A stretch of 64,000 nt of DNA from contig NBIV01000252.1 of assembly GCA_003194525.1 (NCBI GenBank), positions 1 to 64,000 on the forward strand, given 5' to 3'. This DNA is from Gracilariopsis chorda. Its lineage: Eukaryota > Rhodophyta > Florideophyceae > Gracilariales > Gracilariaceae. A program made the translations under genes and the position numbers. Below the pieces are notes generated by a model. It was not told where the DNA came from. It saw only the letters and a list, made by a program, of their open reading frames with translations, and ran no database searches. Position 1 is the stretch's first letter. Each line of letters starts with the position of its first letter. Shown here piece by piece: positions 1 to 64,000 of the stretch.

Positions 1-1564
1 GCAAACGCTTGGTTCGGTTCCATCAATGTGGGCGTAAAGGGCGTTACGGCGGCACACGAGCGTCAGTTCCATCCACGTCTTCACTTGGTTCCAGCGGTCT
101 GTGGCAAGCTATTCGACACAAGAACGGGCGATGTCGTTGGGGTTTTGGTTGTTTGTAGAGCAAAGAAGATCTTGTATCATTTTGAAGTACGGCTTTGAGT
201 ACATGGTGATGCAGCGCGCATTTCGGCCGTCACGACCCGCTCTGCCGGCCTGCTGGGCAAGGTCGGCCAGACTGGCACATCCTCCAAAACTTAGCACTAG
301 CCGAACGTTTGGAGTGTCGAGTCCTGTTCCAAAGGCGGAAGTGCAAGTCATGAAAATAACGGTTTGGGTTACGGCGGCGGATGGCGGAACGGAGAAGCGA
401 TGGAGCCAGTCGTCGTGTGTTTTATCCTTTTCGTGGTCGGATAAGCGGCATGATAGAAGAGGCAAAGAAAGATGTGGAAGGGAACTGGTGAGATAATGTT
501 CCTTGTACGTATTGTTGAATGACGCGGTGTAGTTGTTCTGTAGCTGAGCGTGTGAGTGTGAATAGGATGATGCGGACCAAGGATTCAGTACTTGCGGTGA
601 GCAATGTTGAGACTTGTTGTTGGAAGTACGGGACGCCTGTCTGAAGCAGATGTTGGAACAAGCTTTGATAGGTACCTGTGCAGTACGAATTCGAGGGGCT
701 TTTACGCTTGGGGAAGCGTCGTACACGGAGAAGCGGATATTGTACGGGCGGTGGAAGTGGTATACAGGTAAGCTGTTGGTATTGAAAGCTGTGATAGCAG
801 GAGTGGACGATCGCGGGGCGGCACGGTGGCACTGAGCAGTACACGGGGTATATGGGGGGGTACCATGGAAAGCGCATTGTGGATGTGTGCAAGGGATGGG
901 CGAAAGTGTTGCCATAACAGAAATAAATGCACTTCATCCACCACGATGCGGGCCAGTTTTTGTTTGTGCAACAAGCGTTGAAGCAGGGAGTTGAAAGAGG
1001 CGGAGTCAAGCACTTCGACTGACAATATATAGACATCCGCAAATGTTTCCGTGCCGCCATTGGTGTGGGGGGATGTGCTGCTCTGAAGCTGAAAGGCTGC
1101 CGCACGTGTTCGTACTCCGTAAGGAGGGCTTTGAGAGGAACGATAATGATGGAGGAATATGAGCCCTTCTCCATGTACATCGGGAGCAGTACAGACAATG
1201 TTTTTCCGGAGGCGGTCGGAGTGAGCATAAGCATGTTTCCCCGCTTTTCAAACACGGCCACCGTAACGGTAAACTGCGTAGTTGATTTAAACACAGAGGA
1301 GCCATTGGCAAGCATTTGTTGGAGTGCGTTGAGGAACGTGCCGAGTCTGTGTTCGTAATTGAGCTGTGGGGTGTATGGAGCGATGCACCACCTCTTGGGA
1401 GCTCGGATGGGGTTGGGCAGCTGTGGAGTGGGGAGGATGAGCGGGCCAGGGGTGCAAACACGTCTTTGGGCGGTTTGTAAGGGCGGTGCAGAGGTGAAAT
1501 GGTTGTGATGCGGGAATGGGGCGCTTGGCAGGAGGGGTGGTGCTCTGGTGTTGAGGAGTGTCAC
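1..1564 (-). pseudogene. RecQ-type helicase, frame-broken, runs off the left edge
   Basis: An SF2 DNA helicase of the RecQ/telomere-linked-helicase type, whose motifs lie in order on the minus strand but in at least three frames. Motif I PTASGKT is near 1200. Motif Ia IIIVPLKAL is near 1140. The DEVH box of motif II is near 935, and LLSATVP of motif III near 830. Motif V FGTGLDTP is near 310, and motif VI QAGRAGRDG near 235-260. After a TAG at 109-111 the reading continues in frame as LATDRWNQVKTWM and then CRRNALYAHIDG, a Cys-rich tail like that after the helicase core in fungal telomere-linked helicases. It follows the tyrosine-recombinase-like protein on the same strand. Frame changes could be decay, short introns or sequence errors. 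Helicase identity is firm; function of this copy is doubtful. Confidence 0.8.
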
Positions 1565-1597
1565 CGGAAGAGCGCTTCTCTTTGCGGCGTGTTTGCT

Positions 1598-2043
1598 CTA
1601 ATTGAGTAGTGAGTGCCATTTGGTGGACCATTCTTTGTACTTGCTGAGTTCGGTGTGTCGCATTCCACTGACATCGTGTGGGGTGCGTGCGTACATGAGC
1701 TCCGCAGTGTGTGCCGTGTTCCCAGCTTGATTGTGCGCGGTGGAGATGAATTCTTCCAGGATGGCCTTGGAGAGCGTGTTTTCAATGTCGTTTGCGGCGG
1801 TGGAGGAAATGAGAGCGGTGATTCCTACTGTGAAGTTGCGGTAGTCCGGCAAAGGGGAGTTTAAACCCAGCGTCGAACAGAGTGGAGCTGATGATTAGGC
1901 GAATGTTTCGAGCGTCTAGGGCATGCCGTGGGTTGAGAAAAACATACGCCAGTGTGCCTGTTTATGGGTTTCGCCGTGTATAGCCGAAACGAACCAGGTT
2001 TCGAGCGGGCAAACGATCGTCAGGTAAGTGAGAAGGAGTTCAG
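1598..2043 (-). pseudogene. C-terminal catalytic part of the tyrosine-recombinase-like protein
   Basis: Directly downstream of the 781-residue ORF the homology continues in shifted frames. One segment (about 1930-2055) reads AELLLTYLTIVCPLETWFVS and ends at a TAG. The next (1598-1852) reads PDYRNFTVGI, then QAGNTAHTAELMYAR, and ends with EWSTKWHSLL. This pattern (xYR, then QAGH/N, then a conserved Tyr-Ala-Arg, then S..WH..L) matches my recollection of the region between zinc-finger and RecQ domains of fungal telomere-linked helicases. It also matches box II of tyrosine recombinases, with YAR supplying the presumed nucleophile. Asn replaces the usual His after QAG. The frame changes make this copy probably non-functional unless introns repair it. 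The recombinase assignment is inference from motifs. Confidence 0.6.
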
Positions 2044-4389
2044 CTATCTTTGGATATGGGAAGCGTGGAATTGGGCGAGCGCCTCCTTTAGCGTTTTGAG
2101 TTTGAGGTAACGCGTGATGAGAACGGGTTGAGAGTCGAGAAGTATGAGGCAGCGTTGGTGGAACAAATCTTTGTGCAGATGATACGACTCAATCTCGGTT
2201 CCGCGAGCTGGGGAGCCGGAGGCAAAGTGGAGAACGACGAGGAGGCGCTCCTGGACTTTTTGTGCGCATGCGAGCCAGTGGGTGAGAGCAGATGTGTAGG
2301 AGTGGATACCAGCAATAAGAACTTTGGGGGTATCGTTGGGTGGTGGGGAGGGAGCTTGGAGCGAATGGTGCGATGTGTTTCCGGATGGGTTCTTTAGGCA
2401 TTGCAGCACATACTGCAGGCAGGTGTGTAGAAAAGAGCCATTGTGCGGGTGTTGGAGGAAGGAGAAGCCAGGGTTTTTGTTTGATGGTTGGTCTTTTAGT
2501 GCGTGGATGTGGCTTGTGAATGCAGGGGGGAAGGGAGATCCCAATAGCAGATCATCAATGATGATGTCATCAATTTTGGCATGGAGCCTTTTGACGATAG
2601 AACCGAGCGCGGGCAGACCCAAGTGAATGTCGCGAACGATGCCGCAGTGCGGGTGCATATCGCAGTCCACGAACGATATGTTGATGCTTTGTTTAGTGGC
2701 GATGTTCATAGCAAAGCTGAGAGTGTTGCGGATGAAAGAAAAAGCATTGTTTGATTGCACGTCAACCGACAATTCCACTTGCTGCATCTCGGAAGTAAGC
2801 TGATGAGGGGTTTTTCCTTGCTGCTTGGTGGGGTTATGCACGTGATGGATAGCGCCTGCTGCGACCCCGTATTGGAAAGCGGCGAGCAGATGGGTGAGCT
2901 CGTCGGCACTAGCATAGCGGTAGCGCTCGTCGTGTTGGTTGATGGCATCTTCGGTGTTGTGAACCAGCACAGAAGCGGCCACAATGAAGTTGCGCACAGT
3001 GATTGTATGCGTAGATGCATACGGGGGGAGCGTCTGCAGAAGCTGGGCAGTGAGCGCGCTGTGTAGGAGTTTAGGTTTTAAGTTAACGCTGTGGAGGTAG
3101 GCCGTAGTGTTTTGCGCTTGTGAAACCAGGTTGACGTCATGTTCGTGGCCTTTTTTTGTGAATAGCAAGAGACGGGCAATATCAGAGGCGTAGCGTTTGA
3201 TCGTGTCCTGCGAGACGCTGCGGAAGTTGCTGTCGGAGCGTTGGTTGAGCGTTTGGAGAAAAAATGGCGGAATGGTGCACATGAGAAATGGAACTTTGGT
3301 GAGGTACATGAAAACATTGTTGGTCATAGCAGCCATTGCATCGATGTCGCTTGCACATGTTGGATTTGTGAGTATGGTTGCGTCCTTGAGGCTGACAGAA
3401 ACAGACTGGATTATGATGTCCAGCTTGGTACACGCAATGAAGAAGTTGGGTTTTTGTTGTGCTTGTGGTTGCAGATGCAGATGATTGGTTTGGATATGTG
3501 AGGTGCTTAAGCTTTTGAAGAAGTTGTTCACTGCTTCTTCGGTTTTGTGTTCCGGTTGCAGTATGTGTCGGGGTCTGGAGTTTGTGTTCGGGCTGGGGGG
3601 TTGCATGGGCTGTGGCAGTATCGGTGCCGGGGGTTGGGACTGGAGGTTTTGAGGTAGAAGGGGTTGCTGCAGAGTGTTGACCGTTTGGATAGGCAGTTGA
3701 AGGTGTTTGCTTATGGTTCCAACGGGGGAGGCGGAGCTCACCGCAAACAGCAGACGGCGAGTGCAGCCGAATATGGTTTGCACTTTTACGGTGCTTTGCT
3801 TCGATGTTTGTTCTATTAGCCAAGAAACCGAATGCGCGTGATTGGAATGTGTGTTTGTGATGTGCTCATGGAGACGCTGAAGGTCAATGTAGCGGGAGGT
3901 GCACTGCGCGCAGCGGTAGCCGTTCAATATTTGCAGCCCGGCTAGTGGACGCAGAACAGCCACGTTTTGGTTCGGCGCTTCCGGATCATACCAATTCCAT
4001 AGCGGGGGGAGGTTGTTCTGCTTAAGCATTTCGGTTCTGCGGGACCACATGATGTCGGATGCTTTGCGAGCCTCTTCCTGGCGGAGGAAGTGCGCCTTTC
4101 GGAGATGATAGCGCACGGCACGTCGCGAGGGGATTACAGATTCACATTTGAGGCACAGGACGAAGAAGCCGATGGAGTGAATGGCAAGGTTGATAACGGT
4201 GTCGAGCGGGTTGGTGAAGGAGGGAGATGCATTTCGTTCTTCATCCGCGATCTGCCCGGCTGATGTTGAGATTATGGCGGTAGCGTTGGGGTTGAGACGG
4301 TTGGATTGTGGTGTGTTCGCGTTTGGAGCCGGACCAGGCTGGATATAGTCCAGTCCTATGGAGTGGTTGTGCAAAGTGAGGTTGTCCAT
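2044..4389 (-). CDS. Two-zinc-finger protein with tyrosine-recombinase box I (N-terminal part)
   Basis: An open 781-codon frame starting at ATG 4389. Two C2H2-like fingers are visible: C79-C82-H95-H100 and C160-C163-H176-H181. This paired arrangement is like the OrsD/DUF3505-type region of fungal proteins that are often fused or adjacent to RecQ helicases. A Gln/Pro-rich stretch (about 235-290) follows, then a helical middle section. Near the C-terminus SPARGTEIESYHL (Arg729) looks like tyrosine-recombinase box I, and LKLKT (Lys763/765) sits where a beta-hairpin lysine would. The frame stops just before the box II motifs, which continue downstream in other frames. It probably binds DNA and acts with the helicase. 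Recombinase activity is inferred, not shown. Confidence 0.65.
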   Translation of the reverse strand: MDNLTLHNHSIGLDYIQPGPAPNANTPQSNRLNPNATAIISTSAGQIADEERNASPSFTNPLDTVINLAIHSIGFFVLCLKCESVIPSRRAVRYHLRKAHFLRQEEARKASDIMWSRRTEMLKQNNLPPLWNWYDPEAPNQNVAVLRPLAGLQILNGYRCAQCTSRYIDLQRLHEHITNTHSNHAHSVSWLIEQTSKQSTVKVQTIFGCTRRLLFAVSSASPVGTISKHLQLPIQTVNTLQQPLLPQNLQSQPPAPILPQPMQPPSPNTNSRPRHILQPEHKTEEAVNNFFKSLSTSHIQTNHLHLQPQAQQKPNFFIACTKLDIIIQSVSVSLKDATILTNPTCASDIDAMAAMTNNVFMYLTKVPFLMCTIPPFFLQTLNQRSDSNFRSVSQDTIKRYASDIARLLLFTKKGHEHDVNLVSQAQNTTAYLHSVNLKPKLLHSALTAQLLQTLPPYASTHTITVRNFIVAASVLVHNTEDAINQHDERYRYASADELTHLLAAFQYGVAAGAIHHVHNPTKQQGKTPHQLTSEMQQVELSVDVQSNNAFSFIRNTLSFAMNIATKQSINISFVDCDMHPHCGIVRDIHLGLPALGSIVKRLHAKIDDIIIDDLLLGSPFPPAFTSHIHALKDQPSNKNPGFSFLQHPHNGSFLHTCLQYVLQCLKNPSGNTSHHSLQAPSPPPNDTPKVLIAGIHSYTSALTHWLACAQKVQERLLVVLHFASGSPARGTEIESYHLHKDLFHQRCLILLDSQPVLITRYLKLKTLKEALAQFHASHIQR

Positions 4390-4943
4390 ATTGGTATGCT
4401 CGCAGAAGGGAAGGAGATAAAAAGAAAGGCAGAGCGAGAGATAGAGATGGGTTTTGGCGTGCGGTTGAGTTGTAGAGGTTTTTTGGGGGTAGGGGGAGAG
4501 ATGGGAAGAGGTTTATTAGTGGCTGGTTGGTGGGCTTTTTGTAGTGATGATTGTGAGGGGGGGCTTGCGCAAAGACGCCGCAATGTGGGTTTTTTGGCGC
4601 GCTCATACAGCATCGGAAGTATGAGCTCGCATAGGCTATGGGACTAATACTCGCCACACATGTACACCATGAGGTGCAGAGGGAAAACGGAGCTGGCGCG
4701 GCTGGAGATATGTGGACGTTCGTTTAGGTTCACACATGACGTCATACACAAATTGTAATTGGGTTTTTGGTAAGGTGGGAGGTGTGCTGTGTGTGGGGTG
4801 ATACACATGCCCATGCGCACAGTGGGAATGAGCCGGTGCACACCACAAAACGGCACAGGATTACGTAATACGTTCTTATGCACATGCAAAGGAGCAGGTT
4901 TGAGGAATTTGTTTAGGAGTTTTCACCCTTAGGGAGAGGGTGT
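4390..4943. other. Intergenic stretch between the recombinase-like and SET genes
   Basis: No convincing gene. A minus-strand open stretch (4644-4889, about 81 codons) has no recognisable motif. The region is the natural place for the 5' leader or promoter of the recombinase-like gene and for the 3' end of the SET gene, but I see no definite signal. Confidence 0.4.
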
Positions 4944-5780
4944 TTAGGGGTTTTTATTGTGTTTTGTAGAAGTCGAAGAAGGTGTCTGGGGCGAAGGGGT
5001 ACCAAGATTATTGGTCCAATCGTAAGAAGTACCGTAGTCGATGAAGAGTTCCTCTCCGCGTGCTATACGGCGGGTAGCTCTGATTGTTATCAGAGTGTAA
5101 GGCTCGAGGTGCTTACGTGTTTTAAGCGCAGATATCGCAGAACGATCAACGTAGACATTGGCCGTTCGTCTGCATTTGAAACCATCACGAACGGGCTGCG
5201 CGTCAGGATCCAACTGGAGGTACCTTGGGTCATTGATGAGTCCTCCTACCCAAAAGGGAGCTGGCGAGATCCAAACGCTTGGTATTTTCTTGTCCTTGTT
5301 CAGTCCGATGAGGGAGGTGAAGTCCGGAGCCCTGAGGTCCACTTGCATACAATACGTGCGGAAATACTGTGGGGTAACGCCCATCAAGCCGGAGCCGTAT
5401 GTTTTGTGGATTTCGGTTCGCTGGGACATGTCGTGATATACCAACGTGCCGTAAAAGTGGAAGACTGTCTCGTCTTCTGCGAACGTACAGCCTGCAAAAA
5501 CGCCAACCCCAGCAGACGGGTGCACAATGGTTGATTCGGCCACAATAAGGCGTAGCGTTGAAGCCTCATGAGCGCGGAGCTCGTTCACGCTCATTAGGTT
5601 GAAGAGTCCTTGGTACTTCTCGGGCCATTGGGAGAGGTCCATGTGAAGGCCGGTGGTGACGAAGTCCTGTGCGCGCCATTTAGAGGAACAATACAAAACT
5701 ATGTGCTCCGGCAGCGTTTGGTATTGAGGGAAGTTTGGCACGGCTGCCCAAGTCTGGGAGGGACGCAGATATCCCTTAAA
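4944..5780 (-). CDS. SET-domain protein (putative lysine methyltransferase)
   Basis: A SET-domain protein predicted to transfer methyl groups from S-adenosylmethionine to lysine, often on histones. SET landmarks occur in order, numbered from the codon at 5741. SAGVGVFAGCTF (about 77-86) is the N-terminal SET strand. HFYGTL (95-100) follows. INDPRYLQ (169-176) and ANVYVD (194-199) stand at the position of the NHS...N motif. GEELFIDYGTSYDW (229-242) is the C-terminal tyrosine motif. No cysteine-rich post-SET follows. The open frame extends upstream without a stop to the TAA that ends the methyltransferase; the first ATG in frame is at 5642. It therefore either starts there or is read as a continuation of the upstream ORF. 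Target and activity unknown. Confidence 0.8.
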   Translation of the reverse strand, partial: FKGYLRPSQTWAAVPNFPQYQTLPEHIVLYCSSKWRAQDFVTTGLHMDLSQWPEKYQGLFNLMSVNELRAHEASTLRLIVAESTIVHPSAGVGVFAGCTFAEDETVFHFYGTLVYHDMSQRTEIHKTYGSGLMGVTPQYFRTYCMQVDLRAPDFTSLIGLNKDKKIPSVWISPAPFWVGGLINDPRYLQLDPDAQPVRDGFKCRRTANVYVDRSAISALKTRKHLEPYTLITIRATRRIARGEELFIDYGTSYDWTNNLGTPSPQTPSSTSTKHNKNP

Positions 5781-6773
5781 TTAGTTGTGCACCGCGTTGG
5801 CTGCATCCACCAAACCTTTCGTGACGGTAACGCTGGCAACGTTCTCGTCAATGAGTCTTGAGAAGTGTTTCAGTGCGTGATGTCTGGCGTGGTGGAAGCA
5901 TGCTTCGTCCTTCTCGCAACCGACGAATCTGCGTGCTTCGCCTTTCTTAAAAGACATGCAGGCAAGCGCTGTCGAGAAGGTGCCGCCAAACAGGTCAAGA
6001 ACCGTATCACCCGGTTGAGAGAACCTGGAAATGAGCTCCATGTTGAGTCGAATTGGCTTTTGTTCTGGACGAACAGCCTCACGCTTCACATCTTCGCTGT
6101 CTGTGTAGCGGGACCACATGAGACGCTCATTCAAATCGTCGGCCGGAACACGGTCGATGATTTTCTTGTACGCGGTGACCGTGGACGGGACGTAACTGAA
6201 GTTGGTGTAGTTCACCATTTTGTCCTTTTGCGCCCGAGTGAGACCTGTTTTGACGCCATGAACCGCGTATTGGGTGATGGGTATCAACTCTCCAGATGCT
6301 AGGCCCGGCGACACGGTGTTGTTACCCGGTGCACGGATCATGTGCAATGGGCAGTGGTCCACGTGGAACATTGTGGCAACGGTACCATCGGCTTCCCTGC
6401 GGTCAACGCTGTTCAACAGCTTACGCCAACGCGCGAACTGCTCAAGCGAGCAGAAAATGACGAAGTGGCCACCAGCACGTAACAAGGGACTCATTGTTAT
6501 TGTAACCCCTTTCATGTCGGCGACGGTGAGGGTGTCGTAGTCGCTGTTCGGCCTGCCACGCATAGAGCGAATGGCGTAAGGGGGGTCTGTCAATACCAAC
6601 TGAGCCTGGGAGCATGGCACGGGGTCCGGGGCACGCAATGTGTTGTGCACATCCACGAGGTCGTCAAAGCCGCAGCAATACATTGCGTAATGCTTCATCA
6701 TATGCTCCTGCACCAATTCCAATGCATTGAGCACGTGTACGTCGGCCGGCTGGTCTGGGGGAATGATGTCCGC
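5781..6773 (-). CDS. Beta-class DNA amino-methyltransferase (DPPY before FGG)
   Basis: A SAM-dependent amino-methyltransferase of the N6-adenine/N4-cytosine DNA methylase fold. Numbering from the codon at 6734, TDPPYAI (residues 49-55) is catalytic motif IV. EQKPIRLNMELI (about 224-235) leads into VLDLFGGTFSTALAC (245-259), the SAM-binding motif I, and FVGCEKDE follows. Catalytic motif before SAM motif is the beta-class order seen in many restriction-modification enzymes. DPPY suggests adenine N6 as the target, but specificity cannot be read from sequence. The first in-frame ATG after the preceding TAG is 6701. The open frame actually begins right after that TAG (6774-6776), and after its own TAA (5781-5783) the same frame continues into the SET ORF. 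Such enzymes are patchy in eukaryotes, so element-borne origin is likely. Confidence 0.85.
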   Translation of the reverse strand, partial: ADIIPPDQPADVHVLNALELVQEHMMKHYAMYCCGFDDLVDVHNTLRAPDPVPCSQAQLVLTDPPYAIRSMRGRPNSDYDTLTVADMKGVTITMSPLLRAGGHFVIFCSLEQFARWRKLLNSVDRREADGTVATMFHVDHCPLHMIRAPGNNTVSPGLASGELIPITQYAVHGVKTGLTRAQKDKMVNYTNFSYVPSTVTAYKKIIDRVPADDLNERLMWSRYTDSEDVKREAVRPEQKPIRLNMELISRFSQPGDTVLDLFGGTFSTALACMSFKKGEARRFVGCEKDEACFHHARHHALKHFSRLIDENVASVTVTKGLVDAANAVHN

Positions 6774-7346
6774 CTACTCCTCGCTGTAGGGAAGATCGCG
6801 CTCCATTGTACTCTGTGGGTCCGGGCCTAGCGAGGAGGGGGGGTGGGGCGCCTTGGGATTGCTGCCCGTGGTTCCACCGCTGCTACTGCTGCTGGTGGGT
6901 TCTTGTACCAAGTCTATGACGTTCACTGGTATGGCGGAAGTGGCGGGACGCCCAGCAGCAGTAGTGGCAGATTTGGCACTGGCGTGCGCGTTGTGGTGTT
7001 GGGTGTTGACCTCACGAATGGGTTTCCAAAGCTGCGCACTCAGCATGTCGAACCGTTGGAGGAACGAACGCTGCCGGGAATGCTGCGGCTCGATTTCCTT
7101 ACACTTGTCGTCTGGAAGCAACTCTAGCAGCAACTTCCATGGGCGCAAGTTCGCCTCGTACAGTCGGGGATGCGAGACGACGCTGACCACATCGCTAAGG
7201 AACTCCTCACTCAGTGCGCGGAGGCTTGAATACACCTCGTCCGATTGTGCGAACGCTTTGGAGTCCACTTGGGATAGGTCGGTGCATGATTTTTCGGTCC
7301 TGTGTGAGAGTTTTAAGCTGCGTGAGTGGAGAGAAGCCATCTTCAC
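6774..7346 (-). CDS. Unrecognised protein, Ser/Thr/Pro-rich C-terminus
   Basis: I do not recognise this 190-codon frame. It is charged and helical at first (SSLRALSEEFLSDVVSVVSH), becomes low-complexity (SSSSSGGTTG), and ends SEE before a TAG at 6774-6776. The next ORF (methyltransferase) is in the same frame, so it could be the N-terminal part of one long translation product. It overlaps in another frame with an upstream ORF (7207-7752). The two are likely pieces of one gene joined by a frame change near 7330. Position suggests it belongs with the methyltransferase and SET genes. Confidence 0.5.
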   Translation of the reverse strand: MKMASLHSRSLKLSHRTEKSCTDLSQVDSKAFAQSDEVYSSLRALSEEFLSDVVSVVSHPRLYEANLRPWKLLLELLPDDKCKEIEPQHSRQRSFLQRFDMLSAQLWKPIREVNTQHHNAHASAKSATTAAGRPATSAIPVNVIDLVQEPTSSSSSGGTTGSNPKAPHPPSSLGPDPQSTMERDLPYSEE

Positions 7347-7752
7347 GATTGCCTATTACTTCAAACCCCAAGCTGTCCGGATCGAAAATGATATACGGGT
7401 ACACCATGCTCTCAACGTCAGTGAATCCGAGAAAGGTGGCAAAGCAATCCCACGAGCGAGTAACCTGTTGCACACCGTACGCAACTCGGCTGCAGGTGAA
7501 CGCGTCGAAGTTCCTAAGGGAGCTCGGCGTCGTCTGAGCACCCGGAATGGGTGGTCCTCGCTTTCGCTTTCCAGAGAAAGCTACGCGCTGGCGAGACCAC
7601 TGTACAAACATCGTCATGTAAATCAACACCTCGAATCGCGAAGCGCGTTCTGTTGGGACATCGGTGCGTTTGTTCTTATAGTAGTGTTGCATGTAAGTGT
7701 GGGTTTGCGCTTGGTTTTGAGGGATGTCGGTAAGCGCTTGGTTCTGACGCAA
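7207..7752 (-). CDS. Unrecognised protein; first ORF of the cluster, starts in the repeat array
   Basis: An open 181-codon frame with no domain I recognise. Its first codons (RQNQALTDIPQNQAQ) are translations of the CCAAGCGC core that recurs upstream, so the gene starts inside the edge of the repeat array. The middle contains SWDCFATFLGFTDVESMVYPYIIFDPDSL in scattered order with hydrophobic strands, typical of a folded protein. It overlaps the next ORF by about 140 bases in another frame, so the true gene may pass from one to the other by frameshift or intron around 7330. Confidence 0.45.
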   Translation of the reverse strand: MRQNQALTDIPQNQAQTHTYMQHYYKNKRTDVPTERASRFEVLIYMTMFVQWSRQRVAFSGKRKRGPPIPGAQTTPSSLRNFDAFTCSRVAYGVQQVTRSWDCFATFLGFTDVESMVYPYIIFDPDSLGFEVIGNREDGFSPLTQLKTLTQDRKIMHRPIPSGLQSVRTIGRGVFKPPRTE

Positions 7753-8645
7753 AACGTTAAACGAGTGGTGTAATCGCTGTATGTACGTTTTTCATGCCTT
7801 AAGTGGATGAAGAAGAGCTGTGCGCCGGTTATGAAAAGAACGCTTGAGCTCAAAAACCCTGGCTAAATATTATAGAATGCTTGGTTCGGCTAAAAACCAA
7901 GCGCATACATCAAAAAATTAGGATTTGACATCGCCGTTTGCGCTTGGTTTTAGGCATATATAGCACGTGCCGCGTGCATGTCGTGTAAGTAGCGTAGTTG
8001 GGCGCATATTTAAAGGTTTAGCGCGCCAATACAGGGTGCCCCAGCGCTTGGTTTTAGCCATGATTTGTCAGAGCCTTGTAAGAAGGTCCTGAAAGTGCGC
8101 GCGCGCGCATATGTGCGTGTTGGAGGCTTTGGAAGAATGGTTTCTGAGCTGGTTTGGCAAGGTTTGGTCGCATGCTCCATGCGCTTGGTTTTAGCCAGCT
8201 TTTCGCAGACCAAGCGCGTGGGATGTTTTTTGGCTCATTTGTAGAATGTGGGAAAGCGCTTGGTTTTGGACTGGCTTGCAGAAACCAAGCAACACGTCAA
8301 TATTTTGCACATTGTACAAATGTACGAAAGCGCTTGGTTTTGGACACATTTGCCCAAATCAAACATTTCGGGCATGTTTACGCACATTGTGCAAATGATC
8401 GAAAGCGCTTGGTTTTGGGCACATTCACGCAACCTAGCAGTGCGGGGTTTTTTTCGCACATTGTAGAAATATGCGAAAGCGCTTGGTTTTAGGCCATTTA
8501 GGTGCGAGACCAAGCAAAGCGTGGATTTTTTTGCACATTGTACAAGACTGCAAAAGCCCTTGGTTTTTGCAACATTTGCTAAAACCATGCAATGCAGGCA
8601 TGTTAACGCATATTGAGCAAAAGGGCGAAAGCGCTTGGTTTTGAA
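7700..8645. repeat. Array of a GCGCTTGGTTTT core, ~75-bp period on the right side
   Basis: The core (A)GCGCTTGGTTTT recurs near 7707, 7733, 7939, 8043, 8181, 8254, 8330, 8404, 8478, 8553 and 8628. The last six are spaced 74-76 bases apart. The spacers between them are degenerate copies of one another (for example GCACATTGTACAAATG variants). Several cores are paired with an inverted copy (AACCAAGC), for example 7879-7905 and 8181-8215, giving potential hairpins. Because 75 is divisible by three, open frames run through the array on both strands with a repeated QNQAL or KTKRF; these are probably not proteins. The array lies just upstream of the first gene of the minus-strand cluster, so it may hold recognition sites or a promoter. 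Confidence 0.75.
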
Positions 8646-8760
8646 GAGATTTGTGGAAACCTTCTTCGGCTGTTTCTGGCATCCATGGTATGAATCGAAC
8701 AAATTCCTTGAGCTTCTGATCTGCCTTTAGTTCTCCAGAAGATAAAATAGAGGATGTCCG

Positions 8761-9225
8761 AAGTTAAAACTCATTTTCTGTGTTGGATCTATTAGAAGAA
8801 GCTAGTGCATTCTGTGGAATCTTCGAAAGTGATGACATCTCGTTCGTCACTTGGTTATCAGCGACCGTAAAACCCTCTTCGGAGTGCCGTTTTTGCTGGA
8901 AAGTGCTACTATCTGTGCGATTGTCTTCAAACCTTCGTTTATGTATCAAACACAGTCGATGTTCTAGTTCTTTCTTCCATACTTCCATTCTTTCGTCATT
9001 GTTATTTGATGAAGCACAAGATTGATTGAGAATCTTACGACTGATTTCAACCCCTATCGTGGATTCAAGCTCTATTACTTGTCATGGTGTTTGGAACCCA
9101 ATTCCATCCCCACCTCCCTGTAAAGGTTTCACGTACCCATGTCGTTCCATGTTTTGAAGATATTCGTTGAAAAAGGAGTGTTTGTGTCTGGTATATGTTG
9201 GAGATTTAGGCGAGTAGAAGTACTC
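8761..9225 (-). pseudogene. Decayed exon of an unrecognised gene
   Basis: On the minus strand a single frame reads through about 150 codons with protein-like composition. Landmarks are SPKSPTYTRHKHSFFNEYLQ, then MERHGYVKPLQGGGDGIG, and then IELESTIGVEISRKIL and MEVWKKELEHRL towards the end at a TAA (8761-8763). One TGA interrupts it after FQTP, probably where a tryptophan codon stood. No ATG opens the frame on the right, and a possible AG acceptor lies near 9230, so it may be a last exon. Function unknown. Confidence 0.4.
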
Positions 9226-9974
9226 TACCTATGTAATGCATTGTACGGTTCAAACTGGCAAAATAACGATTCTGAGCCATTATTTTGACATTTTGAACCT
9301 TTTGCGAACCATTAGTGAACCATTCAGTGTTTTAATTAATTTATCTACATGGCTCTTACTGAACGGATATATTGCTTACTAGGGGTAAATCATAGTCAAC
9401 GTAGTTCTTATTGAAGGTTTGCAAAGCATTTCTAGGGAATATTGTCCTGGCTGGTTGGCAGATTATAATCTATTCTTAAAATTTGCTTTTGACGGCAGTA
9501 GTTATTTGTTAAGTAACTTTTGGGCACTTTATAGGGTAACCTAAGGGGACAGTGGTGTTTACAATGTGTCACAGGGTTTTGGACTCACTTACAATGTGAC
9601 GTAAGGGTGACTTACACTTGCGAACCTAGGGAGGGGGTTCAATTTGGCTCGTAATCCATCATTCTGAGGCGGATCACGACTGACAATGCGAACTTGTTCT
9701 TGAATTCCGTCGCAAAACGTACTACTGCTCAAGCATTACCGGCCTTTAACGTAACACTTGAAAGATTGCAAGGTTACAAGGCTGACACAGTCGCAATATC
9801 TCCCGCAACTGACGCATGTCGGAATTGCACTAATCTTGCTATGCACATGTTACTGTAATTGCTTTTGGACCGCATGGACAATTCAGAGAGGATTCGCCTA
9901 AAGGAACCACTTATTGGAATGCTACTCTATCATTGATTCTCGGAAGTGAAAAGCTCTGTGTGTTCTTTACTTAC
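9226..9974. other. Non-coding stretch between decayed exon and retrotransposon
   Basis: AT-rich with no open frame of note. Short dispersed repeats of GAACCATT-like and CTTACAATGTG-like words occur near 9290-9340 and 9550-9600. The last five bases (CTTAC, 9970-9974) are the left target-site duplication of the LTR retrotransposon. Confidence 0.5.
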
Positions 9975-11039
9975 TGTTGGCGCCATCACGAGACAGTGAC
10001 GCAGGGGGCCAAAATAAATGACAAGTTAGCCTAAAAAAGGTATTCCTCGTAGCTCGAAGCCCCAAAAAGATGAAACAACACGATCAAAAGATCAAATGAA
10101 CAACCAATGCAGGGACCAAAAGGACTCAACCTGTAACGATAACAACAAATACAAAAGAGAGCACAAGGCTCAATCCAAATACAAACTTCTTGATACTTCT
10201 TGAAACGGCGCACAACCCAAGAATTATTTCAAGGGTCACTAGGAGTCAGACTCCCGGCTTCCGGTAAGACACTCCGGATGTGAAATGGTTTCTGCAGCCT
10301 ACCCACTTCTGCACCAACCAGAAGCAGGTGCGTACAATCCTTACAGGGCTTCCAAAGGAGAGCTACTAACAGCGGGATATGCTTTCAATCTATACCCAAT
10401 CTGGCCCTTTGCAGGAGAGGTTTCACGGCACGTCACCTGCGGACAGCTTCCCGTCAAGCACCTCCGTCCGGAAACCACCAGGTCTTGCGACCGTCACCTT
10501 TATCCGAGCAAAGCTCGGGTGGGGGCTCACACACGACAGAAACGCCTTTGATACACACTACCCGTAGCCCGTCCACGCCAAGGGCGCTTCAACCGGTCTC
10601 AGCGACGGTAATGCCCCACCCAAAGTATGCACAAAGCGGCAAGCTCCTCATTAAGTGCGGTTGAGAGTTGATGGTTGATAGTAATAGTTGACACAGTTGT
10701 GGGGGTGAGGACTTGAGATGTGGTTCTCCTTGAGATGAGTCCAGACCGAAGTTCGGGACTCAACTCGGCCTTTTATAGAGTCAAAAAGCATGCAAAACAA
10801 CACAGAAACGCATTACTACTTTCTACTTACTCATGTGTGCGTCTAGGTTACTCCATTGGCTTCCAGAAGCCTCTGGAGCTGCACACTAACCAATAGAAAT
10901 TTAGCAACTGGCGACTGCATCACCGAAATACAGTGGTAATGCTGGGCCAGCGAAGCTTACAATGCTCCAGACACTGCTGGAGCACTCTACACGTGTGTTC
11001 TAGCAGTGCTGGAATATTCTACCAATTTCACGACCGACA
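9975..11039 (-). repeat. 3' LTR of the gypsy element
   Basis: On the minus strand it starts TGTCGGTCG at 11039 and ends GGCGCCAACA at 9975, giving the expected TG...CA ends. A TATAAAAGG box is present (10771-10778 on the plus strand). It matches the 15657-16722 LTR along its whole length and the solo LTR at 24957-26018 more distantly. A short minus-strand open frame inside it (10031-10213) recurs in the other LTR and is not a gene. Confidence 0.93.
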
Positions 11040-11084
11040 CAATCCCAGCCCCAAAGGTTGCTTCGCCGCGGCAACTTTGAAAAT

Positions 11085-12150
11085 CTAAACTCCATTCGGA
11101 CGCGGAAAGAACATCTTCAAGCGACGAGCGTGTATGCCATGTCTGGTGTAGCGATTGTGTGGGGAAACCAATGTGTAGCGGGGGTGCATGGCTCTCACAA
11201 CACTACATGGGCCAAAGAACTTCAAAGAGAATGCAGGCCACTTAATTGTTGTATTCAAGGCCTTTCCCTTTGCATTCAAAACCAGATCGCCAACTTGAAA
11301 CTTCTGTATCTTCTTCTCGTCAACATTTTGCCTGCGTCTGAGCGCAGAACGCTCCGCCCTGGGGTTAGATGCTACTAAAGCTTCGACTGCTTTGAATGTG
11401 TCCGTAGAATTCGTCCTTCTGGTAACCATGCCCTCCTTCTCTCGGGCCATGCGCGGCTTCACGCCATAAAGTAGCTCGAAAGGCGAGATTCCACTGGCTA
11501 GGTGTCTGCGACGGTATCCATACAGTACAGAAGAAAGATCATCGTCCCAACTAGAACGGTTTGCAAGCACCATCTTTCCAAGAGACCGCTTAAGTGTAGC
11601 AACCATTCTTTCAGCTCTACCATTCGACATGGGAGCGTAAGCCAGGACTGTCTTCCACTTGATACCATTTTCTTTCATGAAAGCTGAAAGGGAGTTAGAA
11701 GTGAAGCAAGTCGCGTTGTCTGACACAATGATCCTAGGCAGCCCGAAGGGAGAAATGATCATCTTCTTCACAAAGTCAATAACCACTTGTGGCGTAGATG
11801 TTTTGGTGGGAATAGAAATAGACCAGCCAGTCAAGTGCTCCACACAAACCAGAAGAAACCTGTGCCCGGAGCTTCTTTTCGGGAATGGGCCTGCGAAGTC
11901 AATCGAGTATACATCAAAAAGAGAGGACATGGGAGTATGCATGTTGCTGTAGTACTTGGGCAGTGGGGCCATTCTCTGACATTCGTCGCAACTCTTGACA
12001 TATTCTCCAATTTCTTGGTAAATATTGGGCCACCAGAACCCCTCAGTGATCATCTTCCTCGTAGCCTTAACGTCCCAATGTCCGATCTCATCATGAAACG
12101 ACTTGATAATGATTTGTCTCAGTTTGATGTCGGGAACAACTCATAGGTGA
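11085..12150 (-). pseudogene. Integrase region of the gypsy element
   Basis: Integrase domain that would insert the cDNA. The N-terminal HHCC zinc-binding motif is split: two histidines (H..H around ESFHDEIGHWD, 12075-12110) and then CDECQRM. The catalytic core has D in VYSIDFAGP, D in IIVSDNATCF and E in NGRAERMV, the DDE triad. The open frame (322 codons from 12053) ends with the C-terminal region LVLNAKGKAL...KFFGPCSVVRAM. The histidine part and the RNase H part upstream are in another frame, so the polyprotein is broken. Confidence 0.9.
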
Positions 12151-12151
12151 T

Positions 12152-13402
12152 TCACCATTCTTCTGAAGAGCTTCCCTTCTCAGACAAGGAACCGCTTAGC
12201 GTTTCGTCGGATCGCCTGACGGATGTAGGCATCTTCCTCATCAGAAGGCAACCCAGAAAGGTAGCGAGCAATATTAGCATAGTACGGTTGCAGTCCAGAA
12301 AACTGTACGGCGTCAGAGGCCAGACAAACCAAATCCCATTCGTCTTCGTGCACTTCAACTTATTTTCCATGAACGACCCTAGAGAGATAATCGGCAGCAC
12401 CATTATCCTTGCCTGCACGGTACTCAATCTCGAAATCATATTCAGCCAGGAAATCGAGCCAGCGTGCCAAGCGTCCATGTATATCTCGCTTCTGGAATGC
12501 ATAACGCAGAGCCATGTGATCAGTGATAACCTTGAATGGAACGGACGAAAGAAGATACACCCTGAACGTCTTAAGAGCAAATATGACCGCCAAAGCTTCT
12601 CTTTCGCATGCAGAGTAATATTTCCTGCTGCAGTCATGGTACGGCTGGCAAATTGCAGCGGGTGAATGCTTCCATCCTCTTTCTTCTGAGATAACACTGG
12701 GCTACGGGAAACACTGGAAGCGTCGGTCTCCACAATGAAAGGCTCCTCGAAGTCTGGAAACGATAACAATGGGGGCTCTGTCAGCTTCTTCTTCAAACTT
12801 TGAAAGGCATCAAGCATCTCATCCGTCCATGTCAGAGTCCTGGTCCCAGATGTAGCACTGTGAAGAGCTGAAGATGTCTCTGCAAAGCCTCTGATGAATT
12901 GGCGATAGTACCCTGCCAATCCAAGAAATGACCTTAGCTCTGTTGTAGTTCTGGGGATTGGGGCGTCCTGTATCTTCTCAATCTTTGAATAGTCCACAGA
13001 TAACCCACTGGAATCAATGACATGTCCAAGAAGAGATATTCTCGGGAGTGCAAAGAAACACTTTGACAACTTAAGCTTAAGGCCGTGCTTACTAATGCGT
13101 TCCAGCACTACCTTCCGATGAACAGTATGCTCTTCCCAGCTCTTAGAGAACATAACAACGTCATCAATATAGACTTTCACGAACGGCAGATCTCTAAGAA
13201 CATGGTCCATCATCCGCTGAAAGGTAGAGGGAGCATTCATTAGACCAAAAGGCATGACTTTGAACATGAAAGTTCCATACCTGCAAACAAAATTGGTCAT
13301 CTCTTTGGATTCTTCAGACATTCTCACTTGCCAGTATCCAGAAAACAGATCGAGTGTAGTGAACACGCAACACCCGCTAATGTCGTCAAATATTTCCTCC
13401 AT
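12152..13402 (-). pseudogene. Reverse transcriptase - RNase H region of the gypsy element
   Basis: Reverse transcriptase with FTTLDLFSGYWQVRM, then FGLMNAPSTFQRMMD and the active site VYIDDVVMFS (YxDD). The thumb (LRSFLGLAGYYRQFIRGFA) and start of RNase H (FIVETDASS) follow. RNase H then continues in a different frame at 12360-12593 (FKVITDHMALRY, LDFLAEYDFEIEYRAGKDN, ADYLSR). The change of frame near 12600 and the TAG that separates this segment from the upstream part show the copy is defective. Confidence 0.9.
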
Positions 13403-13414
13403 TCGAGGCAGCGG

Positions 13415-14824
13415 CTAGCGATCTGCCTTCATGACCCTATTGAGTTCTCGGTAGTCCACACAGAACCTTGGAGATCCATCTTCCTTAGAGGCTATGACCA
13501 CTGGAAACGACCAGGCTGACGAAGAAGGGGTAATAATACCGGCTTCAAGTAGGAGATCTATTTCCTTTCGAATGAACTCATTGTGCTTCGGGGACATTCT
13601 TCTTGCCCGGAAATATATTGGCTTATCAACGGTGAGCTCGAAGGAATGTGAGACGGGGACATCGGCAGGGCGCAGATCTGTTAAGGACCACGCGATTACA
13701 TGAGCTTCTTTCAGGCATGAGCTCATCTCTTTTTGTTCTTTCTCTGGTACATGAGAGAGCTTTGAGAACAACAACTCATCATGCTGATCCTTAGTAGTGA
13801 TGTCCAACTCTGATATCATGTCATTACTTTCGTCTTGAGTCTTGCCTGTCAGAGCGACGACCAGTTCATCATCCTCCTCGGAATCGCTCTCATCACAAGC
13901 AGCGTCGGAGTCAGACGTAAAATCGTCGCTATCCGTGTCACCCTCATCCCCTTCTGATACTTCAACGCGAGCATAGTCAAACCCAAGTGTCACTTTCTTG
14001 CCAGCTATTTTCATATTAACTTGTTGATTACCAAGATCTAGGCAGGCCTGAAGCGTCTCAAGTGTGGGACACCCAACAATACTATCGAATGGAGGCCCTC
14101 CGATTACAAGGAAGTCCAATGGAATTGAAATGCCTCCGAACGAAATGGGCACATCATGAAATATACCCTTACATACAGCGCTTGTTCCATTAGCAACCGT
14201 GATCGTCTTTGAGGTAGGTTCGGGCTCCAACGATAGTTTCATGCACAGCTTAGTAGACATGAGGTTAGAGACAGCACCAGAATCAAGCAAAGCTTCGGTT
14301 TCAGTTCCATATATCCTTACAGGAACTGCTTTCAGAAGTCTAGGCTGTCTGCCAACTGGAGCAACAAGAGAGCGCCGGACATTGCTTTTTTGGCTAATGA
14401 ACTTTCGAATCTCTTTCTTAGCGTCATCGGAGTCTCCACGGATTAATTGCCCAAACGTGAGCCCAGATGAGGCATTAGCCAGCTCCGTTAGAACATTATA
14501 TTTGCTTGCATGATCCTGCATTCTCTCTTTCCTGGGCTTTTTCTGTTTTTGTTTCTTTTGCTTCTGCTCATGACCCTTTGCGCGGAGGATTCTCTCTTCA
14601 TAGCCAGGTGGCTTCAACAAGGAAGGGATAGGTGCTCTGCCATCTGAACGGCGCTGCGTTGGGAGCGCTTCACCATCGGCACTTTTCTTGGTCGTAGCGA
14701 CGACTTCGGCACTCTGAGGGTTCTCAGTCACGATGGAAACGGTATCAGACCTCTTCTGTGCGCTGGACGAAGAATCTTTCTGTTCCTCTCTGTTTTCCGA
14801 CACCTTTCGAGTCTCTTCGGGCAT
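13415..14824 (-). pseudogene. Protease and N-terminal reverse transcriptase of the gypsy element
   Basis: Open 469-codon frame. The retropepsin-type protease motif is ALLDSGAVSNLMS near residue 180, with its second half in FLVIGGPPFDSIVGCPTL. An acidic linker (SDDFTSDSDAACDESDSEEDDE) follows in broken runs. The start of reverse transcriptase then appears (FCVDYRELNRVMKADR). It stops at a TAG where gypsy elements normally have an aromatic residue before PLPR, and the same frame continues at once into the reverse transcriptase segment. Just upstream of its ATG a second zinc knuckle (CARCGKLGHSDIAC) is readable. Confidence 0.88.
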
Positions 14825-14889
14825 GATACGTCTCCAACAAGCAATGTCGGAGTGCCCAAGCTTTCCACACCTAGCACATCTGGTATCAC

Positions 14890-15671
14890 GGTGTGGGTTG
14901 GCATCACATTAAGACGCGTAGTGACCGGGCTCCCTACAGTAGGCGCATGTTTGTTTTCTCGTAATCTCTGCGCTCCGCCTGTGACTTCTTAACCATGAGA
15001 GTAAGCTCTGCGAAGTGTTCGGATAATTTATCAACCTTGGACTCCAAACCCTGGTAAGAAGAATTATCCAATGGTCTGTGGTTTTGGACAATACGCTTCG
15101 GTGGGCCCATGAATGAAACATGCGAACCCATCCCTTTCTTGGCAGCATCGAAGGCTTTCACTTGAATCTTCAACTCTTCATAATCTTCTGCACCACGAAA
15201 GACGATAAACTGAGCTAAATCAGCGTATTCCATCACCGCTTTTCTTAACAGGCCGAAATTTGCCTTACAATTGAATCCAGCTTTCTGGAAGAGGATGTCC
15301 ATATGACTCAAGGAACCAACCAAATCTCCATAATCCAGTTTAGCCGATATTGCCAGGCGAATATCTTCTTCAGGTTCTTCGACTTTTCCAAAGCGATTGA
15401 TAAAAGCTTGTTTCACGGATTGATAATCTTTTGCTTCTTCAGAGAGGGAACCATTAATGGCGTAAGGATCATAATAAAACTTGAAGTCTTTCTTCTCTAG
15501 AAAGCCAAGAAGCTCGAGCCCCATATCGTCTTCGGTCTTTCCTCTCATAGCAACATTTTCAAAGTAGAAGAAAAACATCACAACTTCTACAGACATTCCA
15601 TCGAAAGAAGTGAATGTAGGGCTAGAATCAGAAGAATTCCTTCCTCGAGAGTACCATGTGGGCGCCATCAC
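14890..15671 (-). pseudogene. Gag of the gypsy element
   Basis: Capsid/nucleocapsid protein. The frame 14934-15671 starts close to the 5' LTR and contains the helical capsid core (YDPYAINGSLSEEAKDYQSV, then AFINRFG). The CCHC knuckle CAYCREPGHYAS*C (about 14905-14955) is reached only after a frame change, and a TAA sits inside the knuckle. The capsid is recognisable from composition, position and the following knuckle rather than from a strong motif. Confidence 0.75.
15636..15656 (-). other. Primer-binding site of the gypsy element
   Basis: Immediately inside the 5' LTR the minus strand reads TGGTACTCTCGAGGAAGG. TGG directly abutting the LTR end complements a tRNA CCA 3' end, as expected for tRNA-primed reverse transcription. 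I cannot name the tRNA; it is not the common initiator-methionine sequence (TGGTATCAGAG). Confidence 0.6.
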
Positions 15672-16722
15672 GAGAGGGTGACGCAGGGGGCCAAAATAAA
15701 TGACAAATTAGCCTAAATAAAGGTATTCCTCGTAGCTCGAAGCCCCAAAAAGATGAAACAACACGATCAAAAGATCAAATGAACAACCAATGCAGGGACC
15801 AAAAGGACTCAACCTGCAACGATAACAACAAGTACAAAGGAGAGCACAAGGCTCAATCCAAATACAAACTTCTTGATACTTCTTGAAACGGCGCACAACC
15901 CAAGAAATATTTCAAGGGTCACTAGGAGTCAGACTCCCGGCTTCCGGTAAGACACTCCGGATGTGAAGTGGTTTCTGCAGCCTACCCGCTTCTGCACCAA
16001 CCAGAGGCAGGTGCGTACAATCCTTACAGGGCTTCCAAAGGAGAGCTACTTACAGCAGGATATGCTTTCACTCTATACCCAATCTGGCCCTTTGCAGGAG
16101 AGGTTGCACGGCACGTTGCCTGCGGACTGCTTCCCGTCAAGCACCTCCGCCCGGAAACCACCAGGTCTTTCGACCGTCACCGTTATCCGAGCAAAGCTCC
16201 GGTGGGGGCTCACAGACGACCGAAACGCCTTTGGTACACACTACCTGTCTCCCGTCCACGCCAAGGGCGCTTCAACTGGTCTCAGCGACGGTAATGCCCC
16301 ACCCCAAGTATGCAAAAAGCGGCATGCGCCTCACTAAGTGCGGTTGAGAGTTGATGGTTGATAGCAATAGTTGACACAGTTGTGGGGGTGAGGACTTGAG
16401 ATGTGGTTCTCCTTGAGATGAGTCCAGACCGAAGTTCGGGACTCAACTCGGCCTTTTATAGAGTCAAAAAGCATGCAAAACAACACAGAAACGCATTACT
16501 ACTTTCTACTTACTCATGTGTGCGTCTAGGTTACTCCATTGGCTTCCAGAAGCCTCTGGAGCTGCACAATAACCAATAGTAATTTAGCAACTGGCGACTG
16601 CATCACCGAAATACAGTGGTAATGCTGGGCCAGCGAAGCTTACAATGCTCCAGACACTGCTGGAGCACTCTACACGTGTGTTCCAGCAGTGCTGGAATAT
16701 TCTACCAATTTGGCGACCGACA
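15657..16722 (-). repeat. 5' LTR of the gypsy element
   Basis: On the minus strand it starts TGTCGGTCG at 16722 and ends GGCGCCCACA at 15657. The TATAAAAGG box is on the plus strand at 16454-16461. It is nearly identical to the 3' LTR (9975-11039). The adjoining CTTAC (16723-16727) is the right target duplication. Confidence 0.93.
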
Positions 16723-16727
16723 CTTAC

Positions 16728-17285
16728 CAGTTTCGGAAGGCTGGGCACCACCTGAGACCGAGTACTTGCAGTCGGTGACCAACCGCCTGTTTTCTTTTAA
16801 TTACGTGCAAAACCATGCACAGTGTGCAAAAAAAGAGCATTCGAAAAAATAACTGTTATTTATGTATGGAGGAGCTAAGGCACTTTCCGTTTAACGGGAT
16901 GTCAGCTGATCTCGTCTCGCCACTTTTAGCTTGAGGAAGAAAACGGCTAACTGAGAAAAGAGTTCTCATTTTTCCGCTCTCAGCCAATGTTTTGCCGGTT
17001 CGTTCGAGTTCGAATGAGTCAGTCCATGGCTCTCACAAAGTTATATACCTCTTTTTTCCATCTCTTCCTGCGATGTTTGTGCAGGTATTGCGTTCTTCCG
17101 GCCAATCAACAACCCCACAGAGACTCTTCGCCCAATCTACCTTTCTGTTCCAAAGCTCCGAAATTGTTTCGACTCTTCCTGCCTAACATCCTTTTTGACC
17201 CATTCAACTGGGTGGAGCGCGCGTCGGGTGGCTATTCACTGCAAATATTGAAACCAAAAGGTCAAAAACCGTGCTCTTGTGGCAC
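16728..17285. other. Leader region before the PCIF1-like gene
   Basis: No gene with support. Open plus-strand stretches (16992-17376) overlap the following gene in other frames and have no motif. The interval presumably contains the promoter of the PCIF1-like gene and may include the end of the element that carries it, but I could not find a matching inverted terminal repeat near 24.8-24.95 kb. Confidence 0.35.
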
Positions 17286-18296
17286 ATGGATGCTCTTTTC
17301 CGTAGCTCCGTTTCGCTTTCTATTGTATGGCAACCCATTCGTGGACAGAGGGGTGAGTACAGCTACTACCGATTAGTCATACCTGTCTGTCATGAATCTC
17401 AGACACGAACGCACTTGCTGTCGTACGATTTGTGTAAGCGATTGTGGAATAGGTTTTACGAGAGCTCCAAGCAGTGCCGCCCTGATTCATACGCCATCTT
17501 GGAAAAAGAGGGCGTCTCGCTTCTCAACGGAATTGTACACTGTGTGAGGCCTGGAGAGGTTTGTGCTTCGCTTTTGACCGCGTTCGTGGATGCTGTCATT
17601 CGAAAACACGCAAGAAACGATATCGTTACCACCTGGATAACCGTTACGAGTCTGTACAACCTGTGGCTGTTTACATGCGATGTGAAAACGGAGCTGTTTG
17701 CTGATTGTTTTAATGAGAGTGGGATACTGCGGTCTTACTGCAGCAAGGATGATGGAGACAATGATTTTGGTGCACTTGGAACGTGGGAGGATAAGGAATG
17801 TACAGTTGAAAGTGCTGCGGGTAACCCTCCATTTGATAAGAACTTGATAACGTCCATATTGCATCGCTTTGAGGAATGTGTGCAGCGCTCTGAGCCTTAC
17901 TGTCGCGTCGTGTGGCTTCCTATGGGCAATCAGTACAACGACCTCACACATGTCAATACATTGACATCAGAGGGTGAAATTCTGGTTACCTCTCCGCCTG
18001 GTTCTTTCCCTTTCATGAACCAACAGGTACTGCTCTCTCGAGACCACCTCAAGCTTAAACCATTCCAGTATCAATCGATCGGTATATTTATTTGGTGTAA
18101 CCGTCAGTATCTCCTAGAGCACAGACCTCCAGCGGACATCGAAGATATCTACATGGTTTGGATTGAAAAGTTTCTCTACAATTATGAACATGGTACTCTT
18201 CATAGAGACGCATTTCTCAGGGCTTTCCCACCGGACCTACGAGATTCACAGCCACCTGTTGGGTTCTTCTTGCAGGCATTATTCGACAGTTGTTGA
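17286..18296 (+). CDS. PCIF1-like N6-adenine methyltransferase
   Basis: A methyltransferase of the PCIF1_WW family. Its animal member methylates N6 of the cap-adjacent 2'-O-methyladenosine in mRNA; related proteins in other eukaryotes occur in mobile elements. The diagnostic stretch is collinear with PCIF1. ELFADCFN is followed by YCSKDDGDNDFGALG, then ESAAGNPPFD with the NPPF catalytic motif (residues 180-183 from ATG 17286), then a helix and VVWLPMGNQYND. GTG at 17271 is in frame, but the first ATG is 17286. The WW domain of animal PCIF1 is absent. The ORF is intact (336 residues) and ends 40 bases from the convergent large gene, which suggests one element carries both. Substrate (RNA or DNA) cannot be told. 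Confidence 0.85.
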   Translation: MDALFRSSVSLSIVWQPIRGQRGEYSYYRLVIPVCHESQTRTHLLSYDLCKRLWNRFYESSKQCRPDSYAILEKEGVSLLNGIVHCVRPGEVCASLLTAFVDAVIRKHARNDIVTTWITVTSLYNLWLFTCDVKTELFADCFNESGILRSYCSKDDGDNDFGALGTWEDKECTVESAAGNPPFDKNLITSILHRFEECVQRSEPYCRVVWLPMGNQYNDLTHVNTLTSEGEILVTSPPGSFPFMNQQVLLSRDHLKLKPFQYQSIGIFIWCNRQYLLEHRPPADIEDIYMVWIEKFLYNYEHGTLHRDAFLRAFPPDLRDSQPPVGFFLQALFDSC

Positions 18297-18337
18297 TACT
18301 GTCCTCCATACAATTACAAAAAACCTCATGATGGTGA

Positions 18338-19282
18338 TTAGATACCATCAGCTTCCAGTTCGTCACTCATGACAGAATGCGTGCCTTCAGACAAGGAATC
18401 CGAACTTTCATTGCATTCACTCGTCTCAGAGTCCTCTCTAATTTCGTTGACATTGGTGGATACGTTGACCGTGCACTCGGTCTGGCCATCTGTAGTCAGT
18501 CTCACATCTCCTGAGCTCGTTTCTGTGGTCCCCTGTGTATCGCCTTCCCCTCCTTCAGTCTGCACCGATGTCGGCCTGTTCTTGCAAATTTCCTCGAGAC
18601 ACCCGCATCCTATGCATTTTACGGATGTCTTCACGCATGTGCACCTCCGCGTGACACAGTCCCCTTTGCAATTACATGAAGTTATAACGTTGGTAATCCT
18701 TTTTTGTATCTCCTTAACATCCTGCTCGCAATCCACAAGTACCGTTCCATCGGTTTCAAACCTGTTTGCCTTTGAACACCCTCTTACAACACGGTGACCA
18801 AGGTCTCGATCGCTAGACTTCCCCCAATACTTCTCTACAATGAAAAGCGCCCTGTTATAGTGTATCATAATGTGTTCACGATGTGGCACCAGCTCATTAC
18901 TCATGTTGCTCATGTCAGCCACAAAATTCCTGACATCGATACTCCACTCCGCACTCCCTACAGGATGGCTCGATACGAAGCAAGACCGTCTGAGGAAAGA
19001 AAGCTCCTGTGACTTCAAGACGCCTCGTTGCACTTCTTTCGATATAACTCCTTTCTGCTCTTGTTGGGTGCATACAATCTTCTTGCCATGTCGCACCAGG
19101 TACAGCATACAGAACAGCAAATCTGCAGCATCTAGGCTGCGTTCGCCTGCTGCGAGGAGAGAGCCTCCAGACTTGATGAACATAGAAAACGGCTTCCAGA
19201 ACATGTCATGACTCATTCCGTAAATGGAGGGAGAAAAGTCACACCCCGCCAAACAGTACAGAGTTGCCACACTTCCCCGCAA
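18338..19282 (-). pseudogene. C-terminal part of the large element protein: GCDF motif and CXC domain
   Basis: Open 314-codon frame, in a different frame from the preceding segment (19213-21456) and overlapping it by 70 bases. It starts with LYCLAGCDFSPSIYGMSHD, which continues the acidic SEDTD region of the upstream segment. Residues 203-234 form a cysteine cluster (CNCKGDC, RRCTC, CIGCGC, C) like tesmin/TSO1 CXC domains, which bind DNA. The tail is Ser/Thr/Glu-rich. The natural protein must have run through, so a frameshift near 19240 breaks it, or the copy uses an intron there. Confidence 0.65.
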
Positions 19283-21456
19283 GTGCCCATCGTCTGTAAA
19301 GAATCAACAGCAGCATCCAGATCATGGACAGAATCGCTTTTTACGTGCAGAATGCCTTTGCGGTACATACAAGGATTGCTGAGAAGAATCATGAACACGT
19401 CTGTATCCTCTGATACAATGTCTGATTGGCATGCTTCCTCATGCACCCAAACCTGAGAATGCGCTCCGTAGCCATCATAGCCCTCCGCACTTGCCCTTTC
19501 TTGTGTGACACCTCGTATGTACTCCATTGTTACAGCAACAAACCTGGTTTCCGCCTCTCCATGACGTATGTCGACGCCACCGACGTACATACAACCACTG
19601 GACTGAAACACAAGGCATCGAAATAGCGGCGCTGCAACGAGATTGCCCTCATCTGTAGAAGTTGAATCCCTTTTGGACAGAATCACACGGCCAGCCAGTG
19701 AATTCCCCACAACACCTTGTGACGCCCTTTTAGGCAGAAAATCCGATGGTACGCAATTACCAAAGGTGGTCGGTATAGCAAACGAGCCACCGTGAAGAAA
19801 TACGGAGCACTGCTGTTGAGTCTCATCAAGCAACTCAAACGCCGCTACTGCTCCACAGAACAAATGAAGTGTGGCCAGCTCATTCTTGTACGCTCTGTCC
19901 TTGAGTAGCAATGACCATGGTACATTCCATTCATCCTGAAAACCAATACCCGGAGGAAGGTTTGTATTTCTTGACTGTTCCAGATCATCAATGACATTGT
20001 AGTTGCTCCTGTTGAAGTCCCACCTCATCTGCTCCGCCTTCTTTTGAACAAGAACCTGTACGGGGTCGTCGATGTGCAAGTGAAGTTGTCGCAAACGTTG
20101 CGCACGTGGACCTGTGATCCACGGCCGTATAATTGCCTTCATTTTACTCGTCACAACTTTTTCCAACGATGTCCCTCTCTGCCCCGAGTCTCCCCTATAG
20201 TGCAGCGAATTCATGACTTCGATTTGAACGGTGGCATAAAATGGCATGCATGTGTCGAATCGGTTGCGTGAAACTTTTCTTAGCGTGTTACCATCTTGTT
20301 CAGTGGTTACTAGATCATTCATGGGATATATTACTTCCCTGTTGTCTGCTGACGAGTATTTAAGGAGTCTGGACTTCACCCCGTGAGCGACGTGGCCGTC
20401 TTGATTCAGAAAGCTGTCCGCGTATGGAGATATCATATACCTCGATTCATGTAACGCATCCCAGCGGGCCAATACCTCCTTCAAGTAGAGGTGATTTCCG
20501 GTGCTCAATGCCAATCTCTCTTCGGCGTGCAGAGCGTCCTTCAAATTTGACAATTTTCGTCGACATTCCTGCACTGTTTTCATGAAGGCCTCCCTGCTTC
20601 TCGGTCTTTTACGAGTACTAATGTGCTCATGAACTCGTGTTACGTCTGTAAAGTGTTCCGCATGACCTAAAAACTCAGTCCCGCCAGCCTTAGACATGGA
20701 CTTACCGGGTGTCAGTACAGCTCTAGCCTTTGTCCAATGCTTGAATTTCTTGCCACCGAAGTATTGTGTTCTTTCACTTTCATTCAATGCCCCGAACAAT
20801 TCAGGGAATAGGACCGATGCATGGAGCTTTGCGGTGAGTTTTCCTTTTTCTGTTATACTGAAAATATTGTCTTGGTCTCTTCTGATGGCCATACGCTTCG
20901 GAGGTGCACAAAATACGTTCGTGAGCCACTCTTCTCCACGATGCGACGCACTCAAAAATCCAGCTTCTCTCATGACATGTATTATCCTTGCGACTGTCTT
21001 CCAGTGACATGCTTTCCTGTCATATTGCACGAGTGGCCCTAGCGGGTCCCCACCATCACCTTCATCTCTCGTGCGACCGCACGACCTACACGCCTCTGTC
21101 ATGAACCTTGTTAAAGCTCTGAACATTGAAACCTGCATCAGCCATGCTGCCGAATTCTCTAGATGCCCCAAGAAGTTGAAGCTTAGACTCTTCACATGCC
21201 TTACTATCAACATTTCTAGAGCCTCGTCAATGTGAGTGTATCCAAAGCCCCACCTATCGACACCGAATCTTCCCCTCCCTGTGAAGCTGAGCAGCTTCAT
21301 GACCATGTGGCCTGGTTTTTTTTGTGAATAGCTCTTCGGTGACTGCAGGCGGCAGAATTCTTTTAAAGAACGCGAAAAATAGTGAAAGCTCTTGATACTT
21401 GAGGTGCGCGGACGAATGCAGGATGGCATTGTGTTTATACCAAAAAGCATGTACAA
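19213..21456 (-). pseudogene. Central part of the large element protein with SEDTD motif
   Basis: Open 747-codon frame. An early segment (DRWGFGYTHIDEALEMLIVR followed by HVKSL) has conserved acidic residues of the kind (D...E..v..vK) I recall in DUF6589-like, transposon-derived proteins. Near the end VSEDTDVFMILLSNP resembles the metal-binding strand of PIN/FEN-type nucleases or an RNase H-like fold, and it is followed in the next segment by GCDF. Overall it could be a transposase-nuclease, but I cannot assign a superfamily. It is separated from the upstream segment at 21254-21559 by a frame change near 21320. Confidence 0.5.
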
Positions 21457-21559
21457 ATTCTGTGTGTCCAGTTCTCGAGAGAACGTGGAACCCTACGGTG
21501 GGCAGTAGACACGAGAAAAGCACTGTTTCCACAAAATGTACTCCATTTGTCCCCTGCAC
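21254..21559 (-). pseudogene. Short segment of the large element protein
   Basis: A 101-codon frame. It contains SRTGHTEFVHAFWYKHN and KYQELSLFFAFFKRILPPAV, plausible helices. Its first part precedes, and its last 68 codons overlap, the start of the 747-codon frame, which suggests a one-base shift near 21320. Between it and 21776 the coding frame is unclear; a CTTGCAG sequence near 21784 could be a splice acceptor. Confidence 0.4.
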
Positions 21560-21775
21560 GAATCGCGACTGTATCCTCTCCCTCAGAGACTCACCTACCC
21601 GAATTACATCAGGTGTAACAATATCGGATGTGGCGCCGTAGAGGGAATCAGACGGCTTTTACCGCTGGTCATGATGGCATTCGTTTGCTGTGGATTGAGT
21701 AGGACAATCTGCAGAGAACCGTTTTGCAGTGTGGGTCTTGTTAAGCTCTGAGACGTTCGCCGAAAGATGTGCATC

Positions 21776-22096
21776 TTATTGGACTGCAAGGTTGATTAAA
21801 TGAATAATGAACGCGCAGGCGAGATTGAACAAAACCGCGCGGTTGTTTCGGGCATGAGAGTGTTTCAGAAAGTTTGCAACGATGCTGCTAGACAATCCTG
21901 CGCATTTGGCGAGCTCATCCAAGCCTAGCCCATCCAACATCTCCTTGCAAAAACCATACATCGCCTGCTTCTCGGCATGGAAAAAGCCAGGGAAAGGAAC
22001 CAACCAATCGTGCAACTGCAAGCCTTCCCCGTGCACGTTGTCATCATTTTCACGCGTCTTTCTACAGCGGGCCAGATGTCCACGCCACGACTCCAG
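21776..22096 (-). pseudogene. Segment of the large element protein after an in-frame TAG
   Basis: Continues the 843-codon frame directly past a TAG (22097-22099). It reads LESWRGHLARC, then DWLVPFPGFFHAEKQAMYGF, and GLGLDELAKCAGLSSS, ending LINLAVQ before TAA. The order GDQ ... PGFFHAEK ... AG....... resembles large uncharacterised animal and fungal proteins of suspected transposon origin. The single stop in an otherwise continuous frame indicates recent damage or readthrough. Confidence 0.5.
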
Positions 22097-24628
22097 CTAT
22101 AGCTTTACAAACATCTTATGGCTCGGCTGATCGCCATCTAGAACAACATACCGCGGGCAACCAGATTGCCCTGGTCGCAATTGCTCCTCTATCAAGTTGA
22201 GGAACCTGCGTACGGTCAGAATGTCCGCGGCTCTATCCCTATTAATCTGTACATACACGACAGTTTGATCGTACAGAGATTCATCAGTCAGCGGCCTACC
22301 CCCGTGCGGCTTAAATGAGGATAGCAGCAACGTTCGGAAGTTCACTGGCGTGTCTTCCAGTCCAAAATTGAATTCACTTGTGGTCCCGACATTGTATTCG
22401 CTAGCATTGGAATTCTTCCCGCCAACCAAACGCCCTCGGAGTAAAGAAACAAGACCGAAGACGGCGTTGTTAAACTGTTGCAGTGTAGTGGTGTTATTAA
22501 CGTCTGTGAGCGTGTCCATGAATTTGTCGCGATTTCCCAGACAAGCGGGATCTTTCCAAGAACCATTTCTTCGTCTTTTGAACGGCGGTGATTCTTCATC
22601 AAAAAAAGTGCGCTTCTTTCCTCGTAGTTGTCCTTGAAGTAGTGATCCATTTACCTTTGGTAATGCCTTTCCGTCCACTTTGACGGAATGCAGTGGCTTG
22701 ATATCCCAGTTATCAAACTGTAAAACTGGAATAGCAACTTCGTCCAGGAGATTGAAATCCCATGGTCCCTGACTCTCTCTTTTGGCTATGAGGTTTTGCC
22801 GGTATCTTTCAGTGACCGTGTAGGAAAGGAAAAAACCCATCGAATTGAGTACGCTCACGAACGATAGAGTGACTTCACATATACCGCTAACTGAAACACT
22901 TACCGTCAAAGGACCGGGAGTCCCATTTGTTCTGGCGAGAACGAGCTGCTCTACAATCTTCAAAGCTCTGACGTAAAGAAGCAGGTCCGCTCGCGAGTAC
23001 GAAGTGCAGTTGCACAACTCTTCCTCTATTGTTGGTTTCGGCAAGGCATCAATAGAATTGCAGGCTGGAAAAATATGTTCCAATTGCTTGCCTTGGATCC
23101 TAGCTGCAGCATTCCAAGCAAGAAGCCTCCTCTGCGATGCCATCTGCAATATGACATCAATCCAAAGCGATTTTGGTACAGAAGCAACTTCATCACTTAG
23201 AGACCACTCTCCCTTCCAATAGGCGTCCTTTTTTGCAACAAAATGAGCCCTCACTATGTCGAGACTTGCCCACATATCGTTCAGACTTGGTCGAGGACTT
23301 GCACATAATAAGGATGGCCCCGGTGCTGCCACCTGAGATAGTATCTCATCCACTTGATCGACACGCACGTAGCATCTTAAGAGGTAGCTTAGCTTTTTCA
23401 GAATTATACCTTGCCCTGCAAGAACCGGCTCAATTCTCTTTTCGAACGTGCGGCCATCAATATTCTGCTGGACATCTGTCGTATCACGAATCTGCGAAAT
23501 AACTACTTTTCTGCTGCGAAAAACATCTTGAAAACGAAGCATACGCACGCCATCCACACCTCCTAGTCGGGACCGAATGCAACTATCCCTCATCCTCACG
23601 GCAACACCTGACAGAGCTGCAGGTAGCGTTTCATTTAGCAGGGGGGACCTGTTCGCCTGTGCTGGATTGGCAAGTGAAAAAAGCATAGACCTCACAACAA
23701 AAAGATCGGTGTGTGACGACAGAGTTTGAAGTGAAATGGCGGGGCGCACCACTTGCTTCCCTTCCATTAAAATGTGGTGACAACTCCTGCAGCAAAATTT
23801 ACCCATTACATCCGCAGCATGTAATCTTCCGTGAGAGTGATAGGAGACCGCATCGTCCAGTTCGGAGAACATTTCCAAGGTACGGGGACTCTGAACGTCA
23901 ACAAACGGAATTTTCCACGATCGTGATTCGGAGATGTAGTCTGGGCTCGAACATCCTCGTTTTCGAAACGCACACGGATCGAATACGCCATTTAACTCAT
24001 TAAGCTTTCTCATAGCTGTCTTCTGTGCATATCTACTGTGATTAAGGTGCAGATAGCACAGAAATACTTCACAGGGATCTTTCAGCAAGTATCGTGCAGA
24101 TTCATGATCGCAACCTGAGAGCCTTGAAAACTCTGGGATGAAACAATCCTTTACAGATGAATCATCAGTCGAAAGCAGGTTTAACAATGTCAGGTCTCTA
24201 CTCGGGTTACGTTGTGACGTTGGGAGCGCGAAAGAATCCATGTTGCGCAGTAAACTTGAACATATTGAGCATTTTCGTTGGGGTCTCGACATTTTCGTAC
24301 CTTGACACCTTGTCTTCCAGCTTTTGAGGGCACTGTCTGACTTGTGTTTGCCATACTTTCGCGGATTGCACACCACTTGCCAGCAAAGTTGGCTATCACG
24401 ACAAAAAGTAGACAACAATACTGTCTGATGTTGGGTACAATCAAGACGGAGAAAAGCGTTCGAAACATCTTCTGTGACAACTGAGGAACGATTGCGGATC
24501 TGTGTCGGTGTAAGAGTGACCTTGAGGCTCGGGCGACGAGGATGGGACAAGCCACAAGCAAAACAAGAGGAATCATATAGGCTTCCGGTCGGGAAGGGGT
24601 CTGCTGAAACCCTTCCCCAAGATTCCAT
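22097..24628 (-). CDS. N-terminal part of the large element protein (zinc-binding-like start, GDQ end)
   Basis: Open 843-codon frame from ATG 24628. The N-terminus has CFACGLSHP and later CSICSSLL and FCCRSCHHIL, suggesting zinc-binding pairs. A basic stretch (KRRRNGSW) lies near residue 675, possibly a nuclear localisation signal. The C-terminus ends YVVLDGDQPSHKMFVKL; GDQ with flanking hydrophobic strand is a motif I associate with DUF6589-like transposon-derived proteins. I do not recognise the middle. With the downstream segments the ancestral protein was about 2,000 residues. Confidence 0.55.
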   Translation of the reverse strand: MESWGRVSADPFPTGSLYDSSCFACGLSHPRRPSLKVTLTPTQIRNRSSVVTEDVSNAFLRLDCTQHQTVLLSTFCRDSQLCWQVVCNPRKYGKHKSDSALKSWKTRCQGTKMSRPQRKCSICSSLLRNMDSFALPTSQRNPSRDLTLLNLLSTDDSSVKDCFIPEFSRLSGCDHESARYLLKDPCEVFLCYLHLNHSRYAQKTAMRKLNELNGVFDPCAFRKRGCSSPDYISESRSWKIPFVDVQSPRTLEMFSELDDAVSYHSHGRLHAADVMGKFCCRSCHHILMEGKQVVRPAISLQTLSSHTDLFVVRSMLFSLANPAQANRSPLLNETLPAALSGVAVRMRDSCIRSRLGGVDGVRMLRFQDVFRSRKVVISQIRDTTDVQQNIDGRTFEKRIEPVLAGQGIILKKLSYLLRCYVRVDQVDEILSQVAAPGPSLLCASPRPSLNDMWASLDIVRAHFVAKKDAYWKGEWSLSDEVASVPKSLWIDVILQMASQRRLLAWNAAARIQGKQLEHIFPACNSIDALPKPTIEEELCNCTSYSRADLLLYVRALKIVEQLVLARTNGTPGPLTVSVSVSGICEVTLSFVSVLNSMGFFLSYTVTERYRQNLIAKRESQGPWDFNLLDEVAIPVLQFDNWDIKPLHSVKVDGKALPKVNGSLLQGQLRGKKRTFFDEESPPFKRRRNGSWKDPACLGNRDKFMDTLTDVNNTTTLQQFNNAVFGLVSLLRGRLVGGKNSNASEYNVGTTSEFNFGLEDTPVNFRTLLLSSFKPHGGRPLTDESLYDQTVVYVQINRDRAADILTVRRFLNLIEEQLRPGQSGCPRYVVLDGDQPSHKMFVKL

Positions 24629-24956
24629 TACTGTTGAAGAGGACGTGGAGGGGGGTCAGAGGGTCGGTTAATATGGCATCGGGTGGAATAGGCACCGTGG
24701 AGGACTTGTCTCGATCTTGAGGTCGAGTTGATGCCGAAATGATGTCGCAACGAAGATGAGAGCGGGAAAAGCGGACCTACGGGTACAGTCACGAAGGGGT
24801 TTTGGAGGGAAACAGAAAGGCGGACAACTTCAAAATTTATCATAATGCCCCACTTTTAGAATGAAAATCGCATTTTCACTGACTGCTTGATTCCTTCAAC
24901 GTCAAGAAAAACGCGTTTTGCTTGCGGCCTCGTGCCGGGAATGTAACGTTGGATTG
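24629..24956. other. Upstream region of the large element protein
   Basis: No supported gene. It presumably holds the promoter of the minus-strand gene. The last five bases (GATTG, 24952-24956) are the left target duplication of the solo LTR. Confidence 0.4.
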
Positions 24957-26018
24957 TGTCGGTCGCGAATGTTGCGGAATGTGCCAGACATTGCTGGAAC
25001 ACACGTGTAGAATGTTCCAGTATTGTCTAGCACATTGCACGCTTTGTTGGCCCAGCAAAGACTACAGTATTTTAGTGATGCTGGCGCAAATTGTCGCTTT
25101 ATTATTGGTTAGTGTGCAGCTCCAGAGGTCTCTAGAAGCCAATGGAGTAACCTAGACGCACACATTAGTAACTAGCAAGTAGAAATGCGTATTTGGCTCG
25201 TTTGTAGTGCCTCTAAACACTATAAAAAGAGGTTCTGAGCTTCGGACTTCGGTCTGAACTCACCTCAACAATCGACCAACATCTAAGCCCCACCCCTATC
25301 AACCTTCAGCCACTTCAACTATCATCAACAACCAGTGAGGCGTTCGCCACTGGATAAAGGGCTTCTAGTGAGGCGTGTGCCGCTAGTTGTCCAATAGGGT
25401 GGGGAAGTACCGTCGCTAAGACCGGTTGAAGCGCCTTAGGCGTGGACGGGGGACGGGTAGTGTGTACCAAAGGTGTTTCTGTCGTCTGTGAGCCCCACCG
25501 GAGCTTTGCTCGGATAACGGTGTCGGTCGAAAGACCTGGTGATTTCCGGACGGAAGTACTTGACGGGAAGCTATCCGCAGGCGACGTGCCGTGCAACCTT
25601 TCCTGCAAAGGGCCAGCTTGGGTATAGAGTGAAAGCATATCCCGCTGTTAGTAGCTCTCCTCGGGAAGCCCTGTAAGGATTGTATGCGCCTGCTTCTGGT
25701 TAGTGCAGAGGTAGGTAGGCTGCAGAATCCACTTCACATCCGGAGTGTCTGACCGAAAGCCGAGGGTCTGACCCTTAGGGATCCTTGACATAATTCTTGG
25801 GTTGCGCGCCGTTTCAACAAAGAAGTTAAGAAGTTTTATTTGGGGATTGAGCCTCTTGCTCTCCCTAGTGTTGTTTTATTTCATCTAGTGGGTTTATTTC
25901 TTTTGATCCCACTGTTTTCAACTTGTTTTGGGGCTTTTAGCTACGAAGAGCACCCTTTTGGCTTTTATTATTACAACTTTTTGGCCCCCTGCGTCACCGT
26001 CTCGTGATGGCGCCCACA
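24957..26018 (+). repeat. Solo LTR of the same gypsy family
   Basis: Starts TGTCGGTCG (24957) and ends GGCGCCCACA (26018), the same ends as the LTRs of the 9975-16722 element but in opposite orientation. It contains TATAAAA at 25221-25227. GATTG occurs on both sides (24952-24956 and 26019-26023) as a 5-bp target duplication, so it is a genuine insertion reduced to one LTR, presumably by LTR-LTR recombination. It is more diverged than the paired LTRs are from each other. Confidence 0.92.
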
Positions 26019-26177
26019 GATTGTAAGTGCCCAGCACCTCTATAAACCTTCCATCTCGCTTTGCACGAGCATCTGCTGCCACAAATATGTAGAATGGGCG
26101 ACAAGTGGAAACGGCCTTCGGCCGTGGGCGGCGCTGTGCGCCGCGTTGTTTATGTAGCTTTGTGTATTTAGTAGCGT

Positions 26178-26505
26178 TCGGAGGCTCTCCGAGCACTTTG
26201 CTCGCTTGCGCTCGCAATAGCGCTCGTAGAACCACGGGGCGCCGAGAGTATGTGGAGCCGTAGGGGTTTGTGTTTAGGTGCTAAAATTGACTGCAGTGCC
26301 AGCCAATGATGAGAAAGCGCGACACGTTGCTTTTTGTAACTGGATGGCACTGCAGTCATTATGGGAGTGCCAGCCAGTAAGCAGGAAGCTCTGCTGCTGC
26401 TGCTCCTGCTGAATTTTTTAAGTGGTAGGGAGGCGTTGCGCCAAATGGCAGTTTTACAAGCGCGTAGAGGGGCATACAGGGCGGTTTATTGGCGCAACGC
26501 CTCCC
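26178..26505 (-). repeat. 3'-end hairpins of Helitron copy A
   Basis: Three inverted repeats lie between the helicase stop and the element end. One (26428-26505) has 17-bp perfect arms beginning GGGAGGCGTTGCGCCAA. A second (26288-26358) has 14-bp arms TGACTGCAGTGCCA. The terminal one (26178-26192) has 6-bp arms. The first two are retained in fragment C with a different loop in the first, and the first is also present in copy B with one arm slightly altered. They may act in termination of rolling-circle transfer or of transcription. Confidence 0.7.
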
Positions 26506-26747
26506 GTCAATCAACAACACCCCCCTCATACATGTGTAAATCATTAAGAGTGGGGTGTCGAGACATACATGTGTATATCATTAAGAGTGGGGTGTTGAGA
26601 CAAGAGGAAGCGGCCTTCGGCCGTGGGCAGCGCTGCGTGCCGCGGTGGAGGAGTGATAAACAGCGGTGAGGAAAAAAGAGGGTGGAGAAAGCAAAAGCAG
26701 AAAAGCAAGTAGTTTAATTCAATGAAAGAAGAATGCAAGAGATATGA

Positions 26748-29045
26748 TTACGGTTGTGGAGGGATACAGAACTGAATGGCTTCAGGCAGCACTGGGTTGG
26801 AGATGGGAACAGGCATGGGATGAATTGTGTGCGCATTCGAGGGTGTAAGCTGCGGATCATGCAGGAGCAGCACATGGTCGTTCCTTCGAACGCGCGACAA
26901 TGCGACATACAACTGACCAGCGCAGAAGAAGTTGGATCGCACATCCACAACCAAGCCATCCAACGTCTTTCCCTGTCCTTTGTGAACGGTAGCTGCAAAC
27001 GCGAGACGAATGGGAAACTGCCTTCGAATCATGCGAATATCTGCGAAAGAAAACTCGAAGTCGATACGATGCAGGAGCTGTCGTTCGAGCACCTGTCTTT
27101 TCTCGTCGAATCGAGCCACCTGCATCGTAAATTGATCGACACGCACGACTACGAACAGCTTTCCGTTGACCACAGCCGGATGCAGCACGTTCCGAATGAC
27201 CATAACTGGCACACCAATCTTCAAGTCCAAGTTATGAGGCGGTACTCCAGTAGGCGCATACTGATATGCAAACTCGGGGACGATAGTACTGGCAAAGTCA
27301 GACTCTGGGTTGTGTCCACGAACAGGTTGCACGGTTGTCGCTGACGGAAGAGTGAAGCGCTCACCAGGAAACAGATCTAGTGCTGCCGCATTATGTTCGT
27401 CGACCAACTGATTTGTGGAGGCAATGAGCATTTTGATGATATCCACATCCTCCTTGCGTCGTGTTGTGAGCCACTTCCACAGGAATTGGTAGGCGGTTTG
27501 CATGCCACCGGTAGATCTGAGTGGTAGTGGAGCGTTGTTGGATATTGTGTTTCGTGCAATGGAACGTAACAGCGACGCAAATTCCGGATCATCCGCTTGG
27601 CGTACTTGTTCCGTGGGGTACAGCACTTGAACCGAGCACAATGTCCACAGATCACTCTTCCACGGCAATTCGTTGAGAATGTTTGTGTACACTCGTCTCA
27701 CATTCCCACTTGGCTCGGCCTCCATATACACCTGCGGCACCACTGGAAGCAGCTGGGAGTAGTCGCCGGATAGAATGATGGTCAAGCCCCCAAACGGAGG
27801 TGGGTTTTCCATTCCACTGCAGCGAAGATCTTTGAGCAACGCATCCATGAGTTCGAAGAGCTTTCTTGAGAGCATGGACGCTTCATCCAAGACGAGCAGT
27901 TGTATTTCACGTAGCAGTTCTGCACGTTGAGATCGGGGACCGTACTTTGACAAAGTGGCTGTAGTGCTGCTTGTGCTGTCCCTATCAGCTACACCCAGTC
28001 CGAGCAGGCTATGTAAAGTGCGGCCACCTTCGTACAACGAAGCTGCAATGCCTGTTGTAGCATTCATTTCAGCGAGCGTTCCTTCCGACTCAACGATATC
28101 ACGAAGGCGGTTTAGCACGTATGTATTTCCAGTTCCTGCGGATCCTTGCACAAAGAACACGTTTCCAGGAGTGCTTGTTCGCTCCTGCAGCGCTTGTCGT
28201 TGTTGCAATGCGGCAATGAGGGTGTCAATGACTTGTCTTTGGCGAGGTTTTAAGGTGGCGTACCTTGACTGCAAAGTTGACGAATTTCGCACCACTCGTG
28301 CGTCTCGAGTTGTTGTAGCTCGATTCGCCTCAGTCAATGCTGTATGATCCTGCTGTAGGTGTTGGGAGAAGAAGCTGTGATCGCGAAGCAGTCGTCCTCC
28401 GTGCCGGTCTGAGATCTCCACCACACGCCGATACATTTCTTGCTTTCGTTGCTGCTCATCTCCTGTATGTATGTCACTACATAATGCCTCCCAGTTTTCG
28501 ACGGCCATTTTTTCTGGGTCTGCGCATTGTTGGTATAGTGTGACAACCAGACGTCGTAGCTCGGAGGGCGTGCTGTATATCTGCACTGCTTCTTGGAATG
28601 CAATATCAAACTCAGATCCGTCCGCGAGCAGTCCGCTTACAATTGCAGTTTCACGATACGTTCCATACTGCTGTTCGTTGAAAGTCCTTGCGTCATCATA
28701 AGAGCTCGAGCCGTGATTCATGAGCAGCAAGCGCAGACCAAATAGCTCAATGTCCGACGGTGAAACACCTCTGATCCTTGCAACACACTGCTCGTCGTCC
28801 GTGCGCTCTACCACGTACATGGGCGGATCGCAGTCGTCTGTGGGCACCTGGGTGCTGTCTCCGTCGTATTGGTTAAGCACACGGGCTGGAAGTGTGCGAT
28901 ACAATCGAACTTTTTCAAAGTACGAAAGGTAGTCGAGGTTTGCGTATGCATCGGGCCTTGCAAAGTATCTCTCCAGTGTAGACGGCTGTGATGCAGAAAG
29001 AAGCTGGTTGGGACCTCTCAGCACAAATGTGCGCTCTCCTTCCAA
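26748..29045 (-). pseudogene. Pif1-type helicase domain of the Helitron Rep-helicase, copy A
   Basis: An SF1B helicase needed for rolling-circle transposition. Walker A is GSAGTGNT at residues 301-308, where the invariant lysine is replaced by asparagine (N307); copy B has GSAGTGKT. Walker B is LLVLDEASML. The C-terminal motifs AATVHKGQGKTLDGLVVD and YVALSRVRR are intact. The frame is open for 765 codons and is continuous with the Rep domain upstream except for one TGA at 29088-29090. The Asn change should abolish ATP hydrolysis. Confidence 0.9.
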
Positions 29046-29087
29046 GTGAATGGCCAGTCGCTCTACTTTTGGTACGATGTGAACATG

Positions 29088-29933
29088 TCAAAACTCGAAA
29101 ATTCTCCAAGCTGCATTGACAGCGCCCACCACACGTGCTCGCATGTATGCACGAATGTCTTTCTGCACCTGCGGCTCTTGTTGCTGCTCGTTGTGTGTGC
29201 CTATCTCTTTAGCACCACTCACGTTGAGCACCACCTCCTGAGCTTTGGGCTGCTTAAACGCGTACTTCATCAGATAAGCCACTGCGCCCCCTCCTTGCGT
29301 GCGCTCTACGTTGATATGAGAGCGGTACTTCTTGGTCAGAGTTGGGTTGTACGGCACTATCTTGAGGTCATGTTGCCTTCTTCTGCGGTAGAACACGCGA
29401 TTTGTGTCTTCTTCAATGTACATCTCCGGCACAATCATGTTGCGGTCGTATCCAAACTTGCAACGCCCAGCGCGATTCCAGCAATAGGTGGAGTGGCAGT
29501 GCCTGTGCATGGAACGAATGAGGGCACGCAATGCGTCGTCTTCACCGGGAAGAGGAAGTTCTGCACGAATCAGCTCGTCAATCACATCAAGGTCTTCAAT
29601 CACGCCTCCTTCGAGCCACAAGAGCATGTGGTGATGAGGCACATTGCGCTCCTGAAACTCGAGCTTTGATGCAAGCCCCAGGCACTTCAATCCGAAGACG
29701 TGCTCCGAGTTCTTCTCCAAGTCCTTCATGAAGTCGTTTGCGTACTGGTTGTACACGCTTGCAATCAGATCAGGTCGGTCAAACGGTCGAGGGCGGTTAC
29801 TCTGTGCCGTAAATGCGCTCCGATTGCTGGTATCCATACCAAGGCGCTGGATGTCCTCTCTCCAGATGTTCATGGTGATTGTAATGAACAGAGAAGACGG
29901 TTCTCTCCGCGCTACGATCGCCTGTACATCCAT
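29088..29933 (-). pseudogene. HUH nuclease (Rep) domain of the Helitron, copy A
   Basis: The rolling-circle endonuclease. The metal-binding HUH motif is PHHHMLLWL (His100-His102). The catalytic tyrosine motif is AYLMKYAFK (Tyr220 and Tyr224, the two-tyrosine Helitron pattern). YNPTLTKKYRSHINVE precedes it. The frame ends at a TGA right after AAWRIFEF, and the same frame continues into the helicase. Its start is joined to the N-terminal segment by a frame change near 29935, where copy A lacks bases still present in copy B. Confidence 0.88.
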
Positions 29934-31192
29934 GCGCTTGTCGCTGCGGAGTTGACCGAGTCATCGGGCAGAAATATGCGTCCCATTTGCGCGAACTGGG
30001 ATGGTGACACATGACCTGTTTGCTGCTGTGCTCGCTGGATCTCTTGCTCTTGTACAATATGTGCCTGTTGTTCTCTCTCCAGGAAACGTAGTCGCATGTC
30101 CTCAATGTTTGTGTGCGTGCGGAGCATCCACATCTGCATCAACGGTCCACTGTTGAGGAGGATGTTGTCTGAGTACAAACGGCGCTTCGCGTTCTGAGCC
30201 CAGGTGAGCTTTCGGAGCTTCCACTCGTTGACGCTGAGATCTGAGCTTTGCTGTGTGGAGTTCCTTGCCTTCAGGAACAGGCCGATGTCAAATGGTTCGT
30301 GCTGATCACCGTACGGGTAGAGAAGAGGGAAAGTGCCCTTCTCTGCAAGTTTGGATGCCAGTTTTAGAAGTCGGTACCGCACTTGCGCATTGTTTGCGGC
30401 ATTCGCAGTCGCCCCTGCTCCAGTAGCAGCAGCACTCGTCACTGCAGCGTGCTCTTCGGTTACGGTTCCTTCTACCAAGCGCGGTACTTGAGACTCCACT
30501 CGATACAGGCCAGTTGGATCCACGACGAGCGTTCTCGTCATGGTTGGCCCGCCACCAGGAGCATCTTCAGGGAGAGGGCCAGCACCTGCATGAGGAGTAC
30601 TGACTGTAGCACTTCGGATTTCTTCGTATCCACGTATGACTAATCCTTGTTCTGCTGCTTGCATGCTGATATCGACGGCGGTATCTGCATTTGGTTGTTG
30701 TTGTTCCGTGCTAAGCAGGGATTGGTACCGCTCACGCACCACGTCTGGCTTGGGCTGGATCACATCGTACAACTTCGGCACGATGTCTCGTACGTTGATG
30801 CCCTGAATAAACGCACGCAAATTAGCACGCGCATAGTGAGAGGGATCCAAGGAAGGCGGACCAGTACCCCACAGAAAGCTGTAGCGCGTGTTGTTCTGGT
30901 TCTGCGTGGGCAGAGCGAGAGCTGCGTTGCCCTCAAGTCTGAGAAGGGAGGGACCGCCTCCCGTCACATACGACATGTCCATGAACGCTTGCGTCGTCCC
31001 GAAGAGCGTATTCAAGTTGAGGAAATGGCTGTGAAAGGCTCTCAGGCTATAAAGACTGCGAACCAACTCACTGCTATGCCTTCTGCGGAACGTGACGCCC
31101 CACCCTGACATTCTTTTCATTCCACAGCACACTCCAGTGACCTCTGTGCCAAGCAAAACACAACCGCAGTACTTGCAGCTATGAATCCGCAA
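29912..31192 (-). pseudogene. N-terminal region of the Helitron Rep-helicase, copy A
   Basis: Open 426-codon frame. It begins with a cysteine cluster (HSCKYCGCVLLG, VCCGMKRM) that may bind zinc, continues through LRAFHSHFLNLNTLFG and NTRYSFLWGTGPPSLD, and includes FPLLYPYGDQHEPFD. The last is the conserved region before Rep in Helitrons (typically FP.LFP.G). It ends off-frame after LPDDSVNSAA because of a small deletion relative to copy B, where the reading continues WKNKRMDVQA. Confidence 0.8.
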
Positions 31193-31313
31193 TGTCCAGT
31201 CCGCGTACGGGCAGGAGGAGAGCGTGTGTGAGTGTTCGCCGCATCGTCCACATCACCTTTGACCTGCAGTGGGAAGCGTCTCAAACTCTGGTACGCCTGA
31301 ACGGATGGCCGGA

Positions 31314-32072
31314 TCATTCCTCGCCTTTAGCTGCCACGGAATCCCACGCATAGTACACGCGATAGAGTCCTCGATCAGGACGCCCAGCACAGTGCATGAC
31401 CGTCGTATCAAGCTGTTGCTGTGGCTGATGCTGCGGCTGGTGTGAGGGAGCCGGTGTGATCTTATCCGCTTCCACCTCCATCAGAATGGACATCTGTTGT
31501 TCTTCCTGTTCAGCTTGTGTCAACGCAGGCTGCGGCGGCGGGTGTGAGGGAGCCCGGGTGATCTCATCCTCTTCCACTTCCATCGGGACTGGCATCTGTT
31601 CTTCCTCTTGTTCAGCTTGTGGCAGAGCAGGCTGCCGTGATGGCAGTGGCTGTGAGGGAGCAAGGATGATCTCATCCTCTTCCACTTCCATCGCAATAGG
31701 CATCTGTTCTGCAGGCATCGGTGGGAGAGGGGGAGGCATCGGAGGCGGTGGAATGTGACTTGGAAGGCCTCTCACAAACTCCAGAAATCCAGGAATTGGG
31801 CACGATGTTGGTAGATCTGTGGCAGCGGACCCACTGGCTCCAGCGGCGCTTGTGCTAACTGCTGCTGCAACCGAAGTAGGTGCAGGAGTAATTTCGTCTT
31901 CTTCAACCACTGGAACAATAGGTCCTTGAACGTGTGCTCCGCTCTCATTTACTCCCAACTCATCTGAAGCTGGAGGAGCTGGTACTCCTCGGAGTCTTCC
32001 AGCTCCTGCCCATGCTCCACCACTGCCGACGCGACGACCACCAGCGTTTTGCCTTGAACCGCCTGCATTCAA
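31314..32072 (-). CDS. Helitron ORF1, acidic proline-rich protein, copy A
   Basis: Open 252-codon frame from ATG 32072. A Gly/Arg-rich start (about 1-40) is followed by a low-complexity region with four imperfect repeats built on MEVEEDEI and separated by Pro/Gln-rich linkers (residues about 130-225). The end is VYYAWDSVAAKGEE before a stop. No enzyme motif. It lies directly upstream of the Rep-helicase and is conserved in copy B, so it belongs to the element. An accessory or nucleic-acid-interaction role is only a guess. Confidence 0.6.
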   Translation of the reverse strand: MNAGGSRQNAGGRRVGSGGAWAGAGRLRGVPAPPASDELGVNESGAHVQGPIVPVVEEDEITPAPTSVAAAVSTSAAGASGSAATDLPTSCPIPGFLEFVRGLPSHIPPPPMPPPLPPMPAEQMPIAMEVEEDEIILAPSQPLPSRQPALPQAEQEEEQMPVPMEVEEDEITRAPSHPPPQPALTQAEQEEQQMSILMEVEADKITPAPSHQPQHQPQQQLDTTVMHCAGRPDRGLYRVYYAWDSVAAKGEE

Positions 32073-32099
32073 CCTGGCACCTCCAGAATTGTCTCTGGC

Positions 32100-32993
32100 A
32101 CCTCCCGAGTTAAATCAGACGCCACCAGAGTTCAGACGTCGCCCTTCTCTCGTCTTTTAAATTTACCAAAGAAAAAAAAAAATTCTATGTTTTTAAACCG
32201 TTAAAAAATTTGCCAGAGTTCCAGAATAACTCCCAATAAAACACAAAGTTGAAAGTGAAAAACTGGTTGCAGTTTGTTGCGTTGCACCCACCGGGCTTAG
32301 TCGCATGCAGCAATTAAAAAAAAATTGCTGCAAGGCTTATATTTACCCGATGCAGTCGTGCGCAGCACAGGGACTCTCGACACACTCCTGTTGGATTATG
32401 ACGGGCGGAGTGTGCCCAGCCGGTTTTCAAGCCGTTTGATGTTTAACCCGCGTCCGGTTGTAAGGATTGGTCTGCCTTTACTCACACACCGAAGTGTGCT
32501 TTCCGGCCCCAAGAGGTACCACACGGCGGCCGCCCCGGACCATGCACAGCAAGCTGGTATTAGGTCCGGTAAACCCTCAGACTTCCTGATCGCCGTCAAA
32601 CGACCAGTATACCACAGAGGAGCACCTGACGTTTCCCAGATCCGTGGTACTTAGTGGGTTACTCGTGTGGCGACCTGCACACGAGCTCGGCCTTGCCTAG
32701 GTCCCAGGCCAGCAAACAGTGCCCAAAGTAGCAAAAGGTTACGACAATGCGCTATTGGCCAAGCCTGAATGGGATGCAAAAAAGTTGTTAGGGTCAGCAA
32801 GCGAGATGCATTTGGCACTGCGCCAGTGCAGTATATACGTCTGTTGCAGGCATGTTTGCAATGAAACTTCAGTATACACTGTACTGGCGCAGTGCAATTT
32901 GCCACGTGTTGGAATGCACTGCACTGGCGCAGTGCAATTTGCCACGTGTTGGAATGTACTGCACTGGCGCAGTGCAATTTGCCACTTGTCGGA
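32100..32993. other. 5' non-coding end of Helitron copy A with 40-bp repeats
   Basis: Almost identical to 38380-39268 in copy B. It contains an A-rich hairpin (GCAGCAATT ... AATTGCTGC, 32307-32332), a GC-rich block (32340-32700), and near the 5' end about three tandem copies of a 40-bp unit (roughly 32875-32995) containing CACTGGCGCAGTG. A 109-codon plus-strand open stretch (32325-32654) is conserved only because the DNA is; I do not call it a gene. Confidence 0.6.
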
Positions 32994-33419
32994 ATCAACC
33001 GCTGGGTTTCTGCTGCTGAGTGGCTGGCACTACAATTTTATTGTATTGCAAGCCATTCAGCAGCCATTGCACAGTCAACATGCAGCAGCAGCAGCTAATT
33101 AACTGAAAGCTTTGCTGCTGCTGCTGAATTTTTTAAATGGTAGGGAGGCGTTGCGCCAAATGGGCGATTTGCATGGGCAAACGGGGGCGTGCAAGACGAT
33201 TTTGTGGCGCAACGCCTCCATTCAATCAAGAACACCCCCCTCATAGAGGAACAAATCATTATAATGGAGAGACAAGAGGAAGCGGCCTTCGGCCGCGGGC
33301 GCCCCTGCGCGCCGCGGTGGAGGAGTGATAAACAGCGGTGAGGAAAAAAGAGGGTGGAGAAAGCAAAAGCAGAAAAGCAAGTAGTCTAATTCAATGAAAG
33401 AAGAATGCAAGAGATATGA

Positions 33420-34967
33420 TTACGGTTGTGGAGGGATGCAGAACTGAGTAGCTTCAGGCAGCACTGGGTTGGCGATGGGAACAGGCATGGGATGAATTGT
33501 ATGCGCATTGGCGGGTGTAAGCTGCGGATCATGCAGGAGCAGCACATGGTCGTTCCTTCGAACGCGCGACAATGCGACATACAACTGACCTGCGCAGAAG
33601 AAGTTGGATCGTACATCCACAACCAAGCCATCCAAGGTTTTTCCCTGTCCTTTGTGAACTGTAGCTGCAAACGCAAGACGAATAGGGAACTGCCTTCGAA
33701 TCATGCGAATGTCTGCGAAAGAAAATTCGAAGTCGATACGATGCAGGAGCTGTCGTTCCAGTACCTGCCCGTTCTCGTCGAATCGAGCCCCCTGCATCGT
33801 AAAGTGGTCGACACGCACGACTACGAACAGCTTTCCGTTGACCACAGCCGGATGCAACACGTTCCGAATGACCATAACTGGCACACCAATCTTCAAGTCC
33901 AAGTTATGAGGCGGTACTCCAGTAGGCGCATACTGATATGCAAACTCGGGGACGATAGTACTGGCAAAATCAGACTCTGAGTTTGGTACACCGTCAGGTT
34001 GTACCGTCGTAGCTGACGGAAGAGTGAAGCGTTCACCAGGAAACAGATCCAGCGCTGCCGCATTGTGTTCATCGACCAACTGATTTGTGGAGGCAATGAG
34101 CATTTTGCTGAGATCCACATCCTCCTTGCGTCGTTTTCTGAGCCACTTCCACAGGAATTGGCAGGCAATTTGCATGCCACCGGTAGATCTGAGTGGTATT
34201 GGAGCGTTGTTGGATATTGTGTTTAGTGCAATGGAACGGAACAGCGACGCAAATGCCGGATCATTGGCTTGGCGTACTTGTTCCGTGAGGTACAGCACTC
34301 GAACCGAGCACAATGTCCACAGATCACTCTTCCACGGCAATTCGTTGAGAATGTTTGTGTACACCCGTCTCACATTTCCACTTGGCTTGGCCTCCATGTA
34401 CACCTGCAGCACCACTGGAAGCAGCTGGGAGTAGTCGCCGGATAGAATGATGGTCAAGCTCCCAAACGGAGGCGGGTTTTCCATTCCACTGCAGCGAAAA
34501 TCTTTGAGCAACGCATCCATGAGTTCGAAGAGCTTTCGTGAGAGCATGGACGCTTCATCCAAGACGAGCAGTTGTATTTTACGTAGCAGTTCTGCACGTT
34601 GAGATCGGGGACCGTACTTTGACGAAGTGGCTGTAGTGCTGCTTGTGCTATCCCTATCAGCTACACCCAGTCCGAGCAGGCTATGTAAAGTGCGGCCACC
34701 TTCGTACAACAAAGCTGCAATGCCTGTTGTAGCAGTCATTTCAGCGAGCGTTCCTTCCGACTCAACGATATCACGAAGGCGGTTTAGCACGTATGTCTTT
34801 CCAGTTCCTGCGGATCCTTGCACAAAGAACACGTTTCCAGGAGTGCTTGTTCGCTCTTGCAGCGCTTGTCGTTGTTGCAATGCGGCAATGACGGTTTCAA
34901 TGACTTGTCTTTGGCGAGGTTTTAAGGTGGCGTACCTTGACTGCAAAGTTGACGAATTTCGCACCAC
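33420..34967 (-). pseudogene. Pif1-type helicase domain of Helitron copy B
   Basis: Same domain as in copy A, 515 open codons. Walker A here is intact (GSAGTGKTYVLNRL). Walker B LLVLDEASML and the C-terminal HKGQGKTLDGLVVD and YVALSRVRR motifs are present. The N-terminal extension (34897-35307) is in another frame because of the ~400-bp deletion. Confidence 0.88.
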
Positions 34968-34969
34968 TC

Positions 34970-36777
34970 GAGCCGTGATTCATGAGCAGCAGGCGCAGAG
35001 CAAAGAGCTCAATGTCCGACGGTGAAACACCTCTGATCCTTGCGACGCACTGCTCGTCGTCCGTGCGCTCTACCACGTACATGGGCGGATCGCAGTCGTC
35101 TGTGGGCACCTGAGTGCTGTCTCCGTCGTATTTGTTAAGCACGCAGGCTGGAAGCGTGCGATACAATCGCACTTTTTCAGAGTACGAAAGGTAGTCGAGG
35201 TTCGCGTATGCTTCGGGCCTTGCAAAGTATCTCTCCATTGTAGACGGTTGTGATGCAGAAAAGAGCTGGTTTTGACCTTTCAGCAGAAATGTGCGCTCTC
35301 CTTCCAAGTGAATGGCCAGTCGCTCTACTTTTGGTACGATGTGAACATGTCAAAACTTGAAAAGTCTCCAAGCTGCATTGACGGCGCCCACCACACGCGC
35401 TCGCATGTATGCACGAATGTCGTTCTACACCTGTGGCTTTTGTTGCTGCTCGTTGTGTGTGCCTGTCTCATTAGCATCATTCACATTGAGCACCACCTCC
35501 TGAGCTTTGGGCTGCTTAAACGCGTACTTCATCAGATAAGCCACTGCGCCCCCTCCTTGCGTGCGTTCTACGTTGATATGAGAGCGGTACTTCTTGGTCA
35601 GAGTTGGGTTGTACGGCACTATCTTGAGGTCATGTTGCCTTCTTCTGCGTCAGACCACGCGATTCGTGCCTTCTTCAATGTACGTCTCCGGCACAATCAT
35701 GTTGCGGTCGTATCCAAACTTGCAACGCCCAGCGCGATTCCTGCAATAGGGGGAGTGGCGGTGCCTGTGCATGGAACGAATGAGGCCATGCAACGCGTCG
35801 TCTTCACCTGGAAGATGAAGTTCTGCACGAATGAGATCGTCGATCACATCAACGTCTTCAATCACGCCTCCTTCGAGCTGCACGAGCATGTGGTGATGAG
35901 GCACATTGCGCTCTTGAAACTCGAGCTTTGATGCAAGCCCCAGGCACTTCAATCCGAAGATGTGCTCCGAGTTCTTCTCCAAGTCCTTCATAAAGTCGTT
36001 TCCGTACTGGTTGTACACGCTTGCAATCAGATCCGGTCTGTCAGACGGTCGAGGGCGGTTACTTTGTGCCGTAAATGCGCCACGATTGGTGGTGTCCATC
36101 CCAAGACGCTGGATGTCTATTCGCCAGATGTTCATGGTGATTGTAATGAACAGAGAAGGCGGTTCTCTCCGCGCTACGATCGCCTGTACATCCATGCGCT
36201 TGTTCTTCCAGTATGCTGCTGAGTTGACCGAGTCATCGGGCAGAAAGATGCGTCCCATTAGTACGAACTGGGATTGTGGCACGTGACCGGTTTGCTGTTG
36301 TGTCTGCTGCATTTCTTGCTCTTGTACAATGCGTGACCGTTGTTCTATTTCCAGGAAACGCAGTCGCATGTCCTCAATGTTTGTGTGGGTGCAAATCTTC
36401 CACATCTGCATCAACGGTCCACTGTCCAGAAGGATGTTGTCTGAGTACAGTCGTCTCTTCGCGTTCTCAGCCCAGGTGAGCTTTCGGAGCTTCCACTCGT
36501 TGACGCTGAGACCTGAGATTTGCTGTGTTGAGTTCTTTGCCTCCAGAAACACGCCAATGTCAAACGGTTCGTGCTGATCACCGTACGGGTAGAGCAGAGG
36601 GAAAGTGCCTTTCTCTGCCATTTTGGATGCCGGTTTTAGAAGGCGGTACTGCACTTGCGCATTGTTTGCAGCATTCGCAGTCGCCCCATCTCCAGCATTA
36701 GCAGCAGCAGCAGCCGTCACTACGGCGTGCTCTTCTGTTACGATTCCTTCTACCAAGCGCGATACTTGAGACTCCAC
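34970..36777 (-). pseudogene. Rep (HUH) region of Helitron copy B
   Basis: Contains PHHHMLVQL (HUH) and, in the same frame after a TGA replacing a Tyr codon (near 35650), the YNPTLTKKYRSHINVE and AYLMKYAFK motifs. A TAG (near 35426) and the same TGA as copy A (35350-35352, after AAWRLFKF) follow. In contrast to copy A the junction LPDDSVNSAAYWKNKRMDVQA is open. A TAA at 36781 separates this from the N-terminal segment. Several independent stops make this copy dead. Confidence 0.85.
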
Positions 36778-36780
36778 TCG

Positions 36781-38349
36781 TTACAGGCCAGTTGGATCCA
36801 CGACGAGCGTTCTCATCATGGTTGGCCCCCCACCAGGGGCATCTTCAGGGAGAGGCCCAGCACCTACGTGAGGAGCACTGACTGTGGCACTTCGGGTTCC
36901 TTTGTAACCACGTACGACTATTCCCTCTTCTGCTGCCTGCATGCTGATATCGACGGCGGTATCTGCATTTTGTTGTTGTTGTTCCGTGCTCAGCAGGGAT
37001 TGGTACCGCTCACGCACCACGTCTGGCTTGGGCTGGATCACATCGTACAACTTCGGCACGATGTCACGTACGTTGATGCCCTGAATGAACGCACGCAAAT
37101 TAGCACGCGCATAGTGAGAGGGATCCAAGGAAGGCGGACCAGTACCCCACAGAAAGCTGTAGCGCGTGTTGTTCTGGTTCTGCGTGGGCAGAGCGAGAGC
37201 TGCGTTGCCCTCAAGTCTGAGAAGGGAGGGACCGCCTCCCGTCACATACGACATGTCCATGAACGCTTGCGTCGTCCCGAAGAGCGTATTCAAGTTGAGG
37301 AAATGGCTGTGAAAGGCTCTCAGGCTATAAAGACTGCGAACCAACTCACTGCTATGCCTTCTGCGGAACGTGACGCCCCACCCTGACATTCTTTTCATTC
37401 CACAGCACACTCCATTGGTCTCTTTGCCAAGCAAAACGCATCCGCAGAACTTGCAGCTATGAATTCGCAATGTCCAGTCCGGGTACGTGCAGGAGGAGAG
37501 CGTGTGTGAGTGTTCGCCGCATCTTCCGCATCGCCTTTGACCTGCAGTGGGAAGCGTCTCAAACTCTGGTACGCTTGCACAGATGGCCGGATCATTCCTC
37601 GCCTTTAGCTGCCACAGAATCCCACGCATAGTACACGCGATAGAGTCCTCGATCAGGACGCCCAGCACAGTGCATGACCGTCGTATCAAGCTGTTGCTGT
37701 GGCTGATGCTGCGGCTGGTGTGAGGGAGCCAGTGTGATCTCATCTGCTTCCACCTCCATCGAAATAGACATCTGTTGTTCTTCCTGTTCAGCTTGTGGCA
37801 ACGCAGGCTGCGGTGACGGGTGTGAGGGAGCCCGGGTGATCTCATCCTCTTCCACTTCCATCGGGACTGGCATCTGTTCTTCCTCTTGCTCAGCTTGTGG
37901 CAGGGCAGGCTGCTGTGGTGGCGGTGGCGGTGAGGGAACAGGGATGATCTCATCCTCTTCCACTTCCATCGCAATAGGCATTGTTCTGCAGGCATCGGTG
38001 GGAGAGGGGGAGGCATCGGAGGCGGTGGAATGTGACTGGGAAGGCCTCTCACAAACTCCAGAAATCCAGGAATTGGGCACGATGTTGGTAGATCTGTGGC
38101 AGCGGACCCACTGGCTCCAGCGGCGCTTGTGCTAACTGCTGCTGCAACCGAAGTAGGTGCAGGAGTAATTTCGTCTTCTTCAACCACTGGAACAATAGGT
38201 CCTTGAACGTGTGCTCCGCTCTCATTTACTCCCAACTCATCTGAAGCTGGAGGAGCTGGTACTCCTCGGAGTCTTCCAGCTCCTGCCCATGCTCCACCAC
38301 TGCCGACGCGACGACCACCAGCGTTTTGCCTTGAACCGCCTGCATTCAA
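36781..38349 (-). pseudogene. ORF1 and N-terminal Rep region of Helitron copy B
   Basis: The 522-codon frame starts as ORF1 (MNAGGSRQNAGGRR). A 2-base deletion near 37981 relative to copy A then throws it out of the ORF1 frame. It next runs through a non-native frame across the MEVEEDEI repeats (whose true frame is 37592-38080), and then enters the frame of the Rep N-terminal region: RRCGRCGEHSHTLSSC, HSCKFCGCVLLG, NTRYSFLWGTGPPSLD. It is therefore an accidental fusion. It does show that the Rep N-terminal frame extends further upstream than in copy A and includes a second cysteine cluster. Confidence 0.7.
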
Positions 38350-39281
38350 CCTGGCACCTCCAGAATTGTCTCTGGCACCTCCCGAGTTAAATCAGACGCC
38401 ACCAGAGTTCAGACGTCGCCCTTCTCTCGTCTTTTAAATTTACCAAAGAAAAAAAAAATTCTATGTTTTTAAACCGTTAAAAAATTTGCCAGAGTTCCAG
38501 AATAACTCCCAATAAAACACAAAGTTGAAAGTGAAAAACTGGTTGCAGTTTGTTGCGTTGCACCCACCGGGCTTAGTCGCATGCAGCAATTAAAAAAAAT
38601 TGCTGCAAGGCTTATATTTACCCGATGCAGTCGTGCGCAGCACAGGGACTCTCGACACACTCCTGTTGGATTATGACGGGCGGAGTGTGCCCAGCCGGTT
38701 TTCAAGCCGTTTGATGTTTAACCCGCGTCCGGTTGTAAGGATTGGTCTGCCTTTACTCACACACCGAAGTGTGCTTTCCGGCCCCAAGAGGTACCACACG
38801 GCGGCCGCCCCGGACCATGCACAGCAAGCTGGTATTAGGTCCGGTAAACCCTCAGACTTCCTGATCGCCGTCAAACGACCAGTATACCACAGAGGAGCAC
38901 CTGACGTTTCCCAGATCCGTGGTACTTAGTGGGTTACTCGTGTGGCGACCTGCACACGAGCTCGGCCTTGCCTAGGTCCCAGGCCAGCAAACAGTGCCCA
39001 AAGTAGCAAAAGGTTACGACAATGCGCTATTGGCCAAGCCTGAATGGGATGCAAAAAAGTTGTTAGGGTCAGCAAGCGAGATGCATTTGGCACTGCGCCA
39101 GTGCAGTATATACGTCTGTTGCAGGCATGTTTGCAATGAAACTTCAGTATACACTGTACTGGCGCATTGCAATTTGCCACGTGTTGGAATGCACTGCACT
39201 GGCGCAGTGCAATTTGCCACGTGTTGGAATGTACTGCACTGGCGCAGTGCAATTTGCCACTTGTCGGAATGAACAGGCGGG

Positions 39282-39640
39282 GTAGCGTTCGGAGGCTCTC
39301 CGAGTACTTTGCTCGCTTGCGCTCGCATTAGCGCTCGTAGAACCACGGGGCGCCGCGGCGCCTAGGTGCCTAAATTGACTGCAGTGCCAGCCAATGATGA
39401 GGAAGCGTGACACGTTGCTTTGTGTAACTGGGTGGCACTGCAGTCATTATGGGAGTGCCAGCCAGTAAGCAGGAAGCTTTGCTGCTGCTGCTGCTGCTGG
39501 ATTCTTTAAATGGTAGGGAGGCGTTGCGCCAAATGGGCGATTTGCATGGGCAAACGGGGGCGTGGAAGAGGATTTTATGGCGCAACGCCTCCGTTCAATC
39601 AAGAACCCCCCCCTCATACGCGTATAAATACTTATAGTGG
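39282..39640 (-). mobile_element. 3' fragment of a third Helitron (C)
   Basis: Starts with the same terminal sequence as copy A (GTAGCGTTCGG at 39282 on the plus strand), with the hairpin TCGGAG-GCT-CTCCGA (39289-39303) and both longer foldbacks (39376-39446 and 39516-39592). Similarity is lost near 39640, before the helicase. It lies 13 bases from the 5' end of copy B in the same orientation, so C and B are head to tail. Confidence 0.75.
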
Positions 39641-40135
39641 AGAGAAGAGCGCAAAGTGCAGCAGTGTCAGCATTACGCGGCGAAGGCGGTGGCGCCAGAT
39701 GTGTACACATGTTGAGATGATCTGAGATGCAAGAAGGCCACACGTGGTAGCCGTTTCAGCGTCGGTACGCACGTGCACACGTTGAGCGTCAAGCCCTGCC
39801 ACCCGCGAGCGTGAAACCGTCCCGCAGTCACAGCCGCCCCGCTCTCCCTCACAACCGACCGCGCGCCGCAAAGCACAACCGCCACCGCATCCGAGCTGCG
39901 CAAAAGCTACCACAACCGCAGTGACACCGAAGTCGACCGCGCGCTCACAGCTTCCCAGGATCTGGTGGCCTCCCAGGATCTGGAGGCCTTGTGCCAAATC
40001 AGCCACAACACGCCGGTGGAGGCGTCCAATCTGGCCAACATTATTTGACAGCTCAAGGAGGTGGTCGTCACGCAGATCGTGGGCTGCTCGCATTCATGCA
40101 CAACAACATTCACGGAACAATTCCGCAACCCTCAT
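39641..40135. other. Region upstream of the 494-residue unknown protein
   Basis: Partly coding-like on the plus strand (SYHNRSDTEVDRALTASQDL before a stop near 40027), with a short internal duplication of CCCAGGATCTGG (39956 and 39974). An opposing 153-codon minus-strand frame (39632-40093) also exists. I cannot choose between them; neither has a recognisable domain. Confidence 0.3.
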
Positions 40136-41618
40136 GAGTGCAGCTAACAATCATAATTGTTATTATTTGGACCTCACCCCTGCGGGACACGCCTGCGAAC
40201 TGAGCAACCAGGACTATGGCGATATTGTGGCTCAAATTTCCGATGAGGGAAGCATCTCAAGCGTGGAAACTTATCTTGGGGATGAGCACGTAAGCTCACG
40301 AGCTCGAATAGCTTTCCACATTAGTTCTGACTCTGTGTACGTCACAGTGGGTCGGAGAGTTACCCAAATAGAAAAAGTATCAGACCTACCAGGAATAGAT
40401 AGAGTTTTGCGTCCCAGCAATTCGAGTAAGCTATCATTCAGACAAGTGAGGGTGTACAAGAAGTGGAGTCAGTTTCTTATGACTGCTCAAGTGTATTGCA
40501 CGGGCACTTTTGCATGCGTCAACCGCATCACAGGAGTTTCCTCCGACTGCCCAGTATCCGTTGAAGCCGATAGACCCGTGCCGTTTCACCGAGATTTCAT
40601 CCCTGACGGGTCTATAGGTTTCAAAGTCTGTTCACTGGGACTGAGAAGAAGCATTGGAAGGAGGATCTACCATGTCTCGAGTAGTGGAAACGTTTCTCTT
40701 GCAGACGTGAACAATGAAGTTGTATATCTTGGGAGCGGTAGATTGCGCAGCGTATATTCTGAGTCAGAAAGTTCATCCGATGACGACTGTATTGGAGCAA
40801 CAAGTGACGCGGACGTAGATGAAGACAAATGCGAATGCGAAACATTGGTATCGCGCTACAGGGAGATAGCTGCAAAGTACAATCTGGGAGTGTTCGCTGA
40901 TCAAGTACTTCGTGATTGTCTTCAAAACCAGATTAATAAGAGAGGTAGTGAAGATGATGAATATGCTAAACAGGTCCATGTCTGCCGAAAATACCGCATC
41001 CCAGGGTTTTTGGAAGCTAGTGAGAGTATCATTTTTGAAGCATTCCTCCATGCCCAGTCTAATTCATCTCGACATGGGAGACGGGTGTATCGAATGAGCG
41101 CTCTAAGGTTCCAGGAGCTGGTAGATTTGGATTCAGAAGTATGTAGTGGAGAGTATCAGCTTATAAGAATCAATGTACGTCGTCGATTTTTTGTGACTAG
41201 AAGGGAAGTACGGACAGTGCGTGAAATATGCACAATGGGGAGTTGTGTGTGTGAAATAGCTCGAAAGTCGCATTTGTCCATACAGGAAGTGCACGACCTC
41301 CTGCTTAAAGTGCCAGGTTCGTATACAAATCACATTTTTGGAGCTTGCTATGCCAATCGAGACGGTGTTTATAGCGGAGATAGGACTGGAAACGAGCCAG
41401 AGTGCATCTGTTTGGCAAACGCTCTGAGACTTCGAGATGTGGTAGGTGTCATATGCAACCAGTTTGGCAGACCAATAAGCACTGCACGGTGTGGACTCTA
41501 CCCTGTCATTGAGCTTCGAGGCGGGTATGTTCATATTTGTTCTTGGTCAAAGGAAGACACATTGATGCCGAATGGAACGGATCTTGACACAAAAATCGCT
41601 GGGTTCATTGGATTATGA
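40136..41618 (+). CDS. Unrecognised intact protein of about 494 residues
   Basis: The longest undamaged ORF outside the elements. The frame opens at 39921, but the first part is low-complexity Arg/Trp/Ser-rich and improbable, so I prefer the ATG at about 40136 (MSAANNHNCYYLDL). It has an acidic Ser/Asp stretch (SESESSSDDD, and SDADVDEDKCECE) in the middle, a basic section (NVRRRFFVTRREVRTVRE) and a C-terminal section with several cysteines. No motif of a known family. Intactness suggests it is either active or recent. Confidence 0.5.
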
Positions 41619-41639
41619 TATGCGACAGTGACTGCTTCT

Positions 41640-42170
41640 CTTCATGAATTTGCAGGAAGGGTAGGTGAGGAAGAACATTTGTGAGAAGATTGAAGCTTGT
41701 TTGGGGTCATGAGCGCGCTGTTTTCTATGAATGTATAGCGTATGTGCTCCAAAGTGGATAATGGTGGTGGATGTGACAGTTCTGCCAGAAGTTTGAACGG
41801 TGTCGATATGGTGTCGATTGTGGATTCTTGAGTTGGGGCTGAGGGGGTTTCCACTGCGTTCATGTTGGCAGGCTCTGCGTTGCGTGATACAAGCGATAGC
41901 AAACTGGGTTTAGCGGTGGGGTGAACGTACTGCGGGTAAACAGAGCTGCATGGGCAGAAAGAAACGCAATCTCCGGGAGACTACACCGCCACGAGCACTG
42001 CAAAGCCGCCCCGACGTGTAAACGCAAACTCACAAAGGAGGTAAGCCTCAGTGAGGCGCAGAGCTAGCCGGCTCCGACGAGATCTACAACATCCTCATGG
42101 CATGCGGCAACGTATACATTTTTATATCTAAGTGATCTTATAGTTCTTCATTCGACTAGGACATAAATGC
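41640..42170. other. Intergenic stretch
   Basis: No supported gene. Open frames on the minus strand (41642-41902) are short and Ser/Pro/Thr-rich without motif. Confidence 0.35.
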
Positions 42171-42178
42171 TGGAATCC

Positions 42179-42681
42179 TCAAAGTCTTTCAACTTGCTTG
42201 ATTGGAGATGCAGACTGCTTGCCTTCCTCATACTGCATATTTCTTGTGTCCTCCTCTTCAATCACTGCCTCTCTTTGGTGCTGATCAACAAGCTTCGCAG
42301 CTTTACCCATTTCGTTTATATGGAAGGCATTCATGGACAAACTACACATCTTCCGATCTGGGTTATCTCCGGCATCTCTATACATGTTTCCTCTATTTCT
42401 CCTCCTTTCTGACTCGGGAGACCTTTCACTCTCGCTTGGATTCATTTTCGATTAGCAAATGCTCCACTTCTTGGGATTTGAGAGCAAGAACCTTGCGGCA
42501 ATCTTTAAATTATCTTTTGTATCGCACGCGTAGATTCTTGACAAAGTACTGAAAAGCGACTCTTGTTTGTCCTGCTTCCTCAGGTTTGAACGAGTTGTAC
42601 AATAAGATCAGTGACGCAATGGTATCGAAGTCTGCTTTGGAGAGAGCGACTTGCAGCTCAGCGGCGATATCGGATGCCATG
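42179..42681 (-). pseudogene. Broken gene for a charged, helical unknown protein
   Basis: Minus-strand reading begins at ATG 42681 (MASDIAAELQVALSKADFDT) and reaches a TAA after VRYKR. It continues in the same frame as FKDCRKVLALKSQEVEHL, then shifts frame near 42450 to NPSESERSPESERRRNRGNM and NAFHINEMGKAAKLVDQHQR, ending VERL. The composition is that of a real, soluble, coiled protein. I do not recognise it. Confidence 0.4.
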
Positions 42682-42759
42682 AAAAGAAAAAGAGAGAGAA
42701 GAGCAAAGACCAAGCAAAAACACAACACCACACTCACTGGGAAAGCCTCCTTTGTCCTA

Positions 42760-43457
42760 AACGACAGTATTGGCAGAAAAGCAGATTATATTGCAATGTC
42801 AACAATCACTTCTGATGATCCGTTCCGGTAAACGACGTGAAGTGGATTACAAACACAAATTCCACCCACTCGTGCAATGCGAATTGCACAAGACGAAAAG
42901 TAACCGCAGGTAGGAGGGACCACCAACTACCACAGGCGACGCGCGCAACAGATGCGGGCTCAAATCCAAGATCGCAGACGTACGACGGTGAGGCAGATGC
43001 AGGGAATCTGGCACCTTCCACACAGAGCTAGGCGTATGGAGCCGCGGGTTTTATTGCAGCGATATCTGTCGCAGCAAACTCAATTACACTCCACCGAAGA
43101 ATGTGAAGTGAAACTCGATCCCTATCAAACAGCATGTTGGAAGCCGCGAAAAGGCGTGACAGTTTCTTTCTTACCGGCAGTCCCAGGCGGAACTGTAGCT
43201 CATTAAAAAATCAATATATTTTCAACAAAAACAGAACGCTATCATCTTCTGATATGCAGTAATGCAGCAAAGATCTCCATCGTCTCCGCACTGTCTCATC
43301 TACGAGCGTATCACCTTTCAACGCAGGAGCGTAGGCTGCCGGAACTCCAGTCCATGTCAAGAACGAAAGCGTTAACTACTTTTTGATGCCGAGTGGAAAA
43401 TGAATAGATATGTGCAAGGACTTATTCTTGGAAAGTCACCCTTTGTTGCTCAGAATC
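42760..43457. other. Stretch without a supported gene
   Basis: Short frames only. The word GGGCTCAAATCC near 42957 resembles a tRNA T-arm, but I find no matching acceptor stem or anticodon arm. Confidence 0.35.
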
Positions 43458-44370
43458 TTACCGAAAGCCAGAATCTGGTTGTCGATTGTGAAAAGTTGTA
43501 TTTCCTCCACCACTGCTTTCCTCAGACACAGAAGGAATAACGAAATCGCCATGCACCGAAGCACTATCCAGAACATTCATTTCTCTTTTTATGGATTTTT
43601 CTATCTTCAAGTCCAGTTCGCTTGGTCCCGGTAGCCGCTGTACTTTATCCGTGGCGATGACTATGCCAAGAGGCGAACGGTAGGTTGGTACGAATATCTG
43701 AGACGGACGTACAGATGCAAATACGGAGGATAGAGTTGCGCACATTCGTGGGAACAATACGTTACTTTCCCTCAATGATGTGGGGCCGCTCATGATGGAG
43801 ATTACTCCCGTAGGTGTCAGACTTCGCCTCAGGCTCAAGAACAATTCTCTCGTGAACAAGCGCAGGCTTGGACCTTCTTCCATTGGATCTGTCAAATCAC
43901 ATATAATGACGTCACATGGGGTTTGATTTCTGCCTATGTAGCTTAATGCGCCGCCGATGATGAGGTTGAATCGTGGATCATCCAGAGCTCTTCTTGCTAT
44001 GCTTGGAAGGTATTTACGACACGCTTCCACTGCTTCTCCATCAGTGTCAACGACAACGACAGATTTAACGGAGTGCCATCTGAGAGCCTCTCTTGCAGCA
44101 CCGCCATCAGCATCGCCCAAGATGAGAACGTTTTCGGGATTGGCATGCACGAGACATGGCAGATGAACCAGAGGTTCGTGGTAAAACGGTTCATCATCTT
44201 CTTTGGTTTGAATCTTTCCATCTAGGAAAAGGGCGCGCCCGTACGCTCCGATGTCGTCCATTGTTATGGCTTGGAACTTTGTGTTTATAGAGAGCAAGGT
44301 GTCTTAAGCCGTGGTGATATGCGTCGTGTGGGTTTATCTGCTCGACAACCACATGTTGGGAGCAAACTCG
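43458..44370 (-). pseudogene. Spermidine/thermospermine synthase-like (ACL5-type), frame-broken
   Basis: An aminopropyltransferase that would transfer the aminopropyl group of decarboxylated SAM to a polyamine. FQAITMDDIGAYGRALFLDG and then KIQTKEDDEPFYHEPLVHL match the substrate-binding start. ILGDADGGAAREALRW is the SAM-type glycine motif (plant ACL5 has GGGEGS). DVIICDLTDPMEEGP carries the catalytic Asp region, with DP.EGGP typical of the ACL5 clade. ISIMSGP and YRSPLGIVIATD complete the fold. Upstream, VVEQINPHDAYHHGLRHLAL continues the homology in another frame, so a one-base shift lies near 44290-44300. A TAA stands just before the main frame. It is a pseudogene, or the shift is a sequence error. 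Confidence 0.75.
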
Positions 44371-44840
44371 TGCGTCGGCTGATCTTGCTCGTACGGTGGG
44401 AGCTTCTGGAGTTCCATTTGGAACGAGGGCACAGATCGATTCGGCGATGGTAACGAAGAGCAGGTGGAAGAGTGGGCGTTGAAGGTTGTTGAGTTGTTTT
44501 GACAGGGAAGAAAACGCGGAGATGCCACTGGTCTGCTGGCAGCTGCATGAAACAGGCCACTTGGACAGACTTGGCGAGGAGGAAGCAGCAACAGTGAAGT
44601 AAGACGGGATGGAAGTGAGGAGAATGAAGGGTAGCGATCTCAACTTTCTGGCTCAGCCAAAATGCTTCGGGAATCATATATATTTGAGCTCCACCCTCCC
44701 TCAGGGCAACCTTTGCGCAGTCCCAAGCCTTTTGACGGCCTGCGGCTCGCAGAGGAGTTTCTTGGCCAAAGATCAGCATCATGATGGTCATGATGATCAT
44801 GCTGGCTGAAGTGTGATAATGTCCTAATAAAGATGCTCCG

Positions 44841-45551
44841 GTGCAGGGCTTGTTCAATAATGATGTAAAAACCCTCAATAGATGGGTTGTCTGCATATCT
44901 GATGCTGCGGTTCATCAGTGCACCGCTTTGCTAACGTTGCATTTTGAAAGAACGTCTTCGACAAGCTCCCGTATGAATATTGATGAGTTGGTGCTTTCAG
45001 AGCAGGTTTGGATCAAAAGGCGTCATCCTTTAGCCAACATACCATTGAGCTCACACTATTTTATCATGATCTTATGGCCTGCCAAGATGCATCCACGTAA
45101 AGTCTTGTTCCATCAGAACTTCATGGCTGGGCTCGAGTACGCGCAAGATGAGCCGACCACGTGTTATGTGATCTCCAGATCCGAGAATAGAGTGGTTTTT
45201 AAGTATAGTGGCGAGTCATTTTTCTGTTTCCATCAGCTCAACGCATATGACAATAAGGACAGTATAGTAATCGATCTGTCGTGGTGCAGTAATGTGGATC
45301 TGCTTGAGAAGGCCACTGCATTTGTTATGTACGGTGAACTAATGCTCCTAGACAATGCACCGGCACTTGCTGTCCTCAGCGGGCTGCCAGATGCAGTTTT
45401 GTCGTATCCGGGCGAGTCCTCGAGCGTTGCTCTTGACAAACTGAGTAACAGAGCAATAGAAATGCCATGCGTGAATCCGAACTTCTTGAGAAAGGTGTAT
45501 AGATATGCTTACGGCATGACTGAGCCCACTGCACAATCTGAGAACGAATGA
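44841..45551 (+). pseudogene. Carotenoid oxygenase (RPE65/CCD family)-like fragment
   Basis: Iron-dependent carotenoid cleavage enzymes share collinear motifs visible here. IPLSSHYFIMILWP resembles the segment around an iron-ligand histidine. FFCFHQLNAYDNKDSIVIDL matches F.fHh.NAyE, which also holds a ligand histidine. IEMPCVNPNFLRKVYRYAYG matches the fE.P.iN...yRY.Yg region. The seven-bladed propeller needs over 450 residues, so only the middle of the protein is in this frame (about 190 residues from MNIDELVLSEQVW). Protein-like sequence in another frame after 45549 may continue it. Likely a pseudogene or one exon. Confidence 0.6.
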
Positions 45552-45798
45552 CACAGAAAGGAAGGTGCATGGTGCCACTCTTCCTGCATACGAGAAATCT
45601 CCTTCAAATAAAGTTGAACAGCTTGGTAAGGGTCTAAAACCGAGTATGGGTTGGGCCGAAAGGAAGCTCAAATTTGTTTGGTACACATGCATCTACATTT
45701 CCGATATTCGCTTGAACGATATGGTTTGACTAACTACTTCAGACATGAACGAAGCAAGCTAGCAAAACTTTTGCCAGTAGTTGCCAATTCTTAAATCA

Positions 45799-47082
45799 AT
45801 GGGCCGGAGTATGCGTGATAGACAAGTGAGAATCCTCTCGGGCTCACGGAAGTGTTATGATCGGTTCGCAGCAGGCTGGACAGAATATGCAAAGGAGGCT
45901 GTAAATATGAAACTACGTGGGAATGCTCCAGTCCCTCTAATCAAAGTGGAAGACCCAGATATTTCACCTGGGCTCAGTTACGCCACACCAAAGCAAATAC
46001 TCGAAGTCTTCGGTACACATGGCATGGATACCGATGAGGAATCGTCAATAGCTCTCGCTATCAAGTTGTACAACGCCAAAGAGGAGTGGAACGAAGGAGA
46101 TGATGTTGACGTGAGGATGTGTGGAACTGGGCCTCAATGGTTGACAAAAGTTAGAGTTACAAGGAAACTGTTAATGGCGTACAATGCAGATCTTCAAAGC
46201 ATCGAGAAGTTTGCTACCAGAGTAATTACGGATGATACACATGGATACTGCTACAAGAGAGAGCAACGGAATAGCATCTTCGTCGCCTGCCACTCAGTTG
46301 TCATCACCGAGGGTATGGTGGTCTGTTGCCGATGTGCATACAACTCATTAAAAAAGAACGTGCATTCCAATGAGATGGACGTCAGAACGCAGCGTGCACT
46401 GAAGAGCGTGATCATAAGCCAAAACTGGTATTACGACAGAAGCTCGATTTTGAGGACATCTACATTGTACTTGATCTTCACCCTTTCTATAATCACCTCT
46501 AGCGTGCTAATACATGTGGAGAAATATGAGGTTGCCGTGTCTGTGCTAATCGCTGGCCTCACTTTGTGGTACGATATGTTACCATATGTTGCTGGAAAAG
46601 GTGATATGAGTGTGACATTTGCCCTAACTTTCCGCGGGTCAGAAGAGTGCGTTGGAAGCCACATCAATATGTCTCTCGGCAAGCAAGGCAGACCAATAAC
46701 AGACCCAGGCCCGCAAAGAAAGCATAATCATTTAGTTCGTACTTATGTCGTTAAGGATAAGAAAACCGAGAAGTCAATCTTGAGGTTTGTCAGTGCCACC
46801 ATGTACACCACAAAGATGAGAGAGGTACTAAGACCAACTAACTCATGCGCTCTGGGGTCTAATGTGGACGAAAAGACGTTATGGGATATCGTCATGACAA
46901 TTAGACGGATTCGCCGCCGTGTATGTCTTTTGACTAATAATTTTTACGTGGTGCACACCGCCTCTGGTCTTAAGGCGTTTGAGGTCTCGAGTGCGTCCAC
47001 GACTGCAAGATATACAACCTGGAAGGAGATTACTGAAGAAAGAGTGGGAGTTAATGAACGGGATCACGTTATCCTCGGGTGA
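45799..47082 (+). CDS. Unrecognised membrane-spanning protein, about 427 residues
   Basis: Intact ORF starting at ATG 45799. The first 200 residues are soluble, with several cysteines (VACHSVV, VVCCRCAYN). Two hydrophobic segments follow (STLYLIFTLSIITSSVLI and VAVSVLIAGLTLWYDML), probably a membrane hairpin. The basic C-terminal part contains RRIRRRVCLL. No family recognised. The gene overlaps no element. Confidence 0.5.
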   Translation: MGRSMRDRQVRILSGSRKCYDRFAAGWTEYAKEAVNMKLRGNAPVPLIKVEDPDISPGLSYATPKQILEVFGTHGMDTDEESSIALAIKLYNAKEEWNEGDDVDVRMCGTGPQWLTKVRVTRKLLMAYNADLQSIEKFATRVITDDTHGYCYKREQRNSIFVACHSVVITEGMVVCCRCAYNSLKKNVHSNEMDVRTQRALKSVIISQNWYYDRSSILRTSTLYLIFTLSIITSSVLIHVEKYEVAVSVLIAGLTLWYDMLPYVAGKGDMSVTFALTFRGSEECVGSHINMSLGKQGRPITDPGPQRKHNHLVRTYVVKDKKTEKSILRFVSATMYTTKMREVLRPTNSCALGSNVDEKTLWDIVMTIRRIRRRVCLLTNNFYVVHTASGLKAFEVSSASTTARYTTWKEITEERVGVNERDHVILG

Positions 47083-47479
47083 TAGTCGCATCATGAAGTA
47101 TTCTGCAAAACCCCGAGGAGGGTTCCAAGGAACCAAAAATGAATGCCACATGCTCAAAGTTTCCGTTCTGCAGAATCTTCGGACCGCATTCGGTCAATTC
47201 AGGCTTGTAATGTCGTAACTCCGAAGAAACACGGTGTAGAGAACCTTTTTTTCTTTTGTAAGCACGTAACAATATCTGCAGTTCACGAACGGACAAGAAA
47301 CATCTTCGTCCTCTTCTACAACATCAAATCCAGTTGAGGATCGGAATATAAGAAGTGGCACGGTCAGCAAACCTCGGAAGCTTTTCCACAATACTAAAAC
47401 TATGTTCCCAATCTCATTACACACACCACGTAGCAATAACCTGTCCATGAAAGTCACACCATCGCTGTTCGGGAATCGC

Positions 47480-48560
47480 CGTCTACCCAGTATGTGTTCC
47501 AATCTTTCAGCAATCTTTATCTGCCGCTCGCTAAGCCGCACAAAGCACCCTGGAGGTAAATCAAAACCAATCATCCGGGCCCTAAAAGGAGTTGAATACA
47601 TTACTTGTCGAAGATGAGACAATGCAGTAAAGCCTGCTGAAAATCCATGCGCGCCCCGGTTCTCCCACACTACCGATAATTGATCCAATGGGTGCTATCT
47701 GAATAATAGTTTCATTCACCGCAGCCGTACCAGCACGAGTGCGCATTAACAAATGCTTCTTCTCACTGTCTTTTTGACTAAAGAGGTACAAAGCTAGTGG
47801 TCTATCACCGCCCGTTCACAAAATCTATAGCCTCTTGTATGTTGTGGATTAGTAAGATAGGGAAGATCGGTCCGAAAATCTCGTCAGCCATCAGGATATC
47901 GTCGTCGTTGTCGAGCTCTTCGACCGTGGGAGCGATATAGTATTGGTCGTGTTCATCCAATTTGCCTCCAATGAGCATCGTCTTTTTTGTGTGTTCCAGT
48001 ATGCTGGAAACAAGCTTGAAATGACGAGAGTTTACGAGCCATCCGTAAGTAGTACATACCTTGGAATCATTTTCGAAAGCGAGGGAAACTTCTGCAAGTA
48101 GCTTTTCTTTGAATTGGTCATAAACGCTGTTATGTACAAGACAATTATGCTATCGTTAGTCTCAAAAGCAAAACATGAAGCGTCAGTCACCAGGAGCCAG
48201 AGATGTTTTGGAGCAGCCAAATGAATCACGAAAACGTACGATTGCAAGACAACTCTGTCCACAATTTAGAAATCTGGCACGAACAATACTAGCAACGGCT
48301 GTACGGACATGGGCTGGAGACGAAACGATGCAGGGACTCTTACTACCAAGTTAAAGAGTAACAGGTGTGAGATGTTTAGCAGCCGCCTTCATGGCAGCCC
48401 TACCATTAGTTCCACTTCCAGTAAACACAATGTGGTCCCACTTCAATTCAAGAAGTTCTGTTGCAACACCAACACCTCCAGTGATAACTTTGAAAATCGT
48501 TGAATCAAGAGCGTTCGCCAGCTTCATGAATACTTCACGGGAAACGTGATGTTGCCCATG
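47480..48560 (-). pseudogene. Class-3 aldehyde dehydrogenase pseudogene
   Basis: A fatty-aldehyde-type NAD(P)-dependent dehydrogenase, unmistakable but riddled with damage. Reading the minus strand from 48560: AAMGNITFPVKYS then a stop, KLANALDSTIFKVITGG, WDHIVFTGSGTNGRAAMKAA, and AAKHLTPVTL followed by TAA where the catalytic base Glu stands (LELGGKSP in active enzymes). Then come ADEIFGPIFPILLIHNIQEA, PLALYLFSQKDSE, and GSV.ENRGAHGFSAGFTALSH (the FGGVG.SG.G.yhG..gf..FsH motif). The catalytic cysteine region is not identifiable. The reading passes through at least three frames. Confidence 0.8.
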
Positions 48561-48599
48561 GCAGCTGAGCAGCGAAGCGGCGCATTAGAGGAAAATCTG

Positions 48600-49480
48600 C
48601 TCTTCCAACCACTGCTAATAATGACCTCTTGATTAGAATACATCACATTTGCCTTCGCCATTTCTCTCAGTTCCAGAACATCATCAACCCACCCCGTCTC
48701 CAGTGCTTAAGCGGCTCCATGGAAAATGTTGAGTAGTATGATACTGAGATCCAGTTCTGGTTCATTCTTAAATCGTAAGTTGTAAGATAACTATGCGCGA
48801 TGATCTCCTTCGATCAGATTATGATTACGATACTCGCTGGCAACAAGAACGCCCATTCCCCATAGACCTGCCAATTGTTCCACAAAAGGCCGCACTCGAT
48901 GGAAACTTTCTTTTGTACGTTCACCACCAGGAGCCTTCGCTCCAAGGGCTTTGACAGTCTACAAGACATAGGGTGCAATACCAGTATGAGCCCAACTGGC
49001 TTGGCTGGCATCATGTAGCCACAGACATTGATCCAGCCATACGCGAAAGTGCTTAAAGCCAGCAGCAGCAAGCGCATGAACAATTGCTTGGAAATTTGTC
49101 CACTGCTCATCACAAAATTTGTATCACCCTTGTACTGCATGTTAAAAGTACAATACTGTGAAGCAAAAGATATTATCATCAATGTCACTCCAGTTTGGTT
49201 CTACAGCTTTTCTCTGTGAGTTCTTGAGTTACATCCCGAACAAATCGATGCCTTGACGTGTGAGGAAGAGTACGGGAGAAAGACCATTTCTTGCTTCTTT
49301 GACTGTTGAAGAGCCTAGAGATACACAAGCTGATGGAACACGGGCTTGCATATGGAGCAGGAGATCTTGTGTAATGTATGTGGCTCCGGAAGCGTTGAAC
49401 AGAGTACTGGCAGCTGTATTCGATTTAGGTGGTTTAGCTTTTGTTGGGGTAGAGACTGCGGGAAAGGCTATGTGAATGGA
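48600..49480 (-). pseudogene. Decayed gene of unknown function (HET-like WLDQ motif)
   Basis: Minus-strand segments in changing frames. In order: TKAKPPKSNTAASTLFNASG and YITQDLLLHMQARVPSACVS, then HALAAAGFKHFRVWLDQCLW, SQASWAHTGIAPYVL, GGERTKESFHRVRPFVEQLA, GLWGMGVLVASEYRNH, and LRFKNEPELDLSIILLNIFH. FRVWLDQCLWL faintly resembles the WiDq.CI motif of HET-domain proteins, but this is weak. At least three stops interrupt it. It abuts the aldehyde dehydrogenase pseudogene on the same strand. Confidence 0.4.
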
Positions 49481-49499
49481 ACGGAAGACAGACTCTCAG

Positions 49500-50082
49500 A
49501 GTTGTCCAGATGCCCATATAGCTGACATGAAGTACGAGAAGATGTAGAGTGTGTCTGTGTGGCGGACGAGGAACTATCGCTTCCAGCGAGCGATGTTCGC
49601 TTTTGCTTGAACGCTGGAGGTTGGGGTGAGAGAACGTTGAGGGAGGAACTAGGCCCGCGCAATGCCCCACCCGAGAGCGCCACCGTTCGCTGGCCAGGGT
49701 GCCGGCCCGCGCCTTCGACGTCAGCGCGCAGCGGCGACGTAGATTGCAGCACGCGGCTGCTGGTACCTTCGTAGGCGAGCAGGTCTGTCCCGACACAACC
49801 GCAACGCGCACGGGCGGCGTGATGCCACCTTGCTCACAGCACGATGTTAGCCTAACAAAGAAATAGGTGGTGGTGAAGAGTTGATAATTGTATGCCTATC
49901 TGGCGTTGGATTGTACAGTGCGCGAAACTCCTTTAAGCACACCCACCCGACTGCCCATAAAGGCGTTTCAAAGGTGCAAGCATGACACTAGTCATGCTTG
50001 CATAATGGCGAAACGGGTGCCCAACACGACACTGGTATGTGTTTGACGCAGTTCCGTTTCATACGGAGTACAAACTAAAATC
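49500..50082. other. Stretch without a supported gene
   Basis: GC-rich at 49600-49830 and otherwise unremarkable. Near 49979-50004 CAAGCATGACTAGTCATGCTTG-like inverted sequence (AAGCATGAC ... GTCATGCTT) forms a short palindrome next to the Tc1/mariner left end. Confidence 0.4.
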
Positions 50083-51320
50083 ATACAGCGAGATAGGTTT
50101 AAGCACGCGAAATAAGTTATGACACATGTAATAAAATTGCACGCCTTTATTGCTCTAGTACTTTGTAGCACCACCACGTTTGTCCATCACAGCTAACAAG
50201 CGTCTAGGAATAGATCGATACAGTTTCTGGATGTAGTCTGCAGTGAGACTGCGCCGTACATTTAGAATATAGTCCTTAAGATCCTCGACATTGTCGAACT
50301 GCTTACCATTTGCGTAAACCTTCCTAGCCATTAAACCCCAGACATTCTCAATTATATTAAGGTCTGGGGACTTAGCAGGCCAGGATAGAAGCCGAACCTG
50401 ATGTTGCAGTAGCCAGTTCCTTGTAAAAGCAGAACGATGAATGGATGCACCGTCCTGTTGCAACACCCAATTTGACATAGGTCCAAATATTTCTGCAGTC
50501 CAAGGTAGTAGTCCAAGCTCTAGGGTATCACAGTACTTCCTAGAATCCTGAGTGCCCGATAAAAATAATAAATCACTGACTCCATACAATTATATCGCAC
50601 CCCAAACCATGACCGAGTTACCACCTCCAACACGGGAGGATAGACTTCGCGGTTCTGTTCTCAAATCATGCCAGTAATATGAAAGACCATCTAGGCCGTC
50701 AAAGTTAAACTTCTTTTCATCTGAAAACACAACTTTATTCCAAAAAAAAATCCCCTTTAGATATTTTGCGTCGTGCCCATTGTAGCCATGCTACCTTATG
50801 ATCTTCGGTCATCTTTGGGCCCTGCATCATTTTGGAATACTTCAGGGTTTCGTCTTCTTTAAGTAGCTGCTGCACTCGGCGAACAGATACAGTCAGATTG
50901 AGGTCCCTTTTCAAATCTGATGCACTTGAGTTGCCCTTGCGTGCCTCCCGTAGCAAAGCGCGATGTTGCTGTGGGGACAGTTTTCGAAACTTCTTGGCAA
51001 TGGTGGGCTGATGTGGCTTCTTTTTTGAACTTAAGAAGCTTTGTACAGCCCCGACGGAGCGTTGTACGTGCTCTGCAATTTGACTTAAAGAGATTCCTTC
51101 ATGGCGGAGTGCAGATATCTGTCTTTTCTCGAATTGAGACAAGTACTTTCCTCTCGCCATATTTAGGGTCTTTAGTTGGGATAGACAAGCAACTCAGTTT
51201 TTGCTGTCACTAATAATAAGTAGTGTTAGGCAAGAAGTTTGAATTGGCAGAAAGTTCCGCCATTTTTGTGATATGTGTCATATAGAATTTCGCGGGTTTA
51301 AAGAAGTTTCGCAATGTGTT
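50083..51320 (-). mobile_element. Tc1/mariner DNA transposon
   Basis: About 1.24 kb with diverged terminal inverted repeats. The left arm (50098-50140, TTTAAGCACGCGAAAT then TATGACACAT) matches the inverse of the right arm (51259-51302, TTTAAACCCGCGAAAT then TATGACACAT) with scattered mismatches. The exact ends are uncertain by 10-20 bases. A TA at 50083 followed by CAG resembles typical mariner ends. It encodes one broken transposase. Confidence 0.85.
50155..51160 (-). pseudogene. Tc1/mariner transposase, one frameshift and one stop
   Basis: Cut-and-paste DDE transposase. The N-terminus (51160-50735) has two helix-turn-helix units (FEKRQISALRHEGISLSQIA and LSPQQHRALLREARKGNSSA). In the next frame come VFSDEKKFNFDG with the first catalytic Asp and SVMVWGAI. 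After a TAA near 50592, WVLQQDGASIHRS gives the second Asp and SPDLNIIENVWGLM gives the third acidic residue. The frame change sits at a run of nine T bases on the plus strand (about 50738-50750), a common place for sequencing error, so the copy may be closer to intact than it looks. Confidence 0.9.
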
Positions 51321-51329
51321 TTATTGATA

Positions 51330-53010
51330 GCAGCTGTAGTTCTTATCTATGACAAAAGGAGTCTACGGATGTGATTAACTAACCAAAGTGCAGCGTGCAC
51401 CACATCGGTATACCGCAAAAGCATGCCGATCCCTGCAATAGAAGCTTGTGTTTGGGTGTGCTTAACGGCGTTTCGTGCACTGTACCTGTGTTCACGGAGT
51501 ACACAATGTGTACCAATACAAATGTGCCACCTTCACACACGTTCAACTCTGCTTCGCTTCCACGTTACCCTTTTTGGTACTGTACATAGCTCACACCTCC
51601 GGCAACGCTCGCGAAGCTTCTCCTTCCGGTAAGCGGCACCCAGCCATTTCCATGGTGGCCCCCCAGGTATGTCCACCGTAGTGCCACGCTTTATAAAATT
51701 GCGCTGCAAAGAACGTCACTGGGAAGAGGCACTGTGAGAGTTACGCGTAGAAGATGCGGCCAGTGCTTAAAAATATGGCAGCTTGCGAAGTAGCTTTACA
51801 CGGCTGAGTGGAGCGAGGCGCGTAAGACACTAACTTCTTTCCACTGCTGACTGCTAGAATTCTAGCAGCAGCTCTACTATCTCCATCGGTAATGTAACGC
51901 CCTTCCATAACACTGAATGATTTGTTCATTTTGTTTTCATTGATCTTGCTTGTGTCATGTGCCCATCGCTTCCAAGTTGTTGGTCTCGTGCTGGATGTGC
52001 TGTATGGTCGCTTGCAACGTCTACCTTACACACTACTGACCGTTTTCCCAGCGATTGTTGCCTCATCCGCCCGTTAGAATGGCAACAGTAGGCCTTAGGA
52101 CTCCTTATCTGATACTGTGGATCGTTTCTACCTTTCGATGATGAGCGTGTGCGGGTGTGTATGCTAAACATATTGGCGGCTTTGTTTCTCTCACAATATG
52201 GAGGTTCACAGCTTGATTTGCAACGCTTGCCTTCATTTCCGTCACCATTGTGTTGCAGTTACGTGATCTCCCCACAAACTCTGCGAAGTCCGAATAGAAG
52301 GTTAACCTTGGGTTCTTGAGATCAATATCTGCGTGTTTAATATATTTGAATGTACTGATGATGCTGCTGCTTGGTTCTACAGTGCACCTTGCCAATTCAA
52401 TCCGATTTTCCTAAGAGAAACACGACGTGGCAGTGCGAGCAAGTGAGTATTGGTGATGGAAATGTCAATGGCGGTGCTAATCTTCAGTTTGGTGCTGTGG
52501 CGATTACGTACCTGCCGATTCGTAGGCGTAGATTCAGTTTGAATTGGAGGCAATACGTGCTGAAGCGGCTTTTTTCTCTGTCAAAGAATCTTTTCTACTC
52601 CTGTTTTTATCAGTACTTGATTGGAAGGTAGAGATCTCGAGGTGTTTGAGCCGGAGCAGGGTCTAGCGGAGGATTTCCTTTTACTAGGTTAAGTGTCTTT
52701 AATAAAGGGGATGTATTAAGGTTGGCCGGAAAGTTTGTTAGTTTTGTATATCTACTTCGCATCAATGTGTTGGCCGCAAAATAAAACATGATTCTCTGGT
52801 CGGCTGCAAGTTTTCGCCCATACTGACTGCAACATGCCTCAAAGTCAGAGACGCTGTCGTTCTACCCAACGATGGCGTGTCTCGACTGTGACTCCGTACG
52901 GAAACATGTTTACTTGCTTCCCGTCACCAACCCAGCTTTCAACGCACGTCCACCCGCGCCGCTGAAACAGCTTAGAAGCCCAGTCTACGGTCAGCGAGCC
53001 GCAATAGTTT
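51330..53010. other. Stretch with weak coding-like segments only
   Basis: Minus-strand segments 52105-52395 (NPRLTFYSDFAEFVGRSRNC) and 51741-51929 (DGDSRAAARILAVSSGKKL) look protein-like but are short, in different frames and without motif. A further minus-strand frame at 52845-53267 is Cys-rich at its start. None is supported enough to call. Confidence 0.3.
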
Positions 53011-53265
53011 TCTATGTCGGAAGGGGATGAAGGGATTGGTGTGACTAGCGCACCAGAGCAGATGCAATCTCCCATACAAACGGTAATTCCGGCACCTGTA
53101 TCACAACCTGGAGAGACAAGCTGCGTTAATTCACTGATGGCGTCTGTTGCAAGTGTGGTGCAGTCTGAGAATTGGACGGTAGCAAAAGAGCTATCTTCGC
53201 TTCCATGAAGCAGCCGCAAAATACACAAACGCCGTAATGTAGTCGGTGCTGATGCCCTTGCGTGC

Positions 53266-53991
53266 ATGGAAAGTAGCTACGGAAAGCACTTTACTGCATA
53301 TTGCAGAAAGAGAAAGCAAGCGGTTCAACAACGGGTCCCAGCCGCTGTGTGGAAGCTGGTATATAAGGACTACTTGGATGACGGTAAAGCGAAATGTGAG
53401 ATTGCAGGAGTTCAATTCGACAAAGATGTGCCACAGGAACGTACACTGCAAAACGCTCTGCGCAGTGCTCTAGATGACGTACAAACTGGAGTATCTGATG
53501 TGCCGGGGCAGCAATGTGATTTGCAAAATGATGACCTTATGCAAAAGTTGAAGGAGTCGGATACTTACAACAAGAAGAAAATGGGGGATTTTCGCGAGTC
53601 TCTGATCTCTCAAAGCACTACGAATTCGGACGATTCCGGTTCGGAGTCTGTGATAGACCTTGTGCCCGAGGAAAAAACGCAGGTGGAAGAAAAGATTTCT
53701 TTAGCAAACCCGTCTAAAAAGAAGCTCTTGAGGGACACGGTGACTGCGATCTCATCCATGGTTACAGTGGTTGAGGAGAAGTCAGACAATTTGTGCCGAG
53801 CAGTAGAAAAGCAAACAATGGTGCAAGAAAACGACGTTGTTAGCGGGAAAACGCTACGGGAAGAGCAATTGAAATCTCTGCAGAGCAAGGAGGTAAATAG
53901 ACAGATCAAGCAATTGATTTTACTTCGTGAACAGGGTATCATCTCTGAGGTTGAACTCACAGAGCGTGTGAAGGTCATAGTGGAACTTTAA
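53266..53991 (+). CDS. Unrecognised charged protein, 241 residues
   Basis: Intact ORF from ATG 53266. The N-terminus (YGKHFTAYCRKRKQAVQQRV followed by PAAVWKLVYKDYLDD) is basic and helical. A Ser/Asp-rich centre follows, then a strongly helical, probably coiled-coil C-terminus (LREEQLKSLQSKEVNRQIKQ followed by LILLREQGIISEVELTERVK). It ends TAA. No family recognised; composition fits a DNA-binding or scaffold protein. Confidence 0.5.
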   Translation: MESSYGKHFTAYCRKRKQAVQQRVPAAVWKLVYKDYLDDGKAKCEIAGVQFDKDVPQERTLQNALRSALDDVQTGVSDVPGQQCDLQNDDLMQKLKESDTYNKKKMGDFRESLISQSTTNSDDSGSESVIDLVPEEKTQVEEKISLANPSKKKLLRDTVTAISSMVTVVEEKSDNLCRAVEKQTMVQENDVVSGKTLREEQLKSLQSKEVNRQIKQLILLREQGIISEVELTERVKVIVEL

Positions 53992-54359
53992 GCGCCCCAC
54001 TCACCGTTTTTGACACTGTCCTGAACGTTAATTGAAAAGTCCCTTCTCCTTCTGTGTAGAAAGTTGGTCAGGATTGCAGCAGTGGTAAAAATATGGGAGA
54101 AGACACTTCGTCTATTAGGGCATGTATCCAAAAAGGACCTAAAGAGTTGTTTGGGACCACCGATTCCCCACTCCACTGTCACGCGATATCCTGCATGTAG
54201 TTTGTTAAAGGCTCGTAGTACTGGGTCTTCGTATACATTTTCCAGCTCCCTGGCACCAATGCAGATTGGTGGAGCCCGATGTGGTGTAGTTATGTGCTAG
54301 CGAGGTTGTTGTAGCAAGATTGAGGGCTGGGGTGAATTAGAGTGGTCAATGTGCCAGGT

Positions 54360-54930
54360 GCAATGGCCGACTAGCTGTCCAGATGCAATGTCGAACTGAA
54401 GCGCGCGGAGTGTTGATGTTTCCACGAGCAGCGGCGAGAAGCGTTGGCTGGATGCAGCGGCGAGGAGAAGCTTGAAGCGGGTTGCTTGTGCCCTGAGCAG
54501 CGCGGTGGTGCACGATTGAGGATCAGGGCTGAGCAGAGAGGTAAATGTGGCAGGTGCAGTGACAACCTATATAAGAGATGCGCAGCGGAAAGGGTCGACC
54601 AGGTGTCCGGATGCAACCGTGAACTGAAAAAAGTAGCGTGTTGATTTTGCCACGAGCAGCGGCGCGGAGCGTTGGCTGTATGCAGCGGCGGGGTGAAAGC
54701 AAGGGGCAGTTTGTTTGTGCGAAGAACTGCAAAGTGGTGAGTTGGCTAGATGCAGCGACGAGGGAAGGCGGGACGGTGAGGAGATATGATTTGGCGAGAT
54801 GCAGTGGTGATCTAAAGCGGTACGGTGGTGATTTGGTTTTGTGTGGAGAAGGGATGAGGTGGCCAGGACCATCGGCGAGGTGCAGTGGAGAGGTGCAGTG
54901 AGATGCTTCCACGCATGCAGAATGGCAACG
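54360..54930. repeat. Degenerate G/A-rich repeats around GATGCAGCGGCGAGG
   Basis: The word (G)ATGCAGCGGCGAGG or close variants recurs (for example near 54455, 54675, 54750), with related GAGCAGCGGCG, GTTGGCTGGATGCAG and GGTGCAGTG words in between. Units are irregular in length. Long antisense open frames through it are low-complexity and not called. Confidence 0.5.
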
Positions 54931-55222
54931 AGCGACAGCAAGGTTGCGAATAAAAAGGACGCAAAACACGTCGTATAATTTCATTCTGACGTATATCGGT
55001 GTGAATGATAGTTCTTGAAAACACGCTGTTGATTGTTTCTGAGTTCGCGAATTTGTGACACGAACAACGAGTTTACTACTAGTTTTCATACTTTGCAGCC
55101 AACCCTATTGGATGAAAAAGGCATGAAGTAGAAAAGCTTGTTTGCGGAGAACGCAGTTGTTTCTTGAATAAGTTTTGCGCATTGTCTTCATAAGGCTGCA
55201 ATTCACGCGCTATTTATCGAGT

Positions 55223-55575
55223 AGGGTTTTTGGAAGATAAGTTGTCGCATCAGATCTTCATTGAACCTGAAGGCTGAACAACATACCGGAGCTTTACATT
55301 TAAGGCTTCAGTACTGGACTTCCGGAGGATATTCTACTTGAAGCTCTTCGCACGATTCCATGGTTGGAAATGCCACTATGGTACGTCCCGAGTACAGTGT
55401 GGACCACAAGTATATCCCTGCCACCCTATTGAACACTACCTTGATGGGTAAGAACGTTGAAGCGCTTTACTTTGCGGGACAGGTGTGCGATACCACCCAT
55501 TCCGAAGATGCTGCGTCGCAAGATCTTATTCAAGGGATTAACGCTGCGAGACAGGCGTTTTCAATTTTCGTTTCC
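55223..55575 (+). pseudogene. MTO1/GidA fragment (tRNA wobble-uridine modification enzyme)
   Basis: The FAD-binding subunit that, with MnmE/GTPBP3, installs carboxymethylaminomethyl groups on the wobble uridine of tRNAs, in mitochondria or plastids of eukaryotes. Collinear pieces: KLSHQIFIEPEG then TGA; GFSTGLPEDILLEALRTIP (family: LP.dvQ...lrtIPGLE); after a one-base shift, MVRPEYSVDHKYI (family: RPGYAIEYDyv); and LYFAGQVCDTTHSEDAASQD then LIQGINAAR (family: LFfAGQInGTtGYEEAA.QGL.AGiNAA). Stops and a frame change within 350 bp, and no flanking domains, mark it as a pseudogene. Confidence 0.8.
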
Positions 55576-55595
55576 ATATCACCTACTCTGTATGT

Positions 55596-56184
55596 TCACA
55601 GAACCTTCTTCCTCGAAAAGACCCTGGCTTCCTCATTTGTCCCTCTTAATAAGATGTACGTTGAGGTTTTTGACAGCATCCCGGCGTCTACATTGATCTT
55701 CTTCCTGCAACTCTTCTCGTGTTTGTTGGGTTTCTTGGTTTGTTTCACGATCTCTGCTTCTCCAGCGGCTGAGAGCCAGCAACTGCGAATCACTTGAGAG
55801 ATTTCCATCTGAATTGCTATGACGATATCTTTGCCGCCATCGTTCTCTGAGCCCAGGGTTCGCGATTCGGACAGGCCAAATTCTCGAATGCTGAAGTAGA
55901 CTTTCGTTTGTACTCGCATGTGGTGGTCTGCAACAGACGGCGGAACTGTTTCATTGTACGGATACACAACGTATGCGTTACAGATACACCTGTGCTGAGT
56001 AAAGCACATTGGGAGCTTTGATAGAATTTATCGCTGGGTCAATGGATACAAAAAATACGCTATACTCAAAATAAAAAGCAACCGCTGCCGCAGTTTTGAA
56101 GAGAATAGCCACAAACACTACGAAGCATAGATCTTTGGCAGTTCTAGAACACGTCCGTGAGATAGGGGATGAGGATGTTGGCAT
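55596..56184 (-). pseudogene. Broken gene for a single-pass membrane protein, unknown
   Basis: Minus strand from 56184: MPTSSSPISRTCSRTAKDL, then one strong hydrophobic segment (CFVVFVAILFKTAAAVAF), then SIDPAINSIKAPNVLY. A frame change near 55990 leads to CNAYVVYPYNETVPPSVADH with a potential N-glycosylation site, followed by a charged C-terminus (GEAEIVKQTKKPNKHEKS). The signal-anchor plus extracellular-like domain layout suggests a secretory-pathway protein. It runs opposite to the MTO1 fragment, whose end it nearly meets. Confidence 0.4.
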
Positions 56185-56597
56185 TAGAGGGTCTGGCTTT
56201 GGGGATGAGATGCATAACCTAGTCTTGGATTAGTACGGTAGTTCTGAACCACGAAAATATGGTGAAGATGTGCACTGGTCGGCTCTAAGCAAGGTCATTT
56301 CGAGCTGTTTGAGACTACATGCACTTTAGACCCGTCTTTTCCCGCGGTTTGAAATTGAGGGAATGGAGAATCATACGAGAAGCGTAGACAATTTGGCTTC
56401 AGAAAGGTCCATGACGAGGTGTCCACTGTTGGGACCGGAGTATGCCTCCCCTTCCGGCGAGAACGTCTCCGAGCACTTGCCATCGTAGCATATTCTAGAG
56501 AGCTTCAAGGGGCCTTTGACGGATAAGAGCATGGTATCTTCTGCTTGGAACAAGAATTTTGTGTCATGAGATTCACTCCGGATATGCGTAAGTTTCC

Positions 56598-57146
56598 GTG
56601 CTTCTGGAAGTAGTAGCAGTGTTGCTTGATGCCAATGAAAGCACAGATTCTAACATAGGCTTGTCAAAAATTGTAAGAGATGATGGCCGCGAAGTTTCTG
56701 CAGCTCCTGTACTGCTGTGTGTGAAACATCTACGGGATTGTGCAAGTTCCAGCACGCAGGATACCCCAAACTTGATTGGTGATCTACAACATCGGTTTCT
56801 CTTAAACGGTATGGTTCGGGTGATATCCGGGACAGTTGGTGTTGGTACGAACGCTGCTGGAGGCAGAACTGCCGTTTACAGTGCTTTTGTTATCTGTGGG
56901 CTACTTGCTCAGAAAACTGGATCGGAAGAAGTTCTGGCGAGGTCACTTGGAGGACGTTTCGGGCAACTGTATGTTAGTGGAACAGAGGGAAGACATTTTG
57001 CAGCTTGTGAAGTCGCACTGACCGCTCTTACCCCGGCTTTTCAATATGCCGCTATTACAGTGGTGTCATTCAAAACTTCATTAAACCCCGTTCGCGCAAT
57101 TCAGCGCTGGGAACTCAACATCGTATCGTCCAGTACTCTCTCTTGA
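56598..57146 (+). CDS. Unrecognised open frame, 182 codons
   Basis: The frame opens with GTG and has no nearby ATG, so it may be an exon or remnant. It reads like a globular protein: SNIGLSKIVRDDGREVSAAP, MVRVISGTVGVGTNAAGG, ACEVALTALTPAFQYAAITV. After the stop, a different frame has PYPDLLPPDLQKRNKDHAAV and SVAASGSGVGLIVYFGC, possibly its continuation. No family identified. Confidence 0.35.
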   Translation: MLLEVVAVLLDANESTDSNIGLSKIVRDDGREVSAAPVLLCVKHLRDCASSSTQDTPNLIGDLQHRFLLNGMVRVISGTVGVGTNAAGGRTAVYSAFVICGLLAQKTGSEEVLARSLGGRFGQLYVSGTEGRHFAACEVALTALTPAFQYAAITVVSFKTSLNPVRAIQRWELNIVSSSTLS

Positions 57147-57199
57147 ATGCAGACGTTTAAATTCCGATATATTAGAGCCATACCCTGACCTACTTCCGC

Positions 57200-58500
57200 C
57201 TGATTTGCAAAAACGCAACAAAGATCATGCTGCTGTCGCCTCAATAGACTCAGAGCTATCCCTTATTCATTCCGTGGCGGCATCTGGAAGTGGTGTGGGT
57301 CTGATTGTGTATTTCGGCTGTATAAAAGCTTTAGGATGTATGTGTTGCGAATAGTTACAATTCTAGATAGGCAATAGTTTCTAGCGCTAGAAAGTACCTT
57401 CGATGTCTCAGGAACAGATGAAGAAGGTGTTGCAGCTACGAAGATGGACCAAGAAAAGGGTGATCATGGGTTTGAAGAAATGAAATTTACTCTCTTCTCT
57501 CACAGTGTTGTCCTGGACAAGCCGCGATACCATCTTAAGTCCATTAGTTCTGCATTATCGCATACGAAATTTTTGCGTCGGGAAACATCATTCACGATCA
57601 GCTAGGGCATAATGGCAACGGCAACAGGGACGTGCCGGTGAAAGTGAACATCAACTCCACTGCCCGCGTTTCTCGTGTGTCATGCGCTTTTTCTCATTGA
57701 TTCATGTGGATGTGAGTCTCAAAGACGTCATAAATGCCAACAATGCTTCCAGCGAGACGTTTCAGTAATGGGTTCAGCATAGACACCAACATGGATGGAC
57801 ATACGGTGGACGAATCGTTAGGAACAGAGGTGCAGTGGTTGAATTGGTTTAGAGTCGATGGTGATGATCCGAGGTAGAATTTCGGAACGTCCACAGGGGT
57901 TATATAGAGTTTCTAGTTTAGTTCTATCAGTGCCACTAGTCGATGAGAATTCGTCCGAGTTTAACGGTATGATGCTTGGTGTTCGTGCCGGCCTCCGTAC
58001 GCGACTGGTTTACCGGATTCAGTGCCAGATCTAGTCGTTTGATCACTTCGTAAATTCCATCAATGCTGATGACTTGTCATCAGACGAGGTCTCGATGATC
58101 TGGCATGAACCCAGGGTGCCAGTGATGACTTTGCACGAGTCCATTGGGAATCTTCGATGACCGTTCGATCCTTGCTGTACCGTGTGAAGTGTCTGTCAAC
58201 GTTGTGAGTAGTAGGCAACGTGTACTTTAGAGCCAACATGTCCACGTGGTCAAACAAGACTTCTTTGACATGAACATGTTGTCATGTCATAATGAGAGGG
58301 TGTCACAAAGATGTCAACTCGGCTTTCAGGCCAGTTTGGTATGGAAAATGGGTAACCGATTTCTTCAGCAGATCGAGTAGAATAAAACTAGCTGTTTTTA
58401 GCACGTTAGAACGGATGTTAGAGCCAACTTTACTCAAAGAAAGGTAATAAGAACTATCACTAACGTCACTCTCCCCTAACAATAGATTCGACCCGACTCG
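57200..58500. other. Stretch with short decayed frames only
   Basis: No supported gene. Minus-strand pieces at 57694-57894 and 58060-58257 look protein-like but are below 70 codons and have no motif. Confidence 0.3.
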
Positions 58501-58514
58501 TGACGACAATTTTC

Positions 58515-58970
58515 TTAGACTCGCACATACCCAGATTCGGGAGGAACAGGGAATAGGTCGCGCTGATTTTCAGGTTCCAAGGTGAGTGGGACTTGACCTT
58601 CATCCTCAAAGCGGTTCAGGATTTCACCAATTTTCTGCGCAAAACTTCGTTCACCCGTGAGGTGTCCATAACGCGCGATTATATAGTAGAAAATATGCAT
58701 TTCGAACGTATCGTCCAAAGTTGTCAGAATTCCTCCATCCTAGTTGAAGAGGAGTCGGTGCAGCAGTATGTCATTCTAGTCGTTGTAGAAGGGTCCACGG
58801 TGTTGTGGGAATGAGAACGAGATATGGCAGGCTGTCCAGCAAAAACGTAGTCTGATTGCTTCAATGCTAGTGATTTTACCCATCCAGTGGTATAACGATC
58901 TTCCACCGAGGTTGATATTGTTGTAAAATTCTCTCGCATCTTCGACATTGGAGTTTTGATTTATCTTCAA
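58515..58970 (-). pseudogene. Decayed unknown gene next to the chromodomain remnant
   Basis: From 58970 the minus strand reads VEDAREFYNNINLGGRSLYH and is broken by stops near 58770. It resumes as DDTFEMHIFYYIIARYGHLT, GERSFAQKIGEILNRFEDEG and PLTLEPENQRDLFPVPPES, ending YVRV. Composition is protein-like. It follows the chromodomain segment on the same strand and could be host or element sequence. Confidence 0.35.
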
Positions 58971-58991
58971 GGTTTTTTGAGACGGGGATGC

Positions 58992-59285
58992 TTATTTCTT
59001 TCTCGATATTAGTCTGCTCGCCTTTTTAAACTGCTGGAGAAGTGCTTTGCGGGTCTTGAGCTCTCTTTCCTTCATCCAAGTGTTCTCATGACTTGGGTAT
59101 CCAAGCCATTTGACAAGAAATTCAAATCGTCTGGCCCGTTTTCTGTGGTTGACAATACATTCTACTTCATATTCTTCTGTCCCATCCTTCAATGTTACCG
59201 GGGTGGGATGATGCGGGTCCCGATCACCACTTGGGTGGCATATGACCGCTTCAGCCGGAAAGCACGGCCTCGGTTCTCCTCCCAA
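58992..59285 (-). pseudogene. Orphan chromodomain, remnant of a chromovirus-type integrase C-terminus
   Basis: TEEYEVECIVNHRKRARRFE, then FLVKWLGYPSHENTW, then ELKTRKALLQQFK is a clear chromodomain (EYEVE.I..hR......flVKW.Gyp..e.tWe). The preceding Pro-rich DRDPHHPTPVTL resembles the linker before the chromodomain in Ty3/gypsy chromovirus polyproteins. No integrase core is seen upstream. Instead a Ser-rich frame (59195-59563; coiled FDRTRARLETREQFTLMEKL) in another register abuts it. The gypsy element at 10-16 kb lacks a chromodomain, so this comes from a different family or a host gene. Confidence 0.65.
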
Positions 59286-59999
59286 AAATCGCAGTACGAG
59301 GAACTAGAGCCATCCGACCACTCTCGGGATGAATCCGATGATGTCGTAGAGTCAGAGTGATCTCTTTTGTGTTTTTTCTTACAGCGGCGCTTCTCTCGTC
59401 CAGAATGCTGGTCGTGGTGTGACGCAGCTAGTGCCACATCATCCAGGGACAGTTTTTCCATGAGGGTAAACTGCTCTCGCGTCTCCAGACGGGCACGAGT
59501 TCGATCGAATCGAGAATCAACTCTTTCTTTGAAGGTGGCGCGTTGCCCCAAACTCTCTAACATAGAGTTGACATCCGACCGTATGATACGGAGATCCTCG
59601 CGTCCACCTTTGCAGGGGTGTCCATCACCACCTCACGGAGGGTTCATACTTCCCCCACAAGGGTGTTGTGGGCCGTCCACAAAGCATGAACGTGATATTT
59701 CAGGGAATTCTTCTGGAATGTGTTATCGCCCTTCGGACGAGATTCAGGTGCGGTGGCGGCCACGGCCAGAGCCAGATGAGCACCATCCATGGCTTTCAAT
59801 AACGGGATAGACGTGGAGTTCTGGGATTCCCGGGGTGGTTTTGAAGTCCTGGACGAGGCACCCCCAGCATGGCTGGACTTAGCCCAAGTCGGGATCGGAG
59901 AAATGAACTGTACTCCGGGATTATCTCCACCATTGTAGCCGCGACAGCTCGTAATCGCAGGGTCTTAAGATGAGGGCTTCCTCGACATTAAGGCGAACC

Positions 60000-60990
60000 G
60001 TTAAGAAGAGGAAACAACGAAACTTCCGGAAACCAAACAAAAGAAACAAGACCTCGAAAGAGGGAACCAAACACAAAACCGATTCTAAGTCTTCTAGGTC
60101 GGGAGAACTCTTGGTAGTGCAATGCCCGGAAGCGGGAGAACACAAAAAGATGTTTGGGATCTTTCCTCGTTAGAGGTGAGCCCAGTTGAGCAGAGCCCTT
60201 CCAGGGATGGCATGACTATGTCTGTTTGTAAAGCCAAGGCCACCCGTCGCGCTTTGCGCAGGGAGGTTTAGAAAAGAATCAGGTATCCACAGGAGCGATG
60301 TGTGGGAATGGTCGTGCTCTACAGATGTGAGGTTTCCACGTTAGTTGCACGTGCGAACATGAGCCGAAGATAGCGAGAAAGCCACCTTGTAAAGGGAAAA
60401 GAAAGGGGGAGCAAATTCACGAGTGTCGTCACAAAGACTGACTGCCGTGCCGGTAAATAAACCTTATACAAGGCGAACACGAAGACAGTTGGAATAACAA
60501 CCCGAATATTGGGGTCCATTAGATTGGCAGGAGTGTTAGACTTTCCCTATGCTACGTTGCTTCCCTCCAAGGAAAAGTACAGAACACACGAGGGCGATCG
60601 GTTCTAGAGCCACTTACCCAGGTTGGGGTCCCTTGTTGGGAAAGGTTTACTGGTGCCATAGCAAATCGCTGGTGCACTTAGTACTAAGCATCTAAGAAAT
60701 GGGTGTAAAAATAATTAATAGAGTTAACTAAACTACTCCAATTTAGTGGTTCATGCCCACTACTGTGGCCGACCGCCCATTCCAGCTTCCGTGTCCCACG
60801 TTTCACATCCACTATTAGTAGTCGTACTTCATGCGATGAATATATTACCGAAACATTCGGGAAATCAACCATGTACCAAGAATCCCTTCTTGAGGGCATT
60901 GCACTTCACCCATTTGTAGGTTTCATACTCCTTGATTCTTTTGCCTTCTCTTCTTAAATTTTGGCTTAGTTATACAACTGTTCGCACCAT
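60000..60990. other. Stretch without a supported gene
   Basis: A short Lys/Arg-rich plus-strand frame (59970-60173) and scattered frames under 75 codons only. I see no motif. Confidence 0.35.
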
Positions 60991-60997
60991 GGACTAA

Positions 60998-61474
60998 GAG
61001 ATTGGCCTCGCTGCCTAATCAGAATCTGAATGGTATTTCGTTTGCGACAAACCGCGGGCAATAGCCTCAAACATGTGCTCTCGTTATTGAATTAGGTACT
61101 CGCTGACCATTGTTTCTGTCACTGATTCATTGCCACAGTTCTGACCTGCCATCCATGTTTGTACTAGCTGGCTCCTTATGGACATACAAATATGACGCTT
61201 GAAGAAGTCAGAACTATACCCCTGGGCATAGGTGTTTTCCGGAGCGCATCCTCGATCCGAAACAAACTCGGTAAGTAACGATATTTCGCAGCATCTATAG
61301 CGGCAACTTTCCGCTTCATGGTGATAATTCTTGATTTCATACACTACGTCCTTCCGTGAAACGATAGCCTCACTGTTTTCGTGAAGAATGCTGTAGTCAA
61401 ATGTTTTCTTAAAAAGCTTCAAAACAGGCGGTGGACACTTGAAACGTAGACTATCCCCAACGTAGACTGTAGGC
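60998..61474 (-). repeat. Left arm of a long inverted duplication, with coding frame intact
   Basis: The minus strand here matches the plus strand at 62708-63190 at most positions. It reads one open frame, GDSLRFKCPPPVLKLFKKTF, YSILHENSEAIVSRKDVVYE, IKNYHHEAESCRYRCCEISL, then FVSDRGCAPENTYAQGYSSD and MVSEYLIQ before a stop, and homology continues past it. I do not recognise the protein. Arm separation is about 1.2 kb. Confidence 0.7.
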
Positions 61475-62489
61475 CTTGAAAAGAAATAAAGCCGTGACCA
61501 GCAATGTAGAACTGCAGCGTAGATTCCTATATGCCAGACTGAAAGCTCCGTCAATCTCTTTCTCGATTGAAAGCTCCGCCAATGTCCGTCGGCGCAAAGC
61601 TACAAAACAAGTAAATAATTATAATGGTGATAAGACATTGATCGATGGAGATGCCCATAATTTTTGGCAATGAGGTCTGGATAGAATGGAAAAGGTAAAA
61701 TTAGTGCATGATGGAGATGCTAGGGATCTGGTAATCGATAACGGCAGAGAACGTGAGCTGAATTGTCCCCAGTTAATTCGATGAAAGATCAAAGACAGCT
61801 GAACACTTGGCGCTTAAGGGTACTTTGTTGCTGGTTTCAGGTGCTCATTTCATATCGCCGTCCTTCTCGATCAATGTCCATCTCTCATCATTGAATCGTT
61901 TCTGTTGGATCCAGTCACCATGCCATTCATCTATTTGCTTTGTAGCTTCATGGCAAAGGAGATTCGTGGAGCTCTCAATCTCGGTTACTGAGATCTGCGC
62001 TTTAGCTATACATTGATGACCATGAGGTCATTTGTTTTTGAAGCTTGCCTCTAAAGCGATGACAAACCTAAGTGCGCATGTTGGTAAATAGACACCAAAC
62101 ACACTTCTCAGAATCACATTCTATTCTAAAACAATGTGTTTTCTATAATTTCCTACTTCGCGTCCGATAAAGCTTCCAATTTGGATTCCAAAATTTGTCT
62201 TGATACGTTAAGGACAAGGGATGTTGATGAAAGTCTATGCGAAATCTGCAGATATTTTTATCTTAATGTAGAGAGGCACACGAAACTGCAAATCACAATT
62301 TCCATTTTTCGGTTTAAGTTGATTCACCATCATGTAAACTCTATCACAGGAGCAGAACAGAAAGAAAAAGATCCTGTCTCGATTGCTCACGGCTCAAAAC
62401 CTTCATCCTATCCTTGAGGTGATCTCATCACTAGCGCGATGATGAATATGAAACCGAAGCCTGATGTATGTTTCTGTCCATAGGATAAA

Positions 62490-63300
62490 GTGGTTACAAT
62501 TTCTGGGTTCTCGAAGCTACGAAAGAATTTATCTAACGAGGAAGAAGAATTGTTCTTGTCAAAGATGAAGAAGTCATTTTCTGTTAAAGTATTGGGCCAC
62601 TCTGGTGAGACTCACACGTTTATCGTTCCCTTGAATCTGAGAAGAAAAATGGGGTATGATACTAGAAATGCGATATATGGATGTTGATGGAAACAAGATA
62701 GAGAAGCCTACGGTCTACTTTGGGGATAGTCTACGTTTCAAGTGTCCACCACCTGTCCTGAAGCTTTTTAAGAAAAAATTGGACTACAGCATTCTTCACG
62801 AAAACAGTGAGGCTATCGTTTCACGGAAGGAAGTAGTGTACGAAATCAAGAATTATCACCGTGAAGCGGAAAGTTGCCTCTCTGGTGCTACGAAATATCG
62901 TTCCTTACCGGGTTTGTTTCGGATCAAGGATGCGCTCCGGACAACACCTATGCCCAAGGGTATAGTTCTGAATTCTTCGAGGTTCATCGTTGTATATCTA
63001 TAAGGAGCCAGGTAGTACAAACGTGGATGGCAGGAAAATACTGGGGCAATGAAACAGTAACAGAAACAATGGTCAGCGAGTACCTAATTCAATACCAAGA
63101 GCACATGTTTGAGGCTATTGCCCGCGGTTTATCGCAAATGAAAAAACATTCAGATTCTGACGAGACAGCGAGGCCGATCTTTGAGTCCAGGGTCCGAACA
63201 GTTGTATAATGACGCCAAAATCAAAGATGAGAAGGCACAAGAGTCAAAGAGTACAAAACCTACGAATGGCAGCACCTGTAGGTGCAGAGTAATGGTAGAG
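62490..63300 (+). pseudogene. Right arm of the inverted duplication and its unknown gene
   Basis: Upstream a frame reads FSKLRKNLSNEEEELFLSKM and VLGHSGETHTFIVPLNLRRK (62490-62687). The duplicated part then follows in another frame (GDSLRFKCPPPVLKLFKKKL, YSILHENSEAIVSRKEVVYE). Near 62875 this copy changes frame where the left arm does not, then continues CEISFLTGFVSDQGCAPDNT, YSSEFFEVHRCISIRSQVVQ and MVSEYLIQYQEHMFEAIARG. A last segment reads EQLYNDAKIKDEKAQESKST. The gene is therefore broken here, while the upstream and downstream parts are preserved only in this arm. Confidence 0.5.
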
Positions 63301-63499
63301 TAGCTGGATAAATTCTACAGAAGTTGGGGCACTGAAATCTCGTACAACTGAGTCGGACACTGGGAACAGCAAGTTCGGCAGCGACGAGGTTTACGTCGAG
63401 ATGTTTGACGAAATATATATAGAAAGAAGATAGGAGAAACGATCGGGAAGCGAAGCTTCTCTTGAGAAAGTTGAGCTGCTCAATAGACGTCTCTCCACG

Positions 63500-63892
63500 G
63501 TGTCTATGAAGCACGTACCTCAAAAGAAATGCCTGGCGGGTAGCTACAATGTAGATTCTTCCGTAGTTAAAGAACTACTTCTTACCGTTTTGAGTAATGT
63601 GGATAGCAGTTCTGTGCCCCAACTGCAGTTGTCATATGAAGTGGATCATGTGGACGATTTTGTAGGAATCCTAAACTCGCTGGCAACAACAAACGGCTTC
63701 ATGTTTGGTTTCCACTACTTTCGAACAGTTTGCAGGGCAGTTAAGGGAAACAATAGGGCTGCTACGGGAAGGATGCGCTTTATGAATTTGAATAGTCTTT
63801 CGAACATCCCTTTCAACCTCATCATACGTACAAAGAAATGGGAGATATTTTATTGTCTGAATCACAAAATTGGCCCTCTATTGAGCATCTGA
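63500..63892 (+). CDS. Unrecognised open frame, 130 codons
   Basis: Starts near an ATG at 63506 and ends TGA. Contains VVKELLLTVLSNVDSSSVPQ and QLSYEVDHVDDFVGILNSLA, with the basic section CRAVKGNNRAATGRMRF. Protein-like, no family recognised; it may belong with the gene of the right inverted arm. Confidence 0.35.
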   Translation: MSMKHVPQKKCLAGSYNVDSSVVKELLLTVLSNVDSSSVPQLQLSYEVDHVDDFVGILNSLATTNGFMFGFHYFRTVCRAVKGNNRAATGRMRFMNLNSLSNIPFNLIIRTKKWEIFYCLNHKIGPLLSI

Positions 63893-64000
63893 AAGAAGAT
63901 TGACACGCGAATTGAGATTAATAGGCGATATCTTATCTCGCGTTATAAGAACTGGAGAAAGGATGGACGAACAGCGATAACTCAACCAGATTAGGAGATG

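Follow-up and report, generated by a model that had tools for sequence, protein, structure and literature searches.

Positions 1-7677 of the window, a 64,000-nucleotide stretch of contig NBIV01000252.1 of the red alga Gracilariopsis chorda, are a decayed, 5′-truncated copy of a multicopy element of this species. The element carries two genes, one whose product joins OrsD zinc fingers to a tyrosine recombinase and a RecQ helicase, and another encoding a methyltransferase-SET fusion. With confidence a little short of even, we propose that the family is a mobile element that accumulates at chromosome ends, combining recombinase-driven addition with an anti-silencing cassette. The parts of the window copy, in coordinate order, are as follows.

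1..7677, minus strand: clade-A element copy, its 5′ end truncated at 7677 and its 3′ end cut off where the contig begins
1..1564, minus strand: RecQ-like helicase (Pfam DEAD, 2.8e-6 and 2.2e-7; Helicase_C, 5e-8), broken into pieces in several frames and interrupted by the start of the contig
1598..2090, minus strand: remaining recombinase domain, the counterpart of DYR ... QAGH ... YAR in contig C236, out of frame in the window copy
2044..4389, minus strand: OrsD-type C2H2 fingers (Pfam OrsD, 7.7e-7) and the recombinase region through just past box I (GSPARGTEI)
4944..5741, minus strand: SET domain of the fusion protein (Pfam SET, 2.3e-7), in the methyltransferase frame
5781..6734, minus strand: beta-class amino-DNA-methyltransferase domain (Pfam N6_N4_Mtase, 3.1e-16), ended by TAA at 5781-5783
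6774..7346, minus strand: N-terminal region of the fusion protein, with no Pfam match, ended by an in-frame TAG at 6774-6776
7678..7784, minus strand: last 107 bases of a second element (X), which stop precisely at the junction and share 76% identity with the 3′ terminus of clade B in C236
7700..8650, minus strand: CCAAGCGC-bearing repeats in element X, with a period of about 75 bases at 8208-8646

The first-pass annotation had described five genes on one strand. Their strand and order are confirmed by Pfam matches (N6_N4_Mtase, SET, OrsD, DEAD and Helicase_C), but the five are fragments of two genes. The element ends at 7677 and not at 8645, because the 3′ end of a different element occupies the window from 7678 on. 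We considered 7677 as a natural 5′ end and rejected it, since upstream sequence common to 19 other clade-A loci is absent from the window; the match to the window starts at 7677 in 17 of these loci, and at the remaining two it starts 2 and 57 bases inside that point. The copy in C236, which has the same gene order and 96% identity over 6,045 bases, extends past both ends of the window copy. The CCAAGCGC repeats lie outside the clade-A element, because other clade-A loci do not have them; the array was also rejected as a recombinase site of this element, as among the loci compared at least three copies occur only in the window. Scans of the window for tRNA and Rfam families gave no match.

In the fusion gene, the N-terminal region, the methyltransferase and the SET domain lie in one frame, split in the window copy by the two in-frame stops given above, and at all five other loci checked (L052, L057, L040, L037 and L038) the methyltransferase and SET domain occupy a single open frame. 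Upstream of the N-terminal region, a shifted-frame piece continues in the open reading frame at 7207-7752. The DPPY motif IV precedes motif I in the window methyltransferase, which is the beta-class order, and the Plavaka-type and clade-A methyltransferases likewise combine this order with an N6_N4_Mtase match; the closest solved relatives of the domain are the DpnA, RsrI, CcrM and MboIIA methyltransferases. DPPY is absent from the clade-B methyltransferase at nine of nine loci and has been lost in this subfamily. The window SET domain retains GEELFIDYG with the catalytic tyrosine, as in a putative lysine methyltransferase. INDPRY is present in place of the canonical NHxxxPN motif, which is not seen in the domain, and a comparison with PDB sequences gave no match at E ≤ 0.1.

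The other gene is broken in the window, and relatives carry the OrsD fingers, recombinase and RecQ as one protein (e.g., P0053, 1637 aa). When the truncated recombinase of the window served as the query, a protein search gave no match; a search with an intact relative on C140 found relatives. This divergent C140 relative is annotated as "tlh2", and the recombinase region aligns with an OrsD protein from a fungus (1.6e-7), both of which support the proposed resemblance of the unit to fungal telomere-linked helicases. The suggestion of a recombinase-like protein also held on structural grounds, in that the predicted structure of a homologue has a tyrosine-recombinase-like catalytic fold whose best matches are the Xer, Cre and lambda integrases; Foldseek searches of PDB and BFVD returned nothing at E ≤ 0.001, and sequence profiles of the recombinase found no recombinase match in Pfam (to E 10), PHROGs or PDB sequences. 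The catalytic residues R, K, R, H and Y are present in the C236 clade-A copy, and the window copy is out of frame after box I. A search of IMG/VR for relatives of the methyltransferase profile and the tlh2 protein gave no confirmed match, and a viral origin was rejected.

Might unrelated genes have come to lie together here by chance, or could the cluster be an artefact of assembly? The window copy is indeed broken and lies at a contig end. However, the genome contains 82 stretches matching the recombinase gene, grouped into 36 loci, and 127 matches to the methyltransferase, so that the cluster is not due to chance; the recurrence in C236 and the linkage described below also contradict such an origin, whose probability we regard as negligible.

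The copies are arranged head to tail and truncated at the 5′ end. On all six telomere-bearing contig ends that carry the element, among the matches listed, the 5′ end faces the telomere, in support of the subtelomeric unit first suggested. The telomere-end search gave 137 matches, of which the first places were listed, some of them in 2.98-kb tandem repeats or contig interiors. The polarity comparison covered 29 contigs (24 of them at least 40 kb), with multiple elements on a contig counted once; C151 was practically a tie. C117 and C140, whose elements point both ways, were set aside, as were short pieces on C58, C232 and C263 and contigs whose length is not known. The contig to which the window belongs departs from the telomere-facing polarity, and telomere adjacency is based on other copies. 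The repeats at these contig ends give a candidate telomere sequence in a florideophyte; parts of a 2020 review describe red algal telomere information as mostly missing or fragmentary (PMC7046594).

How might these arrays have arisen? We propose that the recombinase would work on the 3′ terminal sequence that the elements share, joining it either to a chromosome end that has eroded or to an older element at its eroded 5′ end, as the RecQ helicase opens the DNA end. The outcome would be head-to-tail arrays whose 5′ ends point toward the telomere and are worn back from there. Recombinase-driven addition of this kind is a tentative reading, to which we give slightly less than even credence. Alternatively, the arrays might be subtelomeric repeats that spread passively, through homologous recombination, break-induced replication and telomerase healing, with a recombinase that moves nothing today. 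One element stump, on C306, is capped directly by telomere repeats, the array on C9 (11736-15576) resembles a tandem duplication with overlaps of 2-5 bases at its junctions, and most copies contain stops. Against passive spread, the copies differ at the 5′ end but have a uniform 3′ end (28 of 85 rows); the clade-B element and X share their terminal 107 bases and both stop at the junction; and the catalytic R-K-R-H-Y residues are invariant, in order, in 11 of 11 aligned homologues. We consider passive spread a real possibility, if well short of even.

The methyltransferase-SET cassette is closely linked to the recombinase: at 33 of 36 recombinase loci (82 stretches, counted once per locus) a SET domain sits upstream in the same orientation, and at 104 of the 122 loci with a methyltransferase SET follows directly downstream. 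The three exceptions among the recombinase loci are C165, with a SET remnant at the contig end, C276, with a methyltransferase remnant 27 kb upstream, and C140:198900, of the tlh2 type. The first-pass annotation, which described a unit bringing its own DNA and SET methylases, had named helicase/recombinase copies without these genes as contrary evidence. Such copies exist in the tlh2 subfamily, in which the elements on C140 (186-201 kb), C95 and C907 gave no methyltransferase or SET match among the best candidates scored. The cassette also accompanies dispersed Plavaka transposons at 29 of the 122 methyltransferase loci (50 of 53 Plavaka stretches used). Therefore, although the association largely stands, the cassette is a travelling shared module and not a defining part of the recombinase core. 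At none of the 122 loci do a recombinase and a scored Plavaka copy both lie nearby, the best 50 of 491 Plavaka candidates having been scored; for this reason Plavaka copies may be among the 64 loci labelled 'none', of which some (C49, C117, C151, C276 and C637) belong to clade A or B by sequence. An open reading frame at 5004-5930 of L064 was tried as a relative of the Plavaka transposase, and comparison showed no relation.

Was the cassette merely left behind by Plavaka transposons, as a passenger with no role in the telomeric element? Its presence with Plavaka and its absence among the tlh2-type candidates are in line with this idea. Nevertheless, besides the linkage to the recombinase, the window methyltransferase is closer to clade B (54-57% identity to most copies, 51% to one) than to the three Plavaka-type copies compared (40-43%), and no Plavaka match was found in the window element or in the scanned open reading frames of the C236 clade-A copy. 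Moreover, clades A and B differ by a dN of 0.33 with saturated dS, which fits a single old acquisition maintained by selection. A passenger is thus improbable.

In the reading we favour, acquisition of the cassette would predate the divergence of clades A and B, and the cassette would methylate both element DNA and nearby histones, allowing copies to escape host silencing; this anti-silencing role is possible but doubtful. Conversely, the cassette could lay down repressive marks, making the arrays heterochromatin at chromosome ends and aiding host tolerance or end capping. SET proteins can act as repressive writers, and the telomeric position would suit them. However, the cassette also rides on Plavaka copies of 98-100% identity, including in contig interiors, where silencing would hinder spread, and we regard self-silencing as fairly unlikely. 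A single protein, carried by two unrelated transposon types within one alga, could link the methylation of DNA bases with that of histones, so that long-read methylation calling can test self-marking by selfish DNA.

No description of this element was found in the literature searched. The fungal TLH/tlh genes are among its closest parallels, being likewise subtelomeric and multicopy and encoding a RecQ-like helicase, whose core (DEAD and Helicase_C) is found in the element copies. Truncated copies are reported in portions of two papers (PMC12857005, PMC7473861), and the sections of the latter on Agaricus bisporus and other fungi describe a helicase core with no further domain. In contrast, the G. 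chorda helicase has fingers and a recombinase region fused upstream, and a methyltransferase-SET fusion gene accompanies it in clades A and B. Subtelomeric RecQ families thereby gain a candidate mobilising enzyme, and telomere-linked helicases may, as this suggests, be mobile elements driven by a recombinase.

HeT-A and terminons form head-to-tail arrays with a precise 3′ end, 5′ truncation and a telomere-facing 5′ end, and in these features the G. chorda element resembles them, as it does MoTeR and FoTeR; for FoTeR, published passages describe them. Unlike these telomeric retroelements, it has a recombinase and a helicase, and Pfam scans of element open reading frames in the window, C236 and C140 copies found no reverse transcriptase. 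Crypton and DIRS share its possession of a tyrosine recombinase, and DIRS elements carry an adenine-methyltransferase-like domain. We set it apart from both, on grounds other than comparison with Crypton sequences, by the linkage of its recombinase to OrsD fingers, RecQ and the SET fusion and by its telomere-facing arrays. It is uncertain, and on balance unlikely, that it represents a new class, namely a non-retro tyrosine-recombinase/RecQ element that would extend chromosome ends via a precise 3′ terminus and write a dual DNA-base and histone mark through a cassette circulating between unrelated transposon classes. Transposon-borne epigenetic enzymes, including those on Plavaka hosts, are described in passages of a paper (PMC12730594). 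HarbingerS and MuDR elements with SET, and fungal DNA transposons bearing TET/JBP, resemble the G. chorda element in this respect, but here a single protein fusing a DNA amino-methyltransferase to SET is found on two unrelated element types in one genome.

What is the natural unit of the element whose window copy lies at 1-7677 on the minus strand? The first-pass annotation had placed all its genes on one strand, and the Pfam matches agree: those for methyltransferase, SET, OrsD fingers and helicase all fall on the minus strand. The window copy is damaged: two stops interrupt the common frame in which the ORFs of the unknown protein, the methyltransferase and SET lie, the finger-recombinase gene has a frame shift near 2090, and RecQ is spread over several frames. 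At all five of the other loci checked, a single open frame spans methyltransferase and SET; on contigs C236, C539 and C9, for instance, it measures 831, 760 and 784 aa. Among database relatives, P0053, P0054, P0056 and P0057 (1611 to 1666 aa) have Pfam matches to OrsD and helicase within one protein, P0055 (1462 aa) has the helicase match without one to OrsD, and all five are alignable across the recombinase region. Therefore, because the methyltransferase-SET frame is open elsewhere and OrsD, recombinase and helicase reside in one protein, the natural unit comprises two genes, rather than the five first described. Database proteins P0003, P0007 and P0008 look like the methyltransferase-SET fusion as well: in P0008 both domains are matched by Pfam, and in P0003 and P0007 SET was recognised by eye only.

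Matches to the recombinase gene cover 82 stretches, which grouped into 36 loci. Identity to the window is about 59-93% in clade A (the subfamily of the window copy), about 34-49% in clade B and 27-36% in the tlh2 type. When DNA was searched with the C236 sequence, 28 of 85 rows had varying starts but stopped at query 1748-1752, where clade B has its 3′ end; six rows shared a stop at 1148-1150, and clade-A rows started at several points inside a 112-base tandem array. The 112-base units, which have internal inverted symmetry, lie on the 5′ side of clade-A elements (loci L061:2250-3200 and L068), and related units are also present in the 3′ region. On C236, a clade-A 5′ end and a clade-B 3′ end are joined directly; on C138, the clade-B 3′ end at 37726 adjoins a clade-A copy cut off within the methyltransferase. 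At window 7677, the 5′-truncated clade-A copy is joined to a third element type, X. It is the 3′ end of X that lies there, and its last 107 bases match the clade-B terminus at 76%, stopping exactly at the junction.

Genome matches among the best candidates scored numbered 127 for the methyltransferase and 145 for SET. After merging, SET was directly downstream at 104 of 122 methyltransferase loci, and the methyltransferase directly upstream at 104 of 137 SET loci. Of these methyltransferase loci, 29 were near a recombinase, 29 near an opposite-strand transposase of the unrelated transposon Plavaka, and none near both; the other 64 were given no partner, partly because scoring covered only the best 50 of 491 Plavaka candidates. 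Neither methyltransferase nor SET lay within 10 kb of 13 of 50 Plavaka loci. At locus L060, a Plavaka transposase (1.7e-21) lies together with the fusion ORF and with an ORF that Pfam does not match. Plavaka copies that are 98-100% identical and have the fusion alongside (L060:1021-7791) suggest recent activity. Immediately before the fusion ORF, on its upstream side, this Plavaka-type element has a long near-perfect palindrome (L060:7935-8003). On the tlh2-type stretches of C140 (186-201 kb), C95 and C907, neither methyltransferase nor SET was matched among the best candidates scored. The original reading of a mobile or subtelomeric unit with its own methylases largely holds for clades A and B, but the methyltransferase-SET cassette itself is a travelling module.

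Mean pairwise dN/dS was 0.63 for the clade-A methyltransferase (five copies), 1.29 for the clade-A SET (six copies) and 0.81 for clade B (four copies); the decay of clade-A copies is near-neutral. In contrast, C14 versus C35 gave 0.16. Between the clades, dN was 0.33 and dS was saturated. In all nine clade-B methyltransferase loci read (L037-L044, L047), DPPY is replaced by DAPA, DAPT, DALT or AAPT, and motif I is mostly retained. Clade B thereby suggests that SET can suffice, or else a methyltransferase acting in a non-catalytic way.

The contig is 122 kb long, of which the window is the initial 64 kb; the genome comprises 91.3 Mb in 1,081 contigs. Beyond the element it holds:
11085-12053, integrase of a retroelement, with Pfam matches to rve and to the H2C2 zinc-binding domain
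18341-24655, minus strand, three open frames (321, 759 and 852 aa), none with a Pfam match
26751-29960 and 33423-36780, two Helitron-like units with Rep and PIF1 helicase
43461-44303, spermidine/spermine synthase gene (Spermine_synth, 6.9e-38), probably a host gene
The ORFs adjoining the integrase, up to 15707, appear by eye to be a Gypsy-type element. As host we assume G. chorda, a red alga. Light-harvesting genes were found, one of which, when checked, had its nearest PDB relatives in chains of red algal and cryptophyte type, including 7y5e. Two G. chorda proteins showed 100% identity, P0002 at C199 and P0050, annotated "ATP-dependent DNA helicase tlh2", to the queried portion of the C140 locus.

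Searching with a loose CCCTAA pattern found 38 matches in forward and 99 in reverse orientation, against 1 and 0 for the control. Among those listed, the first of the 137, many sit where a contig starts (+) or ends (-); the unit there is degenerate and CCCCTAAAA-like. The degenerate CCCCTAAAA / CCCTAAAAA repeat at the ends of C95, C140, C159, C182, C276 and C306 (also L070) is a candidate G. chorda telomere. Tandem repeats of ~2.98 kb occur at C117:244879-256802 and in C505, C578, C697, C343 and C269; every repeat includes a single stretch of telomere-like CCCTAAAACCCCTAAAGCCCCTAA. In C306, CCCCTAAAAA repeats directly cap the 5′ side of a clade-A stump. At all six of the contig ends named, tallied by hand as having both terminal telomere repeats and an element (two of them tlh2-type), the element nearest the telomere has its 5′ end towards it. 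The 5′ side was closer to the contig end in 19 of 24 contigs of 40 kb or more (p = 0.0066); the window contig is among the five that deviate. C117 is discordant as well, and orientations inside C140 are mixed.

We favour, tentatively and somewhat short of thinking it probable, addition of the element at chromosome ends by its recombinase and, with less confidence still, a self-marking, anti-silencing role for the cassette. That role would follow from parallels with SET and TET genes carried by transposons (PMC12730594). In the open-licence PMC literature, no title or abstract describing the element was found under recombinase-RecQ, telomere-linked helicases, Plavaka, Crypton or methyltransferase-SET transposons, or under G. 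chorda transposable elements and red algal telomeres. Among telomeric retroelements, HeT-A attaches by its 3′ end and is then eroded. The G. chorda element differs from these in that the ORFs scanned (window, C236 and C140 copies) had no Pfam match to reverse transcriptase. The two are alike in a polarity matching 3′-end attachment followed by erosion, for which FoTeR is a further telomeric retroelement parallel (PMC12857005).
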